Of a DNA stretch of 64,000 bases, positions 1-64,000 are shown in pieces (positions within the stretch are counted from its first letter, which is position 1; every line of letters begins with the position of its first letter). A program made the position numbers and the translations under genes. Origin of the DNA: Romboutsia timonensis (GTDB lineage Bacteria > Bacillota > Clostridia > Peptostreptococcales > Peptostreptococcaceae); assembly GCF_900106845.1 (NCBI RefSeq), contig NZ_LT629850.1, forward strand, positions 1,849,478 through 1,913,477, read 5' to 3'. The notes beneath the pieces were generated by a model. The model saw only the letters and a list, made by a program, of their open reading frames with translations. It was not told where the DNA came from and ran no database searches.

Positions 1-8
1 ATAAAATG

Positions 9-60
9 TACCCTATAGAGTAGACAACTAATAAAAAGGTCTACTCTATAGGGTATTTTT
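9..60 (+). terminator. Intrinsic terminator inside the left IS end
   Basis: A perfect 17-bp inverted repeat (9-25 and 39-55, arm TACCCTATAGAGTAGAC) with a 13-nt loop is followed by TTTTT. It lies between the IS tip and orfA, so it would stop transcription entering from outside before it reaches the transposase. Confidence 0.75.
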
Positions 61-103
61 GTATATAATTAAATAAATAATAATTAGATCGGAGAAAATT
101 TTA

Positions 104-523
104 ATGAGTAAAAAATTATTTACAGAACAGGAAATAATAATATTAAAACAAAACAAATACATTAAGAAAGTAAGTTCGAAAGGTATTACCTATACCGATG
201 AATTTAAAAAAATATTTATAAATGAAAGTATCAATGGTAAACTTCCTAGAATAATATTTGAAGAGTGTGGCTTCAATATCGATATTATAGGCATGCAAAG
301 GATTAAATCTTCTGCTAGCAGATGGCGTACGGCCTTTAAAAATGGCGGAGCTATAAAACTTACAGATACTCGCAAATACAATACTGGAAGACCTATTGAG
401 AAAGATCTTTCAATAGAAGAAAAATACAAAAAACTAGAAGCTAAAATGAAGTTACTTCAAGCTGAAAATGAATTACTAAAAAAGTTAGATATGATAGAAA
501 GGAGAGTGTTAAAGAAGAAGTAA
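104..523 (+). CDS. IS3-family transposase OrfA (helix-turn-helix subunit)
   Basis: This is the N-terminal half of an IS3-type transposase, 139 residues. It is Lys-rich, with a DNA-binding helix-turn-helix region around residues 20-80 and a C-terminal leucine-zipper-like segment (residues ~105-130) that normally drives multimerisation. It closely resembles the first third of the fused transposase at 6153-7478. It ends in ...RRVLKKK and is followed in the -1 frame by orfB. The reading frame is intact. Confidence 0.9.
   Translation: MSKKLFTEQEIIILKQNKYIKKVSSKGITYTDEFKKIFINESINGKLPRIIFEECGFNIDIIGMQRIKSSASRWRTAFKNGGAIKLTDTRKYNTGRPIEKDLSIEEKYKKLEAKMKLLQAENELLKKLDMIERRVLKKK
498..523 (+). promoter_or_regulatory. 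Probable programmed -1 frameshift site between orfA and orfB
   Basis: AAAGGAG (498-504) sits just ahead of the A-rich run AAAGAAGAAG (511-520), directly before the orfA stop TAA (521-523). The -1 frame is open across the overlap and continues into orfB. IS3 elements commonly use an internal Shine-Dalgarno-like sequence upstream of an A-rich slippery stretch to make the OrfAB transposase. The exact slip codon is not certain. Confidence 0.6.
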
Positions 524-588
524 GTTTATTTTCTTGTGAAAAATATGAGATTATTAAGTCTACAATAAAAAAATATAAACTTAAAAAT

Positions 589-1434
589 ATGATAAGTTAT
601 TTATGTAAAGTTGCAGGTGTATCACGTTCTGGGTATTATAAATACTTCTCATCAGAAAGCAAGGATTTAAGAAAATCAAGAGAAGATAAAGATATTTTAT
701 CAAAAGAAAATGTATTAAAAGCTTTTAACTTTAAAGGACGTAAAAAAGGTGCAAGACAAATAAAAATGGTTTTAAAAGATAGATTTAATATAATATATAA
801 TTTAAAGCGTATTAGGAGAATAATGAAAAAATATGGAATAGTTTGCCCGTATAGAAAAGCGAATCCTTACAGACGTATGATGAAAGCAAGTAAAGAGCAT
901 ACTATTGTTTCTAATTTCATAAACAGAGAATTTAAGCAAGATATACCATATAAAGTGCTATTAACAGATATTACATATTTAAGTTATAAAAATGGAAAAA
1001 AAGCATACTTGTCTACAATAAAAGACTCCTCTACAAATGAAATATTAGCTCATTATGTCTCAGATAACCTACGGTTAGATATTGTTTTAAATACACTAGA
1101 AAAACTTAAGTCAAATGTGAATTTAAAACTCCATAGCGAAGCTATTTTACACTCAGATCAAGGTGTTCATTACACGAGTCCTAAATTTCAAAAGCAAGTA
1201 CAGCAATTAGGTTTAAAACAATCTATGTCAAGGAGAGGCAATTGCTGGGACAATGCTCCACAAGAATCATTCTTTGGGCATTTTAAAGATGAAGTTATTC
1301 TTAGCAAATGTAGTACATTAGAAGAAGTGATAAAAGAAATAGATGATTATATGGATTACTATAATAATTATAGATATCAATGGAATTTAAGCAAGATGAC
1401 TCCTGTTCAGTACAGAAATCATCTTGTTTCTTAG
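589..1434 (+). CDS. IS3-family transposase OrfB (DDE integrase domain)
   Basis: This is the catalytic part of the transposase. The DDE residues lie in LLTDITYL (first Asp), HSDQGVHYTS (second Asp) and NAPQESFFGH (Glu), all present. The first ATG of this frame is at 589, but the frame is open upstream through the end of orfA, so the functional protein is probably an OrfAB fusion made by -1 frameshifting. No strong ribosome binding site precedes 589. It ends 43 bp before the right IS tip, as usual for the family. Confidence 0.9.
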   Translation: MISYLCKVAGVSRSGYYKYFSSESKDLRKSREDKDILSKENVLKAFNFKGRKKGARQIKMVLKDRFNIIYNLKRIRRIMKKYGIVCPYRKANPYRRMMKASKEHTIVSNFINREFKQDIPYKVLLTDITYLSYKNGKKAYLSTIKDSSTNEILAHYVSDNLRLDIVLNTLEKLKSNVNLKLHSEAILHSDQGVHYTSPKFQKQVQQLGLKQSMSRRGNCWDNAPQESFFGHFKDEVILSKCSTLEEVIKEIDDYMDYYNNYRYQWNLSKMTPVQYRNHLVS

Positions 1435-1537
1435 AAATACCTTTTTTTAAATTGTCCTTGACAAAGGGTACACTTTAAATATTTTATGACTCTTTTATTT
1501 ATATTATATATCTTTATATACTTTTTAAATATTAGTT

Positions 1538-1738
1538 TTATCTATGCTTTAAATATACCTTATATATTTTTATTTCATCATCTTCTCTTACAAATACTTC
1601 ATACTCATTATAATGAGCATTATATGGCTTTATAAATTTACAGTCTATTACATAGTCATTATCTTCTAACTCTAATAACTCTATATCCTTTAGAAACTTT
1701 CTATCTAATAATTCCTTTAACCTTTTAATATATATCAC
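1538..1738 (-). CDS. Small hypothetical protein (about 62-66 aa), start uncertain
   Basis: I do not recognise a family. It is a soluble protein of alternating acidic and basic residues, without membrane segment or signal peptide. A GTG at 1738 can start it, but the sequence AGGTGAT that contains this GTG looks like the ribosome binding site itself. Six nt after AGGTG an ATT codon (1724-1726) would give a natural (M)KRLKELL... N-terminus, as in the gene at 13012-13428. It lies between the IS and the amylase gene on the amylase strand. Confidence 0.55.
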   Translation of the reverse strand: MIYIKRLKELLDRKFLKDIELLELEDNDYVIDCKFIKPYNAHYNEYEVFVREDDEIKIYKVYLKHR

Positions 1739-1786
1739 CTATCTCTTACTTAAATATGTTAATCATAATCTATATTAAACTTTAAT

Positions 1787-3610
1787 TTAATTCTTTATTA
1801 TTAAATATTTATATGGATTTAGTGTAAGCTTTGATTCTAGGTTTACGTAAACTTCATTAAATAGATCATATACTTTCTTATCTTTTAAGTAATCAGGAAG
1901 ATCTATAGTTTTTTCAAAGTCATTATTATTAATTATTATACTTATATTTTCTTTTTTAACTATTATAAAATTATCTTTTGCTAGTACCCATTCATTATTT
2001 ACTAACTTAAATTCACTATATCTTTTTCTTAAACTTATAATCTTTTTCATAAATGTAAGTATTTCTTTATCTTGCTTATCTTCATCCCACACCATACATT
2101 CACGTTGACCTTCACAGTCTTTAGTTTGTACTCCAGTCATACCAACTTCATCTCCGTAGTATATACACGGTGCACCTGATTGAGTAAACATAAATAAATA
2201 TGCTAACTTAAATTTATCCTTATTATTATTGCAATATGAAAGTACCCTAGTTGTATCATGACTTCCAAGTAAATTAAATCCAGATTCAATAGTTTGCATT
2301 TGATAATTTGATACTATATCGTTTAATCTATATTTAAACTCAATTTCATCTATTTCATTTGTACAGAAAAACTTTATTAAAGCATCTGCAAATGGATAAT
2401 TCATTACAGCATCAAATTGATCTCCCATTAGCCAAGGCAAGCTATTGTGCCATATTTCACCTAATATATATACATCAGACTTTATCTTTTTTACTTCTTT
2501 TCTAAATTGCCTCCAAAAACTATGGTCAACTTCGTTTGATACATCTAATCTCCATGCATCTATATCAAACTCTTTTATAAAGTATCTTCCTACCTCTAAT
2601 AAATACTCTATAACCTCTTCATTTTCTGTATTTAATTTTGGCATTTCAGCAACACATGAAAATGTCTCATAAGGAATGTTTTTTGAGTCTATTTTATTAA
2701 GTGGTGTGTCTACTTTATTAATGTCTTTTATATAAAACCAGTCTTTATACTTTGATTTTTCTTTATTTTTTATAACATCCTGCCATTGTTTAGAGTAATA
2801 TCCTATATGATTAAATACTGCATCGAGCATTATTTTCATACCTCTTTTGTGAGCCTCTTTTACTAATTTTTTTAGTGTTTTTTTATCTCCCAAATGAGGA
2901 TCTATTTTCATATAGTCTATTGTATCATATCTATGATTGGTATGACCCATGGTTATTGGACAAAAATATAATCCAGTTACTCCTAAGTCTTTTAAATAAT
3001 CTAAGTGGTCTATAACTCCTTGTAAATCTCCTCCCATGAAGTTATCATTAGTTGGAGGTGTTCCCCAAGTTTTTGTATCTTTAGGATTTATGCTTTCATC
3101 TCCATTTGCAAATCTATCAGGAAATATCTGATACCAAACAGTATCTTTAACCCAACTTGGTATTTTAAGTACATCTATTTTATTTAAATATGAATAAGCA
3201 AAAAATGATGATATGTCATTTAATTTCTTTTGATCATCTTCATTCCCTAAATTTATTATATATTTTTCAGTATACAAAAGCTTTTCATCTATACCATCTA
3301 TTATAAAACAGTATCTTGAACGCTTTGTTGGTGGATTGTATTTTGCTATAAAGTAATCAAAATACTCTGTTTCTAATTCCTTCTCCATTTTTATATCACA
3401 ACTTGAAATCCACACTTTTCCACCAGACCCTAAGTTTCCTCCTCCACCTTCTAATTCATCCCAAATATACTGATCTCCTATTCTTAAAAATGCACTTTTA
3501 ACTTCTCCCTTTTTAGCTCTAAGTCTTATATGAAGTGTATTTTCATCATATCCATAACAATAGTTACTTCTTGGTATATGAAGTAATGCTTCTCTTGTTA
3601 TTTTGCTCAT
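1787..3610 (-). CDS. GH13 alpha-amylase family protein (neopullulanase/cyclomaltodextrinase type)
   Basis: The 607-residue protein hydrolyses alpha-1,4 (possibly alpha-1,6) glucosidic bonds in maltodextrins. An N-terminal immunoglobulin-like domain (about 1-125) is typical of neopullulanases and maltogenic amylases. The (beta/alpha)8 motifs are all present: DAVFNH at 263-268, WRLDVSNE with nucleophile Asp356, GEIWH with acid/base Glu385, and LLGSHDTTR with Asp452. There is no signal peptide, so it should act on imported dextrins in the cytoplasm. The start has a good site (GGGGAGA) 6 nt upstream. It stands alone. Confidence 0.9.
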   Translation of the reverse strand: MSKITREALLHIPRSNYCYGYDENTLHIRLRAKKGEVKSAFLRIGDQYIWDELEGGGGNLGSGGKVWISSCDIKMEKELETEYFDYFIAKYNPPTKRSRYCFIIDGIDEKLLYTEKYIINLGNEDDQKKLNDISSFFAYSYLNKIDVLKIPSWVKDTVWYQIFPDRFANGDESINPKDTKTWGTPPTNDNFMGGDLQGVIDHLDYLKDLGVTGLYFCPITMGHTNHRYDTIDYMKIDPHLGDKKTLKKLVKEAHKRGMKIMLDAVFNHIGYYSKQWQDVIKNKEKSKYKDWFYIKDINKVDTPLNKIDSKNIPYETFSCVAEMPKLNTENEEVIEYLLEVGRYFIKEFDIDAWRLDVSNEVDHSFWRQFRKEVKKIKSDVYILGEIWHNSLPWLMGDQFDAVMNYPFADALIKFFCTNEIDEIEFKYRLNDIVSNYQMQTIESGFNLLGSHDTTRVLSYCNNNKDKFKLAYLFMFTQSGAPCIYYGDEVGMTGVQTKDCEGQRECMVWDEDKQDKEILTFMKKIISLRKRYSEFKLVNNEWVLAKDNFIIVKKENISIIINNNDFEKTIDLPDYLKDKKVYDLFNEVYVNLESKLTLNPYKYLIIKN

Positions 3611-3820
3611 AAAAAATCTCCCCTATCTATCCATTATAAAATAAATTATATACTTATTTTAGTGCATATGGTATTAATTTAATATTAAAAAAACTTTTTT
3701 ATGTTTTATGCTTATATAAATATTTATGTACTCATAATATTTATATTTTAAATGATTTCAATGACAATATTATATTATTTATCATTTCTAAATTATATAA
3801 TTTACTTATACATAAAAATA

Positions 3821-3842
3821 AAGCTAGACATATGCCTAGCTT
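3821..3842 (-). terminator. Terminator hairpin at the end of bioY
   Basis: The inverted repeat AAGCTAG / CTAGCTT overlaps the bioY stop codon; on the minus strand it is followed by TATTTTTAT. Confidence 0.6.
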
Positions 3843-4378
3843 GTTTCTATACTATATCCGAAATTAACTCTTCTTAATATACTTTTCCCAACTAAAGTAG
3901 CAAGACTTAATTTTATAATATCTACAATTATAAATGGTGCTACACATATTGTAAGACCTTTTATAAAATCTGAATTAGTCACTATACAAAATTGAAGCGT
4001 ACCTATTATATAACTTATTAATAAAGAACATATCATCCCAAACATAATTCCAATTGTAGATTTAAACTTTTCAGAAAAATAACCTACTATAAATGCTATT
4101 ATTGGAAATGATAATATAAATCCACCTGTAGGACCTAATATTATACCTATCCCACCACTAAACTGTGCAAATACAGGTAATCCTATTGTACCTAATAATA
4201 CATATATAATTTGAGATATAAATCCTAATCGCTTACCTAAAACTAAACCACATAAAGCCACTGCAAATACTTGCATAGTAAGTGGCACTGCTGGAAGTGG
4301 TATAGATATTTGAGTTAATATTGCTGTTAAGCTCGCAAATATTGAACATATTACTAATTCCTTAGTTTTTAATTTCAT
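3836..4378 (-). CDS. bioY: BioY, biotin-specific S component of an ECF transporter
   Basis: The 180-residue membrane protein has about six hydrophobic segments and family-typical stretches (KTKELVICSIFASLTAIL near the N-terminus; LGPTGGFILSF around 85; a final IIKLSLATLVGK). BioY captures biotin and works with the shared EcfA/EcfT energising module, which is not in this window. The start follows AGGGGGG by 6 nt. A BirA-type operator lies directly upstream, so expression should fall when biotin is abundant. It is monocistronic. Confidence 0.93.
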   Translation of the reverse strand: MKLKTKELVICSIFASLTAILTQISIPLPAVPLTMQVFAVALCGLVLGKRLGFISQIIYVLLGTIGLPVFAQFSGGIGIILGPTGGFILSFPIIAFIVGYFSEKFKSTIGIMFGMICSLLISYIIGTLQFCIVTNSDFIKGLTICVAPFIIVDIIKLSLATLVGKSILRRVNFGYSIETS

Positions 4379-4392
4379 ATGTACCCCCCTTT

Positions 4393-4424
4393 TTGTAAAC
4401 CTATCTTTTATTTATGGTTTACAA
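4393..4424 (-). promoter_or_regulatory. BirA (biotin repressor) operator upstream of bioY
   Basis: Two perfect half-sites, TTGTAAACC (4393-4401) and GGTTTACAA (4416-4424), are separated by 14 nt. This matches the known Firmicute BirA box of inverted 9-mers with a 14-16 nt spacer. It sits just downstream of the -10 element. Confidence 0.9.
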
Positions 4425-4428
4425 TTCA

Positions 4429-4456
4429 ATTATATTCTTTATTTTTACAAAGTCAA
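4429..4456 (-). promoter_or_regulatory. Sigma-A-type promoter of bioY
   Basis: On the minus strand TTGACT (4456-4451) and TATAAT (4434-4429) are spaced by 16 nt, directly upstream of the BirA operator. Confidence 0.7.
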
Positions 4457-4701
4457 TTAAATTTAAGTTTAGATACATAATATTAATGTATTTTTATTGT
4501 TTTTATATTATTTTTTAATCATTTAAATATTGTTTCATTGTGTAATATCGATAAAATTCTAAGTAATCATGTATAATTATTTCTTCTAGTTTTTTCTAAA
4601 TAAAGTTTTATAAGTGTATTTTCATTTATTATAGCTATCATACACCTACGTTCAAAAATAATATTATTGTATTATTTTGTTCAGCTATTTTTTATAATAC
4701 A
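4457..4701. other. Intergenic stretch with no recognised feature
   Basis: AT-rich DNA between the bioY promoter and the cfa terminator. I see no supported gene, RNA or repeat in it. Confidence 0.5.
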
Positions 4702-4738
4702 AAAGTGCTTCTTATTAAATAAATCAAGAAGCACCTTT
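4702..4738 (-). terminator. Terminator downstream of cfa
   Basis: GTGCTTCTT (4705-4713) pairs with AAGAAGCAC (4726-4734), flanked by A and T runs on both sides. Confidence 0.75.
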
Positions 4739-4811
4739 TAATATATATGTATTTTATAAACAGTTAATTTAATAATATATACCTTAACTAATAATTTTAA
4801 TAAATATCTAT

Positions 4812-5990
4812 TTATCTATATAAGTAATCCCTTGTTAAAGGGTTTGAGTTATTAACTCCATTAGTAAATACTATTTGATGAAGATCTATGACACCAGTGT
4901 TAAAGCAAGCTGCACAAGAATATAAATACATAGTCCACATTCTAACAAATCTTTCATCAAACATTTCTCTAACTGTATCTATATTATTTTCAAAGTTTTC
5001 AGCCCATTTAAGTAGAGTTTTCATATAATGTGTTCTTAAGCTTTCTATATCAGTAGTGTAGAATTTATAGTCTGCCGATAAGGATACTATTTCTCTTAAA
5101 CTTGGTATAACTCCTCCAGGGAATATGTATTTTCTCATCCAAGCATCTCCTTCTGATTCAACTAACCCACTTATATAATGAAGTACAAATATACCTTCTT
5201 TTTTAAGTACTTTCGATACATTTCTCATAAATAAATCATAATTAGGTCTGCCTACATGCTCAAGCATACCAACACTTACAACTCTATCAAAAGATAACCC
5301 TGACTTTTCAAGTTCTCTATAATCCATAAGCTTTACATCTAAGTAATCTTGTAGATTTTCCTCTTCAATTCTACTTTTAAACTTTTTATATTGTTCTTCA
5401 CTTAAAGTAATTCCTAATCCTTTTACTTTATAATTTTTAGCAGCTTCTATAAGAAGTGATCCCCAGCCACAACCTATATCTAATAAGCTTTGACCTTCTT
5501 TTAGATTTAATTTTTTAAGTAAGTGATGAATTTTATTCATTTGTGCATCATATAAAGAGTCATTTTCATTTTTGAAATATCCACATGAATAACTCATAGT
5601 ATCATCTAGCCACAAGCTATAAAAATCATTTCCTAAATCATAATGATATGATACTTCTTCTTTTTGCTTTTTTTGAGATGTTAAATTAGAAAATATTTTT
5701 GGCAATCCCTTAAAGTCTGTAGGAAATTTACTTTTATACTTTAATACTGTATTTAGCATAGTTAAAAAATCGCCTTCAACTTGTAGATTCCCATCCATAT
5801 ATGCTTCTCCAAATGCTAATGTTGCACTTGATAGTAATTCCTTTTTAGGTATTGGTTTATTTAAAGTAACCTTAAATAAAGGCTCATCTTGTCCAACTTT
5901 AATTTCTTCTTCATCCCATAACTTAACTGAAAATGATTCTTCTTCAAAGTTGTTTAAAAAAGATTTTATAAATATTTTATCAACACTCAT
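4812..5990 (-). CDS. cfa: Cyclopropane-fatty-acyl-phospholipid synthase
   Basis: The enzyme transfers a methylene group from S-adenosylmethionine onto unsaturated acyl chains of membrane phospholipids. The SAM motif LDIGCGWGS is present, followed by conserved stretches such as SVGMLEHVG, and the N-terminal lipid-binding domain is present; about 392 residues is the usual length. An in-frame ATG exists at 6011, but ACAAGGAG inside that extension lies 9 nt before the ATG at 5990, which gives MSVDKIF..., so 5990 is chosen. It is monocistronic. The insertion at 6112 lies in its upstream region. Confidence 0.92.
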   Translation of the reverse strand: MSVDKIFIKSFLNNFEEESFSVKLWDEEEIKVGQDEPLFKVTLNKPIPKKELLSSATLAFGEAYMDGNLQVEGDFLTMLNTVLKYKSKFPTDFKGLPKIFSNLTSQKKQKEEVSYHYDLGNDFYSLWLDDTMSYSCGYFKNENDSLYDAQMNKIHHLLKKLNLKEGQSLLDIGCGWGSLLIEAAKNYKVKGLGITLSEEQYKKFKSRIEEENLQDYLDVKLMDYRELEKSGLSFDRVVSVGMLEHVGRPNYDLFMRNVSKVLKKEGIFVLHYISGLVESEGDAWMRKYIFPGGVIPSLREIVSLSADYKFYTTDIESLRTHYMKTLLKWAENFENNIDTVREMFDERFVRMWTMYLYSCAACFNTGVIDLHQIVFTNGVNNSNPLTRDYLYR

Positions 5991-6087
5991 ATTAACTACT
6001 CCTTGTACCAATCTCTTACACTAAAATATAATTTATAAACTATATCTATTTTTTCCAAATAATTACTATCTATTCCTAAATTTACAT

Positions 6088-6111
6088 AAAAAAAAGTAGT
6101 GAGGATTACTC
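6088..6111. terminator. Left half of a terminator hairpin split by an IS
   Basis: An A-run then the arm GTAGTGAGGA (6096-6105), followed by TTACTC (6106-6111). The matching arm is at 7576-7585 on the other side of the IS. Rejoined, the two give a perfect 10-bp stem with loop TTAC flanked by A and T runs. Confidence 0.8.
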
Positions 6112-6152
6112 TAAAATGGACCCTTTGTCAAGTACACTAGAAAAAAGGGTTC

Positions 6153-7478
6153 TTAAGAAGTTACTAAAAGCTGATTCCTGTATTGCACAGGAGTCAGCTT
6201 TTTTAAATTCCACTGGCAACGTTCATTATTGTAATAATCCATGTAATCATCTATCAATATTTTAAGTTCTTCTATTGTTTCACAGCTTTTATAATCAATT
6301 TCATCCTTCATATGTCCGAAGAATGATTCTTGCGGAGCATTATCCCAACAATTGCCTCTACGAGACATAGATTGACCCAAGTTATATTTTTTAAGCAATT
6401 TTTGAAAGATTGGACTTGTATAATGAGAGCCTTGGTCAGAATGAATAAATGCATCTTTATGTAATTTAAATGACTTTAGTTTAACTAATTTATTTATAGT
6501 TTCAGTTACAATATCTATAGCTAAGTTATTAGAAAGATTATAGGCTAATATTTCATTTGTTGATGAATCTTTTATTGTAGATAAATATGCCATCTTATTA
6601 TTGCCGTACGGCATATATGTAATATCAGTTAACATTACCTTACCAGGTATGTTTTGCTTAAATTCTCTATTTAGTCTATTAAGAGCTACTCTATGCTCCT
6701 TTGTAGCCTTAGCAATACGCTTATATGGATTAGCTTTACGTATAGGACAAGTAATATTATATTTTCTCATAATTCTTTGGATTTTCTTTCTATTCATTAT
6801 AATATTGAATTTATTTTCTAATACCATTTTTATAGACCTAGATCCTTTCTTATATCCACGATAGTTAAATGCTTTTAAGATAATTTCTTTAGATATAAGA
6901 TCTTTATTTTCCTTTATACTTCTAGTCTTAAAATTATTTAAAAAATTATAGTAACCTGAAGTAGAGACATTAGCAATTTTACATAAATGTCTCGTCATGT
7001 TTTTAAGATTGAAACTTTGAATTAAATTTTGTATTAGTCTAAATATTTTAGATGCAGGTATTTTCTTATTTATCACCTGCCTTTCTTGCAGCTCTAACTT
7101 TTTTATCAATTCAAGCTCCGCTTTAAGATACTCTATTTCAGCATCTTTCTTAGCGATAATCTCTTCAATAGTTAATTCTCTATTAAGTGTTCTTCCTGAA
7201 TTTAAAGTCCTAGTATCTTCTAAACCTAAAATACCTTTATCGTTATATGCTTTTCTCCATCTTAGACTAGCAGAATCTATACGTTTAATTCCAATTATAT
7301 TAACATCAAATCCTGCATCTTCAAAAATAGCTCTTGAAGTTTTCCCATTCTCATATTCAGCAATAAACTGCAATTTAAACTCATTAGTATAAGTTATACC
7401 TTTAGCAGTTACATTTTTTACATATTTATTTTTAGATAATTCTAATATTTCTTGTTCTGTAAATATTTTTTTACTCAT
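6153..7478 (-). CDS. IS3-family transposase, in-frame OrfAB fusion
   Basis: The 441-residue transposase combines the helix-turn-helix OrfA part (about 1-125) and the DDE integrase part, with the triad in LTDITYMP, HSDQGSHYTS and NAPQESFFGH. Unlike copy 1 there is no frame change at the junction (LQERQVINKKIP), so the fusion needs no frameshift. The start has AGAGGTGAT 6 nt upstream. It appears intact and potentially active. Confidence 0.93.
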   Translation of the reverse strand: MSKKIFTEQEILELSKNKYVKNVTAKGITYTNEFKLQFIAEYENGKTSRAIFEDAGFDVNIIGIKRIDSASLRWRKAYNDKGILGLEDTRTLNSGRTLNRELTIEEIIAKKDAEIEYLKAELELIKKLELQERQVINKKIPASKIFRLIQNLIQSFNLKNMTRHLCKIANVSTSGYYNFLNNFKTRSIKENKDLISKEIILKAFNYRGYKKGSRSIKMVLENKFNIIMNRKKIQRIMRKYNITCPIRKANPYKRIAKATKEHRVALNRLNREFKQNIPGKVMLTDITYMPYGNNKMAYLSTIKDSSTNEILAYNLSNNLAIDIVTETINKLVKLKSFKLHKDAFIHSDQGSHYTSPIFQKLLKKYNLGQSMSRRGNCWDNAPQESFFGHMKDEIDYKSCETIEELKILIDDYMDYYNNERCQWNLKKLTPVQYRNQLLVTS

Positions 7479-7508
7479 CTTATAATCACCTCTTAGTTAA
7501 TATTGTAC

Positions 7509-7564
7509 AAAAAAAGATCCCATATAGACAGACACGCTTTTTCTCGTGTCCACCATATAGGATC
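7509..7564 (-). terminator. Intrinsic terminator inside the left end of IS copy 2
   Basis: On the minus strand an imperfect stem of about 20 bp (7564-7545 with 7536-7516) is followed by seven T residues, just before the transposase ribosome binding site. It is equivalent to the hairpin at 9-60. Confidence 0.75.
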
Positions 7565-7571
7565 CATTTTA

Positions 7572-7592
7572 TTACTCCTCACTACTTTTTTA
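7572..7592. terminator. Right half of the split terminator hairpin
   Basis: TTACTC repeat (7572-7577), then the arm TCCTCACTAC (7576-7585) and a T-run. It is the partner of 6096-6105. It lies downstream of nadK, whose terminator it probably was. Confidence 0.8.
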
Positions 7593-7719
7593 TTGACTAA
7601 TATATTATAATCTAACTATGTTATAAACAACTATAAGCAAATAACACTTTTAATAAATATTTTTATCTAAATATAGTCAATTATATATTCTTTGAAAAAC
7701 AATTAAATAAAATTTTAAT

Positions 7720-8520
7720 CTATAAAAATTTCTCAGATGCTCTTTTCCAAAATTCAAAGTCAGAACGTCTAAGAAGTTTTAATTTTAGGTCAGATCTTAC
7801 AATATGAATATCTGTAATATCATTAAACCTATATTCATTTCCATCTACAACCACTAATATAGAATTTTCAAATCTATACTCTGGCACTATACTTATTGTA
7901 GATTTTGCAGATAAAACTATACTTGAAGTAAAAGATCTATATGCAATAGTATTCATTGGTGCAAGTGGTGTAAGCTGTAATGTATCTAAACTTGGATCTA
8001 TAATACTTCCACCTGCTGAGTAATTATATGCAGTAGATCCAATAGGTGTTGATATAAGCATACCATCTCCACTAAAGTTTTGGATTTTATTTTCATTAAC
8101 CCTTAAATCTAAATGTAGCGTTCTTGAACAAACACTTTTAATTACTATTTCATTAACTGCATAAATATCTTTACTTCTTTCTTTAGTACATATACTCCCT
8201 TTTAAAGGATGTACTTCTTGTATAGTAAAGTTATTATTTTTATATAACTCTATAAATTCATCGATTTCATCTGGGTCAAACTCGGCAAAAAAACCTAAAT
8301 GTCCTGTATTTATTACTACCATAGGTACATTTGGAAATTTAAAATCTTGAATAGTTTTTAAAAAAGATCCATCTCCCCCTATAGATATTATAAGTTCTGT
8401 ATTTTCTTCTAATTTTGAACTTACTAAAAAATTATTCTCCTTAAGCTTTTTAGTTAGTAATTCTTTGGTATCTAATGACTTCTCTAAGTCGTTTGAGTTT
8501 ATAGTTATAACTCTTTTCAT
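7720..8520 (-). CDS. nadK: NAD kinase
   Basis: It phosphorylates NAD to NADP with ATP or polyphosphate. The GGDGSFLKT motif (about residues 48-56) and NTGHLGFFAEF are the diagnostic signature; STPIGSTAYNYSAGG carries the conserved substrate-binding segment. At 266 residues it matches the usual bacterial length. The start follows TAGGAAAG. The gene is alone, with a kinase gene upstream; its terminator seems to be the hairpin split by IS copy 2. Confidence 0.95.
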   Translation of the reverse strand: MKRVITINSNDLEKSLDTKELLTKKLKENNFLVSSKLEENTELIISIGGDGSFLKTIQDFKFPNVPMVVINTGHLGFFAEFDPDEIDEFIELYKNNNFTIQEVHPLKGSICTKERSKDIYAVNEIVIKSVCSRTLHLDLRVNENKIQNFSGDGMLISTPIGSTAYNYSAGGSIIDPSLDTLQLTPLAPMNTIAYRSFTSSIVLSAKSTISIVPEYRFENSILVVVDGNEYRFNDITDIHIVRSDLKLKLLRRSDFEFWKRASEKFL

Positions 8521-8598
8521 ATTTAATCTTTCCTAACTTTAATAATTGTCATATTTTTATTATATTTTACATTTTATTTAAATTATATTCAATCTTTA

Positions 8599-8675
8599 AA
8601 ATTTGCTTAACTTATGTCGCCAACGTTATATCCTCGTTAACACGTCGGATACATCCGTTGCTTAAAATTCACTAT
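8599..8675. repeat. Dispersed palindromic repeat, copy A (short type)
   Basis: It shares AAAATT..GCTT, ATGTCGCCAACG and TCCGTTGCTTAAAATT with copies at 18103, 24525 and 44150. It is GC-richer than its surroundings and lies between nadK and the protein kinase gene. Confidence 0.65.
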
Positions 8676-8702
8676 GTTCATAAATCTAAACTTTAAAATA
8701 AA

Positions 8703-8740
8703 AAATAGATACATTTAAACAGTTTTATATGTATCTATTT
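8703..8740 (-). terminator. Terminator of the protein kinase gene
   Basis: Stem AAATAGATACAT / ATGTATCTATTT lies just after the stop codon. Confidence 0.7.
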
Positions 8741-8747
8741 GTATTCA

Positions 8748-9701
8748 TTATATTATTAATGTTGTTAGTGCTGAAAGTATAATAATTATAATTGCTGATA
8801 TTAATAATAATTTATTTCTATTTTTTGTAACTTTAGTTTTCTTTTCATATTTATAATTTTGTTCATCTTCTATTAATAATGATTCTTTTATCTCTGCTTT
8901 TTCATACATTATAGAACTTAAATCTAATATAACTTCTCTAAATTCACTATACTTCTCTGTTCTGTTTAAAAGCTTTTTTATTATCTCTATTAATTCTTCA
9001 TTTCCATTTATACCTTTTAAAGCATTAAAATTTATACCTTTGTCTATAAATTTTAACATTTGTTCTTCATCATAACTTTCGCCAAATGGTAATTTTTTAA
9101 ATATACATTCAAATAAAATTAATCCCAATGCAAAAAAGTCACTTTCTGTATCTGTATAGTTAATGCATAGCTGATGTGGGGATAAATATTTTATATTATT
9201 CCCTGACCTTATGTTTACACCATGGTTAGCTTTAGTAACTCCAAAATTTAATATTTTTACATTATACCATTTATCTACTAAAATATTACTTGGATTCAAG
9301 TCTCCATGGTACATCCCATGCTCTTTAGCCGCTTCTAGTCCCTTTAGTATTTGAGTTGCTATTGATATTATTGCTTCTAAGTGAAGGTAATTCCCCTCTA
9401 TTATATTATTTAAACTAATACCCTTTTCATATTCATATATCATATAATACCATATTCCATCTTCTCTATAATCAACACCTACATCAATCATATTTAGTAT
9501 ATAAGGTGAGTTTATCTCTCTTATTATGGTAGATTCATCAATTAGATTTGCTAGAAAGTCTTCACATATATGATTATTATGATTTATTACTTTTAATAAA
9601 ATAGTTTTATTTTCATATAAATCTCTTGCTTTATAGAGTTTATTAAACTCTATATTATCTTCTATATTTATTATAGAGTACCTATTTCCTATAAAGTTCA
9701 A
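8748..9701 (-). CDS. Tail-anchored Ser/Thr protein kinase-like protein with NFG in place of DFG
   Basis: A Hanks-type kinase domain (about 1-270) is followed by a basic linker and one C-terminal membrane segment (about 296-317) with no extracellular domain. The ATP lysine (Lys37, LLKVIN), helix-C glutamate (Glu62) and catalytic loop HGDLNPSN (Asp134, Asn139) are present. The Mg-binding DFG is replaced by NFG (Asn152), and the glycine loop is poorly conserved, so activity may be weak or absent. The start is TTG, just after GGGAGG. Substrates are unknown. Confidence 0.8.
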   Translation of the reverse strand: MNFIGNRYSIINIEDNIEFNKLYKARDLYENKTILLKVINHNNHICEDFLANLIDESTIIREINSPYILNMIDVGVDYREDGIWYYMIYEYEKGISLNNIIEGNYLHLEAIISIATQILKGLEAAKEHGMYHGDLNPSNILVDKWYNVKILNFGVTKANHGVNIRSGNNIKYLSPHQLCINYTDTESDFFALGLILFECIFKKLPFGESYDEEQMLKFIDKGINFNALKGINGNEELIEIIKKLLNRTEKYSEFREVILDLSSIMYEKAEIKESLLIEDEQNYKYEKKTKVTKNRNKLLLISAIIIIILSALTTLII

Positions 9702-9786
9702 ATTCCTCCCTCACTTTTTTACATTTTTTTATTTCAATATAATTATAATATCATTTTTAATATGTTTTTCCAACAAAAACAACAAA

Positions 9787-9822
9787 AAAATATAGCTAAT
9801 ACGAATATCAGCTATATTTTTA
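9787..9822 (-). terminator. Terminator of the VanW-family gene
   Basis: AAAATATAGCT (9787-9797) pairs with AGCTATATTTT (9810-9820); on the minus strand the second arm runs into a T-rich stretch. Confidence 0.75.
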
Positions 9823-11127
9823 TTAATTATTTTTGTTTTTATATACACTATTAGATATATATTGAGTCCTGATTACATTTCCATTTGAATCTCTATATTC
9901 TATATATGTTTTTGCAGCGTCTAATCCTCCTGTTGTATACGGCTCTACTTTTATGCTTATATTTTTCTTATCCGATGCATTTCCATATATTTTAGAAGTT
10001 ATTACACCATTACTTACTGTATTTTTTATATATACTGGATGAGAGTATGGGTTTTTAAATCTAAAATCACTACCACCATCACTAACCATTGCATCTCTTC
10101 CTATAGACACATAACTTGACTTTAATGAGTGATTTCTTCTTGATGTTACATCAAGGCCAGAATATAATACTGAATTAAATAAAGTACTAGATACTTGGCA
10201 CACTCCTCCACCTACATCTTGCTCTAATTTTCCATTTATTATAACAGGAGCATCTTTGTATCCATTTGATTTTGTTCTTTTACCCGTTAGATTATTATAC
10301 GAAAATTCTTCTCCGGGCATTAGTAATACATCACTTGTTGCTTTTGCAGATAGTACTATATTTGTAACTCTATTTGAATCATTTGTTGAAAATTTTGTAC
10401 TAAACTCTGCTAGTAATGTATTTACACTTTTAGCAGCTTCTGTACTTATCTTTGGCTGTTTTATATTTACTTTTAAATCTATAGCTTTATAATCTTTATT
10501 TTTTATAGCATCATAAATAGATTCTTTAGTTGCTGCTATATCTAATTCTTTACCTATAGTTGCACTAGATGCACTAATATTTCCAGAATCAGATATATAT
10601 ACCTTTGCATTTTCCATAGCCACATTTATTGATTCTGATATGCTCTGTATTTTCTCACTTAACTTATTTTCATTGTATAAAGATTTTATCTCTAGATTTT
10701 TAATATTTTTATTAAGGTCGAAAAATCTTTTTATATTTTTAAAATATGAGTCCGTTTTAGTATAATTATAAGCTTCATCTACAACTTCACTAGTATTATA
10801 CTTTAAGTCAATTTCATCTGGTGATATTATATTTGTTTCTCCATCATAATTAAGTTGTATATCACTTGGAGTTATATTTTCATTTATATAGTTAATTGCT
10901 TCTTCTTTCGTCAGATTAGATACATCTATACCTTCTATAAATATGTTTTTAGCTATTGCATTTGTATATATATACTTTTTATTAAAGTAATTAATTGAAA
11001 TTCCTAATACACAAATAATAGCTACTAATCCTATAATCTTATACTTTTTAGCCTTTGATTTTTCACTTTTACCAAAACTTCCATCTAGTGTACTGCTTTG
11101 ACTTGCTCCTATGTTATTTTTGCCCAT
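9823..11127 (-). CDS. VanW-family membrane-anchored cell-wall protein
   Basis: The 434-residue protein has a short cytoplasmic N-terminus, one membrane segment (about 30-48), a peptidoglycan-binding-like region (about 60-240) and a C-terminal VanW domain (about 255-390; MPGEEFSYN, GGGVCQVSSTLFN, RRNHS, SDFRFKNP). VanW proteins occur in some vancomycin clusters, but most clostridial members are stand-alone envelope proteins of unproven function. There is no van gene nearby. The start has GGTGGAG 3-4 nt upstream. Confidence 0.88.
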   Translation of the reverse strand: MGKNNIGASQSSTLDGSFGKSEKSKAKKYKIIGLVAIICVLGISINYFNKKYIYTNAIAKNIFIEGIDVSNLTKEEAINYINENITPSDIQLNYDGETNIISPDEIDLKYNTSEVVDEAYNYTKTDSYFKNIKRFFDLNKNIKNLEIKSLYNENKLSEKIQSISESINVAMENAKVYISDSGNISASSATIGKELDIAATKESIYDAIKNKDYKAIDLKVNIKQPKISTEAAKSVNTLLAEFSTKFSTNDSNRVTNIVLSAKATSDVLLMPGEEFSYNNLTGKRTKSNGYKDAPVIINGKLEQDVGGGVCQVSSTLFNSVLYSGLDVTSRRNHSLKSSYVSIGRDAMVSDGGSDFRFKNPYSHPVYIKNTVSNGVITSKIYGNASDKKNISIKVEPYTTGGLDAAKTYIEYRDSNGNVIRTQYISNSVYKNKNN

Positions 11128-11224
11128 TTCTCCACCTCATTTTAAATATCATATAAATTATATTTTAAGCATTAATGTTATACAACATTTAACCGAAATG
11201 TGTAACTTTATTGTTACATATTGT

Positions 11225-11863
11225 CTAATTTAATTTTATATCTACTATAATCGGATAATGGTCTGATAAATTTATTTTATCTAATTTGTATTTATATATT
11301 CCTAATGATTTGTCTACTAATATATAATCAATTCTTGCATTACTCTTTTCAAAGGTTGCTATACTTTGATTATTTGTATATACAGCACTATCATTAAATA
11401 TACTTATAAATATATTTTTCTCATTAAAATCTCCACATATTACTTTTGATTTTTGCAATCTATTTGTATAATCTATTATTTGGCTTAATTGTTCTTTTCT
11501 TTCATCCTTATCAAGACCCAAATGAGTATTTATTACATCTATACAGCAACATTCAGAAAATACGTTCGTATGTAGAAAACCTCTTTGTTCTCCTTTACTT
11601 TTTAAAAATATATGTTCGTTGTATAAAATTTCATTTTTTGAAAGTGTAGCTATTCCATACATTAAGGTAGGCTTATTTATATTTGCTGCAAATATTCCAT
11701 CTACTTTTAGGCTTTGTTTTAAAAGTGCAAATTGATTGTAAAGTACCTCTTGAAGACATATTATATCCGCATCTAATTCTTTTAGATATCTTATAATTTT
11801 ATTTAATGTAAATACATTATTATCATCCATGCCCTTATGAATGTTGTAACTTACTATTTTCAA
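11225..11863 (-). CDS. Endonuclease/exonuclease/phosphatase-family protein
   Basis: The 212-residue metal-dependent phosphoesterase shows the family residues in order: SYNIHKG with Asn near 7, CLQEV with the metal Glu, DVINTHLGLD, CGDFN and a terminal SDHYPIIVDI with Asp-His. The fold covers DNases, sphingomyelinases and inositol phosphatases, and the substrate cannot be told here. There is no signal peptide. The start is TTG with AGGGTGTGAT upstream. Confidence 0.85.
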   Translation of the reverse strand: MKIVSYNIHKGMDDNNVFTLNKIIRYLKELDADIICLQEVLYNQFALLKQSLKVDGIFAANINKPTLMYGIATLSKNEILYNEHIFLKSKGEQRGFLHTNVFSECCCIDVINTHLGLDKDERKEQLSQIIDYTNRLQKSKVICGDFNEKNIFISIFNDSAVYTNNQSIATFEKSNARIDYILVDKSLGIYKYKLDKINLSDHYPIIVDIKLN

Positions 11864-11888
11864 CTAAATCACACCCTAAATTTTAAAA

Positions 11889-11907
11889 CCTAGCCATAGG
11901 CTAGGTC
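11889..11907 (-). terminator. Terminator of the 56-aa gene
   Basis: CCTAGCC / GGCTAGG with loop ATA, followed by TTTT on the minus strand. Confidence 0.7.
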
Positions 11908-11919
11908 TTATATATATTA

Positions 11920-12090
11920 TTAATGTTTTATTTCTTTTCTTATTTTAGTGAATCTACCTTTGTTTGCAACAAATACAAATCCCATTTTATTATATATTTC
12001 ATTTAACTGCTCTAATGTTACTTCTCCATTTTCTAAGTTTGTTAAAGTTATTTCATTTATATTATTTAAGCTATTTGTTTTTGTTATCAT
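11920..12090 (-). CDS. Small hypothetical protein, 56 aa
   Basis: ATG at 12090 follows AGAGGAGTGATAACC, a strong binding site, and the frame ends in TAA at 11920, directly before a terminator. The product begins MITKTNSLNNINEITL and ends FTKIRKEIKH. It is soluble and rich in Asn, Thr and Lys, with no motif I recognise. Ribosome binding site and terminator together argue that it is a real gene. Confidence 0.7.
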   Translation of the reverse strand: MITKTNSLNNINEITLTNLENGEVTLEQLNEIYNKMGFVFVANKGRFTKIRKEIKH

Positions 12091-12194
12091 TGGTTATCAC
12101 TCCTCTTAAATTTTATACTTTATTATATTATCCATAAATTCAAAATATTACTAATTTATAATAAAAATTTAATTAAATTTTCCCTTTTTATTTT

Positions 12195-12237
12195 AAACGT
12201 TCGTTTGCTATATCAATCATATACCAAACAAACGTTT
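12195..12237. promoter_or_regulatory. Inverted repeat in a divergent promoter region (operator candidate)
   Basis: AAACGTTCGTTTG (12195-12207) and CAAACAAACGTTT (12225-12237) match at 12 of 13 positions with a 17-nt spacer. It lies between the divergent genes starting at 12090 and 12342. No regulator gene is adjacent. Confidence 0.5.
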
Positions 12238-12341
12238 GAGTCAATAGAATTTTTAACTTTTTTGCAATTTTTATTCTTGCACTGAATATATTTTAATATA
12301 ACATCCTTAATCCTATTAATTTATAAAAGGGGGAATAATTT

Positions 12342-12875
12342 TTGAAAGAAAACAATAGTAAGACAATTGCATTTAAACAAAGAGAAGAACATCACATTTC
12401 AAAATATAAGTTTAAAGCCAATGAATATGGAAAAATAGATTTTAAAGTTATTCCTTACCCAAAATATAAAAAAGTATTAAGGAATGGACGTAAATTTATA
12501 AAATTCAAAAATATATTTATAATTTTATTGATTATATTGATATCTTCTGCTTATTTTTTCCTAACTAATAAACGTCTATCTCACTTAATAGATAAAAAAG
12601 AGTCTAATTCTATATCTGTATCAGATGATAGGACAATATCTAATATTGATTTTAATACCTATTCTAAAATTATAGAATCTCATATAAATACATTGATTCC
12701 ATTAAATTACGAACATAGTATCAAAACTGAAACAATGCATAAAAACGGTTCATACTTATATGCTCAATGTGTTATATCATCAAGTAAAAGTGATAATTTA
12801 TATTTTGATATAATTTTAAAAGATGATGAATCTTATTCTCTTATTGTTAATGATATTGAATATATAAAAAGATAG
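12342..12875 (+). CDS. Hypothetical membrane-anchored protein, 177 aa
   Basis: I do not recognise a family. The basic N-terminal region of about 60 residues is cytoplasmic, one membrane segment follows (about 63-80, IFIILLIILISSAYFFL), and the C-terminal 95 residues form an extracytoplasmic domain. The start is TTG, preceded by AAAGGGGG at 7-9 nt. The gene is isolated on the plus strand with its own terminator. Confidence 0.75.
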   Translation: MKENNSKTIAFKQREEHHISKYKFKANEYGKIDFKVIPYPKYKKVLRNGRKFIKFKNIFIILLIILISSAYFFLTNKRLSHLIDKKESNSISVSDDRTISNIDFNTYSKIIESHINTLIPLNYEHSIKTETMHKNGSYLYAQCVISSSKSDNLYFDIILKDDESYSLIVNDIEYIKR

Positions 12876-12905
12876 GATATCTCATATGAGATATCCTATC
12901 TTTTT
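12871..12905 (+). terminator. Terminator after the 177-aa gene
   Basis: A near-perfect palindrome 12871-12900 (GATAGGATATCTC / GAGATATCCTATC) is followed by TTTTT. Confidence 0.85.
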
Positions 12906-13011
12906 ATATATTTACCTTTATAAGTAAATTGCATATTCTGTAAATAGTTAAGCTGTTTTAACTATTTAATTAAAAATTAGCTTCTTTTTTGTTTACTTTG
13001 CTACAAAAATA

Positions 13012-13428
13012 TTAAAATATACTTTCTATTTTTCCTGTATGCATATCTACATAATACCATCCTGCAGTGGCAGTATGCCAAGTTTTTTCATCATCTTGTA
13101 TAATTTCATAAGCATGAACTACATAATTATTTCCCTCTATATGATCAACTTCTATAATACTTGGCATATATCCATAGTTTTTGAACATATCTTTTACAAG
13201 TGAGATTGCCTTACTTTCTGATATAGTATCAGATTGTTGATCTTGTTTAGTTTTATCTCCTTTTATAGTACTTTTTTCTTTTACTTCTAAATTAAATATC
13301 TCTTCTGATTTTTCATATTCTTTGTTGAAAATTGATAGATTACATTCTTCTAAATTTTTACTAAAATTTGAATTTATGATTCCTGTAAGAAAAAATGTAC
13401 TTATTAATATTATCGAAATTCTTTTAAT
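13012..13428 (-). CDS. Small exported PepSY-like protein with an apparent ATT start codon
   Basis: The 138-residue frame is clearly coding: a signal-peptide-like N-terminus (KRISIILISTFFLTG), a low-complexity charged linker, and a C-terminal domain (about 70-138; SESKAISLVKDMF, EVDHIEG, HTGKIESIF) like those of clostridial exported PepSY-type proteins. No ATG, GTG or TTG exists between the upstream in-frame stop (13435-13437) and residue ~72. ATT at 13426-13428 lies 10 nt after AAAGGAG. Either initiation is at ATT or the start codon has mutated. Confidence 0.65.
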   Translation of the reverse strand: MKRISIILISTFFLTGIINSNFSKNLEECNLSIFNKEYEKSEEIFNLEVKEKSTIKGDKTKQDQQSDTISESKAISLVKDMFKNYGYMPSIIEVDHIEGNNYVVHAYEIIQDDEKTWHTATAGWYYVDMHTGKIESIF

Positions 13429-13524
13429 ATCCTCTCAGCTCCTTTGATGTTGTATACATAGTAATTTAATACTATATTAGATATTTATTGTGTATTAAGA
13501 TAAATAAATTAGTATAACTAAAAA

Positions 13525-13567
13525 ATATCCTAAAGATTAGCTTTATATAGCTAATCTATAGGATATT
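13525..13567 (-). terminator. Terminator of sbcC
   Basis: Long stem ATATCCTA..GATTAGCT / AGCTAATC..TAGGATAT; on the minus strand it is followed by TTTTTT. Confidence 0.85.
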
Positions 13568-13587
13568 ATTTACATAACTATTATTTT

Positions 13588-16500
13588 TTATAATATATTA
13601 AATTCTACCTTACTTCCTTTTGATGTAGATGTAACTTCAAGTTTTGCATCAATTCTTTCTTTAAGTTCTTCAACATGAGAGATTATACCAACTAACCTTC
13701 CACCTCTTTGTAGTTCAAGTAAACTATCAATTGCATTATCTAAAGACTGAGGATCTAATGTACCAAAACCTTCATCTACAAACATAGTATCAAGTGATAC
13801 CCCTCCTGCATTTGATTGTACTATATCAGAAAGACCTAAAGCTAATGATAGTGATGCTTTAAAACTTTCTCCACCAGATAATGAGCTTACATCCCTTGAA
13901 CTATCTGTATAATTATCATATATTTCAAGCTCTAGACCTTTTTGACCTGCTCCTTTACTCTTAGATGTTTTTCTTATTAATGAGAATCTATCTCCTGTCA
14001 TTTTTTCTAATCTTATATTGGCAGCTTCTATTATATCTTCAAAGTAAGATGCTAATATATATCTTTCAAAGGATATATATGGAGCTTTTTTACCATTAGC
14101 TAAATCTGCCAACTCACCTACCACTTTATATTCTTCTTCTATTTCTTTAAATTCTATATTAAGATTTTCAACATTTTTAAGTATTGTTTTGTTTCCAACT
14201 ATTATTGCATGTAATTCTCTTAATTTACTTTCTAGTTCTTTTTTATTATTTTGTATAGATCTTATTTCTTCATCTATTGTAGTTATATCCATAAATACTA
14301 TATCTTTAGTTTTATTTATTATATCTTCCTGCTTAGCCTTTGTTAATTTAAGCTCTGAGTTATAATTTTCTACTTCTTTTTCTAAAACTTCTACCATTGA
14401 TATCTTTAACTTAGCATTTTCATAATCTTCTATATTATCAAAGCCTTGCTCTTTTATAGCTTCATTAAAGTTAGTTTGATTATTAGCTATTTCTAACTTT
14501 AATTCTTCAATTGATTTATTTATTTCTTTAGATATAGAATTTTCTCCTTCTAGTTTTTTAGCTAGATTTTCATTTTCAAGTCTTAGTTTTGCTAATTTCT
14601 CTTTACTTGTATTAAGTTCCTTAGTCTTAACTTCTATTAACTTATTTAAAGTTTTTACATTAGTTATATTTTCTGGTATTTCTTTTTTATACTCATCTAT
14701 TTTAGTAGTAGTTTGTGTAAGTTCTTTTATATATTCTTTTTCATCCTCTTCTAGCTTAATTAAATTTTGTTCATTTTCACTAATTACAGTTACTATACTA
14801 GATAAATCTTTTTCTACTTTTTCTTTTAAGTTTATACGTTTATTAATTTCGTCTAATTCAATATTAAGCTTATTTTTAGCTGAGTTAATATCTACACCTA
14901 TATTTTTAAGAACAGCAAATGTATCTGCTGAATATGTTAACTCGACATTTAAAGTACCTCTTATTTCACTTAAATAGGTATTTATCTGTTCTTCGTAGCT
15001 AATCCTCTTTGTATTTAACTCTGTGAGTTCTGTAATCTTTTCTTGATTTTGTTTCTCCAACATATCTAAATTATCTTTAGCTATTTTTAGCTCTTCTTTA
15101 GACGGTATTTCTATATCATTTTTTATACTAGCTTTATTTGGATGGTTAGTTGAACCACATACTGGACAAGGTTTATTTTCTTGTAATTGGCTTGCAAGTA
15201 TGCCAGCTTGTTCTTTCTTATATAAATCATCTTTTGTTTCATAATCAGTTTTATTACTCTTATATTTTGCTTCAAAAGCAACATATTCTTTATATTTAGA
15301 TTGATGAACAAGACATGTATTTTTATGATTCTTTATAGTATTTAATATTGTACGTATATCATCTAATATTTTATCTTTACCATCTTTTTGTTTTTCTATC
15401 TCTAATTTTTTAGTTTCTAAACTAGTTATATCTTTTAACTCTAGTTCTTTTTCTTCTTTAGATTTTTTTAATGTTTCAGTTTCTTTTTTATTGTTACTTA
15501 TTTGAAGTTTACTATTTTCTAAATTTTGTTTTAACTCTACTAAGTTTTTATTAAGGTTCTCAAGTTCTAAAATCTTTTCTTCTAGCTTAATAAGATTATT
15601 TATTTCTACACTTAGTTTTTCTCTTTCATTTTCTTTATTTTCTTCTATTTTTAAAAGATTACTTGACTCTTCTTGTTGTAGTTTTAAAGTTTCTATATTT
15701 TTTAAACTTAAATTATAATCTTCTTCTCTTTTAGTTAATTTTTTAGTAGTTTCTATAAGCTTATCTTCTATGTATTTTACTTCTTTTGCATTTTTTCCAT
15801 CTATTATAGCTTTTGCTTTGTTTTTATATTCATCTTCCTTTGATAGAAGTTCTTCTAAAGCTTTTGTAATAATCTCTTTTTCTTTAAGTAAGTTATTATT
15901 AGTTTCTATAATAGCCTTTTCTTGATTTTTAACTTGTAGATTATTGTCTACTTCTTTTCCTTCTTCATTAAGAGTTTTATAAATATTATTATCTCTTTCT
16001 AATAAATCTTTTAACTTTTCTATAACTAAAGGGAAATCCACATATTCGTCTATTACTATATCATGCTCACCTTTTATATTTTTTAAATTAATTTCCATTT
16101 CATGTTTACTTTTAGTTCTATTTTTACTAAGGTTTGCTGCTTTATCTTTAAGCTCTGCTTGTATTTTTTCAAAGTCGTAAGTATTAAATATTTTTCTAAA
16201 TATTCCTTCTCTCTCTACAGAGTCAGCTAATAATAATTTTTTAAATTCACCTTGTGCAAGCATTACAATTTGTTTAAATTGCTCTCTAGTTATACCTAAT
16301 ATTTCTATTATTTTATCAGTAACATTCTTTACCTTAGTTATTACCTTTCCATCTGGTAGGATTAAAGTAGCATCAGCAGATTTTTCTGTATAACCTTCAC
16401 CTCTAGCTTTTTTCTTTTTTTGCTTGGGGACTCTGTTTACTGTATATTTTTCTCCTCTAAGTTCAAATTCTAATTCTACATAAGTTTCTGTGTTATCATC

Positions 16501-16713
16501 AGCAAAGTGACTTCTTAAAGAATCAGTTTCTCTACTTTCTCCACTTGCTTCTCCATATAAAGCATAGCTTATAGCATCAAATATAGTTGTTTTTCCCGCT
16601 CCAGTTTTTCCCGATATAACAAATATATTTCTACCTTTTAGTTCTTCAAAATCTATAACTTGCTTAGATGCATAAGGCCCAAATGCACTTATAGTTAATT
16701 TTATTGGTCTCAT
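13588..16713 (-). CDS. sbcC: SbcC, ATPase subunit of the SbcCD nuclease
   Basis: The 1041-residue SMC/Rad50-like protein works with SbcD to open DNA hairpins and process double-strand ends. Walker A is GKTGAGKTT (about 35-43). Long coiled coils flank the zinc hook KPCPVCGSTNH (about 510-520). The C-terminal lobe has the signature SLSGGESFKASL and Walker B MFVDEGFGTLD. Its ATG overlaps the sbcD stop by one base (TAATG), so the two are translationally coupled. Confidence 0.96.
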   Translation of the reverse strand: MRPIKLTISAFGPYASKQVIDFEELKGRNIFVISGKTGAGKTTIFDAISYALYGEASGESRETDSLRSHFADDNTETYVELEFELRGEKYTVNRVPKQKKKKARGEGYTEKSADATLILPDGKVITKVKNVTDKIIEILGITREQFKQIVMLAQGEFKKLLLADSVEREGIFRKIFNTYDFEKIQAELKDKAANLSKNRTKSKHEMEINLKNIKGEHDIVIDEYVDFPLVIEKLKDLLERDNNIYKTLNEEGKEVDNNLQVKNQEKAIIETNNNLLKEKEIITKALEELLSKEDEYKNKAKAIIDGKNAKEVKYIEDKLIETTKKLTKREEDYNLSLKNIETLKLQQEESSNLLKIEENKENEREKLSVEINNLIKLEEKILELENLNKNLVELKQNLENSKLQISNNKKETETLKKSKEEKELELKDITSLETKKLEIEKQKDGKDKILDDIRTILNTIKNHKNTCLVHQSKYKEYVAFEAKYKSNKTDYETKDDLYKKEQAGILASQLQENKPCPVCGSTNHPNKASIKNDIEIPSKEELKIAKDNLDMLEKQNQEKITELTELNTKRISYEEQINTYLSEIRGTLNVELTYSADTFAVLKNIGVDINSAKNKLNIELDEINKRINLKEKVEKDLSSIVTVISENEQNLIKLEEDEKEYIKELTQTTTKIDEYKKEIPENITNVKTLNKLIEVKTKELNTSKEKLAKLRLENENLAKKLEGENSISKEINKSIEELKLEIANNQTNFNEAIKEQGFDNIEDYENAKLKISMVEVLEKEVENYNSELKLTKAKQEDIINKTKDIVFMDITTIDEEIRSIQNNKKELESKLRELHAIIVGNKTILKNVENLNIEFKEIEEEYKVVGELADLANGKKAPYISFERYILASYFEDIIEAANIRLEKMTGDRFSLIRKTSKSKGAGQKGLELEIYDNYTDSSRDVSSLSGGESFKASLSLALGLSDIVQSNAGGVSLDTMFVDEGFGTLDPQSLDNAIDSLLELQRGGRLVGIISHVEELKERIDAKLEVTSTSKGSKVEFNIL

Positions 16714-17912
16714 TACCTCACCTCCTCTTTAAGTACGTCTTTTATAGTATCTATTAACACATTTTCTTTTTTGTCGGTATAGTCACCGTTTCCATAAGCT
16801 TCATAGAAATCTTTAAATAAATCTATTTTACTTTTCTTTCTAAATTCACCTTTTGCTACAGCACCATCCTCTGATACATTTCTTTTTCTTTCTCTAGTTA
16901 TAAGCATTGTATTTGGATAAACTGCTTTTAATTTTTCCATAGGATTCATAAGTTCCCCATCATCAGTAAGTATCGCTTGTATATAATCTTCTTTTCCTTC
17001 TTCTACGTCTCTACCTTCACATATTAAATCTTCTATATTCCCTTTTATAATTCTTAAATCTCTAAGTGGATTTAATTCCCTTAATTCAATATTTATATCT
17101 TTATCTTTTAAATCTAGTACTACAATACTCTTTTTTTGTTTAACTTCTGAGAATGAGTATTTAAGTAAAGATCCTGAATATCTCATAGTTTCTCTTCCAA
17201 TTTTTTGTCTACCATGTAAATGACCTAATGCCACATAATCAAAATCTTTAAATATATTCCCATATATAAGATCTGTCCCACCTATAGATAATGGTCTTTC
17301 TGATTCTGAAGTTTCAAGTTCTGCTGCTTCGTATTTATGGTCACTTACATCTATTACTTCTTCTCTTTTCATAGTTACATATCCATGACCTATAAGTATA
17401 TTTACCTCATTTTCATTTAAATCTTCTTTTATTTTATCTATAACAGCTATCATTGCATCATTGTGACTTCTTATTTCTTTGTTATCAAGAAGTTTTTTAG
17501 TAAGTGCTGGGTCTTTGTAAGGTACTAAATAGAAGTTTATATTTTTATTATTCTCACATAAAACTACTTTTCTATATAGCTCTTCATCACTACCTGCTAT
17601 GTATAATCCTTGCTTTTCTAGTATTTTACTACCAAAACTTAATCGTTCTCCGCTGTCATGATTACCTGATATCACTAATACAGATACATTTCTATCTATT
17701 ACTAAAGAGCTTAAAGTTTCATTTAGTAATTCTACTGCTTCTACTGGTGGTATAGATCTATCGTATACGTCACCTGCTATCATAAGTACATCTGCATTTT
17801 CTTCATCTATAAGTTCTATTAATTTATTTAAAATGTATTTTTGATCATCTATCATTGAATATTCATTTACTATTTTTCCTATATGCCAATCACTAGTATG
17901 AATAATTTTCAT
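16713..17912 (-). CDS. sbcD: SbcD, nuclease subunit of SbcCD
   Basis: The 399-residue Mre11-type metallophosphoesterase shows the metal motifs HTSDWHIGK, AGDVYDRS, SGNHDS, GHGYV and ALGHLHGRQ, all present. It precedes sbcC with a one-base overlap. The start has GGAGGATG upstream. The pair limits palindrome instability, which is notable because the window holds many large hairpins. Confidence 0.96.
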   Translation of the reverse strand: MKIIHTSDWHIGKIVNEYSMIDDQKYILNKLIELIDEENADVLMIAGDVYDRSIPPVEAVELLNETLSSLVIDRNVSVLVISGNHDSGERLSFGSKILEKQGLYIAGSDEELYRKVVLCENNKNINFYLVPYKDPALTKKLLDNKEIRSHNDAMIAVIDKIKEDLNENEVNILIGHGYVTMKREEVIDVSDHKYEAAELETSESERPLSIGGTDLIYGNIFKDFDYVALGHLHGRQKIGRETMRYSGSLLKYSFSEVKQKKSIVVLDLKDKDINIELRELNPLRDLRIIKGNIEDLICEGRDVEEGKEDYIQAILTDDGELMNPMEKLKAVYPNTMLITRERKRNVSEDGAVAKGEFRKKSKIDLFKDFYEAYGNGDYTDKKENVLIDTIKDVLKEEVR

Positions 17913-18102
17913 AAATCATCCTCCTTATATAATAAATAGCTCAAATTATAATTTTTTATTTACTCTTCTTATTATACTATAAATTTTAATATCTTAAATA
18001 TTTTAAGATATTTATAATAAATAGATTTAGTTTTATAATTCTTATAACATAACTTAATTATGTTAACTTTGATTTTTATTAAATAATATTATAACAATTA
18101 TA

Positions 18103-18160
18103 AAAAATTCGCTTCGCTTGAGCAACGTGTTGGCAAAACACTTCATTTCGCCAACGGTTA
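18103..18160. repeat. Dispersed palindromic repeat, copy B (long type)
   Basis: It holds ATTCGCTTCGC, TTGAGCAACGTGTTGGC and TTTCGCCAACG and can fold through GTTGGC / GCCAAC. It is the closest relative of copy C at 24525. It lies downstream of the redox operon and upstream of sbcD; the rest of the gap 17913-18251 is AT-rich except for the terminator at 18193. Confidence 0.65.
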
Positions 18161-18192
18161 ATAAAATATATAATTTTAAGTTAAATTAAAAT

Positions 18193-18229
18193 AACGATGT
18201 ATCTTTATTTATAACAAAGATACATCGTT
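18193..18229 (-). terminator. Terminator of the redox operon
   Basis: A perfect 14-bp stem (AACGATGTATCTTT / AAAGATACATCGTT) lies just after the DUF1858 gene. Confidence 0.7.
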
Positions 18230-18251
18230 AACATTATAAGTATAACAAATT

Positions 18252-18437
18252 TTATTTTTCATTTAACTTAGCTAATACTTCTTCTAAATCTAATCCATGT
18301 ATTGAGCAAGCTTGTTCTATAGTTTCCATTTGAGATGATGGGCAACCTACACATCCCATACCAAAACTCATTAGTATTCCTACTGCATTTGGATTTTCTT
18401 TTATTACATCACCTATTATAGTATCTTTAGTTATCAT
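18252..18437 (-). CDS. DUF1858 protein (hybrid-cluster-protein-associated redox disulfide domain)
   Basis: The 61-residue single-domain protein has the family pattern: KDTIIGDVIKENPNAVGILMSFGMGCVGCPSS..., ending with IHGLDLEEVLAKL. The CVGC pair, Cys29 and Cys32, is the predicted redox disulfide. The family is named for its association with hybrid cluster protein (prismane). It is the third gene of the operon, one base after the sulfite-reductase-like gene. A partner role in thiol or nitrogen-oxide redox chemistry is inference. Confidence 0.9.
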   Translation of the reverse strand: MITKDTIIGDVIKENPNAVGILMSFGMGCVGCPSSQMETIEQACSIHGLDLEEVLAKLNEK

Positions 18438-18438
18438 A

Positions 18439-19116
18439 TTATAAATTCTCCTTTAAATTTGATTTTTCAAGTACATCTTTTCTAAATGTATTTATGCCTA
18501 TTCGATCTATAAAATCTCCTAGTTTTTCACCCATTTGACCATGTTCATTGTAATATTCTAATATATTTTTTACAAGTTCATAAGCTTCTTTTTCTGAAAG
18601 CCCTTTAGTTATTATATCCGACATTCTCGGGTAAAATCCAGCACTTCCTCCTGCCGTTACAAAAAGCTTTCCATCTATATCTACTAAAACACCTATATCT
18701 TTTGAATATACACTTGAACATGCATTTCTACATCCTGCTACACCTATTTTTGTTCTATTTGGAAGAGGCATTCCATGGAAGTTTTTGCTTATTTTCATAC
18801 CTATACCAATAGTTGGATACTTAGAACGTTTACAAAAGTTTGCTGGACATATTTCAACATTTTTTACTGAATATTGATTTTTAACAGCAGGCTCCATACC
18901 TAAGTCTTCCCATATATCCTTTAAATCTTCTTCTTTAAGATTAGTTATAAGTATCCTTTGTCCTGATGTTATTTTTAATACTCCATTATATTTTTTAGCT
19001 ACTTCACCTATTTTTATAAGAGTTTCAGGTAGTATAAATCCTCCTGGTATATGAGGAGTTATTCCATAAGTTCTTTTACCATTTTTAATCTTTTGTAGAT
19101 TTCCATAGTGGCTCAT
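18439..19116 (-). CDS. Small sulfite/nitrite reductase-like siroheme Fe-S protein
   Basis: The 225-residue protein has an N-terminal ferredoxin-like half-domain (about 15-75; GGFILPETL, LKITSGQRILITNL) and a siroheme/[4Fe-4S] domain with Cys pairs in EICPANFCK and GCRNACSS. The second pair has the standard C-x3-C spacing; the first is C-x4-C rather than the usual C-x5-C. It is much shorter than assimilatory sulfite reductase (about half), so it is a single-repeat type. It lies between the unknown upstream gene and the DUF1858 gene. The substrate is not evident. Confidence 0.8.
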   Translation of the reverse strand: MSHYGNLQKIKNGKRTYGITPHIPGGFILPETLIKIGEVAKKYNGVLKITSGQRILITNLKEEDLKDIWEDLGMEPAVKNQYSVKNVEICPANFCKRSKYPTIGIGMKISKNFHGMPLPNRTKIGVAGCRNACSSVYSKDIGVLVDIDGKLFVTAGGSAGFYPRMSDIITKGLSEKEAYELVKNILEYYNEHGQMGEKLGDFIDRIGINTFRKDVLEKSNLKENL

Positions 19117-19121
19117 ATAAA

Positions 19122-19766
19122 CTATGCCTTTCTTATTTTATTTATAGTTTTATCATCTAATTTTTCTTTTTCATATAAATACTTTGTATTTAAACTTTCC
19201 ATAAATGTTTTTACCCATAAATCTCTAAGTTCGTATAAGTATTCTAAGTTCCCCTGTCCATTTTCATAATTTTTTCTATGAATACATCCATTTTGCTCAT
19301 AAATTATATAATCTTCATTTTTTTCAGTTACAGAGTTTGCTCTATCACAAGGCATACCTGATAATATATAATTATTTAATGATATATAAGCATTTTCAGG
19401 TGAATCTGATTTATTATTTTCATTTTGTGCACACTTTATTGCCTGAGAAATATATGCACTTTCTGTTAAATCTCTACTTTCTTCTTTGTACATATCATAG
19501 TATTTAGTTATTATATATGCACTTCTACTTTCTACTTCTTTTATTCTATCTTGTAACCATCCATGTATATTGTTTACATCGATTAAATCCTCTAGTGGCT
19601 TTTCTTCTATATATTGACCATATATATCATTTGCTTCTTTTTGTATTTTTATAGCACTTTCTTTAAATTTATCAATGTGTAAGTTTACTATATCTTTTTC
19701 TAAATCCTGTGCTAATTTTATTTTATTAAATAACCAAGTGTGTATTGGTGCTAAAAATGCGCTCAT
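19122..19766 (-). CDS. Conserved-looking hypothetical protein, first gene of the redox operon, 214 aa
   Basis: I do not recognise the family. It is an all-alpha, soluble protein with residues MPCDRANSV and QNGCIHRKNY carrying Cys and His that could bind metal or heme; this is inference only. The start follows AAAGGAG. It ends 5 bp before the sulfite-reductase-like gene, so co-transcription is almost certain, and a shared redox role is likely. Confidence 0.7.
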   Translation of the reverse strand: MSAFLAPIHTWLFNKIKLAQDLEKDIVNLHIDKFKESAIKIQKEANDIYGQYIEEKPLEDLIDVNNIHGWLQDRIKEVESRSAYIITKYYDMYKEESRDLTESAYISQAIKCAQNENNKSDSPENAYISLNNYILSGMPCDRANSVTEKNEDYIIYEQNGCIHRKNYENGQGNLEYLYELRDLWVKTFMESLNTKYLYEKEKLDDKTINKIRKA

Positions 19767-19799
19767 TTATTTTTCTCCTTTGTTAAAATTTATAAACTT

Positions 19800-19842
19800 A
19801 TTATACCTTTTTTATTAATTAAAAGCCGTAACATTTGTTACG
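19800..19842 (-). promoter_or_regulatory. Promoter with CRP/FNR-type palindrome at about -41.5
   Basis: The minus-strand -10 TATAAT (19805-19800) lacks a good -35 (CGGCTT). The palindrome CGTAACATTTGTTACG (19827-19842) is 21 nt upstream of the -10, so its centre falls at about -41.5 relative to the expected start. That is the class II position of CRP/FNR-family activators. Confidence 0.65.
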
Positions 19843-19846
19843 TAAT

Positions 19847-19878
19847 AAAAAAGAATCTAAGATTTTAGATTCTTTTTT
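19847..19878. terminator. Terminator downstream of the Cys-repeat gene
   Basis: AAGAATCTAA / TTAGATTCTT stem flanked by A6 and T6. It is symmetric, so it could act on either strand. Confidence 0.75.
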
Positions 19879-20054
19879 ATATACCGCAGAGTTTTAACTT
19901 GCTTAATCTATATATTCTATATTTTCTAATTATTTTTTACTATGTTTAGTTTTTTATTCATTCTACGCATACTTTAAATATGTTACTTTATAGTGTGATT
20001 AAAGGATTTTAGTAACTAATTACCAAGTTATAATATATTATTCATATATTTTAG

Positions 20055-20534
20055 TTATTCATCTTCTGATTCATCATAGTCATATATTTCATAATCTGTA
20101 TACTCTTGATTTTCTAACCAGTCAAGACAATCTCTACACTCTATACATTTTATACAGTTTTCACAGTTTCCACATCTTTCACATTGTGAACATGTCTCAC
20201 ATATTGCACATATTTCACATTCTACACAAAATTTACAGTTTATACAGTCCTCACATTGAATACACTCTTCACAACCTGTACATCCTTCACACTTCATATT
20301 ATCTTTACATTCTATAGAGCTTTCACATTTTATGCAAGTATCACAATCTGTACAATTTTCACAATCTGTACACTCTTTGCAACCTATACAATCCATACAA
20401 TTTATACAATTTTCACAGTTTGTACAATTTATACAGTTTATGCAGTTTATGCAATCTTCACAATCAATACATTTATCACAATTTATACAGTTATTCTCAT
20501 CTGGATTATACTCATTTATCATTTTTACAAACAT
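20055..20534 (-). CDS. Cysteine-every-third-residue repeat protein
   Basis: In the 159-residue protein 39 of 41 positions spaced exactly three apart from residue 16 to 136 are Cys (one Ser at 73, one Asn at 79). The intervening pairs are mostly acidic, Asn, Ile, Thr or Lys (ENC, INC, TDC, EDC). An acidic Tyr/Asp/Glu tail (about 137-159) follows. There is no signal peptide and no membrane segment. Neither metal binding, spore-coat cross-linking nor a three-sided helix can be chosen from sequence. ATG at 20534 touches GGAG, so the ATG at 20522 (12 nt after GGAG) may be the start. Confidence 0.8.
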   Translation of the reverse strand: MFVKMINEYNPDENNCINCDKCIDCEDCINCINCINCTNCENCINCMDCIGCKECTDCENCTDCDTCIKCESSIECKDNMKCEGCTGCEECIQCEDCINCKFCVECEICAICETCSQCERCGNCENCIKCIECRDCLDWLENQEYTDYEIYDYDESEDE

Positions 20535-20786
20535 CTCCTTTTATTGTAATGAGCATCTACTATGGCTTTATAACTTAGCCTCTAATAAATTAAGCTAACG
20601 AAATTAGTAATAACATTTATCTAAAATAATCTATATAATACTTTTTATTGATAATATTTTACTTTAAAACATATGTACTCAATATATATGACTTTAAAGT
20701 CTAATTTGTTACTTTACTACATATAAAAAATCTATTTTGATTAAAGAACTTTTAATTTTAATGTTTATTTTACCTAATTTTATAAC
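20535..20786. other. Intergenic stretch without recognised features
   Basis: AT-rich. It presumably contains the promoter of the Cys-repeat gene; I cannot assign a promoter or spore sigma-factor site with confidence. Confidence 0.4.
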
Positions 20787-20821
20787 AAAAAAGAGTATAC
20801 AGTTCTTATGTATACTCCTTT
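20787..20821 (-). terminator. Terminator of the LEA-like gene
   Basis: GAGTATAC (20793-20800) pairs with GTATACTC (20810-20817); on the minus strand it is followed by TTTTTTG. Confidence 0.75.
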
Positions 20822-20828
20822 TATTTGA

Positions 20829-21083
20829 CTATTTACCTTTTTTAACTGTATCTTTTACAGCTTTTCCTACTTTTTTCCCTGTATTTATAGTTTCTTTTCC
20901 TATGTTAGCACCTGTTTTTATAGCTTCTTTTCCTACATTTAAAGTTCCTTGTACTGTTTCTTTAGCAACGTTACCTACTCCATTTACAACTTCTTTTCCT
21001 ACTTTTTCTATAGGATCCGTTACTTTTTTTACTGCTTTTTCAACTTTGTTAACTTTCTCATTTTTTTTATTTTTTCCTCTCAT
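20829..21083 (-). CDS. LEA-like amphipathic 11-mer repeat protein, 84 aa
   Basis: The small, very basic protein (Lys-rich, no Cys or Trp) is built of about four 11-residue repeats of the type NVGKEAIKTGA, GANIGKETINT, GKKVGKAVKDT. Such repeats are seen in group 3 LEA proteins and apolipoprotein-like helices. They suggest a desiccation-, membrane- or nucleic-acid-protecting helix that folds on binding; this is inference. The start follows AAGGCGGTG. Confidence 0.75.
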   Translation of the reverse strand: MRGKNKKNEKVNKVEKAVKKVTDPIEKVGKEVVNGVGNVAKETVQGTLNVGKEAIKTGANIGKETINTGKKVGKAVKDTVKKGK

Positions 21084-21232
21084 AATGACACCGCCTTAAG
21101 TTGCAATAAGGAACTACCTCATTATATAAGTATATTTTGAGATATCCTTTATGTATTTTATGATACTATTTGACTAATTGTTACTATAAACAATTTTCTT
21201 ACTAAAAATAATGAACAATGGATTAAATTATA

Positions 21233-21295
21233 ATGTATTTAGCTACTATACTTACTGTTTTATTAATAGTAATACTTAAAATAGCTGCAGTTTAA
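21233..21295 (+). CDS. Possible 20-residue hydrophobic peptide
   Basis: ATG to TAA encodes MYLATILTV...LKIAAV, one hydrophobic helix with a single Lys, just ahead of the hairpin at 21304 whose T-run also reads on this strand. There is no convincing ribosome binding site (GGATTAAA is weak). It could be chance. Confidence 0.2.
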   Translation: MYLATILTVLLIVILKIAAV

Positions 21296-21300
21296 TATAA

Positions 21301-21350
21301 AATAGAAAAACTCTACAAAGCTAGCATTAACTTTGTAGAGTTTTTCTATT
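21301..21350. terminator. Bidirectional terminator after trxA
   Basis: A 20-nt arm (AATAGAAAAACTCTACAAAG) is complementary to 21331-21350, with loop CTAGCATTAA. It has A and T tracts on both sides. Confidence 0.85.
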
Positions 21351-21352
21351 TT

Positions 21353-21670
21353 TTAAATATATTCTTTTATTTTAGATGCTAGATTTTCTTTAGGCATAAA
21401 TCCTACTAATCTTTCTATAGGTTCACCATTTCTAAATATTATTACTGTAGGTACTGTGCTTACACTAAATTGTCTTGCTATATCAAGACTTGCATCTATA
21501 TCTATTTTATAAAAATCAGCTTTTCCCTCAAATTCATTTGCTACTTCTTGAAATACTGGTGCTAACATTTTACATGGTCCACACCAAGTTGCAAAAAAGT
21601 CAACTACTGCTATTCCTTCTATATGTTCTACAAGGTTATTAAATTCTTCACTACTTATAACTTGTGCCAT
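21353..21670 (-). CDS. trxA: Thioredoxin
   Basis: The 105-residue protein has the active site WCGPC (Cys30, Cys33) and the conserved cis-Pro in STVPTVIIF. It reduces protein disulfides with thioredoxin reductase, which is not in the window. It is the usual length and cytoplasmic. The start has AAGGAG 8 nt upstream. Confidence 0.96.
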   Translation of the reverse strand: MAQVISSEEFNNLVEHIEGIAVVDFFATWCGPCKMLAPVFQEVANEFEGKADFYKIDIDASLDIARQFSVSTVPTVIIFRNGEPIERLVGFMPKENLASKIKEYI

Positions 21671-21899
21671 ATTATAAATCTCCTTAAACTTATTTTTATT
21701 TTATTATTTACCCTTTTAATATTTATTATTTCCAGTATTATATATCTATGCATATTTATTTTATGTAAATTATTTCCCATTCATTGATAAACTTTAAATT
21801 AATTTTAATATAAGTAATATGTTTAAAATTTATATAGTATTAATTTTTATTTATGTGTAAAACATAATTGTATCTAACTTTATTTATGAGGTGATTAGT

Positions 21900-22592
21900 A
21901 TGGAATTTATGACAAATATAAGAAAAGCTAGCTCTGCTTTACATAGTGCATCTGAACATACAGGGTATATAAAAAGAATACTTGATAAAAAAGCTACTAA
22001 AGAAGGATATGCAGAATATATATACAATCTAGCAGCAATGTATAAAGCTATTGAAGATGGCCTTGATAAAAACAGTAACAATCAAATTGTAAAAGACTTC
22101 GTTACAAAAGAATTATATAGATCTAGTTTAATTGAAAAGGATATTAAATATTTATTAGGTGAAAATATTAATTCTTTAAATTTACTATCTTCAACAGTTT
22201 CTTCTATAGCTAGAATAAAGGAAATATCTAGCTCTAAACCTGAATTAGTTGTAGCCTATGCTTATACTAGATTCCTAGCTGACTTATTCGGTGGTAGACT
22301 TTTTTATGAGTTACTTAGCAATGAATATAAAATAGATAATGAAGGTTTAAACTACTATGATTTTAAAGATTTAGGAGATATAAAAGCCTATACTATGAAT
22401 TATGCTTCTAAGTTAGGTTCTATAAACTTAGATGACAGTTTAAAACAAGAATTTATAAATGAAGTAAACAATGCTTATATATATAATTTAGCAATATCTA
22501 ATGAACTAGAAATAAAACTACACCCTATTAAAAGAAATGATAAAAATAATCATGACAATGGGCATGGTCACCCTCATGGACATAATCATTAA
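21900..22592 (+). CDS. Heme oxygenase with His-rich C-terminal tail
   Basis: The protein should cleave heme to biliverdin, CO and iron. Its proximal heme His is in ALHSASEHTGY (His15), and the distal helix has AYTRFLADLFGGRLF with the family Gly-Gly. After about residue 210 a tail HDNGHGHPHGHNH is added, a likely metal-binding segment. A GTG at 21891 is in frame, but GAGGTGAT there is the ribosome binding site of the ATG at 21900. It is isolated between trxA and the tRNA genes. Confidence 0.88.
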   Translation: MEFMTNIRKASSALHSASEHTGYIKRILDKKATKEGYAEYIYNLAAMYKAIEDGLDKNSNNQIVKDFVTKELYRSSLIEKDIKYLLGENINSLNLLSSTVSSIARIKEISSSKPELVVAYAYTRFLADLFGGRLFYELLSNEYKIDNEGLNYYDFKDLGDIKAYTMNYASKLGSINLDDSLKQEFINEVNNAYIYNLAISNELEIKLHPIKRNDKNNHDNGHGHPHGHNH

Positions 22593-22648
22593 AAATTACT
22601 TATATAAATTTTAAATATCTATATCTTTTAAAATAAATTTTATTAAAT

Positions 22649-22676
22649 ATAAAAAGCACTTACATAAGTAAGTGCC
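22649..22676 (-). terminator. Terminator of the tRNA pair
   Basis: GCACTTAC / GTAAGTGC with loop ATAA, followed by TTTTTATA on the minus strand. Confidence 0.75.
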
Positions 22677-22681
22677 TTAAC

Positions 22682-22757
22682 TGGTGCCCAGAGGCGGAAT
22701 CGAACCACCGACACGGGGATTTTCAGTCCCCTGCTCTACCGACTGAGCTATCTGGGC
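22682..22757 (-). tRNA. tRNA-Phe (GAA)
   Basis: The minus strand gives a complete cloverleaf starting GCCCAGATAGCTCAGTCGG, anticodon loop CTGAAAATC (GAA), T arm GGTTCGATTCC and encoded CCA. Confidence 0.97.
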
Positions 22758-22760
22758 TTA

Positions 22761-22850
<90 letters not shown>

Positions 22851-22925
22851 TAATCTTTTTTACAAATAATACTATATCATATATTTTTTTCTTTTTCAAC
22901 ATATTTTTGTTTATTTTTTAATTAA

Positions 22926-24041
22926 CCTGAATTGTCAATTTAAATCAGACAAATTACTTATGAATCACTAAGCAAATGTAAGTAAGCTTTCAAATCCAGT
23001 TGCTTCTTTTATAACCTCATTTGGTGTTTTATAGTCTAGTGATTTTCTAGGTATAGAATTCCATTTATACGCAATCATATTTAATTCTTCTTGAGAATAT
23101 GCAGATAAATCTGTAGACTTAGGTAAATCTTTTCTAACTATTCCATTTGAATTCTCATTTAGCCCTCTTTGACCTGGTGATCCAGGGTCTCCAAAGTAGA
23201 TTTCAATATTAACTGAACTATCTTTTTCTATGTCTGACCATTTTGAAAACTCTTTACCTCTATCAAATGTAATAGTAGATATACACGACTTATGTAAAGA
23301 TGATAGCCATTTGCAAATTGCTTCTTTAACATCCTCACTCTTTCTACTTGCTTTAAGTAATACAATATATTTTGAATACTTTTCTACTAAAGTAACTATA
23401 GCTGATTTTCTAGCTTTTCCTACAATAGTATCTCCCTCAAAATGGCCATATTCTATACTAGTTTTAGCATTAGGATACTTTTCATCTCTTTCATGAATTG
23501 TTTTACATGTATTAATTTTACCTCTTGTTTCGTTATGACCCTTCGGGTTATTTTTACCCTTACGTCTCAACTTATTTATATCTATTACACCTTGTTTTGC
23601 TAATTTGTATAATGTTTTTGTTGATATTTTTTCATCTTTTCCATCTATTTTATCTCTTCCTGCGATAGCATCTAAAGACCAATCATTTTCTAGCTTATTA
23701 TTGATATCATCTAATTTTTCTTTGCTTAATACAATGGGCTTTCTTCCACATCTAGATTTATTTATTAGGTATTGATTATATATTTCTTGAACAGTAAGTC
23801 CTTGCATAAATAGCTTGTAATATCTGTAAACTTTATCTTTTCCAATTTTCATTCTTTGAGCGCAAGCTCTTGCTTTCACGCCTAAATAGTAATTTGCTTC
23901 TAGATTTGTTAGCTGATTTATGTTAATATGATTAAAAGACATTTTTGGTACTCCTTTTGTTGATTTTAGTAGGTTAACTAAGTATATCATAAGTGTCTTT
24001 TTTTGTTTATATATTTGTCTGATTTAATTATACAATTCAGG
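22926..24041 (-). mobile_element. IS30-family insertion sequence
   Basis: The ends are CCTGAATTGT...AATCAGACAAA in inverted orientation (22926 onward, and inverted from 24041). Flanking TAA at 22923-22925 and 24042-24044 fits a 3-bp target duplication. It contains one intact transposase gene and sits 75 bp from tRNA-Ser. Confidence 0.9.
22968..23942 (-). CDS. IS30-family transposase
   Basis: The protein of about 324 residues has an N-terminal helix-turn-helix region (LTNLEANYYLG..., DKVYRYYKLF) and the DDE core: HFEGDTIVG (first Asp), TFDRGKEFS (second Asp), GLNENSNGIVR (Glu). The upstream ATG at 23990 lacks a binding site; AAAGGAG is 8 nt before the ATG at 23942, so that start is preferred. 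It is intact. Confidence 0.93.
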   Translation of the reverse strand: MSFNHININQLTNLEANYYLGVKARACAQRMKIGKDKVYRYYKLFMQGLTVQEIYNQYLINKSRCGRKPIVLSKEKLDDINNKLENDWSLDAIAGRDKIDGKDEKISTKTLYKLAKQGVIDINKLRRKGKNNPKGHNETRGKINTCKTIHERDEKYPNAKTSIEYGHFEGDTIVGKARKSAIVTLVEKYSKYIVLLKASRKSEDVKEAICKWLSSLHKSCISTITFDRGKEFSKWSDIEKDSSVNIEIYFGDPGSPGQRGLNENSNGIVRKDLPKSTDLSAYSQEELNMIAYKWNSIPRKSLDYKTPNEVIKEATGFESLLTFA

Positions 24042-24164
24042 TAATAATAAAATTCATATTATTTTATACTTTATATATTATTGTTTATTTTTTTAATTTT
24101 AATATTTGAGTTGGAATTTATACCTATTATTGCTTAAATATTTTTTACATTTTTCCTAATAATA

Positions 24165-24527
24165 AATATTACAGATATATTATTTGGAGCTATACTTATA
24201 CTGCCTATAGCTAAACCAGTTGATATGATAAACTGCTTAGCAAATTCTAAGGCTTTAATATTTGCACTTAGCTTAGGTGTTGTTACTGCAGCACTTGCTT
24301 ATATATTCTATTTAAAAGGAATAGACACAGGTATTGATTTATCATTAGTTGGTGTTTTAGCTAGTGTAGAACTTGTAATATCATCTGTATTAGGTTGGAC
24401 TATACTTTCAGAAGATTTTTCTTTTATTAAGTTATTTGGAGTATGTTTAATGATGGTATCAGCTTATATAGCAACTAAATCATCAAGTGATGAATCTGTA
24501 CAAGATGAGTATGAAACTGCTTGCTAA
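24165..24527 (+). pseudogene. C-terminal remnant of an EamA/DMT-family transporter
   Basis: The open frame corresponds only to the last third of a 10-helix drug/metabolite transporter: three or four membrane segments with the typical late EamA stretch LSLVGVLASVELVISSVLGWTILSEDF, then a short polar tail. In-frame sequence extends upstream of the ATG at 24225 to a stop. The N-terminal half is absent, and IS30 lies 120 bp upstream. A repeat copy begins at its stop codon. Confidence 0.8.
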
Positions 24528-24632
24528 AATTCACTTCGATTGAGCAATGTGTTGGCGAACTATTTCATTTCGCCAACGATATATACTCGTTCTCACTTCA
24601 GATATATCCGTTGCTCAAAAACTGTGAATTTC
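24525..24632. repeat. Dispersed palindromic repeat, copy C (long type, most complete)
   Basis: Three nested inverted pairs are seen: AAATTCAC / GTGAATTT outside, TTGAGCAA / TTGCTCAA inside, and GTTGGCGAA / TTCGCCAAC innermost. It shares TTTCGCCAACG and TCCGTTGCTCAAAA with the other copies. Confidence 0.75.
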
Positions 24633-24642
24633 TAGTAAGTAA

Positions 24643-24675
24643 AAAGAGTATCTTAAATATTTAAGATACTCTTTT
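24643..24675 (-). terminator. Terminator of the hyd operon
   Basis: AAGAGTATCTTAAAT / ATTTAAGATACTCTT with flanking A/T tracts after hydF. Confidence 0.8.
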
Positions 24676-24688
24676 GTTATTTAATTTA

Positions 24689-25876
24689 TTACTTAAATAT
24701 TTCTACACTTCTATCTAAGATACCTGTAAAATATGCTATAACTAAACCATAATTAGTTATAGGAACATTCTTTTCTTTACATAGATTAATTTTATTTATT
24801 ACACTTTTTCTATTTACCATACATGCACCACAATGTATTACCATATCATACTTTTCTACATCTTCATCGAAGTCATAACCTACTTTATACTCTAAATTTA
24901 ACTCTCCACCAGCAATTTTAGTTAACATCCTAGGTATCTTTACTCTACCTATATCTTCATGAGATACATTATGAGTACAGCTTTCACATATTAATATTTT
25001 ATTACCAGGCTTTAAATTCTTTAATTTATTTGCTCCTTCTAAAAAGTGGCTAAGCTCTCCTTTTTGTCTTGCAAATAATATAGAAAAGCTAGTTAAATTT
25101 ATTTCTTTAGGAACTATCTTATCTACTTCTTTAAAAGCTTGTGAATCAGTTATAACTAAATCTATATTTTTAATTTCTTTTAATGCTTCTTCAAGTTCTG
25201 TATCTCTTACAACATAAGTTTTTATACCATGGTCTAAACAATCTCTTATTACCTGCACTTGCGGAAGTATAATTCTTCCCTTTGGAGCTTCAGAATCTAT
25301 TGGTACAACTAAAACTACATTTGATCCATAAGGAAGTAAATCTCCTACTATAGGTTTGTCTTCTTCATCTTGTTCTAAAGACTTTATAAGTTCATCTTTT
25401 AATTTATCTATATTTTCATTATTTTTAGCTGATATAAAAAGTGGCTTATCAAAAATGTTATTTATATTACTTCTTTCATCATCACTTAATCTATCTAATT
25501 TATTTACAACAACCATGTGCTTTATGTTGTATTTATTAGCTTCTCTTTTCCACTTTTTATAAGTATCTACATCTAAATTTTTTCCATCTACTACATATAT
25601 AGCAAAGTCTAATCTTTTTAAATACTCAAAGCTTTTTTTAACCCTTATTTCACCTAATTGGCTTTTATCTTCAAGTCCTGCTGTATCTATTAAAAGTACT
25701 GGCCCAAATGGAATAAGCTCCATTGCTTTTTGAACTGGGTCTGTTGTTGTTCCTTCAACATTTGATACTAATGATATATCCTGTCCTAGTATTTTATTCA
25801 TTAATGAAGATTTTCCACTATTAGTGTTTCCATATATTCCAATATGTTTTCTATTTGCATTTGGAGTTGTGTTCAT
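24689..25876 (-). CDS. hydF: HydF, [FeFe]-hydrogenase maturation GTPase/scaffold
   Basis: The protein receives the 2Fe precursor made by HydE and HydG and delivers it to the hydrogenase. The N-terminal GTPase has P-loop GNTNSGKSS, VVNKLD and an ISAKN motif. The C-terminal Fe-S domain carries the ligands CTH (after CES) and HCGAC. The length of 395 residues is usual. It is the last gene of hydE-hydG-hydF, 9 bp after hydG, with start site AGGAGG. Confidence 0.96.
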   Translation of the reverse strand: MNTTPNANRKHIGIYGNTNSGKSSLMNKILGQDISLVSNVEGTTTDPVQKAMELIPFGPVLLIDTAGLEDKSQLGEIRVKKSFEYLKRLDFAIYVVDGKNLDVDTYKKWKREANKYNIKHMVVVNKLDRLSDDERSNINNIFDKPLFISAKNNENIDKLKDELIKSLEQDEEDKPIVGDLLPYGSNVVLVVPIDSEAPKGRIILPQVQVIRDCLDHGIKTYVVRDTELEEALKEIKNIDLVITDSQAFKEVDKIVPKEINLTSFSILFARQKGELSHFLEGANKLKNLKPGNKILICESCTHNVSHEDIGRVKIPRMLTKIAGGELNLEYKVGYDFDEDVEKYDMVIHCGACMVNRKSVINKINLCKEKNVPITNYGLVIAYFTGILDRSVEIFK

Positions 25877-25885
25877 TTTTGCCTC

Positions 25886-27262
25886 CTAAAGATAAAAATC
25901 TCTTTGCCCTTTTTTCATTTTTTCCATACTTTCTTTTGTTAATGACTTTATATCTTCTCTTTCTATATTTTCAACTTCTTTATCTATTATTTCTAAAGAC
26001 TTTTTATATAGTTCTTCATCACCGTAATCTAGAGTAAACTCAAGTAAAGTCATTAAAGCATTTGGTTCACAGACATATTTTATGTTACCTGATTTTGCTA
26101 GGCTCATAAATCTATCTCCTGTTCTTCCTTTTCTATAACAAGCTGTACAATAACTTGGTATATATCCATCACTTAATAATTCTTTTAATATTTCTATTGG
26201 ACTTCTTTCATCATTTGTTTTAAATTGTTTAACTTCTTTACCTTCTTCTCTTTCTTTATATCCACCAACGCCTGTTGAAGAACCAGCAGATATTTGAGAT
26301 ACACCATATTTTAATAACTCTTTTCTCATCTCTGGTGTTTCTCTTGTTGAAAGTATAAGACCAGTAAAAGGAACTGCTATTCTAAGTATAGCAACAATCT
26401 TTTTAAACATTTTATCATCTAATAAATGTGGGTAGTTTTCTAAACTCACACCATTTGCAGGTTGAAGTCTTGGAACTGATATTGTATGAAATCCTACTCC
26501 AAACTTTTCTTCTAAATGAGCATTATGCATCATAAGGCCTAATACTTCAAATCTAGGATCTGCTAATCCAAATAAAACTCCTGCTCCAACATCATCAATA
26601 CCAGCTTCCATAGCTCTATCAAAAGCAGTTAAATGATAATTATAATCTCCCTTTAATGACTTTGGATGCATTTTATCATATGTTGGTTTATGATATGTTT
26701 CTTGGAATAATATATAAGTTCCTATACCTTTTTCTTTAAGTAACTTATAATTTTCTACTGTTGTAGCTGCAATATTTACATTTACTCTTCTTATTTCACC
26801 GTTATTATTTTGTGTTTTATATATTGTATCTAAACATTCTAGTACATAATCTATAGGTGCATTAACTGGATCTTCTCCAAGTTCAAGTGCTAATCTCTTA
26901 TGACCCATTTGTTCTAATATTTTTACCTCTTGAGCTACTTCATCCATTGTAAGTCTTCTTCTATTAAATTTGTTATCTCTTTTGTAGCCACAATAAACAC
27001 AATTATTTACACAATAATCACTTACATAAAGAGGTGCAAATACAACAACTCTCTTTCCATATATATCTTTTTTTATTTCACCTGCTAAAGAATAGATTTC
27101 TTTTAGATCCTTTTCATCTTCTGCTTGAAGAAGTATTGCTATATCTTTATAATCTAATCCTTCTCTATTTTTAGCTCTATTTAATACTTCTTTTATTTGT
27201 TCGTTACTTGGATTTTTAGTTTCTTCAAGAATTTTGTATATATATTCATGATTTATAAACAT
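25886..27262 (-). CDS. hydG: HydG, [FeFe]-hydrogenase maturation radical SAM tyrosine lyase
   Basis: The enzyme converts tyrosine into CO and cyanide ligands for the H-cluster. The radical SAM motif is CVNNCVYC (about 87-94), and the C-terminal auxiliary-cluster cysteines are in CTACYRKGRTGDRF with a further Cys downstream. It has 458 residues and all family landmarks. It lies between hydE and hydF in one operon. Confidence 0.96.
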   Translation of the reverse strand: MFINHEYIYKILEETKNPSNEQIKEVLNRAKNREGLDYKDIAILLQAEDEKDLKEIYSLAGEIKKDIYGKRVVVFAPLYVSDYCVNNCVYCGYKRDNKFNRRRLTMDEVAQEVKILEQMGHKRLALELGEDPVNAPIDYVLECLDTIYKTQNNNGEIRRVNVNIAATTVENYKLLKEKGIGTYILFQETYHKPTYDKMHPKSLKGDYNYHLTAFDRAMEAGIDDVGAGVLFGLADPRFEVLGLMMHNAHLEEKFGVGFHTISVPRLQPANGVSLENYPHLLDDKMFKKIVAILRIAVPFTGLILSTRETPEMRKELLKYGVSQISAGSSTGVGGYKEREEGKEVKQFKTNDERSPIEILKELLSDGYIPSYCTACYRKGRTGDRFMSLAKSGNIKYVCEPNALMTLLEFTLDYGDEELYKKSLEIIDKEVENIEREDIKSLTKESMEKMKKGQRDFYL

Positions 27263-27277
27263 TGCTATTTCCCCCTT

Positions 27278-28333
27278 TTATAATTTTTCTACAAAGTCTG
27301 GATTATCTCCTCTTGTTATCTCTATCTCAAAGCCTACTTTTTTTAACTTTTCTTCTATCATCTTTTTATACTGAGCATCTTCATCTAATATATATGCTTT
27401 GTTATCATATAGAGAATACTTTTTTCTAACACTCATTGGTGATAGATTAGGCATTATAACATTTCCTCCAGCCTTTAATCCCTCTTCTCTTCCATTTTCA
27501 GATATACTTGATAAAGCTGTTGTGGCAGGAAGTAAAACCTTTGGAAGTAATAATCTAACTATAGCTAAACATATAATAGTCTTTTCTAAACTTCCATGTT
27601 CATAATCTTTAAGAGGTGTATCTTTATGTGGTATAAATGGTCCTATTCCACACATAGCTGGTTCAAATTCTTTTACAAATAATAAATCATTAACTAAGTC
27701 TTCATTAGTTTGATTAGGTATTCCAACCATAAACCCAGCACCCGCTTGATATCCTATATCCTTTAAGTTCTTTAAGCACTTTCTTCTAATCTCAAAAGGT
27801 TCACCAGGATGTATATCTTCGTATAACTTTTTAGATGCACTTTCATGTCTTAAAAGATATCTATCAGCACCTGCATCATACATTTTTTTATAAGATTCAT
27901 AACTTCTCTCTCCAAGAGATAATGTTATTGCATTATTTGGAAACTCTTTTTTTATAGATTTAATAATATCTACCATTACTTCATCATTAAAGTATGCATC
28001 TTCTCCACCTTGTAAAACAATTGTCTTATATCCTAATTTATCTCCTGCTCTTACACACTCTAATACTTCTTCCTTGCTTAACCTATACCTTTGTGCATTT
28101 TTATTTGTTCTTCTTAATCCACAATATAGACAATCTTTTTTACAAAAACTTGTCAATTCTACTAGCCCTCTTATATATACTTTATTTTTAAAATATTTTA
28201 GCCTAGTTTTATGAGCTTTTTCTATAAGTAGCTCTTTAGATTTAGAATCTATATTATCTAATAAATATAATAACTCTTCTCTTGATGCATTATTTTCATT
28301 ATATAATTTATTTATAATACTTATAGTATCCAT
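27278..28333 (-). CDS. hydE: HydE, [FeFe]-hydrogenase maturation radical SAM protein
   Basis: The 351-residue radical SAM protein has CKKDCLYCGLRR (about 63-74), GGEDAYF and PGEPFEIRRKCL. HydE acts in H-cluster assembly to build the dithiolate-bridged 2Fe precursor. It is the first gene of the maturation operon. The hydrogenase structural gene is not in this window. Confidence 0.95.
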   Translation of the reverse strand: MDTISIINKLYNENNASREELLYLLDNIDSKSKELLIEKAHKTRLKYFKNKVYIRGLVELTSFCKKDCLYCGLRRTNKNAQRYRLSKEEVLECVRAGDKLGYKTIVLQGGEDAYFNDEVMVDIIKSIKKEFPNNAITLSLGERSYESYKKMYDAGADRYLLRHESASKKLYEDIHPGEPFEIRRKCLKNLKDIGYQAGAGFMVGIPNQTNEDLVNDLLFVKEFEPAMCGIGPFIPHKDTPLKDYEHGSLEKTIICLAIVRLLLPKVLLPATTALSSISENGREEGLKAGGNVIMPNLSPMSVRKKYSLYDNKAYILDEDAQYKKMIEEKLKKVGFEIEITRGDNPDFVEKL

Positions 28334-28798
28334 ATCATCACCTCTATTTCACTAATATTTAATTTAATACCCCAATCTGTAAATTAAAATTCATAACTCT
28401 ATATAATTATTTTTTTAACCATGTAGAATAAAAAAATATTATCTATTTTTCATAACATTTTTGTAAATTTACACATATTCGTTATAATTTATTATACTAA
28501 TTAACTTTTTATGAATAAAAATATTCTAATAGAAATTTTATCCATTCATTATATTTACTCCTGTATAAATAACTACTTTAAAACTTTCTATAATAACTAC
28601 TTAAATTCCTATTTGTAAAATATAATTTTGTATAAGTATTATAAAATTCAAGGACTTTCCTATAATTTATAGAAATTTATACAAATATAAAAATTCAGTT
28701 ATTTATTAACAACTAAACTTATATAGTTCATCTATTTTAAATTTAACTAAGCATAGTTTTTATAGATTATCATTTTTTATTGTAAAGGAGGTTTTTCT
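28334..28798. other. AT-rich divergent intergenic region, no recognised gene
   Basis: This holds the promoters of hydE (minus) and the C39-like gene (plus). Very low GC. I find no supported small gene, RNA element or repeat. Confidence 0.5.
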
Positions 28799-30127
28799 AT
28801 GAATGAAAATCTGTTTTTTATAAATACATATGAAGATTTTTTATTAGGTAATTTAGAAAATTTATCAATAGATAAAAATATAGGTACAGGTGCTATAGTT
28901 TTATCAAGTAACAATAATAAATACATAGAATATGGTATATATACTTCTCAAGTAATAAACCTAAAAACATTTAAAAGACTTTTAGTTTCATGGAATTGTG
29001 AAACACCTAAAGGTACATGGATTGAAGTTCAAGCACGAGCATTTATTTCTTATTATGATGATAATAAAAATTCTACATATGAATGGTCAGATTGGCTTTC
29101 TTTTGGTAAATGGGGGACTCATATAAAAAGAAGCTCTAAAAGTCCTGACTCACATCTTGCTAAAATTAGTACTGACGAATTTATAATTAAAGGTAACTAT
29201 ACAGATACTGCCTCTAAAATACAAATACGTGCACTATTGCATACCGAAAATACTAATGTAACACCATCAATAAGGCAATTTGTAATTTCATACAAAGATA
29301 ACACCCCTCGTCTAAAGAGTATAGAAATTCCTTCAGATAAAATAATAGATGTTCCTTCATATTCTCAATATATAAGAGATAAAAATATAGGAAGTGTTAT
29401 TTGTAGTCCAACAAGTATAACTATGTTGCTTAATAGAAGAAATGAAAACTTAATAGTTGAAGAAACTGCATGGTCTTGTTTTGATTATGACTATGAGGCT
29501 TTTGGTAACTGGTTATTTAATGTTGCATTTGCATCTAGTCTTGGATATGAATCTTTTGTTGAGTACGGTAATTTAAAAAGCTTAAAAAGAGAAATATATA
29601 GCGAATATCCAGTAGCTGTAAGTGTGAAATATACTAATGATATAAATAATTTAGAGTATCCTTACATAGAAAATGCTCCAATAACCACAGCTGGTCATAT
29701 TTTAGTTGTTCGCGGATTTGAGAAAAAAGATGGTATTGATTATGTAGTTGTAAATGATCCTGCTGGTAAAAGCAACGAATCAGTAACTAGAAGATATAAG
29801 CTTAGCGAATTTGAAAGTGCTTGGCATAGAGGAAGCAATATTATGTATATAATACACGATAAAGAAGTTGAAATAAATAATAATCGAATAGAGGCTAGTT
29901 TAGAATTAAAAAATAATAAAGAAAATTTATATTCAGTTTTAGTTAATGATACTTATCTAGATTTAAGCTCTGATTTTGTAAAAACAATTCTTATAACCTA
30001 TGATAATGGTTTAACTTTTGAATATTTAGTTCCATATAATAATCATTATCTAGCTTTAGAAAATAAAAACAAATGTATTATATATATCATTGGAAGTGAT
30101 GGCTTTACCTATGTTTGTAACTGTTAA
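28799..30127 (+). CDS. C39-like peptidase family protein, no export signal
   Basis: In the 442-residue protein an N-terminal beta-rich region (about 30-175; TWIEVQARAFIS, KIQIRALLHTE) precedes a C39-like cysteine peptidase fold: catalytic Cys in GSVICSPTS (about 203), His in AGHILVVRGF (about 300) and Asp in VVNDPAG. A short C-terminal domain follows. No signal peptide or membrane segment is seen. There is no ABC exporter or peptide substrate gene nearby, so it is not a bacteriocin exporter component. The start follows AAAGGAGG. Confidence 0.78.
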   Translation: MNENLFFINTYEDFLLGNLENLSIDKNIGTGAIVLSSNNNKYIEYGIYTSQVINLKTFKRLLVSWNCETPKGTWIEVQARAFISYYDDNKNSTYEWSDWLSFGKWGTHIKRSSKSPDSHLAKISTDEFIIKGNYTDTASKIQIRALLHTENTNVTPSIRQFVISYKDNTPRLKSIEIPSDKIIDVPSYSQYIRDKNIGSVICSPTSITMLLNRRNENLIVEETAWSCFDYDYEAFGNWLFNVAFASSLGYESFVEYGNLKSLKREIYSEYPVAVSVKYTNDINNLEYPYIENAPITTAGHILVVRGFEKKDGIDYVVVNDPAGKSNESVTRRYKLSEFESAWHRGSNIMYIIHDKEVEINNNRIEASLELKNNKENLYSVLVNDTYLDLSSDFVKTILITYDNGLTFEYLVPYNNHYLALENKNKCIIYIIGSDGFTYVCNC

Positions 30128-30128
30128 T

Positions 30129-30165
30129 AAAAAACTGTAGATAGTTAATTATCTACAGTCTTTTA
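30129..30165. terminator. Bidirectional terminator between convergent genes
   Basis: ACTGTAGAT / ATCTACAGT stem with A-run on the left and T-run on the right. Confidence 0.8.
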
Positions 30166-31265
30166 TTGTTTAAAGTTTTTAGTATGTCATAATTAGAATT
30201 GTATACACAATCATTGAACATAAAGCTTCCTATTTTTTTATTTTTCATAGAATTAAATATTGGATTTTTGTAGTTATATATTACTTTTTTTAGTTTACTT
30301 CCTTTTTTTATACTATTAGTAATATTATAAACTTCATAAGTATATTCATCTATAATATTTATATCTTCATTTTTTATAGCTTTAACAATTGTTTCTGAAG
30401 CTTTTAGACCAGATAAAACGGCAAAGTATATTCCTTCTCCTGTTATTGGGTCTACAAATCCAGCAGCATCACCTACTAGCAGTAAATTTTTGTCTTGATT
30501 TATAGGTTTATTTAGATATTGTCCAAATGGTATAAATGCACCTTTAAACTCACTTCTATCACAATTAATACCTACACTACTTAAAAATTTTTCAAATTCA
30601 CATTTATAGTCTATCTTTTTATCATACTCACCTATGAATCCAACACTTAGATGGTTCTTTTTAGGAAATATCCAACCGTAACCATAAGGAAGTACACCAT
30701 AGTACATGGACATTTTATCACTATTATAGTTTGTATTTATTTTATCTACATCTACTTGCAAACAAAACCCATTAGGCTTTATATCTTTATCAACTAAAGA
30801 ACGCGTAATACCTACTGCCCCATCTGCTCCTATTATATATTTAAATTTTATATTTTGATTATCGTATAAAGTTATAATATTATTTTCTGTATCAATATTT
30901 TTTATTTTAGTATTTTCTAATAACTTTCCACCCTTCTTTTCGTAAGCCCTTACTAAATACTCATCAAATTCAAATCTATCTACCAAATATGTATTACCTT
31001 TACATTCTATATCTGTTATGTACTTATCTTTTAAATATATACTTACACTCTTACTAACTATAGTATTTTCACCCTTAAACTCTTGACCTAAATTTAAGCT
31101 TTTTAATAATTCAAAGGTCTTTTGGGTTACTCCACCTGCACAAAGTTTATTTCTTGGAAACACTTGCTTATCAATTATACAACAAGATAATTTGTTATTT
31201 ATAATATTGTGTCCTGCTGCAATTCCGGATGGACCTGCACCTATAATTACAACATCATAATTCAT
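30153..31265 (-). CDS. Geranylgeranyl-reductase-family FAD-dependent oxidoreductase
   Basis: The 370-residue flavoprotein has an N-terminal FAD-binding motif VIIGAGPSGIAAG (about 5-17), RNKLCAGGV, and the second FAD motif LLVGDAAGFVDPITGEGIYFA (about 260-280). The family reduces isoprenoid or other lipid double bonds, or acts as monooxygenase; in clostridia the substrate is usually unknown. The start follows AAAGGAG. Confidence 0.87.
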   Translation of the reverse strand: MNYDVVIIGAGPSGIAAGHNIINNKLSCCIIDKQVFPRNKLCAGGVTQKTFELLKSLNLGQEFKGENTIVSKSVSIYLKDKYITDIECKGNTYLVDRFEFDEYLVRAYEKKGGKLLENTKIKNIDTENNIITLYDNQNIKFKYIIGADGAVGITRSLVDKDIKPNGFCLQVDVDKINTNYNSDKMSMYYGVLPYGYGWIFPKKNHLSVGFIGEYDKKIDYKCEFEKFLSSVGINCDRSEFKGAFIPFGQYLNKPINQDKNLLLVGDAAGFVDPITGEGIYFAVLSGLKASETIVKAIKNEDINIIDEYTYEVYNITNSIKKGSKLKKVIYNYKNPIFNSMKNKKIGSFMFNDCVYNSNYDILKTLNNKRL

Positions 31266-31383
31266 ACTTATTAATCTCCTTTAATATCAATTAAATTTAA
31301 TACAATTATGATTTCCATATTATAAAAATTTAAAACATAATTATACGTATAAAAAATTTTATATCATAGTTTCCTTAATACGT

Positions 31384-31424
31384 AAAAATAGTATAAGAAA
31401 TTTAAATCTCTTATACTATTTTTT
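31384..31424 (-). terminator. Terminator after the 51-aa membrane gene
   Basis: AATAGTATAAGA / TCTTATACTATT stem, with a T-run and A-run on either side. Confidence 0.75.
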
Positions 31425-31427
31425 ATT

Positions 31428-31583
31428 TCAATATTTATCATACTTATCGAAATCTTCATTTTTCTTTTCTTTCATTCTTTCTATAATTTTCACTATAAGT
31501 AATATTACACTAGAAACTACAACTATAGCAGGAATACCTAGACCTAATATAGCACTTATAATAAAAAATCCATTATTACTCAT
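31428..31583 (-). CDS. Small single-span membrane protein, 51 aa
   Basis: The gene starts ATGAGTAATAATGG at 31583, overlapping the last 8 bases of the YbjQ gene, and is therefore translationally coupled. The product has one membrane helix (about residues 6-33) and a basic/acidic cytoplasmic tail ending DKYDKY. I know no function; pairing with a YbjQ protein suggests a membrane anchor or partner, which is inference. Confidence 0.75.
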   Translation of the reverse strand: MSNNGFFIISAILGLGIPAIVVVSSVILLIVKIIERMKEKKNEDFDKYDKY

Positions 31584-31896
31584 CTTCTAATATAACTCCT
31601 GTACCATAAGCTAACATTTCAGCAGCACCTTGCATAACTGCAGCCGAAGTTAATCTAAATCCTATAATAGCATTAGCTCCTTGACTCTTTGCATCATCAA
31701 CCATTCTACCTATAGCTATCTTTCTAGCTTCTGTAAGCATTTCATCATATCCAGTTAATTCCCCACCAACTAGTTGCTTAAACCCTGCTCCTATATCTTT
31801 TCCTATATGCTTTGCTCTTATAGTGCTCCCCTTTACTAATCCTACTACTTCTTTAATCTTTTTGCCTGGTACACTTTCAGTAGTTAATATTAACAT
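31576..31896 (-). CDS. YbjQ/UPF0145 family protein
   Basis: The 106-residue homopentameric-type protein has the conserved core ILTTESVPGKKIKEVVGLVKGSTI near the N-terminus, AKSQGANAIIGFRL and a C-terminal YGTGVILE. The family has been called heavy-metal-binding, but its function is unsettled. It is the first gene of a two-gene operon with a small membrane protein. Confidence 0.9.
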   Translation of the reverse strand: MLILTTESVPGKKIKEVVGLVKGSTIRAKHIGKDIGAGFKQLVGGELTGYDEMLTEARKIAIGRMVDDAKSQGANAIIGFRLTSAAVMQGAAEMLAYGTGVILEDE

Positions 31897-32106
31897 ATCT
31901 ATCCTCCTAATTTAATATTTCATATTTACTATGACTTATTTTAATTATATTAAAATTTATATGTGAATATTTAACATTTTAAATATCCATAACTTTAAAT
32001 TATATAAATTTTAATATAGACTCTTGATATGTGTACTCTATTGAAGTTACTATTATAAGTTCATTTTTATCATTTTCTAATTATTATGCGTTATTCTCGT
32101 CTATAA

Positions 32107-32550
32107 CTATTTATCTAATTCTTTAATAACTCTTTTTATGCTTTTTTTAGGCTCTTCTATGTATCTTTTTATATTAATGGCTGCATTAATTACATTTTCT
32201 GACTTTTTATCATTTATATTTATAAAGTAATAATATAAATCTGACTTTTTAGTTATTTCTTGTACTTCAGTTATATGCTTAATTACATTTTGTTTAGTAC
32301 TTCCAATACATATTATTATTAATTTCTTATTTGTAAAATCTATATTGTAATTTCTTAAACTTTTATATAATTTAAAGTTATTTTCATCTTCCATAGCAAT
32401 AGTTACTGCTATATTTGAATAATTATCAATATTTTTAAGTTCATCACTTACTTGATGTAATTTTGAATCTACTATTACTTCACTTATTTTATTTAAGACA
32501 TTATTTATTTTTGTATTAGCATTGTCATATATTATAAGAGTATTATTCAT
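32107..32550 (-). CDS. Hypothetical protein, possible degenerate flavodoxin-like fold, 147 aa
   Basis: I do not recognise it firmly. Alternating beta/alpha segments (TLIIYDNAN, NIAVTIAM, KKLIIICIG, LYYYFININ) suggest a flavodoxin-like sandwich, but the FMN phosphate loop is missing (YDNANTKINN has no T/S-rich loop). The start follows AGGGGTGAT by 4 nt. It is monocistronic. Confidence 0.6.
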   Translation of the reverse strand: MNNTLIIYDNANTKINNVLNKISEVIVDSKLHQVSDELKNIDNYSNIAVTIAMEDENNFKLYKSLRNYNIDFTNKKLIIICIGSTKQNVIKHITEVQEITKKSDLYYYFININDKKSENVINAAINIKRYIEEPKKSIKRVIKELDK

Positions 32551-32613
32551 ATTATCACCCCTAGTTTTAAATAGTATTTTTATAAGTATATGCTTTCATC
32601 TTTTATAATAATT

Positions 32614-32643
32614 AAAAAGTTTAGGAATAACCCTAAACTTTTT
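32614..32643 (-). terminator. Terminator of surE
   Basis: AAAAAGTTTAGG / CCTAAACTTTTT stem directly after the stop. Confidence 0.8.
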
Positions 32644-32649
32644 ATAACT

Positions 32650-33405
32650 CTATAGTAATTCATTTTTTAATATTTCTATTTTTTTATTGTTTGTCATATC
32701 TATATTTACTGGAGTTATTGTTATGTACCCTTCTTCAATTGCAATTATATCACTGTCATTTTCTTGTTCAAGTTCTTTTACTTTTCCACCTATCCAAAAA
32801 TATCTTTTCCCATGAGGGCTGACTCTTTCTTCTAATACATTTTCATATTTTCTTTCTCCAAGTCTTGTTATTTTAGTTCCCTTAACCTCTCCATTTGGTA
32901 TATTTACATTTAATATGCAATCATTTAATATATTTAACTTATCTTTAATATCATTTACTATTTTTGATGCATGTTTAGAAACTTGGCTATAAACTTCTTT
33001 TGATACATTAAACTCATTTAATGAAAATGCTATTGATGGTTTATTTTGGACAAAGCCTTCTATTGCAGCAGATACAGTTCCAGAGTATATTACATCAGTT
33101 CCTAAATTTGGTCCATTGTTTATACCACTTAAAACCATATCTATATTTACCTCTTTGAATAAAGCCTCAACTCCTATTTTTACACAATCTGCTGGTGTTC
33201 CTGATATTGAATATGCAGATATATTATCATCTATGTATTCTTTATTTACCATTATAGGATTATGTATCGTTATTGCATGTCCTGTTGCACTTCTTTGAGT
33301 ATCTGGTGCAACTACATATATATTATGAGTTTTTGCGAGTTCTTTTGCAAGTTCTATAATTCCATCAGCTCTTATTCCATCGTCATTAGTAATTAGTATA
33401 TTCAT
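32650..33405 (-). CDS. surE: SurE, 5'/3'-nucleotidase
   Basis: The enzyme removes phosphate from nucleoside monophosphates. ILITNDDGIRADGI (Asp-Asp metal site) at the N-terminus, SGTPADCV and VLSGINNGPNLGTDVIYSGTV are diagnostic. The canonical SurE N-terminus is M-I-L, and GGAG lies 7 nt before the ATG at 33405 but only 1 nt before the ATG at 33411, so 33405 is used. Confidence 0.95.
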   Translation of the reverse strand: MNILITNDDGIRADGIIELAKELAKTHNIYVVAPDTQRSATGHAITIHNPIMVNKEYIDDNISAYSISGTPADCVKIGVEALFKEVNIDMVLSGINNGPNLGTDVIYSGTVSAAIEGFVQNKPSIAFSLNEFNVSKEVYSQVSKHASKIVNDIKDKLNILNDCILNVNIPNGEVKGTKITRLGERKYENVLEERVSPHGKRYFWIGGKVKELEQENDSDIIAIEEGYITITPVNIDMTNNKKIEILKNELL

Positions 33406-33597
33406 ATTCATTCTCCTTTTTATTATATATATTCTTATAATTATAATATTTTAAACAAGATTTCATTCATCTATATTACAAAGATATATTTAATATCAAT
33501 ATACCTTTACTTTATTATATTTTTTATATCAATATCTTATAATTTACTAACTTTAAGATAAATATAAATATATTATTAAATTCGGAGGTATTTTATA

Positions 33598-33966
33598 GTG
33601 AATTTTAATCATTTAAAGTATATAAGTTACTTTTTAGATAATAAAAAAGACTTTACTATTAGATTTACTAAGAATAATAATTTAATTATCCCTAGCTTTG
33701 GTTTTATAGTTAGTATTCCCCCTATAATAAAGATTAATATGAATTTAAAGTCAGTTATAGACTATGTTGAAAAAAATAATACTATAATAATATTTAATGA
33801 AATATATATATTGTATTTAGGTGGATGGTTTAAGGATAATAAATTTTATTTAGATATATCAATCGTTGAAAATAACAAAGAAAAGGCTATAAATATAGGT
33901 AAATATTGTAATCAAAAAGCCATATATGATATCGAAAACAAAATTACTATTTATTTACACGAGTAG
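33598..33966 (+). CDS. Hypothetical protein, 122 aa
   Basis: I do not recognise a family. It is a compact beta-rich soluble protein (IIPSFGFIVSIPPIIK, IYILYLGGWF). GTG start at 33598, 9 nt after GGAGG. It is isolated on the plus strand, sharing a terminator with the convergent 85-aa gene. Confidence 0.65.
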   Translation: MNFNHLKYISYFLDNKKDFTIRFTKNNNLIIPSFGFIVSIPPIIKINMNLKSVIDYVEKNNTIIIFNEIYILYLGGWFKDNKFYLDISIVENNKEKAINIGKYCNQKAIYDIENKITIYLHE

Positions 33967-34084
33967 TAATTAATACCTTAAGCCTTAATTTCTCTAAATA
34001 TAGAACAATAAGTAGTCAACAAGTTGATAATAAATGTTGCACAACAAATATAAAAGAATATAAGTAGTAAATATACATTAAACT

Positions 34085-34127
34085 AAAAAGTCATATTATA
34101 AACTTAAAGCTTATAATATGACTTTTT
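34085..34127. terminator. Bidirectional terminator
   Basis: A 17-nt arm starting AAAAAGTCATATTATAA pairs with 34111-34127. It is about 120 bp after the 122-aa gene and directly after the 85-aa gene. Confidence 0.8.
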
Positions 34128-34128
34128 A

Positions 34129-34386
34129 TTATGCGTCAAAATCTACATGATATTTTTTTTCAGGAGTATTTATATCTATATAAGATAAATTAAAATTCTC
34201 ATCCATAACATCTATCTTAAATTCAAAAAATACGTCATCTTCCTTTTTAGACATAAATATATAACTTCCATTTTCTTTTTCTTCTATTTCATCACATATC
34301 TCATCATATATCTCTTCACCACTTGCATATCCTAAGTATCCTGAAGCTTTTATTTTTTCTTCTATTAATCTATATATTTCTTCCAT
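34129..34386 (-). CDS. Small acidic hypothetical protein, 85 aa
   Basis: I do not recognise a family. Strongly acidic, with a helical N-terminal half (EEIYRLIEEKIKA) and a beta-rich C-terminal half (SYIFMSKKEDDVFFEFKIDVMD). ATG after AGAAAGAAGG. Probably a small cytosolic protein. Confidence 0.65.
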   Translation of the reverse strand: MEEIYRLIEEKIKASGYLGYASGEEIYDEICDEIEEKENGSYIFMSKKEDDVFFEFKIDVMDENFNLSYIDINTPEKKYHVDFDA

Positions 34387-34633
34387 AGTAATACCTTCTT
34401 TCTATATTAACTAAATTTAATCCTACCAATAATTTATTATTTTTTCAATAGGTTTAATTTAAATTAAAAATATTATTTGGAATTTACATATTTTTATTAT
34501 TATATTCTCTCAATATGTCTAAAATAATTAATTTATATATTAATAAGTTTGTTAAATTTTTCTATTATATAAATTAATTATCTTTTATATTATACAAACT
34601 ATATGTATAATCTTACATAGGGGGGGGATTACT

Positions 34634-35500
34634 ATGAATAAATTAGAAAATGATTTTTTAATAATAGAAACTAGTAAATCTGGTGCAGAATTAACTAGAA
34701 TATTCTCAAAGGCTCTAAATAAGGAAATTTTATGGAATGGCGATTCTAAGTATTGGGGTAGACATTCTCCAATCCTATTTCCTATTGTAGGACGACTTAA
34801 AGATAACGAAACAATTATAGATAACAAAGTTTATAATATGACTCAACATGGTTTTGCTAGAGATATGAATTTTAATTTAGTTGATACTGCAGATAATTCT
34901 ATATCTTATAAATTAACTTCAAATGAAGATACTAAAAAATATTATCCTTATTCGTTTGAACTTATTATTACATATAAATTAATAAATAATAATGTTAATA
35001 TTTATTGGGAAGTTAAAAATACTGATTCTAATGACATATATTTTTCTATAGGCGCTCATCCTGCATTTAATATTCAATCTAATGTAGAAGATTATTACTT
35101 AAAGTTTAATTCTAGAAACAATATAGAAAATATTTCTTTAAAAGGACCTTTTAATGATAAATATACTAAAGTAGATACATTAGATAGATTAGATTTATCT
35201 AATGATGTATTTAAAAATGATGCTATCATATATACAAATATAGATGAAATAAGTTTAAAATCTAAAAAAGAGGATTACTTTATAAATGTATCATTTAAGG
35301 ATTTTCCATTAGTTGGTATATGGTCGCCATACTATAAAGATACAAATACTATAGCACCTTTTATATGTATAGAACCTTGGTACGGTTTATGCGATAATAT
35401 AAATTCTGATAAAATATTTAAGAATAAAGCATTTATTAATAAATTAAAATCACAAGATACTTTTAACGCATCTTACTCTATAAGTATAGAACAAAAATAG
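34634..35500 (+). CDS. Aldose 1-epimerase family protein (LacX-like)
   Basis: The 288-residue galactose-mutarotase-fold protein of the YihR/LacX group has WGRHSPILFPIVGRLKD near the N-terminus, HGFARDMNF, a conserved SIGAHPAFNI with the catalytic-region His and PFICIEPWYG with Glu. It interconverts anomers of an aldose or of a hexose phosphate; the exact sugar is unknown. The start follows a run of eight G residues (TAGGGGGGGG). It is isolated. Confidence 0.88.
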   Translation: MNKLENDFLIIETSKSGAELTRIFSKALNKEILWNGDSKYWGRHSPILFPIVGRLKDNETIIDNKVYNMTQHGFARDMNFNLVDTADNSISYKLTSNEDTKKYYPYSFELIITYKLINNNVNIYWEVKNTDSNDIYFSIGAHPAFNIQSNVEDYYLKFNSRNNIENISLKGPFNDKYTKVDTLDRLDLSNDVFKNDAIIYTNIDEISLKSKKEDYFINVSFKDFPLVGIWSPYYKDTNTIAPFICIEPWYGLCDNINSDKIFKNKAFINKLKSQDTFNASYSISIEQK

Positions 35501-35526
35501 CTATCTCTATAAAGATAGCTATTTTT
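35493..35526. terminator. Shared terminator containing both stop codons
   Basis: AAAAATAGCTATCT (35493-35506) pairs with AGATAGCTATTTTT (35513-35526). The epimerase stop (35498-35500) and the kinase stop (35519-35521) lie in opposite arms. Confidence 0.85.
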
Positions 35527-38500
35527 GTTCTAATATTATAATAAATTTACATCCTTTTCCTAGTTCACTTTCAACGGATATTTGTCCACCATGCATATCT
35601 ATAATTTGCTTAGTTATGGTCAGACCTAATCCACTACCACCTTCAGATTCTGCACCTTGGTCAATAACTTGATTAAATCTATTAAATATTGAGTCATGGT
35701 ATTTTTTATCTATACCAATTCCTGTATCCTTTACTATTATCTTTACTTTTTCATCTAAATCTTCTATAGTTACTTCAATGGTTCCACCCTCTGGTGTAAA
35801 TTTAGCTGCATTACTGACTAAATTAACTATACACCTTTCAATTTCATGCTCATCACATTTAATTATCTTTTCTTCCATTTCAGGGTCTATAATAAGCTCT
35901 ATACCCTTTCTTTCTATATAATCTTTTAACGATAATGTAGCTTCCTCAACTATATATACTATATCATGTTCTCTTATATTTAATTGATATGATCCTGATT
36001 CTATTTTAGCTGTATCTATTATATTATTTATTAGATTTAATAGTCTATTTGTATTTCTTCTAACTACTTGCATACATCCATTTAATTTACTCTTTCCTAT
36101 TCCATCTTTAGATTTATTAAGTTCAGTTACAAGTTGCTCTGTAGAAGAAATCACATTTAGAGGGGTTCTAAGCTCATGAGATAAATTTACAAAGTAATTA
36201 TTTTTTCTTTTTTCTAGCTCAATTACTTTTTTCAATAATTTATCATTCTTCTCCATCTCCTTAGTTAATTGTAAAGTTTTATTTTTTACAAGATTATCAA
36301 GTCTTTTTACACTATTAATTGTTCTATATATAACTATTGTTATAATTATTAAATATATTAATATTGCTGCTTTACTTTTCCAAATTGGAGGCTTTATAAT
36401 AAACTTTACAGCACTTTCATCACTTACTTTTCCACTATAACTTCTTGCTTTTATTTTTAACGTATAAGTTCCTGGTGCTAAATCACTATAATTTATATTA
36501 TTACTTCTAGATATATCCCAACTATCACTTACACCTTCTAACTTATACATATACTGTATATTTTTAGTATTTTTATAATTTGATATAAAAACACTTATAT
36601 TTATAGTATTTTCATTATATTTAAACTCTTGATTATTTATATCTTTATATACCTTACCATTAACTTTAAATTCATCAAATATAACCGTAGGTACATATCT
36701 TGACCTATTAATATCATTTGGTCTAAATATATTTAATCCATTAATCCCTCCAAAGAAAAGTTCACCACTGTTATTTTTATAATATGCTCTTCCATTGAAC
36801 TCATTACCTTGAAATCCATCAATAATATTAAAAGTTTCAAATGTCATTGTGTTAGTATCTAATTTAGATATTCCCAAATTTGTACTAGCCCATAAATTAT
36901 TATTATCATCTACTAATAATCCATAAACCGTATTATTAGATAGTCCATCTTTTTCTGAATATCGTTCAAATGTATTGTTTGATTCATTTAATTTATTTAA
37001 CCCATAACTAGTTCCTATATAAAGATTTCCATTTTTATCTTCTACAATAGATCTTATATTATTGCTACTTATAGATGTCTTATCTTCTTTTTTATTTCTA
37101 TAATTTTCTATGGTTCTTTTATTTGGATCTATTTTAACTAATCCCCCATCTATAAAGCATCCTACCCAATAATTTCCCTTCCTATCTTCATATATTACTT
37201 TTATATATTGATCCTCAATATTATGATTTGTTAATATATCAGTTATATCTATAATTTCATTAGTATTAGTATTTAGTACACTAATACCATTTGCTGTTCC
37301 TATCCATACGTTCTTTTTACTATCTGCAAATAATGCTGTTATGTTATTATTACAAATCCCATCTTCAGTGTTATATATATTTATAGTTTTTAAATCTTTA
37401 TCGACTTCATTTAATCCATTTTTTGTAGCTATAAATATTTTATTATCAATTCCAACTATATCATTTATATTATCATCGCTTATAGGATAGTCTTTTGATG
37501 TTTTATTTAAATGTTTTACATTATAATTTTTTCTATTTATAACATTAACACCTTTTGAATTAGTACCAACCCATAATAGACCATCTTTATCTTCATAAAT
37601 CCCATGTATAGAGTTATCGCTGATACTATTTTCATCAAATGGGTCTTTCTTATAATGTTCTATATTTGTATTTGGGTCAAACATACTTATTCCTGCATAT
37701 GTTCCAACCCAAATTAATCCACTTTCATCTTCTTGTATACTAAATACTTCATCATTAACTAAACTAGTTTTATCATATATTTTATTTTTATATGTTGCGA
37801 AATTTTCTGTTTGCTCATTATATTTAGCAAGCCCATTATCTGTTCCTACCCATAAGTTTCCAGAACTATCTCTTAAAATATCCTTTACATAATTTCCTGG
37901 AAGTGATTTTTCATCCCTATAATCATTTTTATATTGCTTGACTTCATTAGTATTTATATCTATTCTATTTAATCCTTCTTTTAATGCTCCGGCCCATATA
38001 TATCCTTTTGGATCATATCTTACTACATAAATATCATTTTCACTTATATCAAATTTACCATGCCCTGTTTTAAAGCTAATTATATTCTTGTTATTTTTTA
38101 TATCAATTTTATCTATTCCATTATTTGTAGCAACCCAAATATTTTGATTTTCATCTTCAGCTAAAGAGCGTATAAACTGACTACTTAAGTCACTATCTTT
38201 ATTGAAAATTCTATAGAATTCATCTTTCTTTTCATTATATATATTTAAACCATCTGATGTTCCAACTAAAACATCTCCAGATTTAGTTATCAATATGTCT
38301 CCAATATTATAATGTGATAAGCTTTTTTCTTCATCATTCATATTATAGTTAGTTATTAAATCAGTTTTTGTATCTATCTTGCTTAATCCATTAGCTGTAC
38401 CTACCCATATATTTCCTAAATTATCCTGATTTATATCTACAATATAATTATTTGTAATACTATTTTCCAATTCTTCATCATGCTTGTATATTTTAAATTC

Positions 38501-38722
38501 ATACCCATTGTATCTACATAGTCCATCATTAGTTCCTAACCATATATATCCTTGGTCATCTTGAATTATAGTTTCAACAGTTCCTTGTGAAAGGCCATCT
38601 TCACTAGTTATATTCTTGAAATTTATATTGTTATATGCTGATACATAAACTATATTTGTAGTTATTAGCAAAATAATCAATAATAACATATATATTATAT
38701 ATTTCTTATTCATTGTCTTCAT
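35519..38722 (-). CDS. Beta-propeller (Reg_prop/Y_Y_Y) sensor histidine kinase
   Basis: In the 1067-residue protein a signal anchor (about 8-28) is followed by some 14 two-component-propeller repeats of the type GLIWVGTYAGISMFDPNTN (two seven-bladed propellers, about 30-690), a Y_Y_Y domain (about 690-780), a membrane helix (about 785-805), a HisKA domain with phospho-acceptor in NLSHELRTPLN (about 840) and a HATPase domain (NLVSNAAKFT, DTGIGID, GSGLGLT). There is no receiver or DNA-binding domain, and no response regulator gene is adjacent, so the partner must be elsewhere. Such sensors often detect glycans; the ligand is unknown. Confidence 0.92.
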   Translation of the reverse strand: MKTMNKKYIIYMLLLIILLITTNIVYVSAYNNINFKNITSEDGLSQGTVETIIQDDQGYIWLGTNDGLCRYNGYEFKIYKHDEELENSITNNYIVDINQDNLGNIWVGTANGLSKIDTKTDLITNYNMNDEEKSLSHYNIGDILITKSGDVLVGTSDGLNIYNEKKDEFYRIFNKDSDLSSQFIRSLAEDENQNIWVATNNGIDKIDIKNNKNIISFKTGHGKFDISENDIYVVRYDPKGYIWAGALKEGLNRIDINTNEVKQYKNDYRDEKSLPGNYVKDILRDSSGNLWVGTDNGLAKYNEQTENFATYKNKIYDKTSLVNDEVFSIQEDESGLIWVGTYAGISMFDPNTNIEHYKKDPFDENSISDNSIHGIYEDKDGLLWVGTNSKGVNVINRKNYNVKHLNKTSKDYPISDDNINDIVGIDNKIFIATKNGLNEVDKDLKTINIYNTEDGICNNNITALFADSKKNVWIGTANGISVLNTNTNEIIDITDILTNHNIEDQYIKVIYEDRKGNYWVGCFIDGGLVKIDPNKRTIENYRNKKEDKTSISSNNIRSIVEDKNGNLYIGTSYGLNKLNESNNTFERYSEKDGLSNNTVYGLLVDDNNNLWASTNLGISKLDTNTMTFETFNIIDGFQGNEFNGRAYYKNNSGELFFGGINGLNIFRPNDINRSRYVPTVIFDEFKVNGKVYKDINNQEFKYNENTINISVFISNYKNTKNIQYMYKLEGVSDSWDISRSNNINYSDLAPGTYTLKIKARSYSGKVSDESAVKFIIKPPIWKSKAAILIYLIIITIVIYRTINSVKRLDNLVKNKTLQLTKEMEKNDKLLKKVIELEKRKNNYFVNLSHELRTPLNVISSTEQLVTELNKSKDGIGKSKLNGCMQVVRRNTNRLLNLINNIIDTAKIESGSYQLNIREHDIVYIVEEATLSLKDYIERKGIELIIDPEMEEKIIKCDEHEIERCIVNLVSNAAKFTPEGGTIEVTIEDLDEKVKIIVKDTGIGIDKKYHDSIFNRFNQVIDQGAESEGGSGLGLTITKQIIDMHGGQISVESELGKGCKFIIILEQK

Positions 38723-38835
38723 ATCTATCCCCTTACTAAAGTCGATTCTTGTATGCTCATGTCAAATTATAACATATATATTTATCACTTTCCATATTAT
38801 GGTAAATAATATCTTTTGCAAATTTAAATACTAAA

Positions 38836-38860
38836 AAGCCCTGATAAAATATCAGAGCTT
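38836..38860 (-). terminator. Terminator of the 77-aa membrane gene
   Basis: AAGCCCTGATA / TATCAGAGCTT, with one mismatch; on the minus strand it is followed by TTTTTAG. Confidence 0.7.
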
Positions 38861-38865
38861 AATAT

Positions 38866-39099
38866 TTATTGCCTTTTACTTTTTAATAGCATATATAAAT
38901 TGTATATATTTATCATTATAATTAGTGCATTAGATATAACAACAGGGTAAGCTTTCACATTTAGACCATATATAACAAATAGTAAACATCCAATAGAGTT
39001 TATTATTCTTAACTTTACTATAGATGTCATTGTAAGTGATATTACTATAAATAAAGATGCCGAATATCCTACCCATTCAATAGGTGCAACATTGAACAT
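38866..39099 (-). CDS. Small three-helix membrane protein, YgjV/SemiSWEET-like
   Basis: The 77-residue protein is almost entirely three membrane helices (about 8-25, 32-48, 52-71), with EWVGYSASLFIVISLTM, LRIINSIGCLLFVIYGL and ISNALIIMINIYNLY. The pattern resembles YgjV-type and SemiSWEET small transporters, but assignment rests on general pattern only. The start follows AAAAGGAG. Confidence 0.65.
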   Translation of the reverse strand: MFNVAPIEWVGYSASLFIVISLTMTSIVKLRIINSIGCLLFVIYGLNVKAYPVVISNALIIMINIYNLYMLLKSKRQ

Positions 39100-39233
39100 G
39101 ATTTATATCTCCTTTTATATCTTTTTACTTATTATTTGATATTTTTAGTTAATTTATAATATATATTATAAATAACCGTACATAAGCATATGAAAATTAT
39201 ATTACAAATTTTATATCTATTTTATATTGTATA

Positions 39234-39280
39234 AAAATAGGAGATAAGCTTATTTTCACACAAACTTATCTCCTATTTAT
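39234..39280 (-). terminator. Terminator of the 180-aa gene
   Basis: AAATAGGAGATAAG / CTTATCTCCTATTT stem directly after the stop codon. Confidence 0.8.
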
Positions 39281-39822
39281 TATTCACTAAATTTTTCTAT
39301 TAATTCTTTTAATATATTTTCTATATCTCCACTATCATCAACTTCTCTTATCCTTGGATTAGATAATCCACCACTATGTTCAAAGTCTACAACAGAGATT
39401 ACAATTTCTTCATCTTCCTCTTCAAAGTCAAATAATAATCCAATTATATTATCAACATTTAAGCTCAATTCTCCTATATCTTTTATAGTGCTATTATCCT
39501 CATATATATCATCTAAATAATGATTAAGTATATATTTTTTTCCATCTATAAACTCTACTTTTTCTGCCCCCTCATATGTCTTGCCTATAGCAAAATGAAG
39601 TACATACTCTCCATTTAGTAAAGGCTTTTTATAATCACTCGCATCTTCTAATTCTTCATAGTCTTCATCAAAAATAACTACATCCATATAATCTCTATCT
39701 ATTAAACAAATTCTTGATACATAATTAGGGTATTCTGATAATAATTCTTCAACATTATCATTATAATAATTTATAAAATTTTCTAATTTAAATTCATCTG
39801 GATTAATTCTTATAGGCTCCAT
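39280..39822 (-). CDS. Acidic hypothetical protein, 180 aa
   Basis: I do not recognise a family. The protein is very acidic (DFEEEDEEIVISVVDFEHSGG), cytoplasmic, mixed alpha/beta. ATG after GAGAGG. It is flanked by its own terminator and 220 bp of AT-rich DNA and is not in an operon. Confidence 0.65.
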   Translation of the reverse strand: MEPIRINPDEFKLENFINYYNDNVEELLSEYPNYVSRICLIDRDYMDVVIFDEDYEELEDASDYKKPLLNGEYVLHFAIGKTYEGAEKVEFIDGKKYILNHYLDDIYEDNSTIKDIGELSLNVDNIIGLLFDFEEEDEEIVISVVDFEHSGGLSNPRIREVDDSGDIENILKELIEKFSE

Positions 39823-40005
39823 AATATATTTCCTCTCTTCATTAGCATTTTACAAAATAACTTATTTTTTGACAAACGATAAAATATACTATATCATAAA
39901 CCAAGTCTTATTAACAGTATAAAAAACAAAGGATGCTTAGTATAAAATTATAATTACAATAATTTAAAAGATTATCTAATTTAAACTTAGTTTACTTGCA
40001 GATAT

Positions 40006-40044
40006 AAAAATAGCCTAAGATAAAATTTACCTTAGGCTATTTTT
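40006..40044 (-). terminator. Terminator of the lipoprotein gene
   Basis: AAAAATAGCCTAAG / CTTAGGCTATTTTT stem. Confidence 0.85.
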
Positions 40045-40048
40045 ATAT

Positions 40049-40891
40049 CTATAATTCTTGTCCATATACAGATATTTCTGATATGCATGTATCTTTATAT
40101 ACTCTACCATTAGTATATACTTCTTGGATAATGACTTTAACTGAATTTGTATTTATTCCACCAATATCTATAGTTTGGTACTCCATATTATTATCTTCTA
40201 GCTCATATACTTGTTGGCTCTTATCTGAAAACTCTATAATAACTTTTTTAACTCTATTATTTTTCATATATGTTTTTTGATTTTTACTAAATCCATTTAT
40301 TATATCTATTTTATCAACTCTAAATGTATTATTACTTGAAAACTGTATAAATTGTCCTATTCCATCATCACTTACACCTTCTATCCAAGCAGTGGATGGA
40401 TTATCACCAATAACATTTTCAACTTTATAATTCATAGACTTTTGAATTAAATGAGATGATGCATATACATTATCCCAAGTTATAAGATTTGATGTAACTT
40501 TATTATCAACTTGTATTGTATCATTTTCTGTTTTTTCTTTTATTTTTGCTCCCAAGGCCACTACACCTTTTATAATACCGCCTTCAGTATCTTCTTTATT
40601 AAACAATTCTTTTAATAATTTAATCGACTCTTCATATTTTTCATTTTCATAATACTCAGTAGCTAAAAGCAATTTATCTAACTGACCATTAAGATTTGAA
40701 TATCCATCTATTTTGCTTCCTCCATTTTGTGATACATATACTAATAATCCCTTGGCTTGTTCAAACTCTTCTTTTGCTATTAAATCCTTACTAGATTTAA
40801 CAGCATTTTCAAGCATTGCTATCTTATCATTACTACTGCATCCAGTTAGTAAAATTGTACTTGTAAGTATTATTGTTGCTAATCTTTTCAC
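40049..40891 (-). CDS. Lipoprotein with C-terminal discoidin/NADase-type glycan-binding-like domain
   Basis: The 280-residue protein has a lipoprotein signal with lipobox LLTGCSS (Cys18). A helical TPR-like segment (about 25-115; EEFEQAKGLLVYV, ENEKYEESIKLLKELF) is followed by a beta-sandwich (about 140-280) with YKVENVIGDNPSTAWIEGVSDDGIGQFIQF, as in discoidin-like domains annexed to secreted clostridial proteins. GTG start with AGGAGG 5 nt upstream. It is likely surface-exposed; the ligand is unknown. Confidence 0.8.
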   Translation of the reverse strand: MKRLATIILTSTILLTGCSSNDKIAMLENAVKSSKDLIAKEEFEQAKGLLVYVSQNGGSKIDGYSNLNGQLDKLLLATEYYENEKYEESIKLLKELFNKEDTEGGIIKGVVALGAKIKEKTENDTIQVDNKVTSNLITWDNVYASSHLIQKSMNYKVENVIGDNPSTAWIEGVSDDGIGQFIQFSSNNTFRVDKIDIINGFSKNQKTYMKNNRVKKVIIEFSDKSQQVYELEDNNMEYQTIDIGGINTNSVKVIIQEVYTNGRVYKDTCISEISVYGQEL

Positions 40892-41006
40892 AGGTGCCTC
40901 CTAATATTTGTTCTAACTATATATAATACCATTTTTACCATTTTAAGTTATTAATTTTTAGAAGTAAAATATATAAATATTTTAAGTCGATTTTATAAAA
41001 TTTATA

Positions 41007-43124
41007 TTATTTTTTTAACTTAGCTAAAGCTTGTGCAAATGGATTATTAAAATTCTCTACATCTTTATTTTGACTTTTTAAGTATTTATTTATGTCTTTT
41101 TTAGATGCTTTATTTTTATCTTCTTGTTTTCTCTTATTATATGCTGATAATTTTTCTCTATGTCCACAAGAACATATAAATGTTTTTGCTTCTCCTTCAC
41201 CACGAAGCTCTAGTTTTTTATGACAAACAGGACATCTTGAGTTAGTTATTTGAGATACTGTTTTTCTAGTGTTACATTCTCTATCTTCACAAACTAACAT
41301 CTTTCCTCTTTTTCCCTTAACTTCAAGCATATACTTACCACATTCAGGACATCTATTTTTAGTTAGATTATCATGTTTAAACTTACTATCACTATTTTTA
41401 ATTTCTTTAACTATATCTTTTGAATAATCTTTCATTTCTTTTATAAATATATTTTTATTTAACTTTCCTTTAGATATATCTTGTAATTTCTTTTCCCAAC
41501 TTGATGTAAGCTCTGGAGTTCTTAACTCTGTTGGCACAAGGTCTAATAGTTGCTTTCCTTTAGAAGTTATTAATATATCTTTCCCTTTTTGATCTATTAA
41601 AAATGAATTAAATAATTTTTCTATTATATCTGCCCTAGTTGCAACTGTTCCTAAATTATTTTTTTCCATAGCTGTTAAAAGAGTAGCTTCATTTAAATAA
41701 GTTGGAGGATTAGTTTTACCAACCTTTACTTTAATATCATCTATTTTTAATATAGAATTTTTACTTATATTAGGCATACTTTCATAATTTTCTTCATCAT
41801 CTAAGTCTTTGTAAGTTTCCTTCCATCCTAAGCTATTTATTTTATTACCTTTAGCTACAAATATTTCACCTTCTACATTACCTTTGACTTTTGTTTCTGT
41901 ATATTCAAAAGGTGGACATAATACACTTAAAAATCTTTTAACAACAAGATCAAAGATCTTTCTTTCCTTCTCACTTAAGTTACTTATAAATACTCTTTCT
42001 TCTGTAGGTATTATTGCATGATGGTCACTTACTTTTGAATCATCAACAAATGATTTATTTACTTTTATATTTGATTTAAGTAATTTATTACAAACTTTTG
42101 AATACTCACTTACATTCACTGCTTTTATTCTATCCTTTAATGTATCAACTATATCACTTGTTAAATATCTTGAATCTGTTCTTGGATATGTAAGTACTTT
42201 ATGATGCTCATATAGTTTTTGCATTATTGATAATGTTTCCTTTGCTGAAAATCCATATATTTTATTTGCATCTCTTTGTAACTCAGTTAAGTCATATAAT
42301 CCAGGTGAATATTTCTTCTTATCTACTTTATTAACTTCTACAATTTCTAAATCTTTATTCTTTATTTTATTATATATATTATCTATCTTATCTTTACTAA
42401 ATGTTGATGTTAGATTTTTCTTATCTTGCCAAGTAAACTTTACTATTTCATTTGATATTTTAGTTTTCACTTCTAAAGTATAGTATTCTCTTGGTGTAAA
42501 ATTTCTTATTTCTTCTTCTCTTTTATGTATCATTGCAAGTGTTGGAGTTTGTACTCTTCCGCAAGAAAGTTGTGCATTAAACTTTGTTGTAAGAGCACGA
42601 GTTGCATTTATTCCAACAATCCAATCAGCTTCAGCTCTTGCTATTGCTGAGTTATATAAATTTTCATATTTTGATGCTTCTTTTAAATTTTTAAATCCAT
42701 CTTTTATAGCCTTATCTGTACTTGATGATATCCAAAGGCGTTTTAATGGCTTATTTGTATTACACTTTTGTAATATCCATCTTGCAACTAATTCACCTTC
42801 ACGCCCTGCATCTGTTGCTATTACTATTTTTCCTACATCATCTCTATTTATTTGAGATTTTACTATATTAAATTGCTTACTAGTTTTTTTTATTACTACA
42901 GTTTTTAGATGCTTTGGTAGTATTGGTAACTCATCTATATTCCATGCCTTATACTTTTGATCATAACTTTCTGGATCTGCCAATGTAACTAAGTGCCCTA
43001 ATGCCCATGTTACTATATACTTACTTCCTTCTATATATCCATTTTTATCATTTTTACATTCTAATACTCTAGCTATATCTCTACCTACTGAAGGTTTCTC
43101 TGCTAATACTAATGTTTTTTTCAT
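41007..43124 (-). CDS. topB: DNA topoisomerase III (type IA)
   Basis: The protein relaxes and decatenates DNA by single-strand passage. A TOPRIM domain (LVLAEKPSVGRDIA, ATDAGREGELVAR) is followed by the catalytic Tyr in LTYPRTDSRYL (Tyr313 from this start) and C-terminal zinc-ribbon motifs (RCPECGKYML, SRCPVCHKKL). An ATG at 43148 is in frame, but AAGGAAGG within that extension is 7 nt before the ATG at 43124, which gives the canonical MKKTLVLAEKPS. About 705 residues. Confidence 0.94.
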   Translation of the reverse strand: MKKTLVLAEKPSVGRDIARVLECKNDKNGYIEGSKYIVTWALGHLVTLADPESYDQKYKAWNIDELPILPKHLKTVVIKKTSKQFNIVKSQINRDDVGKIVIATDAGREGELVARWILQKCNTNKPLKRLWISSSTDKAIKDGFKNLKEASKYENLYNSAIARAEADWIVGINATRALTTKFNAQLSCGRVQTPTLAMIHKREEEIRNFTPREYYTLEVKTKISNEIVKFTWQDKKNLTSTFSKDKIDNIYNKIKNKDLEIVEVNKVDKKKYSPGLYDLTELQRDANKIYGFSAKETLSIMQKLYEHHKVLTYPRTDSRYLTSDIVDTLKDRIKAVNVSEYSKVCNKLLKSNIKVNKSFVDDSKVSDHHAIIPTEERVFISNLSEKERKIFDLVVKRFLSVLCPPFEYTETKVKGNVEGEIFVAKGNKINSLGWKETYKDLDDEENYESMPNISKNSILKIDDIKVKVGKTNPPTYLNEATLLTAMEKNNLGTVATRADIIEKLFNSFLIDQKGKDILITSKGKQLLDLVPTELRTPELTSSWEKKLQDISKGKLNKNIFIKEMKDYSKDIVKEIKNSDSKFKHDNLTKNRCPECGKYMLEVKGKRGKMLVCEDRECNTRKTVSQITNSRCPVCHKKLELRGEGEAKTFICSCGHREKLSAYNKRKQEDKNKASKKDINKYLKSQNKDVENFNNPFAQALAKLKK

Positions 43125-43236
43125 AAGTTTTCCTTCCTTAATCGCCATTTTGTTTTATAGTATATAGTATACCACTTGTATATAGTATATTTTAACTTTT
43201 TAATTTTTATAAACTATAAAATATATCTACATATAA

Positions 43237-43271
43237 AAAAGACTAACTTCTTCGAAAGTAGTTAGTCTTTT
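43237..43271 (-). terminator. Terminator between the 131-aa membrane gene and topB
   Basis: AAAAGACTAAC / GTTAGTCTTTT with T-rich minus-strand tail. Confidence 0.75.
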
Positions 43272-43348
43272 AACCCGTACATTATATTTTTATAAAGTTG
43301 TAGTTTTATATGCATACACCCGAACAATTAAAATAAATGTATTTTAGG

Positions 43349-43381
43349 TAGGCATATCTAAAAGAGTTTTAGATATGCCTA
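43349..43381. other. 14-bp hairpin without a T-run
   Basis: AGGCATATCTAAAA (43350-43363) pairs with TTTTAGATATGCCT (43367-43380) through a 3-nt loop. There is no U-tract on either strand. It lies in the 362-bp gap between topB and the next gene, which otherwise holds only the terminator at 43237. Confidence 0.55.
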
Positions 43382-43486
43382 ATAATATTATATGAATTAG
43401 CAGTTTATATATTCTATATTAGTTTTTTTATAAATATAATTTTTTTCATTACAAGTATTATTATTTAAATAAGATAACATAATACT

Positions 43487-43879
43487 TTATTCTAAAAATA
43501 CCCATATTATATTTACTATAAAATAAGATATAAAAATAGTTCCAATACCTGAAACAAACTCATTAACTCCTACATTAGCAATTTTGTTAGCCACAAAAGG
43601 CATACTTATAAATATAATACATGTAAAAATAAACTTTAATATTAAACTATACATATTTTTAAAACTCGAATACTCTTCATCATTTGTATAAAAATCTTTT
43701 TCCTGATTCTCACTTTTTATACATCTAGATTCATCTTGTATATTCCTATTTTTCAAATTTATCATATTTTTCTTATTTATATATTTAACTCTTCCATTTT
43801 GGTAAACTATCTCCATACTCTTTATTTCTTCTGAGTATTGTTTTAGTCTTTCATCAAAATTATTATTCACTTTTTCCAT
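43487..43879 (-). CDS. Hypothetical two-span membrane protein, about 130 aa
   Basis: I do not recognise a family. A polar cytoplasmic N-terminal region of about 80 residues is followed by two membrane segments (about 85-105 and 110-130). An ATG at 43906 is in frame, but GGAGG lies inside that extension 7 nt before the ATG at 43879 (MEKVNNN), so the latter is used. Confidence 0.68.
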   Translation of the reverse strand: MEKVNNNFDERLKQYSEEIKSMEIVYQNGRVKYINKKNMINLKNRNIQDESRCIKSENQEKDFYTNDEEYSSFKNMYSLILKFIFTCIIFISMPFVANKIANVGVNEFVSGIGTIFISYFIVNIIWVFLE

Positions 43880-44149
43880 ATCATATCCTCCACAATTCAT
43901 ATTCATTTTTGGATATGTTCATATCTTCTTATTAATAGAATATACAAATGTGCCATATATTGTACCAATTTATTATAATAAAAATAATGTATACTTATTA
44001 AATTTAATAATTTATTATTGTAATATCTATAAATACATCAGTCATTTGATAAATTGCTTGAACAAATAATTTCAAAATATCATTTTTTAATACTAAAACT
44101 ATTAATAAAACTTTTGTCTAGATGTTATTAATATAATTTACTTATATAT

Positions 44150-44203
44150 AAAAAATTCGCTTCGCTCATGTCGCCAACGACTTCGTCCGTTACTCAAAAT
44201 CTT
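44150..44203. repeat. Dispersed palindromic repeat, copy D (short type)
   Basis: AAAAATTCGCTTCGCTC, ATGTCGCCAACG and TCCGTTACTCAAAA match copy A most closely. The gap 43880-44290 holds nothing else I can identify. Confidence 0.65.
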
Positions 44204-44290
44204 TTTTACGCTCAAAACCAGTTGATTGATATTACTTACATTCAGAAGTTATCCACATTTTTTAAAATATTATAATATCCTTAAGCGTAA

Positions 44291-44318
44291 AAAAGTAGAA
44301 GATTAACTCCTACTTTGT
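44291..44318 (-). terminator. Terminator overlapping the sulfurtransferase stop
   Basis: CAAAGTAG / CTACTTTTTT on the minus strand; the stop codon lies inside the stem-loop. Confidence 0.7.
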
Positions 44319-45146
44319 CTCTACTATATTTTCATCATAGCTTATCCAATCACTAAAGCTACCAGCATAAAGTTTATGTCTAATTCCAGCCTCACTAAGT
44401 GCTAAGCTATTTGGGCATGCAGTAATACCTGATCCACAATAAACTATTACTTCATCATAGTCCATAAGCTCTGCAAACTGTTTTTTTAGTTCATTTTGTG
44501 ATTTTAAGTATAATTTATCATCATCTTTTTCAAGTATGTCCATCCAAAAATAATTAACAGCACCAGGTATATGTCCAGCCTTTTTGTCAACTGGTTCAAA
44601 TTCTCCTATATATCTTTTATATTCCCTTGAGTCTATGATAACTACATTTTCATTCTCAAGTCTTTCTCTAACATATTCCATATCTACTTTCATATGTTCT
44701 TGAATACTTATATCTAACTTTCCTTTATTAGATTTAGCATTTTCAGTTGATATTTCTCCACCTAATTCTTTAAAAGCTTCTAATCCTCCATCTAATACGT
44801 ATGCTTTTTCATGTCCTAGATATTTTAATATCCACCATAATCTAGAAGCTCCTGCTAAATCTCCTTCATCATAAGATATAACTATAGAATCATTGCTTAT
44901 ACCTATATTTTCAAATGTATTTTTTAGCTCTTTTACACTTGGAATAGGATGTCTTCCTCCATGATTTTTTACTATACTAGATAATTCTGTTTCTATATCT
45001 ACTCTTTTAGCTCCCTTTATATGACCCTTTTCATATGATTTTTTGCCGTATTCTTTATCCATTAAGTTAAATCTACAATCAACTATTACTATATTTTTAT
45101 CGTTTATATTATCTTTTAACCATTTTGCACTTACTAGATTATTCAT
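44310..45146 (-). CDS. Sulfurtransferase with two rhodanese domains
   Basis: The 278-residue protein has an inactive N-terminal rhodanese repeat and a C-terminal catalytic repeat with the Cys loop VIVYCGSGITACPN (Cys about 238). CR[F]NLMDKEYG, GHIKGAKRVD and AGHIPGAVNY are typical of thiosulfate/3-mercaptopyruvate sulfurtransferases. The loop CGSGITA resembles SseA-type enzymes, but the preferred donor cannot be fixed. It is cytoplasmic and monocistronic. Confidence 0.9.
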   Translation of the reverse strand: MNNLVSAKWLKDNINDKNIVIVDCRFNLMDKEYGKKSYEKGHIKGAKRVDIETELSSIVKNHGGRHPIPSVKELKNTFENIGISNDSIVISYDEGDLAGASRLWWILKYLGHEKAYVLDGGLEAFKELGGEISTENAKSNKGKLDISIQEHMKVDMEYVRERLENENVVIIDSREYKRYIGEFEPVDKKAGHIPGAVNYFWMDILEKDDDKLYLKSQNELKKQFAELMDYDEVIVYCGSGITACPNSLALSEAGIRHKLYAGSFSDWISYDENIVETK

Positions 45147-45232
45147 ATTGATTACTCCTATGTATTAAATTTAAATTAAACGTTTATATACACTTTCTTA
45201 CTAAACTTTTTTAATCTCTATATTTTAACAAT

Positions 45233-45397
45233 TTATGTTTTTATTTTATCATATTTTATATTATTTTTTATCTTTATTTTAATCATATCATATATAAAAC
45301 TATTCACTTTTTCTTTTAAATACGATAATATTAAGAATACTTAATCATTCTCAAATCCTGGTAATCTAAGGAAGTATTTTCTATTATTTCTTTGCAT
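45233..45397 (-). pseudogene. Probable 5' remnant of an IS200/IS605-type tnpA
   Basis: ATG at 45397 starts MQRNNRKYFLRLPGFEND, then an in-frame TAA, and the frame continues VFLILSYLKEKVNSFIYDMI to a stop at 45233. The pattern recalls the beginning of clostridial IS200-type transposases, where a VFLL-Y-L strand follows. It is much shorter than the usual 130-150 residues. The upstream hairpin holds its ribosome binding site. Family assignment is inference from memory. Confidence 0.4.
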
Positions 45398-45454
45398 AAA
45401 AATGCCCCCTTAAAGTAGATACAAGTCTTTTTTACTTGTTCCTACTTTAAGGGG
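45398..45454 (-). terminator. Large hairpin after the NifX-like gene, sequestering an AAGGGGG site
   Basis: CCCCTTAAAGTAG (45406-45418) pairs with CTACTTTAAGGGG (45442-45454), with an inner ACAAGT / ACTTGT. On the minus strand it is followed by GCATTTTT, so it can act as terminator for the 46259-45529 operon; its 3' arm includes AAGGGGG, 7 nt before the ATG at 45397. Confidence 0.65.
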
Positions 45455-45528
45455 TTCAGTTCAATATAGATTAATCCTTTTTTACATTACAAAATTATAT
45501 TTAAAGCTAAGTTTTACTTTGACTAATT

Positions 45529-45900
45529 TTAATGATGTTCGCATCCATCATGTGAGCAAGTATGATTTCTCGAAAACTCTTGAAGTTTATTTTCTTTATA
45601 CAACTGTAAGTTATCTTTTATAGTTTCACCTTGTGCTTTATAAACCTTTATTCCCATTGAATTTAATTTTGCTATAGCACCCTGACCTATACCTCCAACT
45701 ATAACTGCATCAACTACATTTCCTGCTAATGCTTTTATAGGTTGGCACATACCATGTTCATGACCTAAATCACCATTATTTATAGTGCTTAAATCACCAC
45801 TTTCTAAATCGCATACTACAAACATTGGAGCTGATCCAAAATGACCAAATGGTCTACTTTCTAATCCATTATTAACTTCTACTGGTACACATATTTTCAT
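45529..45900 (-). CDS. NifX/NifB-type dinitrogenase iron-molybdenum cofactor domain protein
   Basis: The 123-residue member of the NifX/NafY-like fold has MKICVPVEVNNGLESRPFGHFGSAPMFVV, GGIGQGAIAKLNSMGIKVY and a Cys/His-rich tail (HTCSHDGCEHH) that could bind metal. Stand-alone copies are widespread in non-diazotrophs and have uncertain function. There are no nif genes here. Its ATG touches the end of the ArsR-like gene (one-base overlap), so the two are one operon. Confidence 0.9.
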   Translation of the reverse strand: MKICVPVEVNNGLESRPFGHFGSAPMFVVCDLESGDLSTINNGDLGHEHGMCQPIKALAGNVVDAVIVGGIGQGAIAKLNSMGIKVYKAQGETIKDNLQLYKENKLQEFSRNHTCSHDGCEHH

Positions 45901-46259
45901 TATAATAACCCCTTTCTTTTACAGCACATTTGTGCTGATTTACAATTGTCACTACAACCTATTGTGCTTACAGTAATATCATTTAGTATATTTTCAGTAT
46001 CACTTATCGAGTTTATAAATGATACACATTTATTAAAAATGCCCTCATTTATATGATATAACATATAATATCCTTCTTTATATCCAGTAATTATATTAGC
46101 TTCTTTTAAAACTTTTATATGCTGTGATACTGCTGAATCTGATATACCTAAGTACTTTGATATACCTTTTTGGCATACACTTCGTTTTGAAACTAAAAGT
46201 AATATATTAAGTCTAGTTTCATCACTTAATGCTTTGAATACTTTAACTAGCTTTTCCAT
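45900..46259 (-). CDS. ArsR-family winged-helix transcriptional regulator
   Basis: The 119-residue protein has an HTH with SDETRLNILLLVSKRSVCQKGISKYLGISDSAVSQHIKVLKEANII and a wing. The tail GCSDNCKSAQMCCKRKG has several Cys that may sense metal or redox state. It is co-transcribed with the NifX-like gene. An 18-bp palindrome lies 14 nt upstream of its start, suggesting autoregulation. Confidence 0.92.
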   Translation of the reverse strand: MEKLVKVFKALSDETRLNILLLVSKRSVCQKGISKYLGISDSAVSQHIKVLKEANIITGYKEGYYMLYHINEGIFNKCVSFINSISDTENILNDITVSTIGCSDNCKSAQMCCKRKGLL

Positions 46260-46273
46260 AAAACCCTCTTTTG

Positions 46274-46291
46274 ATTAAGTAATTACTTAAT
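46274..46291. promoter_or_regulatory. Palindromic operator upstream of the ArsR-like gene
   Basis: ATTAAGTAATTACTTAAT is a perfect 18-bp palindrome between the ArsR-like gene and the flavodoxin gene. A second, related stretch (TTAATTAAATAATTCAAG) lies at 46310-46327. It is the likely binding site of the adjacent repressor. Confidence 0.7.
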
Positions 46292-46337
46292 TAAATTGTA
46301 GTGATCTTAATTAAATAATTCAAGTTCTATTTTATTT

Positions 46338-46814
46338 TTATAAATTTTTTATCCAATTTATAGTTTTATTTATATTTTCTTCTTTATTATTTTTTAATGG
46401 TTCTATATATTCTATCTCACCTATAATTTTATTTCCTTTTAACTGCTTTTTTAAATTGTCAAAGCACTTATTTGATCTACCACCTGCATGACATACAAAT
46501 AATCCAATTTCCTTATTTTTTATTTTATATTCATTAAAAAATGTATTAAATGGAGCTGCATATGTTCCTACCCATATAGGTGTGCCTATAAATATTTTAT
46601 CGTATATACTTATATCTATATATTTATTTAAAAGCTTTGGCTTCTCTTTTAAAATTACACTTTTTCCACCCCATAAATATTTCTTAAATCCTTTATTAGG
46701 ATATTGTTTTTTAGTTCTTAATTCTAAAACATCTGAATTTAATTCATTTTTTATAGTATCCGCAATTAGTTTTGTGTTCCCTTCTAATGAATAATATATA
46801 ACTAAACTCTTCAT
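46338..46814 (-). CDS. Flavodoxin
   Basis: In the 158-residue protein the FMN-binding loop is YYSLEGNTKLIAD at the N-terminus, followed by FIGTPIWVGTYAAPFNTFF and a CHAGGR loop. It is a low-potential electron carrier; with [FeFe]-hydrogenase maturation in the genome, a ferredoxin-like role is plausible but not shown. Start site AGGAGG. It is immediately upstream of the ArsR operator, on the same strand. Confidence 0.9.
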   Translation of the reverse strand: MKSLVIYYSLEGNTKLIADTIKNELNSDVLELRTKKQYPNKGFKKYLWGGKSVILKEKPKLLNKYIDISIYDKIFIGTPIWVGTYAAPFNTFFNEYKIKNKEIGLFVCHAGGRSNKCFDNLKKQLKGNKIIGEIEYIEPLKNNKEENINKTINWIKNL

Positions 46815-46906
46815 ATTCTCCTCCTTTCTTTCTCAACTATAAATATATTAATATACTTATATTTGAATTATATTGCTATATACTTAATATTATACAAATT
46901 AGAAAA

Positions 46907-46928
46907 GGAGGATATTTATCCTCCCATT
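46907..46928 (-). terminator. Terminator after the sigma-like fragment
   Basis: GGAGGATA / TATCCTCC with loop TTTA. Runs of T follow on both strands. Confidence 0.6.
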
Positions 46929-46977
46929 TTTTAACTTATATAACAAACTATATACTCTTTATTCATTTTTTATAAAT

Positions 46978-47169
46978 TTATATAGAACTTATAACTATAT
47001 CACTTTTAGTTATATCTAAATACTTCTTATTACTTATATATATACTTTTTGCAAATCTATATAAAGATAATTTATATTCTTCAACTAAATCAACAAACTC
47101 TTCTTTACTGATGTCATTTTTATTTATATTTATTATTTTTATACTTATATTGGCGCCAATACTTAACAC
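46978..47169 (-). CDS. Small protein resembling the first part of an ECF sigma factor
   Basis: The 63 residues contain SKEEFVDLVEEYKLSLYRFAKSIY, like the start of sigma region 2 in ECF factors, then end at IVISSI* without regions 2.3-4. GTG start after GGAGGTGAT (5 nt), so it is translated or was until recently. It could be a truncated sigma factor or a regulator that keeps the core-binding helix. No anti-sigma gene is adjacent. Confidence 0.5.
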   Translation of the reverse strand: MLSIGANISIKIININKNDISKEEFVDLVEEYKLSLYRFAKSIYISNKKYLDITKSDIVISSI

Positions 47170-47246
47170 CTCATCACCTCCTACATGTATAAGACTGATA
47201 AGCTTTTACAAAAGTTCCCAGAATGTATTTTATATTAATATAAAAT

Positions 47247-47282
47247 AAAAATCACCCTGATTTACTTATCAAGGTGATTTTA
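47247..47282 (-). terminator. Terminator of the DUF898-like gene
   Basis: AAATCACCCTGAT / ATCAAGGTGATTT imperfect stem with flanking A/T runs. Confidence 0.7.
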
Positions 47283-47582
47283 TTATTCAAATATAGTATT
47301 TTCAGTTTTCCATTGTAACATTTTTATATATAGCCAGAATCCATATATTCCAAAAGTTATTATAGTTAATATCCACCATTTTATATAGTTCATAAATAAA
47401 CTTGATCCAGTTCCAATAAACTTAAGTCTTCTGCCTTCTATTACTGTATTATTTATTTGCCACTTATATTTTATACACATAGCCCATGGCGTTGCTATAC
47501 CAAATGTTAGTACACTTATTACCCAAGCTAATATATTAACGCCTATTAATCCTAACAGGCTACCTTCAAATCTTGAATTCAT
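47283..47582 (-). CDS. DUF898-like small membrane protein, 99 aa
   Basis: Two or three membrane helices with aromatic-Gly pairs characteristic of DUF898/YjgN (FGIATPWAMCIKYKWQINNTVIEGRRLKF, FITFGIYGFWLYIKMLQWKTENT). Shorter than full-length YjgN. Function unknown. Start site AGGAGG. It may pair with the DUF975 gene upstream on the same strand, though a terminator separates them. Confidence 0.8.
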   Translation of the reverse strand: MNSRFEGSLLGLIGVNILAWVISVLTFGIATPWAMCIKYKWQINNTVIEGRRLKFIGTGSSLFMNYIKWWILTIITFGIYGFWLYIKMLQWKTENTIFE

Positions 47583-47710
47583 TATGTCATCCTCCTCGTT
47601 GATATATTTTCATATTATATATTAAGAAACTTTTTATGTCTATTTTTAATTATTGATATCTTATCTAAAATAATATTTCCTTCTAGCAACAAATATCAAA
47701 GTAAAATATA

Positions 47711-47762
47711 AATAGCTATAAAAATAATTAATTATTATATTAACTATTTTTATAGCTATATT
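47711..47762 (-). terminator. Terminator of the DUF975 gene
   Basis: AATAGCTATAAAAATA / TATTTTTATAGCTATA long stem with an AT-rich loop. Confidence 0.7.
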
Positions 47763-47766
47763 GACT

Positions 47767-48369
47767 TTAATTTTTAATTTCTAGATAGAAATTAGTTAAA
47801 GTTGCACTGTAATAAGGTAGTACATATAATCCCGCAATACCAAAAGTTATTCCCATTAATATTACCCATCCTAGAAAACTTAACTCTAATACAAAAAGAT
47901 CCATTTTATGACCTTTCATAATTCTAGAACTTTCTTTTAAGCAATCTATTATAGACATTTCTGGATTTTCAGCCATTATATAATATACTTGAGAATACAT
48001 AAAAGATAGTATTATCCCTGGAATTATAAGCAATATAGTTCCTATAGAAACTATAATCCCAACTAATAATGTAACTCCAATAGCCCTTAGTATATTATTA
48101 AATCCATACCATAAATCTGAAAATTTAGGATTTGATCTATTTGCTAAGTTTGTAAAAAATTTACATTGACCTATAGTTAATGGACCAGTTATAACTAATG
48201 TTATAATTGGAATTATAATAGCTATAGCAAGTGATTCATCATTAATCTCAACTAAAAGATTTGGTATACAAGATATTAATGTACATACTATAATGATACC
48301 TATAGCTAATCCCCAATTATTTTTTAATTGATTCTTAGCATTTTGCTTTAGCTCACTTCGTAAAATCAT
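47767..48369 (-). CDS. DUF975-family membrane protein
   Basis: The 200-residue protein has about five membrane helices. The N-terminus MILRSELKQNAKNQLKNNWGLAIG is the family hallmark, with GFNNILRAIGVTLLVGI and MYSQVYYIMAENPEMSIIDCLKESSRIMKGHK in the middle. The function is unknown, probably in the cell envelope. Start site AGGAGGGGG. Confidence 0.88.
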   Translation of the reverse strand: MILRSELKQNAKNQLKNNWGLAIGIIIVCTLISCIPNLLVEINDESLAIAIIIPIITLVITGPLTIGQCKFFTNLANRSNPKFSDLWYGFNNILRAIGVTLLVGIIVSIGTILLIIPGIILSFMYSQVYYIMAENPEMSIIDCLKESSRIMKGHKMDLFVLELSFLGWVILMGITFGIAGLYVLPYYSATLTNFYLEIKN

Positions 48370-48684
48370 AATATCCCCCTCCTATAATATAATACTATGC
48401 TTATTTAAATTACTTGTTACTATTACTATAATTATGTCAATCAGATTAAAATATTTCTTATTCACACTTATATAGTTTTATATAAATCAAATATATAAAA
48501 AAAATAAGGCTCTCCATCAAATATAAAACTAAAATAGTATATTATTTTTATTTAAGTATTCTATTATTTAAAATCTCATTCATAGTAAAATCCATATAAA
48601 AAATTAAACATAAAATAATGCTTTCTTTTAACTATTGATATACTCATTAGATTTTTAAGTTAATATATAAAAAACAAAATATAA
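48370..48684. other. AT-rich intergenic stretch with nothing recognised
   Basis: No open frame with a ribosome binding site, no repeat shared with the rest of the window. Confidence 0.5.
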
Positions 48685-48727
48685 GAAGTATATCTTTAAT
48701 ATTTATAAAACTTAAGAATATACTTTT
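48685..48727 (-). terminator. Imperfect terminator of the 121-aa lipoprotein gene
   Basis: AAGTATATCTTTAA (48686-48699) pairs, with one or two mismatches, with TTAAGAATATACTT (48712-48725). Confidence 0.5.
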
Positions 48728-48740
48728 TATATTTTACTCT

Positions 48741-49106
48741 CTAATTTTTTTCTATTATTTTTAGTAACGTTAACTGACTTCCCTCATCTTCTATAATATA
48801 TTCTATAGTAATATTTGTTTTTTCACTCTCTAATTCACTAAAATCTTCATTTATTAATTTTAAAGTACTAACTGCATAATAATTACCATCTTCTCCTAAT
48901 AATTCAAATGAGTGGTTATCTATAAATCCACAAAATATTCCGCTTATCTTTCCTTCAACAGGTATATTCCAATTAGAATCTATTTCTAAACTTTCTATAT
49001 TATTAACTAAATTATATTTTTGCTCATTATCGATTTGAAGTTCTTTAGTTGAGCTACATCCTACTAAAAGCATCGCACTTAATACTATAGTAATTAATTT
49101 TTTCAT
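48741..49106 (-). CDS. Small lipoprotein, 121 aa
   Basis: Signal peptide with lipobox LLVGCSS (Cys17), then a beta-rich domain of about 95 residues (GKISGIFCGFIDNHSFELLGEDGNYYAV), as in small clostridial lipoproteins of unknown role. Start after AAGGAGG. Confidence 0.75.
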   Translation of the reverse strand: MKKLITIVLSAMLLVGCSSTKELQIDNEQKYNLVNNIESLEIDSNWNIPVEGKISGIFCGFIDNHSFELLGEDGNYYAVSTLKLINEDFSELESEKTNITIEYIIEDEGSQLTLLKIIEKN

Positions 49107-49348
49107 ATTTTCCTCCTTAGTAATTTATAGATTATATATTAATATTGTCAAATTATATATAATCTATAAATTATATTATCTAATAGAAAAATTTATTCTC
49201 ATTAATAATAAATTTACTCATACTATACATATAAGGATTAAAATCACGTAAAACTATGTTATTTTTTGTATTTTTTAATAAAAAATTGCGGATGAATTTT
49301 CAGAATTATTTTATAATAAATTTACTATTTAAAAATTGGAGGCAAAAT

Positions 49349-50011
49349 ATGAAAAGAAAATTATTAACTATGTCAGCTTTAGCACTAGTTTGTGGTGTAA
49401 GTGTAGCTTGTAGTAGTAATACTTCTGCTAATGTTAATACTAATAGTGCTAATACTAATATTTCTCAAGAAAATACTTCTTCTCAAAATAATATAAACAA
49501 CAATAATACAAATGCTAAAATAACTAGTGATAAAGCTAAAGAAATAGCTTTAAATCATGCTAATCTATCAGAAAATCAAGTTACATTTATAAAGTCAAAT
49601 ATTGATTACGATGATGGAATGAAAGCTTACGATGTTGAGTTCTATCATAACAATCAAGAGTATGATTATAAAATTGATGCAAATAGTGGTGCCATTGTAG
49701 AATATGATCTTGATATTGAAAACTATGTTATACCACAAACAAATACTAATTCAAATACAAATATACCAAATAATAATTTAAATAATTCTAATACTCAAAT
49801 AATATCTGATGCAAAAGCTAAAGAAATAGCTTTAAATCATGCTAATTTATCAAAAAATCAAGTATCATATATAAATGCTCATTTAGATTATGATGATGGT
49901 ATACAAGTTTATGATGTATCTTTATATGTAAATGATGTAGAATATAGCTATGAAATCAATGCACAAAATGGTAATATAGTATCATATGAAATGGATTCTA
50001 TATATGACTAA
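49349..50011 (+). CDS. Lipoprotein with two PepSY domains
   Basis: An N-terminal lipoprotein signal (ALALVCGVSVACSS) is followed by an Asn/Thr/Ser-rich linker and two near-identical PepSY repeats, about residues 60-130 and 155-220, each beginning AKEIALNHANLS and containing a YDDG segment. PepSY domains are thought to inhibit peptidases or sense the envelope. An upstream in-frame ATG exists at 49256, but GGAGG is 6-7 nt before 49349. Confidence 0.88.
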   Translation: MKRKLLTMSALALVCGVSVACSSNTSANVNTNSANTNISQENTSSQNNINNNNTNAKITSDKAKEIALNHANLSENQVTFIKSNIDYDDGMKAYDVEFYHNNQEYDYKIDANSGAIVEYDLDIENYVIPQTNTNSNTNIPNNNLNNSNTQIISDAKAKEIALNHANLSKNQVSYINAHLDYDDGIQVYDVSLYVNDVEYSYEINAQNGNIVSYEMDSIYD

Positions 50012-50016
50012 AAAAT

Positions 50017-50048
50017 AAAGCTACCCTTAAAGGTAGCTTTCACTTTTT
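50017..50048 (+). terminator. Terminator after the PepSY lipoprotein gene
   Basis: AAAGCTACC / GGTAGCTTT with loop CTTAAA. Confidence 0.75.
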
Positions 50049-50082
50049 ATCAAAGCATTTTCTGATGTAATAAGTATGTTAA

Positions 50083-51093
50083 CTATAAGTTTGTTGATTC
50101 TTTCCAAGCTATATTACAGTCAAATACTGCTGAATCTAAAACACTGTCTCTATTTTCTATCATATCTATAAGTAGCTTTGTAGCATGTTTGCCTTCTTGA
50201 TAAGTAGGTTGATCAATCGTAGTCACTGATGGAGATGCATAAATTGTCCAGTTCCAATTGTCAAATCCTATTATTCCAACTTGATTTGGTATATCCCAAC
50301 CTATATATTTTGAAGCTCTAAATACTTTTTGTAGGATTTTATCATGTGCTGCAAATATTGCTACCTTTTTACTTATATTTATATACTTCATTAATTCTTT
50401 ACTTAGTTCTATATAAGATGTTTGGCTTTCTACCTTAATTATATTACTATTAGCACCAATTGATTGAATTGCATCTATAAAACCATTTTTTCTCTCTATT
50501 CTAGTGATAGAAGTATCTAAATCTTCGGATATAAATATAAATTCTTCATATCCTCTATTATAAAGTTGAGTTATAGCTTTAAAAGTAATATCATAATTAT
50601 TAGTTTTCACATATTTACCTTTAAATTTAGGGCTAACACGATCTACACAGACTATTTTTTTACCCGCTTTTTCAATAGCTGCAACAAGTTTATCAAATTG
50701 CATTGTAGGTTGTACAATAAATCCATCTACACCCATATCTAACATTCTTTCAATGTATTTTTTTTCATTTATATATTCAAAATTACTATTTCCAAATATA
50801 ATTTGATAATCTTCCTTTCTTGCTATATCATCTATTCCCTTTACTATATTGTTACTAAATGGATTAGTTATATCGGCAACAATAACCCCTATTAAGCGTG
50901 ACTTTTTTGACTTTAAACTCTGAGCCATTATATTAGGAGTATAATTTGTTTCTTCAATTACTTTCTCTATTCTCTTCCTTGTATCATAAGACATTTTATC
51001 AAATTTTTCATTTAAATAAAAAGATACTGTTGTTTTTGATGTATTTGCTTTTAACGCTATATCCTTTATAGTTAATTTTTTCCGTTCATTCAC
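50083..51093 (-). CDS. LacI-family transcriptional regulator (candidate uronate-operon regulator)
   Basis: The 336-residue protein has an HTH hinge head (LTIKDIALKANTSKTTVSFYLNEKFDKMS; LKSKKSRLIGV) and a periplasmic-binding-like sensor. It lies directly downstream of the uronate operon on the same strand, and LacI-type boxes occur at that operon's promoter, so it is the likely regulator (KdgR-like), inferred from context. GTG start after AGGAGG (the nearby ATG is followed by TGA). Confidence 0.88.
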   Translation of the reverse strand: MNERKKLTIKDIALKANTSKTTVSFYLNEKFDKMSYDTRKRIEKVIEETNYTPNIMAQSLKSKKSRLIGVIVADITNPFSNNIVKGIDDIARKEDYQIIFGNSNFEYINEKKYIERMLDMGVDGFIVQPTMQFDKLVAAIEKAGKKIVCVDRVSPKFKGKYVKTNNYDITFKAITQLYNRGYEEFIFISEDLDTSITRIERKNGFIDAIQSIGANSNIIKVESQTSYIELSKELMKYINISKKVAIFAAHDKILQKVFRASKYIGWDIPNQVGIIGFDNWNWTIYASPSVTTIDQPTYQEGKHATKLLIDMIENRDSVLDSAVFDCNIAWKESTNL

Positions 51094-51184
51094 ATATATA
51101 CCTCCTTTTAACTAATTTCTAATCTTATTATATTATACCATATTTTGTATATTAGGTTAGATAAAGGATAAGTATGTGATTTAA

Positions 51185-51517
51185 TCAGTATTTTATTACT
51201 TCTTTTTTTATACCTTCATTATTCTTACTTATAAGGACTACCTTACCATAAATATGATATCCATCTACACTCAGTAATTTCTTCCCTTTAAATATTTAAT
51301 TATGACATATTGTGAGTATATAAGTATTTTCTTTATTTATTATTTTTATGGCTTCAGCTTCATGGTCTTTTAATGCTCTACCATTACAATTTCTAACAGG
51401 TATTTTTTCAGTACCTATATCACTTTCTTTTTTTGAACTATTAATAACTGTAAGAATTGATGTAAATCCATCTCCTTTTAATGTAGTAATCAATTTATAT
51501 TCATATTGACTCTCTAG
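51185..51517 (-). pseudogene. Degraded C-terminal remnant, probably of a heparinase II/III-family lyase
   Basis: An open frame without a start (in-frame stop at 51518-51520) reads ...EYKLITTLKGDGFTSIL...GRALKDHEAEAIKIINKENTYILTICHN, one stop, then KGKKLLSVDGYHIYGKVVLISK... to TGA at 51187-51185. Content and position suit the C-terminal beta-sheet domain of the polysaccharide lyase that usually accompanies GH88/Kdu/PTS clusters, but this is from memory of the family. A TTG at 51493 can start a 65-codon piece; I think it is not a working gene. Confidence 0.5.
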
Positions 51518-51536
51518 TTAAATTTTTTACTTACAT

Positions 51537-51569
51537 AAAAGAGTTGCTTAACGTATAAGCAACTCTTTT
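51537..51569 (-). terminator. Terminator of the uronate operon
   Basis: AAAAGAGTTGCTTA / TAAGCAACTCTTTT after kduD. Confidence 0.85.
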
Positions 51570-51591
51570 TATCTATCGATTATGTTATCCA

Positions 51592-52365
51592 TTATCTTAC
51601 TAACCATCCACCATCAACAGCTAATATATGTCCATTTACATAATCAGATGCTTTACTTGCTAAGAATACAACAGTTCCCATTAAATCTTCTACTCTACCC
51701 CATCTTTCACATGGTATTCTTGAAAGTATTTCTTTGTTTCTATTTTCATCAGCTCTAATTGGTGCTGTATTTGCAGTCTCTATGTATCCAGGTGCTATGG
51801 CATTTATTTGAACATTATATGCTGCTAATTCATTTGCAAAAGCTTTTGTTAATCCTGCAACTCCATGCTTACTTGCAGTGTATGGTGGTACAAACTTTCC
51901 ACCTTGGAAAGATAGCATTGAAGCTATATTTATTATTTTACCGCTTTTTTGATTAACCATTATTTTTGCTACTTCTTGTGATAAATGGTAAACTGCATTT
52001 AAGTTTATATCTATTACAGCATTCCAATCTTCTTCTTTATATTCTAATAATGGAGCTCTTCTTATTGTACCTGCATTATTAACTAATATATCTATTCTTG
52101 AATATTCTTTTAAACATGTTGATATTACTTCTTCTCTACATTCTTTCTTAGTTAAATCACCTTTAACAAAAACTATTTTTCTTCCTAACCCTTCAACTAT
52201 TTCTTTTACTTCGCTTATATTGTCATCAAATGTTGTTACTAATAAATCCGCTCCACAACTTGCTAGAGCTTCTGCATAAGCCATACCTAATCCGGTATTT
52301 CCTCCTGTAACTATTGCTACTTTTCCACTTAAATTAAAAAAATCTAACGAAAATTTATTTCCCAT
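51592..52365 (-). CDS. kduD: KduD, 2-dehydro-3-deoxy-D-gluconate 5-dehydrogenase
   Basis: The 257-residue short-chain dehydrogenase has the cofactor motif TGGNTGLGMAYAEAL, NNAGTIRRAP, catalytic Ser in INIASMLSFQGG and YTASKHG. It reduces the 5-keto-4-deoxyuronate isomer to 2-keto-3-deoxygluconate. It is the last gene of the operon, 19 bp after the EIIA gene. The kinase (KdgK) and aldolase (KdgA) that follow in the pathway are not in the window. Confidence 0.93.
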   Translation of the reverse strand: MGNKFSLDFFNLSGKVAIVTGGNTGLGMAYAEALASCGADLLVTTFDDNISEVKEIVEGLGRKIVFVKGDLTKKECREEVISTCLKEYSRIDILVNNAGTIRRAPLLEYKEEDWNAVIDINLNAVYHLSQEVAKIMVNQKSGKIINIASMLSFQGGKFVPPYTASKHGVAGLTKAFANELAAYNVQINAIAPGYIETANTAPIRADENRNKEILSRIPCERWGRVEDLMGTVVFLASKASDYVNGHILAVDGGWLVR

Positions 52366-52384
52366 TTTTTATCCCCCAAATTTT

Positions 52385-52807
52385 TTATATTTCCTGCGAT
52401 ACTAAATCTTTTCTGCATACTATTGATGTCATATTTTGAATATTATTTACAGCCGTATTTATTATATTTTTAAGTTCATCTTCTACATTTAATACTAATG
52501 TATTCATAACAACTTCAAGAATACATCCAACTGAAACTCCGCCTATTACAAATTGATTTTCTGAAGCTTCATTTAACAGTATTTCTCTTGATGCAATTTG
52601 AAATGGTGCTCCACCTGTCATATCTGCAAAAATTATTAAATCCTTATTATTTGCTACATATTCTTGAACCATCACTGTATAATCATTATGAGTTAATTCT
52701 TCATTTAAATTTATTGCATCTATATTATTACTTACTCCTGTTAATAACTTTATTGCTGACTTTATTCCTGTTGCATATTCACCATGTCCTACTATTAATA
52801 TTTTCAT
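52385..52807 (-). CDS. PTS mannose-family EIIA component
   Basis: The 140-residue protein has phosphorylated His8 in LIVGHGEYATGIKS, and FADMTGGAPFQIASREI. It passes phosphate from HPr to EIIB for import of the sugar. It lies after the EIID gene, separated by a hairpin. Confidence 0.92.
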   Translation of the reverse strand: MKILIVGHGEYATGIKSAIKLLTGVSNNIDAINLNEELTHNDYTVMVQEYVANNKDLIIFADMTGGAPFQIASREILLNEASENQFVIGGVSVGCILEVVMNTLVLNVEDELKNIINTAVNNIQNMTSIVCRKDLVSQEI

Positions 52808-52835
52808 ATTCTCATCCCCTTATCATACTAAGTAT

Positions 52836-52873
52836 AAAGACAATGATTTAGAGTTTCTCAAATCATTGTCTTT
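52836..52873 (-). promoter_or_regulatory. Intra-operon hairpin between EIID and EIIA genes
   Basis: A perfect 14-bp stem (AAAGACAATGATTT / AAATCATTGTCTTT) with a 10-nt loop lies in the 93-bp gap. On the minus strand the tail is TATACTTAG, a poor U-tract, so an attenuator or an mRNA-stability element is more likely than a full stop. Confidence 0.65.
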
Positions 52874-52900
52874 ATCTATTTTTATTTCAAAATTATTAAA

Positions 52901-53743
52901 CTATACAAGTATTCCTAATACTGACCCTAGTATACCTAATACTAATGTTAATCCTATTAACTTATACGTAGTCCACTTTTTCTTTTTTATTAAATAGAAA
53001 ACAAATATTGTGAAAAGTGCTGGTAATAAAGATGGCGCTATTTTATCAAGCATTTCTTGTACAGACACTATTTTTTCTCCACCGTCAGGCATAGATGCTA
53101 CATATTGAAGTCCTACATTTAATTTTACAAAAGATACTGCTAATCCTGATATAACTGTAACACCTATCATACTAGCTATAGATGAAATTTGTGCCATTTT
53201 TTCACTTAAAGTATCTATTATACTTGTTCCTAACTTATATCCATATAAACCTGTAAGTAGTTTTATAGCTAATAATATTAAATTCATTCCTAAGAAAAAT
53301 AACAGTGGTCCAGCTACTAATCCATCTTGAGCTAAACTTGAACCTATTGTTGCTAAAAGTGGTGCTAAACAAAATTGTGCTAATGAATCACCTATACCTG
53401 CTAAAGGCCCCATTAATGCTAATTTAATTGATCTAGCATCTTCTGGTTTACTTCCATTATCTAACATTACTAATTGCATACTAGTTATAAATGGTAAGAA
53501 GTGAGGGTTTGAATTGAAAAACTCAACGTTTGAGCTTAAAGCTTCTTGAAATCCTTCTTCATCATCCTTATATATTTTCTTTAATGCAGGATATAATACA
53601 TTTGCATATCCTAAGCCTTGATAGTTTCCATAGTTAAATCCATTTTGAAGAAAATATGCTCTCAATGATGTTTTTAAATAATCTTTTTTAGTTAAAGCTG
53701 TTTTAGAATTTCTTGTAGATATTGTATTAGATACCATCTTCAA
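52901..53743 (-). CDS. PTS mannose-family EIID component
   Basis: The 280-residue membrane protein has LRAYFLQNGFNYGNYQGLGYANVLYPAL, FNSNPHFLPFITSMQLVM and LMGPLAGIGDSLAQ. The gene overlaps the EIIC gene by 17 bp. Start TTG at 53743 (6 nt after GGAGG) or ATG at 53737. EIIC and EIID form the transmembrane sugar channel. Confidence 0.93.
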   Translation of the reverse strand: MKMVSNTISTRNSKTALTKKDYLKTSLRAYFLQNGFNYGNYQGLGYANVLYPALKKIYKDDEEGFQEALSSNVEFFNSNPHFLPFITSMQLVMLDNGSKPEDARSIKLALMGPLAGIGDSLAQFCLAPLLATIGSSLAQDGLVAGPLLFFLGMNLILLAIKLLTGLYGYKLGTSIIDTLSEKMAQISSIASMIGVTVISGLAVSFVKLNVGLQYVASMPDGGEKIVSVQEMLDKIAPSLLPALFTIFVFYLIKKKKWTTYKLIGLTLVLGILGSVLGILV

Positions 53744-54515
53744 ATATTACCTCCCCATCATTATCATTGGAATCATTATTATTCCCCTTTATGTAATACA
53801 CTAATAAAGCTACTGCTGTTCCTACAAATGCAACTCCCATTACTGGTAATTGTAAATATCCTATACATATATATCCAATTAAAACAAATGGTAATAATTC
53901 TATTTTTGCCATAACAGATAATATCATTGCAAATCCTATTGCTGGTAACATTACACCTGCAACTTTAAATCCATTTATTAACCACTCTGGTATATATGAT
54001 ATAGCTGTTTGTAATCCACTAGTACTCATGGCACCAACAAATCCTATTAAAAATCCTACTAATGCAAATACCCAAACTGTAGCATTAGCACCTATTTTAA
54101 ATTTAGTATAGTTTCTTTCTTTTATACCATTAATTGCATACTGACTCATACCTGCTGTAGCTGTATATGTAGCTGTTATTAAAAATTGGAATGCAACTGC
54201 AAATGGGAATGATAAAGCTAATGCTGAAGCTGGATCTACTCCCTGACCCTTCATTGTAATTGCCATTAATGTACCTATAATACCAGGTCCCATTGGGTTT
54301 GGAGGAACTGTACCCCCTGCACCAACACCAAATCCCATAAATGCTAATTCACCTATAGCTCCCATAGCTAAGGCAGTTGGTATATCACCAAGTATAATAC
54401 CTACCCCTAAAGATAATACTAAACAACGTGCTGAATATATCCCTAATAACATACCAGCTAAACAGAATCCAGTCCATATTCCGATAAGAATACCTTGAGT
54501 TAAAGTAATTTCCAT
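53727..54515 (-). CDS. PTS mannose-family EIIC component
   Basis: The 262-residue membrane protein has several helices and the family stretch GIWTGFCLAGMLLGIYSARCLVLSLGVGIILGDIPTALAMGAIGELAFMGFGVGAGG..., here split between residues 10 and 70. It forms the channel with EIID. The C-terminus is polar. The substrate, unsaturated glucuronyl disaccharide, is inferred from the operon. Confidence 0.93.
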   Translation of the reverse strand: MEITLTQGILIGIWTGFCLAGMLLGIYSARCLVLSLGVGIILGDIPTALAMGAIGELAFMGFGVGAGGTVPPNPMGPGIIGTLMAITMKGQGVDPASALALSFPFAVAFQFLITATYTATAGMSQYAINGIKERNYTKFKIGANATVWVFALVGFLIGFVGAMSTSGLQTAISYIPEWLINGFKVAGVMLPAIGFAMILSVMAKIELLPFVLIGYICIGYLQLPVMGVAFVGTAVALLVYYIKGNNNDSNDNDGEVIFEDGI

Positions 54516-54537
54516 TTATCTCCCCCCTTTTTTTATT

Positions 54538-55035
54538 TTAATTATATATATATTTAGTTATATCAACTTCAAGTGCACCATCATTTCCTGAAGGAGTAGT
54601 TTTAGTATTAAATTTCATATTATGCTTTTCAAGCAACTCTCTTAAAGCAGCTTTATCATTATCACCTAAGAATATAGAACGTGTAACGGCTTGTTTCCCT
54701 GGTGCATTGTGTATATTCCCTATGTTTATTTCATTTACTGGAACCCCACCATCAATAAGCTTTAAAGCATCTTCTGGAGTTTTTACTACTAAAAATATTT
54801 TTTGTTTAGGTGATGCCTTATGAATTAATTCGCAAGTTTTTTCTATTGAGAAAAATCTCATAGCTATTGTTTTTGGAACAACAGTCTTCATTAATGTTTG
54901 TTGTATTGTATCATTACTAGCTTCATCATTAGCTACTATTACCGTATTAACACCTAAAGCATTTAACCACATTTGTCCTTGACCATGTATTAATCTCTCA
55001 TCAATTCTCATCATCTCAATATTTACATTACTCAT
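54538..55035 (-). CDS. PTS mannose-family EIIB component
   Basis: The 165-residue cytoplasmic protein has phospho-His17 in RIDERLIHGQGQ, NDEASND and KQKIFLVVKTPEDALKLIDGG. It transfers phosphate from EIIA to the incoming sugar. Start follows AAGGGGGAG. Confidence 0.94.
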   Translation of the reverse strand: MSNVNIEMMRIDERLIHGQGQMWLNALGVNTVIVANDEASNDTIQQTLMKTVVPKTIAMRFFSIEKTCELIHKASPKQKIFLVVKTPEDALKLIDGGVPVNEINIGNIHNAPGKQAVTRSIFLGDNDKAALRELLEKHNMKFNTKTTPSGNDGALEVDITKYIYN

Positions 55036-55059
55036 TTTTACACTCCCCCTTTATATAAT

Positions 55060-56283
55060 TTACCAATATAATTCCCAATCTTTATAGAATCTCATTAATG
55101 CTTCTAAGTAGAAGTAATCTCCCCATATATTACCTTCATCTACACCTTTACCTGAATGCCAAGAATAAACACCATGATATAAAATCGGTTTACCTTCTTC
55201 AATTTCTTCACTTGTATAATTCTCAATTAAAGATCTAAGTATATTATGCATTGCATATTTATAAACTTCTTTATCTGAATCTACCTCTGGTAAATACTTA
55301 TTCATCTCATGCATTCCACAGACTGCTATAGCTGCAGCAGATGAATCTTTTGAATGACCATCACCATCCTTAAATATTAAATCCCAATAACATACATTAT
55401 CTTCAGGTAATCTATTTAAGAAGTAGTTAGTCATCCCCTTATAAAGGTTAAAACAGCTTTCATTCTTAGTATACTTGTAGTTTAGAGGTATTCCATATAC
55501 TCCCCATGCTTGACCTCTAGCCCATGATGAATCATCATTATATCCTTGTCTAGTTACACCTTTTAAAGGCTCTCCTGTTTCATTATTCATATAGAAAGTG
55601 TGATATGCTGATGCATCATCTCTTATTACATTATTACAAGATGTTACAAAGTGAGTATTAGCTATATCCCTATATTTATTATCTCCTGTAGTTTCACTCG
55701 CCCAATATAAAAGTGGTATATTAAGTAAACAGTCAATTATAAATCTATAGTGATCTTTATGGCCTAACTCTCCCCAAGCTTGAATGAATCCTCCAACTTC
55801 TTGATATCTAGAGATTAATTTATCTGCAGCTTTTATTGCTGCTATTTTAGCATCTAATGAATTTATTATCTTATATCCACTTACACAAGATAATGAATAA
55901 AGAAATCCTAAGTCATGATGATCTAATTCAATATTATTTTCTACTCTATTCTTAAATGATGCTACATTCTTTTCAGCTAACACCTTATATTTATCATCAT
56001 TTGTATATTCATAAGCTAACCATAATAGTCCCGTCCAGAATCCATCTGTCCACTCTATATTTTCGATTATTTCATACTTATTTTGTTTAGTTGCTGATGA
56101 TGGAAATTTATTTTTAAAATATTCCATATTAGCATCTATTTGACATATAGCACCTTCTATAGCTTTTTTAACTTCAGCTTTTGTCAAAAGTTCACTATTT
56201 AGAAATTCTAAAGATTTATTTATATTTTCTACTTCTATTGTCTTTATGTCTTTTAATTTTGCTAAACTTGCTTCAGCTATCAT
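55060..56283 (-). CDS. ugl: Unsaturated glucuronyl hydrolase (GH88)
   Basis: The 407-residue (alpha/alpha)6-barrel enzyme has WTDGFWTGLLWLAYE, HHDLGFLY (first catalytic Asp region), and the signature DDSSWARGQAWGVYG (second Asp). It cleaves the unsaturated glucuronyl residue from disaccharides produced by hyaluronate, chondroitin or heparin lyases. It lies between kduI and the PTS genes; cytoplasmic, so it should act on the imported phosphorylated disaccharide. Confidence 0.94.
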   Translation of the reverse strand: MIAEASLAKLKDIKTIEVENINKSLEFLNSELLTKAEVKKAIEGAICQIDANMEYFKNKFPSSATKQNKYEIIENIEWTDGFWTGLLWLAYEYTNDDKYKVLAEKNVASFKNRVENNIELDHHDLGFLYSLSCVSGYKIINSLDAKIAAIKAADKLISRYQEVGGFIQAWGELGHKDHYRFIIDCLLNIPLLYWASETTGDNKYRDIANTHFVTSCNNVIRDDASAYHTFYMNNETGEPLKGVTRQGYNDDSSWARGQAWGVYGIPLNYKYTKNESCFNLYKGMTNYFLNRLPEDNVCYWDLIFKDGDGHSKDSSAAAIAVCGMHEMNKYLPEVDSDKEVYKYAMHNILRSLIENYTSEEIEEGKPILYHGVYSWHSGKGVDEGNIWGDYFYLEALMRFYKDWELYW

Positions 56284-56304
56284 ATTATCCCCCTCCTTAG
56301 TTAT

Positions 56305-57135
56305 TTATCTTAATGTATCCATAGATATATGATCCAGATCAGTAAATGTTTGGTTTTCTCCACACATTCCCCATATAAATGTATAATTGCTTGTTCCTAC
56401 TCCAGAATGTATTGACCAACTTGGAGAGATTATAGCCTGTTCATTCTTTACTATTAAGTGTCTTGTTTCTGTAGGTTCTCCCATTAAATGTATTACTCTT
56501 GTATCTTCTTCCATATCGAAGTAGAAATAAACTTCCATTCTTCTTTCATGAGTATGGCATGGCATTGTATTCCATGCACTTCCTGGTTCTAATATTGTAA
56601 GTCCCATTAATAACTGGCAACTTTCGCAAACATTTGGATGTACATATTGATATATTGTTCTTTTATTTAAAGTTGAATTGTCTCCCATTTTTACTGGATT
56701 TGCTTTTTCTATTTCTATTTTAACTGTCTTATATTCTTTATGTGCTGGTACTGAGTTTATATAAAATTTTGCAGGATTTTTTGGATTTGATGATTTGAAT
56801 ATGATGTCTTTATTCCCTTTTCCTATGTATAGACCATCTTTATTGTTTAGTGCGGATTCTTCACCATCTATCGAAACTATACCTTCGCCACCAACGTTTA
56901 TAACTCCCATTTCTCTTCTTTCTAAGAAGTAATCAACCCCCATAGATTTACCTGCTTCTAATTTTAAACTTTCATTAACAGGTTTTATTCCTCCAAATAT
57001 TATTCTATCTACATGGCTGTAAGTAAGTTCTACTTTATCATCACTAAAAATTTCTTCTACCATGTAATGCTCTCTTAATTGATTTGTGTCATACTTTTTT
57101 GAATCATTGGGATGATTTGCATATCGATTATTCAT
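56305..57135 (-). CDS. kduI: KduI, 5-dehydro-4-deoxy-D-glucuronate isomerase
   Basis: The 276-residue cupin-type isomerase has zinc ligands in CHTHERRMEVYFYFD and QPVNESLKL-type substrate region (GGIKPVNESLKL). It converts 4-deoxy-L-threo-5-hexosulose uronate to the substrate of KduD. It is the first gene of the operon, with RBS AGGAGG and a sigma-A promoter overlapped by LacI-type boxes. Confidence 0.94.
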   Translation of the reverse strand: MNNRYANHPNDSKKYDTNQLREHYMVEEIFSDDKVELTYSHVDRIIFGGIKPVNESLKLEAGKSMGVDYFLERREMGVINVGGEGIVSIDGEESALNNKDGLYIGKGNKDIIFKSSNPKNPAKFYINSVPAHKEYKTVKIEIEKANPVKMGDNSTLNKRTIYQYVHPNVCESCQLLMGLTILEPGSAWNTMPCHTHERRMEVYFYFDMEEDTRVIHLMGEPTETRHLIVKNEQAIISPSWSIHSGVGTSNYTFIWGMCGENQTFTDLDHISMDTLR

Positions 57136-57168
57136 AAAATTCCTCCTATTTATAATATATCCATATGT

Positions 57169-57239
57169 ATAAAACGTTTTATTAAACCGTTTTACTTATT
57201 ACTTAATTACATTGTAAAACGTTATCCCAACAGTGTCAA
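57169..57239 (-). promoter_or_regulatory. Promoter and LacI-type operators of the uronate operon
   Basis: On the minus strand TTGACA (57239-57234), 17 nt, TACAAT (57216-57211). Boxes on the given strand are ATAAAACGTTTTAT (57169-57182, perfect palindrome), TAAACCGTTTTAC (57183-57195) and TGTAAAACGTTAT (57213-57225). The last overlaps the spacer and -10; the others lie downstream. This layout fits repression. Confidence 0.82.
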
Positions 57240-57343
57240 TAAGTTTTTTATATTTTTAATTTTGTATTTATAAGATGAATTATCATATTAAGTACAACAC
57301 TTAAAAGTTTATAAAAAATAGCTCATATAGCAAATGAATTTTT

Positions 57344-57402
57344 AAAAATACCCTATATGGCAGACCTTTTTATTAGTTGTCTACTTTATAGGGTACATTT
57401 TA
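57344..57402 (-). repeat. Solitary IS3-family left end (tip plus terminator hairpin)
   Basis: The minus-strand sequence matches bases 2-60 of IS copy 1: tip TAAAATGTACCC, a 17-bp imperfect stem (57395-57379 with 57365-57349), loop AACTAATAAAAAG, then TTTTT. Similarity stops there, and there is no transposase gene and no right end. It begins 6 bp after the stop of the 119-aa gene, as a terminator would. Confidence 0.85.
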
Positions 57403-57408
57403 ATTTGG

Positions 57409-57768
57409 TTAGTCTTTCTTATTTTTATATTTTTTATAAGATTTATAAATTGAATAATCTAATATCTCTCCTAATATTAAAATAATTAATATCTGTGGAT
57501 ATTTAAATATAGAATATATTGATATTCCAATAGTTCCTAAGATTAGAGCTATAATAACTCCTAATGTATTTCTTGCTTTTTTTCCATCTTCTAATTCTAA
57601 ATCATCTAAACTTTTTTCAAGTTCTTCTTTTGCTCCAAATGAATATAACCTTTCACATACAAAAACTAAGAAGAATAATACTTTATTATTATAAGTTATT
57701 AAGTAAGCTATTATTGAAAGCATAGAAAATACTAACGCTGAGATTATATTCTTTTTATTGTGATTCAT
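57409..57768 (-). CDS. Hypothetical membrane protein, 119 aa
   Basis: I do not recognise a family. Two membrane segments near the N-terminus (about 8-36) and two more after a charged loop (SLDDLELEDGKKARNTLG; about 68-105), then a basic tail. Start after GAAAGGAC. The IS-derived hairpin is its only visible terminator. Confidence 0.68.
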   Translation of the reverse strand: MNHNKKNIISALVFSMLSIIAYLITYNNKVLFFLVFVCERLYSFGAKEELEKSLDDLELEDGKKARNTLGVIIALILGTIGISIYSIFKYPQILIILILGEILDYSIYKSYKKYKNKKD

Positions 57769-57795
57769 TAAAAAATGTCCTTTCTATTATCATAA

Positions 57796-57816
57796 AAGAA
57801 GGTATACATCCTTCTT
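57796..57816 (-). terminator. Terminator of the YitT-family gene
   Basis: AAGAAGG / CCTTCTT with loop TATACAT; the minus strand continues TTTTAT. Confidence 0.7.
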
Positions 57817-57818
57817 AT

Positions 57819-58682
57819 TTAAGCTGCTATTGATTTAAATCCTTCACCTAATACTTCGTGAACATCACTTACTATTATAAATGCACTAGGATCAACTTTT
57901 TTTATAAGTTTCTTTAAGCTAACCTCTTGCTTTTTATTATTTACAACAACTAATAAAATACTCTTATCATTATTAGTGTATCCACCTTTACCATCAAGGA
58001 TAGTAACTCCTCTTTTTATATCATTAACTATAGCTTCTTTTAGTTCATCTCTATCTTCTGTTATAATCATAAATGCCTTTGAATAATCAAATCCAGATAT
58101 AATAGCATCTATTACCTTAACTATTATATAAAGTGCTATAGCAGAATATAATCCTGTTTCTATATTTCCATTAGCTATACCAGCTGATAAAACAACCATA
58201 CCATCTATAATAGTTAAACATTTAGATACTGGTAAACTTGGTATTACTCTATTTACCATTAGTGCTATAAGGTCTGTTCCTCCTGTCGAACCATCTACAC
58301 TAAATACAATACCTAAACCTATTCCTAGTAATATTGCACCTGATATCGCTGATAATAATACATCTTGTGTAACTGATATTGTTGCTAATGGTGCTGTAAT
58401 TTCTAATATTCCTGATAATATTACCATACCTATGAATGTTTTTATAGCATCCTTTTTACCTAGTATTTTTATAGAAGATACTAAAAGAGGAATACCTATA
58501 AGAAGCATTATCGTTGATACAGATAAGCCTGTGAACTTACTTATTACAAGTGATAATCCACTTAATCCACCTGGTGCTATAGTATATGGCTTAAAGAACA
58601 TATTAAGTCCGACACCCATAAACATACAACCTATTATTAGTCCTAAAAATTCTATTATAATATTATTTGTTGATTTTTTCAT
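57819..58682 (-). CDS. YitT-family membrane protein (DUF161/DUF2179)
   Basis: The protein of about 287 residues has five or six membrane helices, conserved GGLSGLSLVISKFTG and FSVDGSTGGTDLIALMVNR, and a C-terminal cytoplasmic DUF2179 domain (about 215-285; ITEDRDELKEAIVNDIKRGVT). Function unknown. GGAGGG is 10 nt before the ATG at 58682; an in-frame TTG at 58700 precedes it and would be too close to that site. Confidence 0.9.
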   Translation of the reverse strand: MKKSTNNIIIEFLGLIIGCMFMGVGLNMFFKPYTIAPGGLSGLSLVISKFTGLSVSTIMLLIGIPLLVSSIKILGKKDAIKTFIGMVILSGILEITAPLATISVTQDVLLSAISGAILLGIGLGIVFSVDGSTGGTDLIALMVNRVIPSLPVSKCLTIIDGMVVLSAGIANGNIETGLYSAIALYIIVKVIDAIISGFDYSKAFMIITEDRDELKEAIVNDIKRGVTILDGKGGYTNNDKSILLVVVNNKKQEVSLKKLIKKVDPSAFIIVSDVHEVLGEGFKSIAA

Positions 58683-58841
58683 ATTGTATAATCCCTCCAA
58701 TTAAAAGTTATTATACCAACTTTTCATTTTTTTCGCTATGTTTTTACTTATTTATTTAATATATAATTTCTTTAGACTATTCAAAATAAATAAATCAATA
58801 TTAATGTCTAATCCATTTATATATATTTATTTTAATTCTTC

Positions 58842-59090
58842 CTATGTATAGTAAATTAATATCATTATTTGAATAAATATGATAAAAGGCAAACCTGTAG
58901 TAAATTGTCTATGCTTAGTCTTATGTCTAAATTGATACATCCCTATAATACTTCCTATAGATCCACCTATAATTGCTATAAAAAAAAGATTTTTTTCAGA
59001 AATTCTATACATATTATTTTTAGCAAAGTATTTATCCAAATACATTGATAGTAATCCCACTATATTTATAAATATTAAATAATAAATCAT
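58842..59090 (-). CDS. DUF1294-family membrane protein
   Basis: The 82-residue protein has two to three helices with the family motif MYLDKYFAKNNMYRISEKNLFFIAIIGGSIGSIIGMYQFRHKTKH, split here around residues 17-60. Function unknown. It follows the 157-aa gene by 9 bp, so the two are probably one operon; the ribosome binding site is weak. Confidence 0.88.
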   Translation of the reverse strand: MIYYLIFINIVGLLSMYLDKYFAKNNMYRISEKNLFFIAIIGGSIGSIIGMYQFRHKTKHRQFTTGLPFIIFIQIMILIYYT

Positions 59091-59099
59091 GTCCGTTAC

Positions 59100-59573
59100 C
59101 TATTTAGCCATAAGTACTATTATCTCTAATAATTGTGTACCTATCTCTCTTCCTTGGTTTTTTATTAATTCTAAATACAATTTTAATTTATCCCATTTTT
59201 CATCTAAATTTAAATCATCATTATTTATATTTTCTATAAGATTAATAACTTCTACTAATTTCTGTTTTTCTAAAATATCTTTATCTTCTATGTACTCTTT
59301 TAAATCTGTAAATTTATCATATATATTTTTTTGTTTTTCCTTTAAAATTAGTTCATCTTTATAGTCCTTTAAATAATTTTGTATATTTTCTATATCTTTT
59401 TTGCTGTAGTTCCAAACTACATCCCTACTTATGTTAGATATAGAATCTATAGTATTTTTATACTTATCGTGAAGCTCTTCTATTGCTATTACAATATCTA
59501 AATAATTATTTTCTTTAAGTACAATTTCACATCTTTTTATATCTAGATCCAATTCATTTAATTTATTTATCAA
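59100..59573 (-). CDS. Coiled-coil hypothetical protein, 157 aa
   Basis: I do not recognise a family. It is nearly all helical, rich in Asp, Glu, Lys, Ile and Leu (NKLNELDLDIKRCEIVLKE; ENIQNYLKDYKDELILKE), soluble, without motif. TTG start 8 nt after AAGGAG. First gene of an operon with the DUF1294 gene. Confidence 0.68.
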   Translation of the reverse strand: MINKLNELDLDIKRCEIVLKENNYLDIVIAIEELHDKYKNTIDSISNISRDVVWNYSKKDIENIQNYLKDYKDELILKEKQKNIYDKFTDLKEYIEDKDILEKQKLVEVINLIENINNDDLNLDEKWDKLKLYLELIKNQGREIGTQLLEIIVLMAK

Positions 59574-59596
59574 AGTCTCATCTCCTTATTATAAAA

Positions 59597-59869
59597 TTGG
59601 TTATTTTAAATATTTTATTATTTAATTATTATACACAAGTTTTATATATTATCCAATTTTATATAATTAAATATCTTCTATCAAGTAAAGCTATTTTAAG
59701 CATAAATATTCTACTTTACATAATATGTTCTCTTTATTTATTAAAAATAATTAATTTATATTCAGTTATCCTAATGGCACTTTTTGCAATATTAATAGCA
59801 TTTTTTCATATTTTATACTCATATATTGCGTGCTACTATATAGATATAAGCAGTAAAACAAACAACTAA
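59597..59869 (+). CDS. Possible small membrane protein, 90 aa, weak start
   Basis: The open frame is strongly hydrophobic with about three membrane helices (SINILLYIICSLYLL; SVILMALFAILIAFF). The only early start is a TTG without a ribosome binding site. It could be a truncated gene. It ends 51 bp before the lyase gene on the same strand. Confidence 0.35.
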   Translation: MVILNILLFNYYTQVLYIIQFYIIKYLLSSKAILSINILLYIICSLYLLKIINLYSVILMALFAILIAFFHILYSYIACYYIDISSKTNN

Positions 59870-59919
59870 TTTTTTAGATAATATATAAAATATTAATTTA
59901 AACTTTGGAGGTTATTAAA

Positions 59920-61125
59920 ATGAAATATAATTTTGATGAAATAATAGATCGTTCAAATAATTATGCAGTTAAATATGATGAAACTAAAGAAAAATTCGGT
60001 AGAGATGATTTAATACCATTATGGATAGCTGATATGGACTTTAAAGCTGCAGACCCTATAATAAATGCCCTTCAAGAAAGAGCAATGCAAGGTATATATG
60101 GATATACTTCTAGACCTATTGAATATTTTGAAGCTATAAAAAAATGGCAGCTTGAAAAAAATAACTGGGAAGTAGATACATCTCTTATGTCTCATGCTTT
60201 AGGAGTCTTACCAATGCTTGCAAACCTAATGCATACATTTTTAGAAAAAGGAGATAAGGTTATAATACAACCACCAGTATTTCATGAATTTAAAAATGTT
60301 ATAGAAGCTTGGGGTGGTGAAGTTGTTACAAATCAACTTATAGAGGATAATGGTAGATACTATATAGATTTTGATGATTTAAGAAATAAAGCAAAGCAAG
60401 GTGCTAAATTTATGATAGTTTGTAATCCTCATAATCCAGTAGGAAGGGTTTGGTCAAAAGAAGAATTAGAAACTATAGCAAATATTTGCATAGAAAATAA
60501 CATAACTATTATATCTGATGAAATTTACTCTGATATAATGTTATGGGGAAATAAACATACTCCAATAGCATCTATAAGTGAAGAAATAAGAAAACATACT
60601 ATAACTTGTACTTCTTCAACTAAAACATTTAACTTAGCTGGACTTCAAGTTGCCACAGTAATATTCCCTAATCTAAATATGAAAAATCAATATGATGCTA
60701 TATTAAAGAAAATAGAAACATATAGAAATAATGCATTTAGTATAGTCGCTAATACAATTGCTTTTACTGAAGGAAAAGAATGGTTTTTAGAAGCTACTAC
60801 TTATATAGAAGAAAATATAAAATATGCTGTAGATTATATAAATAGTAATATTCCTCAAATAAAAGTAAGTATACCTGATAGTACATACTTATTATGGCTA
60901 GATTGTAGAAATTTAAATCTTGATGGAGATGACTTAGTTGACTTCTTTGTTAATAAAGCACGACTTGCACTTAATGATGGTCGTCTATTTGGAAATGGTG
61001 GAGATGGTTATATGAGAATAAATATAGCTTGTCCTAGAAGAATTTTAGAAAAAGCTCTATACCAATTAGAGAATGCAGTTGACAGCTATAATTTTGATAA
61101 ATATGAATTAATTTCGGGTTGTTAA
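59920..61125 (+). CDS. MalY/PatB-family pyridoxal-phosphate cystathionine beta-lyase
   Basis: The 401-residue class I/II aminotransferase-fold enzyme has PLWIADMDF, YGYTSRP, NPHNPVGRVW, SDEIYSDIM and the PLP lysine in TSSTKTFNLAGLQ. The group cleaves C-S bonds of cystathionine or cysteine conjugates. A TTG at 59905 is in frame but overlaps the binding site GGAGG, which is 8 nt before the ATG at 59920. It is monocistronic. Confidence 0.93.
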   Translation: MKYNFDEIIDRSNNYAVKYDETKEKFGRDDLIPLWIADMDFKAADPIINALQERAMQGIYGYTSRPIEYFEAIKKWQLEKNNWEVDTSLMSHALGVLPMLANLMHTFLEKGDKVIIQPPVFHEFKNVIEAWGGEVVTNQLIEDNGRYYIDFDDLRNKAKQGAKFMIVCNPHNPVGRVWSKEELETIANICIENNITIISDEIYSDIMLWGNKHTPIASISEEIRKHTITCTSSTKTFNLAGLQVATVIFPNLNMKNQYDAILKKIETYRNNAFSIVANTIAFTEGKEWFLEATTYIEENIKYAVDYINSNIPQIKVSIPDSTYLLWLDCRNLNLDGDDLVDFFVNKARLALNDGRLFGNGGDGYMRINIACPRRILEKALYQLENAVDSYNFDKYELISGC

Positions 61126-61214
61126 AACGCTCTACGTCAAAATAACTAATAATATACTATTATCTATTTCTTAAATTTTACTTTAATTTAAATACTTATC
61201 TATTTTTTAATTTA

Positions 61215-61239
61215 AAAAGGGCTATGCATTAGCCCTTTT
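61215..61239. terminator. Bidirectional terminator
   Basis: AAAAGGGCTA / TAGCCCTTTT serves the lyase gene (plus) and the TOPRIM gene (minus). Confidence 0.85.
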
Positions 61240-61255
61240 GTTGATTTTTAACTTT

Positions 61256-62029
61256 TTAATTAAGCTCTAATATATCTATTATAAAGTCATAAAATTTTTT
61301 TATAACAGGGCTATACATTATACTTTCTTCACTTATCCAATCATCATATCGTATTGATATTTGATTGGCGCTTCCTGGTTGAAATATATTTGCTATGCAT
61401 CCTATCTTAACTTTATTCTCACTAGATCTGCTCCAGCTTTCTTTATATTTATCATCAACCCTTTCTAAATATTCATTTACATTATCTAATAAATCACTAT
61501 AAACAATCTTAGCACCTTCAAGTAAAAAGTTTTCTAACGTTCCTTGTGAGTAGTTATCGGGAAAAAAATAATAATACATATTTATAATTTCTCCTCGAAT
61601 CCTACATGAACCACTTAGAAAATCTTTTTTCTTAATAACCATATCTTTGTTATACTTCCTAAATTTTTCATCAAAAGCTTCTTTTGCAGATTTTTGATCA
61701 GCATCAAATATTGCACATACTCCATTTATTTGCTTTAATTCTGACTTGGTCATATTACTAAGGTATAAATCTATATCCCTGATAATATTACCTACTCCAT
61801 TAGCTGATACCATCGCTATGCATAAATTATTTTTTATAAAATATGAAGGCATAGGTATAAATCTATCTAACCTGTTATCTACAAATGGATAAGTTCTTGG
61901 TACTCTACTTCTCCATATTTCTGGAATATCATTTATGTTACTAACTTCTTTAAAGTCATTTATTAATAATATTCTAGCTACACAATTTATATCATGAACG
62001 CCTTCTACAAAAAATAAAAAACTTCTCAT
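61256..62029 (-). CDS. TOPRIM-domain protein (DUF3226-like), partner of the AAA ATPase
   Basis: The 257-residue protein shows the TOPRIM landmarks: FFVEGVHD (Glu9), VSANGVGN (mid Gly) and CAIFDADQKS (Asp109-x-Asp111). TOPRIM-fold nuclease-like proteins paired with AAA ATPases occur in OLD, PARIS and AbiL-type anti-phage systems. Here the gene starts in the ATPase stop (TAATG, one-base overlap), so it is translationally coupled. Nuclease activity and defence role are inferred. Confidence 0.8.
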   Translation of the reverse strand: MRSFLFFVEGVHDINCVARILLINDFKEVSNINDIPEIWRSRVPRTYPFVDNRLDRFIPMPSYFIKNNLCIAMVSANGVGNIIRDIDLYLSNMTKSELKQINGVCAIFDADQKSAKEAFDEKFRKYNKDMVIKKKDFLSGSCRIRGEIINMYYYFFPDNYSQGTLENFLLEGAKIVYSDLLDNVNEYLERVDDKYKESWSRSSENKVKIGCIANIFQPGSANQISIRYDDWISEESIMYSPVIKKFYDFIIDILELN

Positions 62030-63054
62030 TATCTCACATCCTGACCTAGCAAGTTTCTAATATCTTTTAACCTATCACCAGAAAACTTTGTATAGTACGT
62101 TTTATTATTATATACTTCTATCCTAAAACAAGATAATAAGTCTATTTGATTTCCAAGTGAAAGTATAATTCCATCTATAGCTTCTAAACTATGAGTCGTA
62201 CATATTAATTGAACCTTATACTCCTTACAAATCTTTATAATACTGTTAAACACTTTATTTATATGGTTTTTGTGTATTGCACTTTCTATTTCATCAACTA
62301 GCAGTATCCCACCTTTTGCACTTATCATTGCTGTTGCAAGTGTGAATATCTTTTTAATACTATCTCCAAAACTAAATAAAGGTGTAGTACCATATACATT
62401 ATGATTTATATATATATAACTTCTACCTGTATTAAATTTTTTTACTAGTTTAAAATCTACTACGTCTGGATCAAATATATTAAGTAAATTTATTATATTT
62501 TCTTTATCTCTATCATTTACATTTTCTAAGGTACTTTCTATTAAGTCACTTCTATAATAATCATATGGAGTAACATATACTATTTTTATAATGTCATAGT
62601 CATTAAGGTATTTGATATCTTTATTTTCCTCTATAGATATATTTTTATCTATGACTGTTTCATCTTCTACCTTCACATTAATATTACCTAGAAATGTATT
62701 ATCAGTGTCATTATTTATGTCAATATCTCTTACTATATTTCCATTTATGTTAACCTCTCTAGTTAATCCTTTTATAGTTGATTCAATTTTTATACTTTTG
62801 TTTATATCTTGATCTCTTGGGAATATGTCTAAGAATAGTTCAAAACTTGAAGGGTACGCAGAACTTCTTTTTGATACATTATTTAATATACTTTTTATGC
62901 TATCTTCATTTCCGAGTATTGACATAGCTTCAAGTAATGAGGTTTTTCCGCTATTATTCGCTCCTACTATTATATTTATATGAGATAGGTCCTTTAATTC
63001 TAAGTCTTCTATACTTTTAAAATGATGTATTTTTAGATAAGTTAAATAGCTCAT
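62029..63054 (-). CDS. AAA-family (AAA15/21, OLD-like) ATPase
   Basis: The 341-residue SMC/ABC-like ATPase has Walker A GANNSGKTS (Gly31-Ser39), a signature-like FSFGDSIKK (about 228-235), Walker B ILLVDEIE (Asp254, Glu255) and H-loop CTTHSLEA (His288). There is no long coiled coil, so it is an OLD/AAA15-type rather than an SMC. First gene of the pair with the TOPRIM protein. GAAGTGAT is 3 nt upstream of the ATG. Confidence 0.88.
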   Translation of the reverse strand: MSYLTYLKIHHFKSIEDLELKDLSHINIIVGANNSGKTSLLEAMSILGNEDSIKSILNNVSKRSSAYPSSFELFLDIFPRDQDINKSIKIESTIKGLTREVNINGNIVRDIDINNDTDNTFLGNINVKVEDETVIDKNISIEENKDIKYLNDYDIIKIVYVTPYDYYRSDLIESTLENVNDRDKENIINLLNIFDPDVVDFKLVKKFNTGRSYIYINHNVYGTTPLFSFGDSIKKIFTLATAMISAKGGILLVDEIESAIHKNHINKVFNSIIKICKEYKVQLICTTHSLEAIDGIILSLGNQIDLLSCFRIEVYNNKTYYTKFSGDRLKDIRNLLGQDVR

Positions 63055-63064
63055 ATTATCACTT

Positions 63065-63101
63065 CTTTCTAATTTATATAATAATTATACAAATTAGAAA
63101 G
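63065..63101. promoter_or_regulatory. Inverted repeat just upstream of the ATPase start codon
   Basis: CTTTCTAATTT (63065-63075) and AAATTAGAAAG (63091-63101) are perfect complements separated by 15 nt. It starts 11 nt upstream of the ATG, partly over the ribosome binding region. A candidate operator or mRNA hairpin. Confidence 0.6.
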
Positions 63102-63123
63102 AAATAATATAACATCTTTATAA

Positions 63124-63666
63124 TTAATTATTAAATTCTTCTGACGACAAATCTTCTCTATTTAATAAGTTTTTAAATAGAGATACTATAATTTTTATTG
63201 CTAATATTATTATGAAAATTAAAGTTATACCAGTTAAAGCACCTAATGAATCTATAAATACATCCTTTATACTTCCTGATCTTCCTGGTACAGATAGTTG
63301 CCTGTATTCATCATAACAAGCATACATTATAGAAAGTAAAAGCGCTATTGATGATGATAGTATAAGCTTTTTAGAAAATAAATATATAAATAATAATAAA
63401 GATATTCCAATTAATGCATATATACTGAAATGTGCCATCTTTCTAACAATATAACTTTTACTTCCAAATCCTTTTAGTTTTTCATATATCTTGGTCTGAA
63501 TTTTTATAAGCTTTTCATCTTGTAATGTAACTTTATCTCTTATTTTATCTATAAATCTTACGACTAACTGTGATTGACTTCCTGATACTTGTGCATCCTG
63601 ACTAGAAAAATAATACATTCCACCTATGCTACACACAACTAACATAAACACTAGAAATTTCTTCAT
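63124..63666 (-). CDS. VanZ-family membrane protein
   Basis: The protein of about 180 residues has an N-terminal helix, YYFSSQDAQVSGSQS, RKMAHFSIYALIG, YACYDEYRQLSVPGRSGSIKDVFIDSLGALTG, the last being the family signature (here split at 105-140), and four helices in all. The role is in the cell envelope; teicoplanin resistance is known only for the type member. AAAGG precedes the ATG at 63666, so the TTG at 63687 is not used. Confidence 0.9.
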   Translation of the reverse strand: MKKFLVFMLVVCSIGGMYYFSSQDAQVSGSQSQLVVRFIDKIRDKVTLQDEKLIKIQTKIYEKLKGFGSKSYIVRKMAHFSIYALIGISLLLFIYLFSKKLILSSSIALLLSIMYACYDEYRQLSVPGRSGSIKDVFIDSLGALTGITLIFIIILAIKIIVSLFKNLLNREDLSSEEFNN

Positions 63667-63799
63667 TTTATCAATCCTTTTACTCAATTTTCTACTTTAT
63701 AGCTAATTAAATCTTGATATTTATAAAACTTTTCTATAATCATTAAGTTTATTATTATCTAATTATACCATATTTATTTTAAAATTAGCTAATAATAGG

Positions 63800-63829
63800 G
63801 GTATGACATTATATCGTTAATGTTATACC
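63800..63829. other. Hairpin between the partial gene and vanZ-like gene
   Basis: GGTATGACATT pairs with AATGTTATACC with one mismatch. It is followed by TTTTTCTTTTT on the plus strand, which has no upstream gene, so it is uncertain as a terminator. Confidence 0.45.
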
Positions 63830-63838
63830 TTTTTCTTT

Positions 63839-64000
63839 TTATGATTTATCAACTCTAAACAAATTATCATAAGTCTTTAAGAAATTACTTGCCAAGTAAT
63901 CAACCTTTTCTTCCCATCTTTTATCTTCTTCCTCATCTGGACAGTACATTATCTGGATAGCATCAACAGATAAACCATTGTAATACATAGAATCTTCTTT
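63839..64000 (-). CDS. Partial hypothetical gene (C-terminal 53 residues)
   Basis: An open frame enters from the right window edge and ends at TAA 63839-63841. The visible part is KEDSMYYNGLSVDAIQIMYC, an acidic stretch PDEEEDKRWEEK and a final NLFRVDKS. I do not recognise it. It is coding by composition and open frame, but its start lies outside the window. Confidence 0.6.
   Translation of the reverse strand, partial: KEDSMYYNGLSVDAIQIMYCPDEEEDKRWEEKVDYLASNFLKTYDNLFRVDKS

Follow-up and report, generated by a model that had tools for sequence, protein, structure and literature searches.

The window, the whole stretch of 64,000 nucleotides of Romboutsia timonensis that was analysed, carries on its minus strand two adjoining genes, for an ATPase and a TOPRIM protein. 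The ATPase gene (62029..63054) encodes 341 residues of the ABC/SMC-head type (AAA_21/AAA_15), assigned from its open reading frame, Pfam, the PADLOC entry PDC-M38A and a structural model. It is followed by the gene of a 257-residue, nuclease-like TOPRIM protein (61256..62029; DUF3226), assigned from the same kinds of evidence, with PDC-M38B as PADLOC entry, and from an alignment. The stop and start codons overlap in the sequence TAATG (62027..62031, minus strand), in which base 62029 is common to both reading frames. An earlier note on this DNA had described such a coupling of an ATPase to a DUF3226-like TOPRIM protein with Glu9, Asp109 and Asp111; both reading frames, the shared base and the three residues were found as described, the residues being invariant in the 15-row family alignment. 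The neighbours of the pair, by Pfam, are a VanZ-like gene and a convergent aminotransferase gene, and a scan placed a terminator-like hairpin (61215..61239, plus strand) between the latter and the TOPRIM gene.

In what follows, G000 is the window's genome and g1 its genus, with G000, G001, G002 and G003 as g1 genomes. The two genes overlap in all 16 family loci compared; the overlap is 1 base long in 12 of them and 4 bases long in the other 4, lengths that rest on mechanical ORF starts. When 11 loci from other groups are added to these 16, a DUF3226 or PDC-M38B gene directly follows the ATPase gene in 24 of the 27; this count includes the partner in G320, whose Pfam DUF3226 match (1.4e-5) is under the cut-off, and the three loci without a DUF3226 partner (G209, G225 and G123) belong to one genus. 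Gene order and overlap of this kind would also suit a toxin-antitoxin pair, with the TOPRIM protein as toxin and the ATPase as antitoxin, serving addiction or a stress response without phage sensing. The accessible sections of PMC10440598 describe AAA proteins that neutralise TOPRIM_OLD toxins from Clostridium algidicarnis and Streptococcus agalactiae, whose TOPRIM types differ from the present one, and that were validated as such pairs in toxicity assays; a third AAA pair described there, AarT, gave no phage hit when screened in E. coli. In PARIS, however, deletion of ariA was not toxic, according to the text available of PMC9122126, so the layout need not mean addiction, and we regard a toxin-antitoxin function as unlikely.

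Three loci, in three genomes of one genus (L099, L100 and L101), hold a PDC-M38A-like ATPase gene without DUF3226, followed in the same order by genes of about 180, 185 and 532 aa. Elsewhere in the window, an SbcCD-like pair at 13588-17912 consists of a 1041-aa AAA_23 protein and a metallophosphatase of 399 aa with SbcD_C, whose reading frames share one base. Genes of a sorbose-type PTS (EIIC, EIIB), glycosyl hydrolase family 88 and the KduI family lie together at 53727-57135, a set which we take to fit uronate or glycosaminoglycan use; they cluster with no ORF of 15 other stretches, those of G001 and G002 included.

Sequence and predicted structure of the two proteins

The ATPase is matched by the Pfam models AAA_21 (4.3e-22) and AAA_15 (1.5e-13), and has a Walker A motif (GANNSGKT), a Walker B motif (ILLVDE) and a TTHS switch. 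Its PADLOC match to PDC-M38A (5.5e-74) spans the full length, residues 1-341 aligning on 1-366 of 367; the match to the AbiLi model is weaker (1.2e-36 over residues 7-330) and that to the AriA model far weaker (5.9e-23). The structural model (pLDDT 82.2) gave Z scores of 18-20, up to 20.3, with the heads of Rad50, SMC, PtuA and GajA, and the protein is accordingly modelled as a head of the SMC/Rad50/PtuA/GajA type. Such a head, together with a match to the RecF model TIGR00611 (4.1e-15, yet with 55.8 bits against a cut-off of 172), would also agree with a lineage-specific DNA-maintenance pair, in which a RecF/Rad50-like ATPase and a TOPRIM nuclease would act in repair or on structured DNA and not in defence. 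In the distant ATPases of g15 and g5 (L063, L064 and L065, from G050, G015 and G016) the Walker A motif reads GDNNSKKT, with lysine for its last glycine.

The TOPRIM protein matches Pfam DUF3226 (1.3e-11; 45.2 bits, cut-off 27) and no other Pfam family at E up to 1, and in PADLOC only PDC-M38B models match at that same limit (8.5e-11, 40 bits, residues 82-250). Here and for the ATPase, PDC-M38 matches were judged by E-value, in place of PADLOC's own score and coverage limits. Searches of PHROGs and NCBIfam with the window's TOPRIM protein returned nothing useful. Over 23 aligned rows the invariant residues, apart from M1, are E9, G10, G78, D109, P157, G163, E166 and P218, while D13, L21, D111, L165, K206 and W231 are at least 90% conserved; with phage relatives added, E9, G10, L21, G78, D109, G163, L165 and E166 are still invariant. 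The alignment points to a candidate site formed by E9, D13, D109, D111, E166 (with T164) and K206.

In class 2 OLD nucleases, as set out in the accessible parts of two reports (PMC6755086, PMC7049728), metal A is assigned to E400, D455 and D457, and metal B to E404, T506 and E508, with K562 in addition. The residue order of the window protein fits this scheme (E9, D109 and D111; D13, T164 and E166; K206), the two sets being paired by motif order and place rather than by superposed coordinates. T164 is not kept across the wider TOPRIM family; the OLD-type elements, metal A (E, D, D), metal B (E/D, E) and a basic residue, are all present in the alignment.

The TOPRIM model (pLDDT 83.5) was built from a 15-row alignment; in it, E166 begins the first helix past the TOPRIM core and K206 is in a later helix. 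Its best PDB match is PH0156 (2p62; Z 15.9, 220 aligned, rmsd 3.9, 16% identity), which is also matched by the TOPRIM profile (3.5e-8). Four class 2 OLD entries (C-terminal regions) come next, with Z of 8.0-8.6, and since this is only 1.2 above the unrelated folds, which reach at most 6.8, these matches count mainly because the residues agree. AriB is absent from the structural matches listed for the model, which rules nothing out. Judged from the model, the protein resembles PH0156 and, less clearly, class 2 OLD nucleases, and is predicted to be a nuclease.

The palindrome upstream of the ATPase gene

A palindrome at 63057..63109, with two 26-nt arms that are 88% complementary and 1 nt between them, extends from the -10 element of the predicted promoter as far as the ribosome-binding site of the ATPase gene. 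The region considered in the earlier note, which ended at 63101, covers most of it, and it was not mentioned there. The promoter prediction (TTAATA-17-TATATT, the second hexamer being preceded by TG; 63106..63134, minus strand) is weak, the region having 21 such matches against 25.0 in shuffles. With a transcription start some 7 nt beyond the predicted -10, the outer left arm would be untranscribed in the window, and much of the pairing with the ribosome-binding site would consequently be lost from the transcript.

With up to three mismatches allowed, the palindrome sequence has a single occurrence in each of G000, G001 and G002, and none in G033 or in G003 (83% complete). The palindrome of G001 has 26-nt arms with one mismatch, and that of G033, from another genus, has 30-nt arms with none and takes in the A and T of the start codon. 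As RNA the leaders are predicted to fold strongly, with z values of -6.6 (G000), -9.5 (G001), -7.2 (G002) and -12.6 (G033). The upstream repeats of the other g10 genomes shown are shorter or poorer, and those of g5 have arms of 12-13 nt and a longer loop. No strong stem was seen upstream of the ATPase gene in g16, g18, g20 and g15, and the palindrome is therefore not general to the family.

Nine palindromes of the window score at least 17: six are near gene 3' ends only, two are unplaced, and the remaining one, in the ATPase leader, is at a 5' start and also near the VanZ 3' end. Across 15 other loci, 26 of the 32 palindromes with such scores are near 3' ends and three are at 5' starts, namely those of the ATPase leaders of G001 and G033 and of a GntR-type gene of G001 (typed via its G000 homologue); the palindrome of the G002 ATPase leader, with a score of 14, is below the limit of 17. 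In the 20-kb stretch L051, an AT-rich palindrome with 25-nt arms and 3 nt between them lies just before a GntR-family regulator gene (L051:18114-18166), where it might be an autoregulated operator.

The palindrome of the ATPase leader is unlikely to be a plain terminator of the VanZ-like gene; it lies 15-67 nt past the VanZ stop, but on the strand that is transcribed the stem is not followed by a T run, and no terminator was listed at this place by the scan. The operator of a global regulator was rejected for the exact palindrome sequence, given its single place in each of the three genomes. Covariation, weak with three sequences, amounted to one pair changed on both sides, a result reached by 149 of 500 shuffles. 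An RNA hairpin and a DNA operator are both compatible with these data, and we favour neither. In a quite improbable scenario the pair would bring its own switch: its proteins would bind or cut the palindrome, as DNA operator or leader hairpin, so that the nuclease or the ATPase stays on the leader; infection would draw it off, and expression would rise. Were this true, the leader, besides the protein complex, would be part of the sensor.

Distribution and genomic setting of the pair

The named relatives are Peptostreptococcaceae, including Romboutsia sedimentorum. The TOPRIM query matched 17 of 71 family genomes, with none of the eight in genus g4, and the ATPase query 31 of the 71 at E up to 0.001. 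We divided the latter into 18 strong (1.8e-38 or better) and 13 weak matches (8.9e-7 to 8.8e-4), the weak ones being probably other ATPases. The 18 strong genomes are the 17 with the TOPRIM match plus G063, which has a more distant kind of TOPRIM, and in g1 the ATPase is present in three of the four genomes. Class-wide draws gave 5/393 for alignment A1, 10/393 for DUF3226 (5 over the cut-off) and 12/393 for PDC-M38A at 1e-15, and a phylum-wide draw gave 4/398 for PDC-M38A at 1e-25, the window's own genome being included in these counts. By these counts the family is sparse.

In the congener G003 the flanks are joined and the pair is missing. Positions 6828-9015 of its contig C34 correspond to 58847-61094 of the window, and 9305-10190 to 63117-64000, with 289 bases at the junction in place of the window's 2022, and neither gene was found elsewhere in this genome (83% complete). 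Gain in the other congeners is as likely an origin of this state as loss in G003. The pair is accessory, not universal. The earlier note had set universally conserved housekeeping genes against its own reading, and we rejected universal housekeeping as the main reading because the TOPRIM gene is missing in 54 of the 71 family genomes and from the same site of a congener. These absences, which take in all eight g4 genomes and a congener with the flanks in place, also speak against the DNA-maintenance pair, whereas the single location and purifying selection in three g1 genomes are what such a pair would show.

Where present, the pair is under purifying selection. Among G000, G001 and G002, three congeners only, the ATPase gene has dN/dS values of 0.155-0.210 and the TOPRIM gene values of 0.071-0.192; seven flanking genes span 0.027 to 0.410. 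None of the strong ATPase matches and none of the 17 TOPRIM matches has an internal stop, the G055 ATPase being split over two contigs. The intact frames, dN/dS well under 1 and the kept active-site residues argue against a decaying former defence module, for which one could cite the absence from G003, though gain elsewhere is as likely, and the lysine in the Walker A motif of the G050, G015 and G016 ATPases; we consider decay very improbable.

On an rpoB tree of 22 rows, with one long branch (G038) and with no rpoB match from G016 and G023, possession of the close pair needs three changes and is no more clustered than shuffles (500/500 as low); G052, without the pair, is placed among genomes that have it. 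Since three changes are no fewer than with shuffled labels, losses or transfers across the family are likely. The g1 genomes show the same branching in the rpoB tree and in a tree of the pair. The latter, with 15 rows (leaving out G029 and G055 at contig ends and the distant G063), holds g1, g18 and g20 each together, and not g10 under the drawn rooting. The distant g5 pair (L065; 28-33% identity to the window pair) and the g10 pairs (L059-L062) lie near the same four-gene cluster, which from sequence reads as mutS, mutL, miaA and hfq; the location may reflect either a shared old site or chance.

No defence gene was found in the flanks of the window pair, in line with the earlier note: none of the eight proteins searched, of 22 other ORFs in L051, has a PADLOC match at 1e-8. 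All three g1 genomes with the pair carry it at the same location. Several relatives have defence genes nearby. The G063 pair (M38B 338.5 bits) belongs to a locus with brxA, brxB, brxC and pglZ, in which it stands after pglX and before further genes; from its gene content we read this locus as type 1 BREX. In G419 the pair is followed by PycC, PycTM and PycC (Pycsar). G729 has a PDC-M14B protein two genes upstream and G258 a PDC-S07 protein four genes upstream; in G154 a protein similar to mad3 is encoded four genes upstream, and two genes downstream there is a serine recombinase; and in g18 a helicase similar to GajB (2.3e-16) lies at a distance of two genes. The neighbours scanned gave no defence match in G714 (four proteins), G766 (two), G320 (one) and G092 (one, in Pfam only). 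The scan compared 20 chosen neighbours and part of the BREX locus with PADLOC, and is a list of cases, not an enrichment against a matched control.

At least 33 loci of IMG/VR matched the ATPase alignment, and 13 of the listed loci had a TOPRIM-profile match at E up to 0.01. The closest viral TOPRIM among the matches listed is L156, with 102 bits. In L160 the pair lies beside portal and terminase genes (PDC-M38A 1062 bits, PDC-M38B 421.5 bits); we take L160 to be a P2-like prophage, with the pair near the old/tin position of P2. No close relative was found on plasmids or phages by tblastn, nor in IMG/VR with alignment A1, and nothing useful came from an IMG/VR scan with the TOPRIM of L096 or an E. 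coli search with L160.

The distant relatives in a BREX locus, beside Pycsar and in the P2-like prophage support the earlier note's view of a defence-type pair. They count likewise against DNA maintenance, which the lack of a defence match in the eight flanking proteins would favour; taking all of this together, we hold a maintenance role to be rather unlikely. At 30%, 25% and 23% ATPase identity to the window pair, these relatives may nevertheless differ from it in function.

Relation to known systems and proposed function

On its model matches the pair corresponds to the PADLOC-DB candidate PDC-M38, already catalogued: the ATPase matches PDC-M38A in full and the adjoining TOPRIM protein matches PDC-M38B. 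The TOPRIM protein is far from the PDC-M38B models, however: it scores 40 bits, where the BREX member reaches 338.5 and the member in the P2-like prophage 421.5. Because PADLOC-DB lists PDC-M38, the pair is not the separate, unrecorded type that the earlier note had thought possible, and OLD-type ABC ATPase and TOPRIM pairs are a described class, as stated in the available text of PMC12839542. No paper was found for the names DUF3226 and PDC-M38 in the open-licence literature searched by these names, and no test of defence by the pair in the literature searched by family name.

The difference from PARIS and AbiL that had been noted earlier holds for both. Like PARIS, the pair has separate genes for an ABC ATPase and a TOPRIM effector and its ATPase matches the AriA model, if far more weakly than PDC-M38A, but its TOPRIM protein is DUF3226 and not DUF4435 as in AriB, and its ATPase has 341 residues compared with 464 in the solved AriA; membership of PARIS was rejected for want of a DUF4435 match. 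With AbiL it shares the two-gene layout, and its ATPase matches AbiLi more weakly than PDC-M38A. Unlike AbiL, its TOPRIM protein has no RloB or AbiLii match at E up to 1 in Pfam and PADLOC, libraries that presumably contain models of both, and membership of AbiL was rejected on this TOPRIM type. AbiLii is homologous to RloB, according to the accessible sections of PMC10440598.

Class 2 OLD and Gabija GajA have in common with the window pair a TOPRIM domain followed by a helical part and an ATPase of similar fold (Z 18.5 to GajA), whereas in those proteins ATPase and TOPRIM are in one chain and in the window they are two. Gabija differs further in its UvrD-like helicase, which is not found beside the window pair, next to its VanZ-like and aminotransferase neighbours. 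PH0156 of Pyrococcus horikoshii, although the best structural match, has only 16% identity to the window's TOPRIM protein, and its entry is titled hypothetical protein.

The pair is a plausible defence system, catalogued as a candidate. Because related pairs sit in phage-defence loci, it probably belongs to a known kind of anti-phage system, as a member that has been little studied. In PARIS, according to the portion available of PMC12409363, the TOPRIM protein AriB is a two-metal tRNase that stays bound to a hexamer of the ATPase and is let go upon a trigger. By analogy with PARIS, AbiL and OLD, a sensor-effector logic is most likely, and we lean towards the view that the two genes form a module of the abortive-infection type (PDC-M38), in which the ATPase would hold the TOPRIM nuclease inactive until a phage trigger appears. 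The ABC ATPase, probably oligomeric, would bind the TOPRIM protein and keep it inactive; a trigger made by the phage would act on the ATPase, and the TOPRIM protein would be freed or activated. The freed protein, a putative two-metal nuclease of the OLD type, would then cut DNA or tRNA/RNA and stop the infection at the cell's expense.

Several observations weigh against defence. The fixed place in three g1 genomes is unusual for defence genes. None of the eight flanking proteins searched has a PADLOC defence match, and the BREX, Pycsar and prophage settings are single cases. No close relative was found on plasmids or phages, and clustering on the rpoB tree does not exceed that of shuffled labels.

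In the catalogue PDC-M38 has only candidate status. A natural comparison is offered by the close group within one Gram-positive family, together with the congener whose flanks lack the pair, and the OLD-like active site points to residues for mutation. If active, the pair would add another effector type to the class of ABC ATPase and TOPRIM systems, and would let one ask whether the substrate of DUF3226 proteins is DNA, like that of OLD, or tRNA, like that of AriB.
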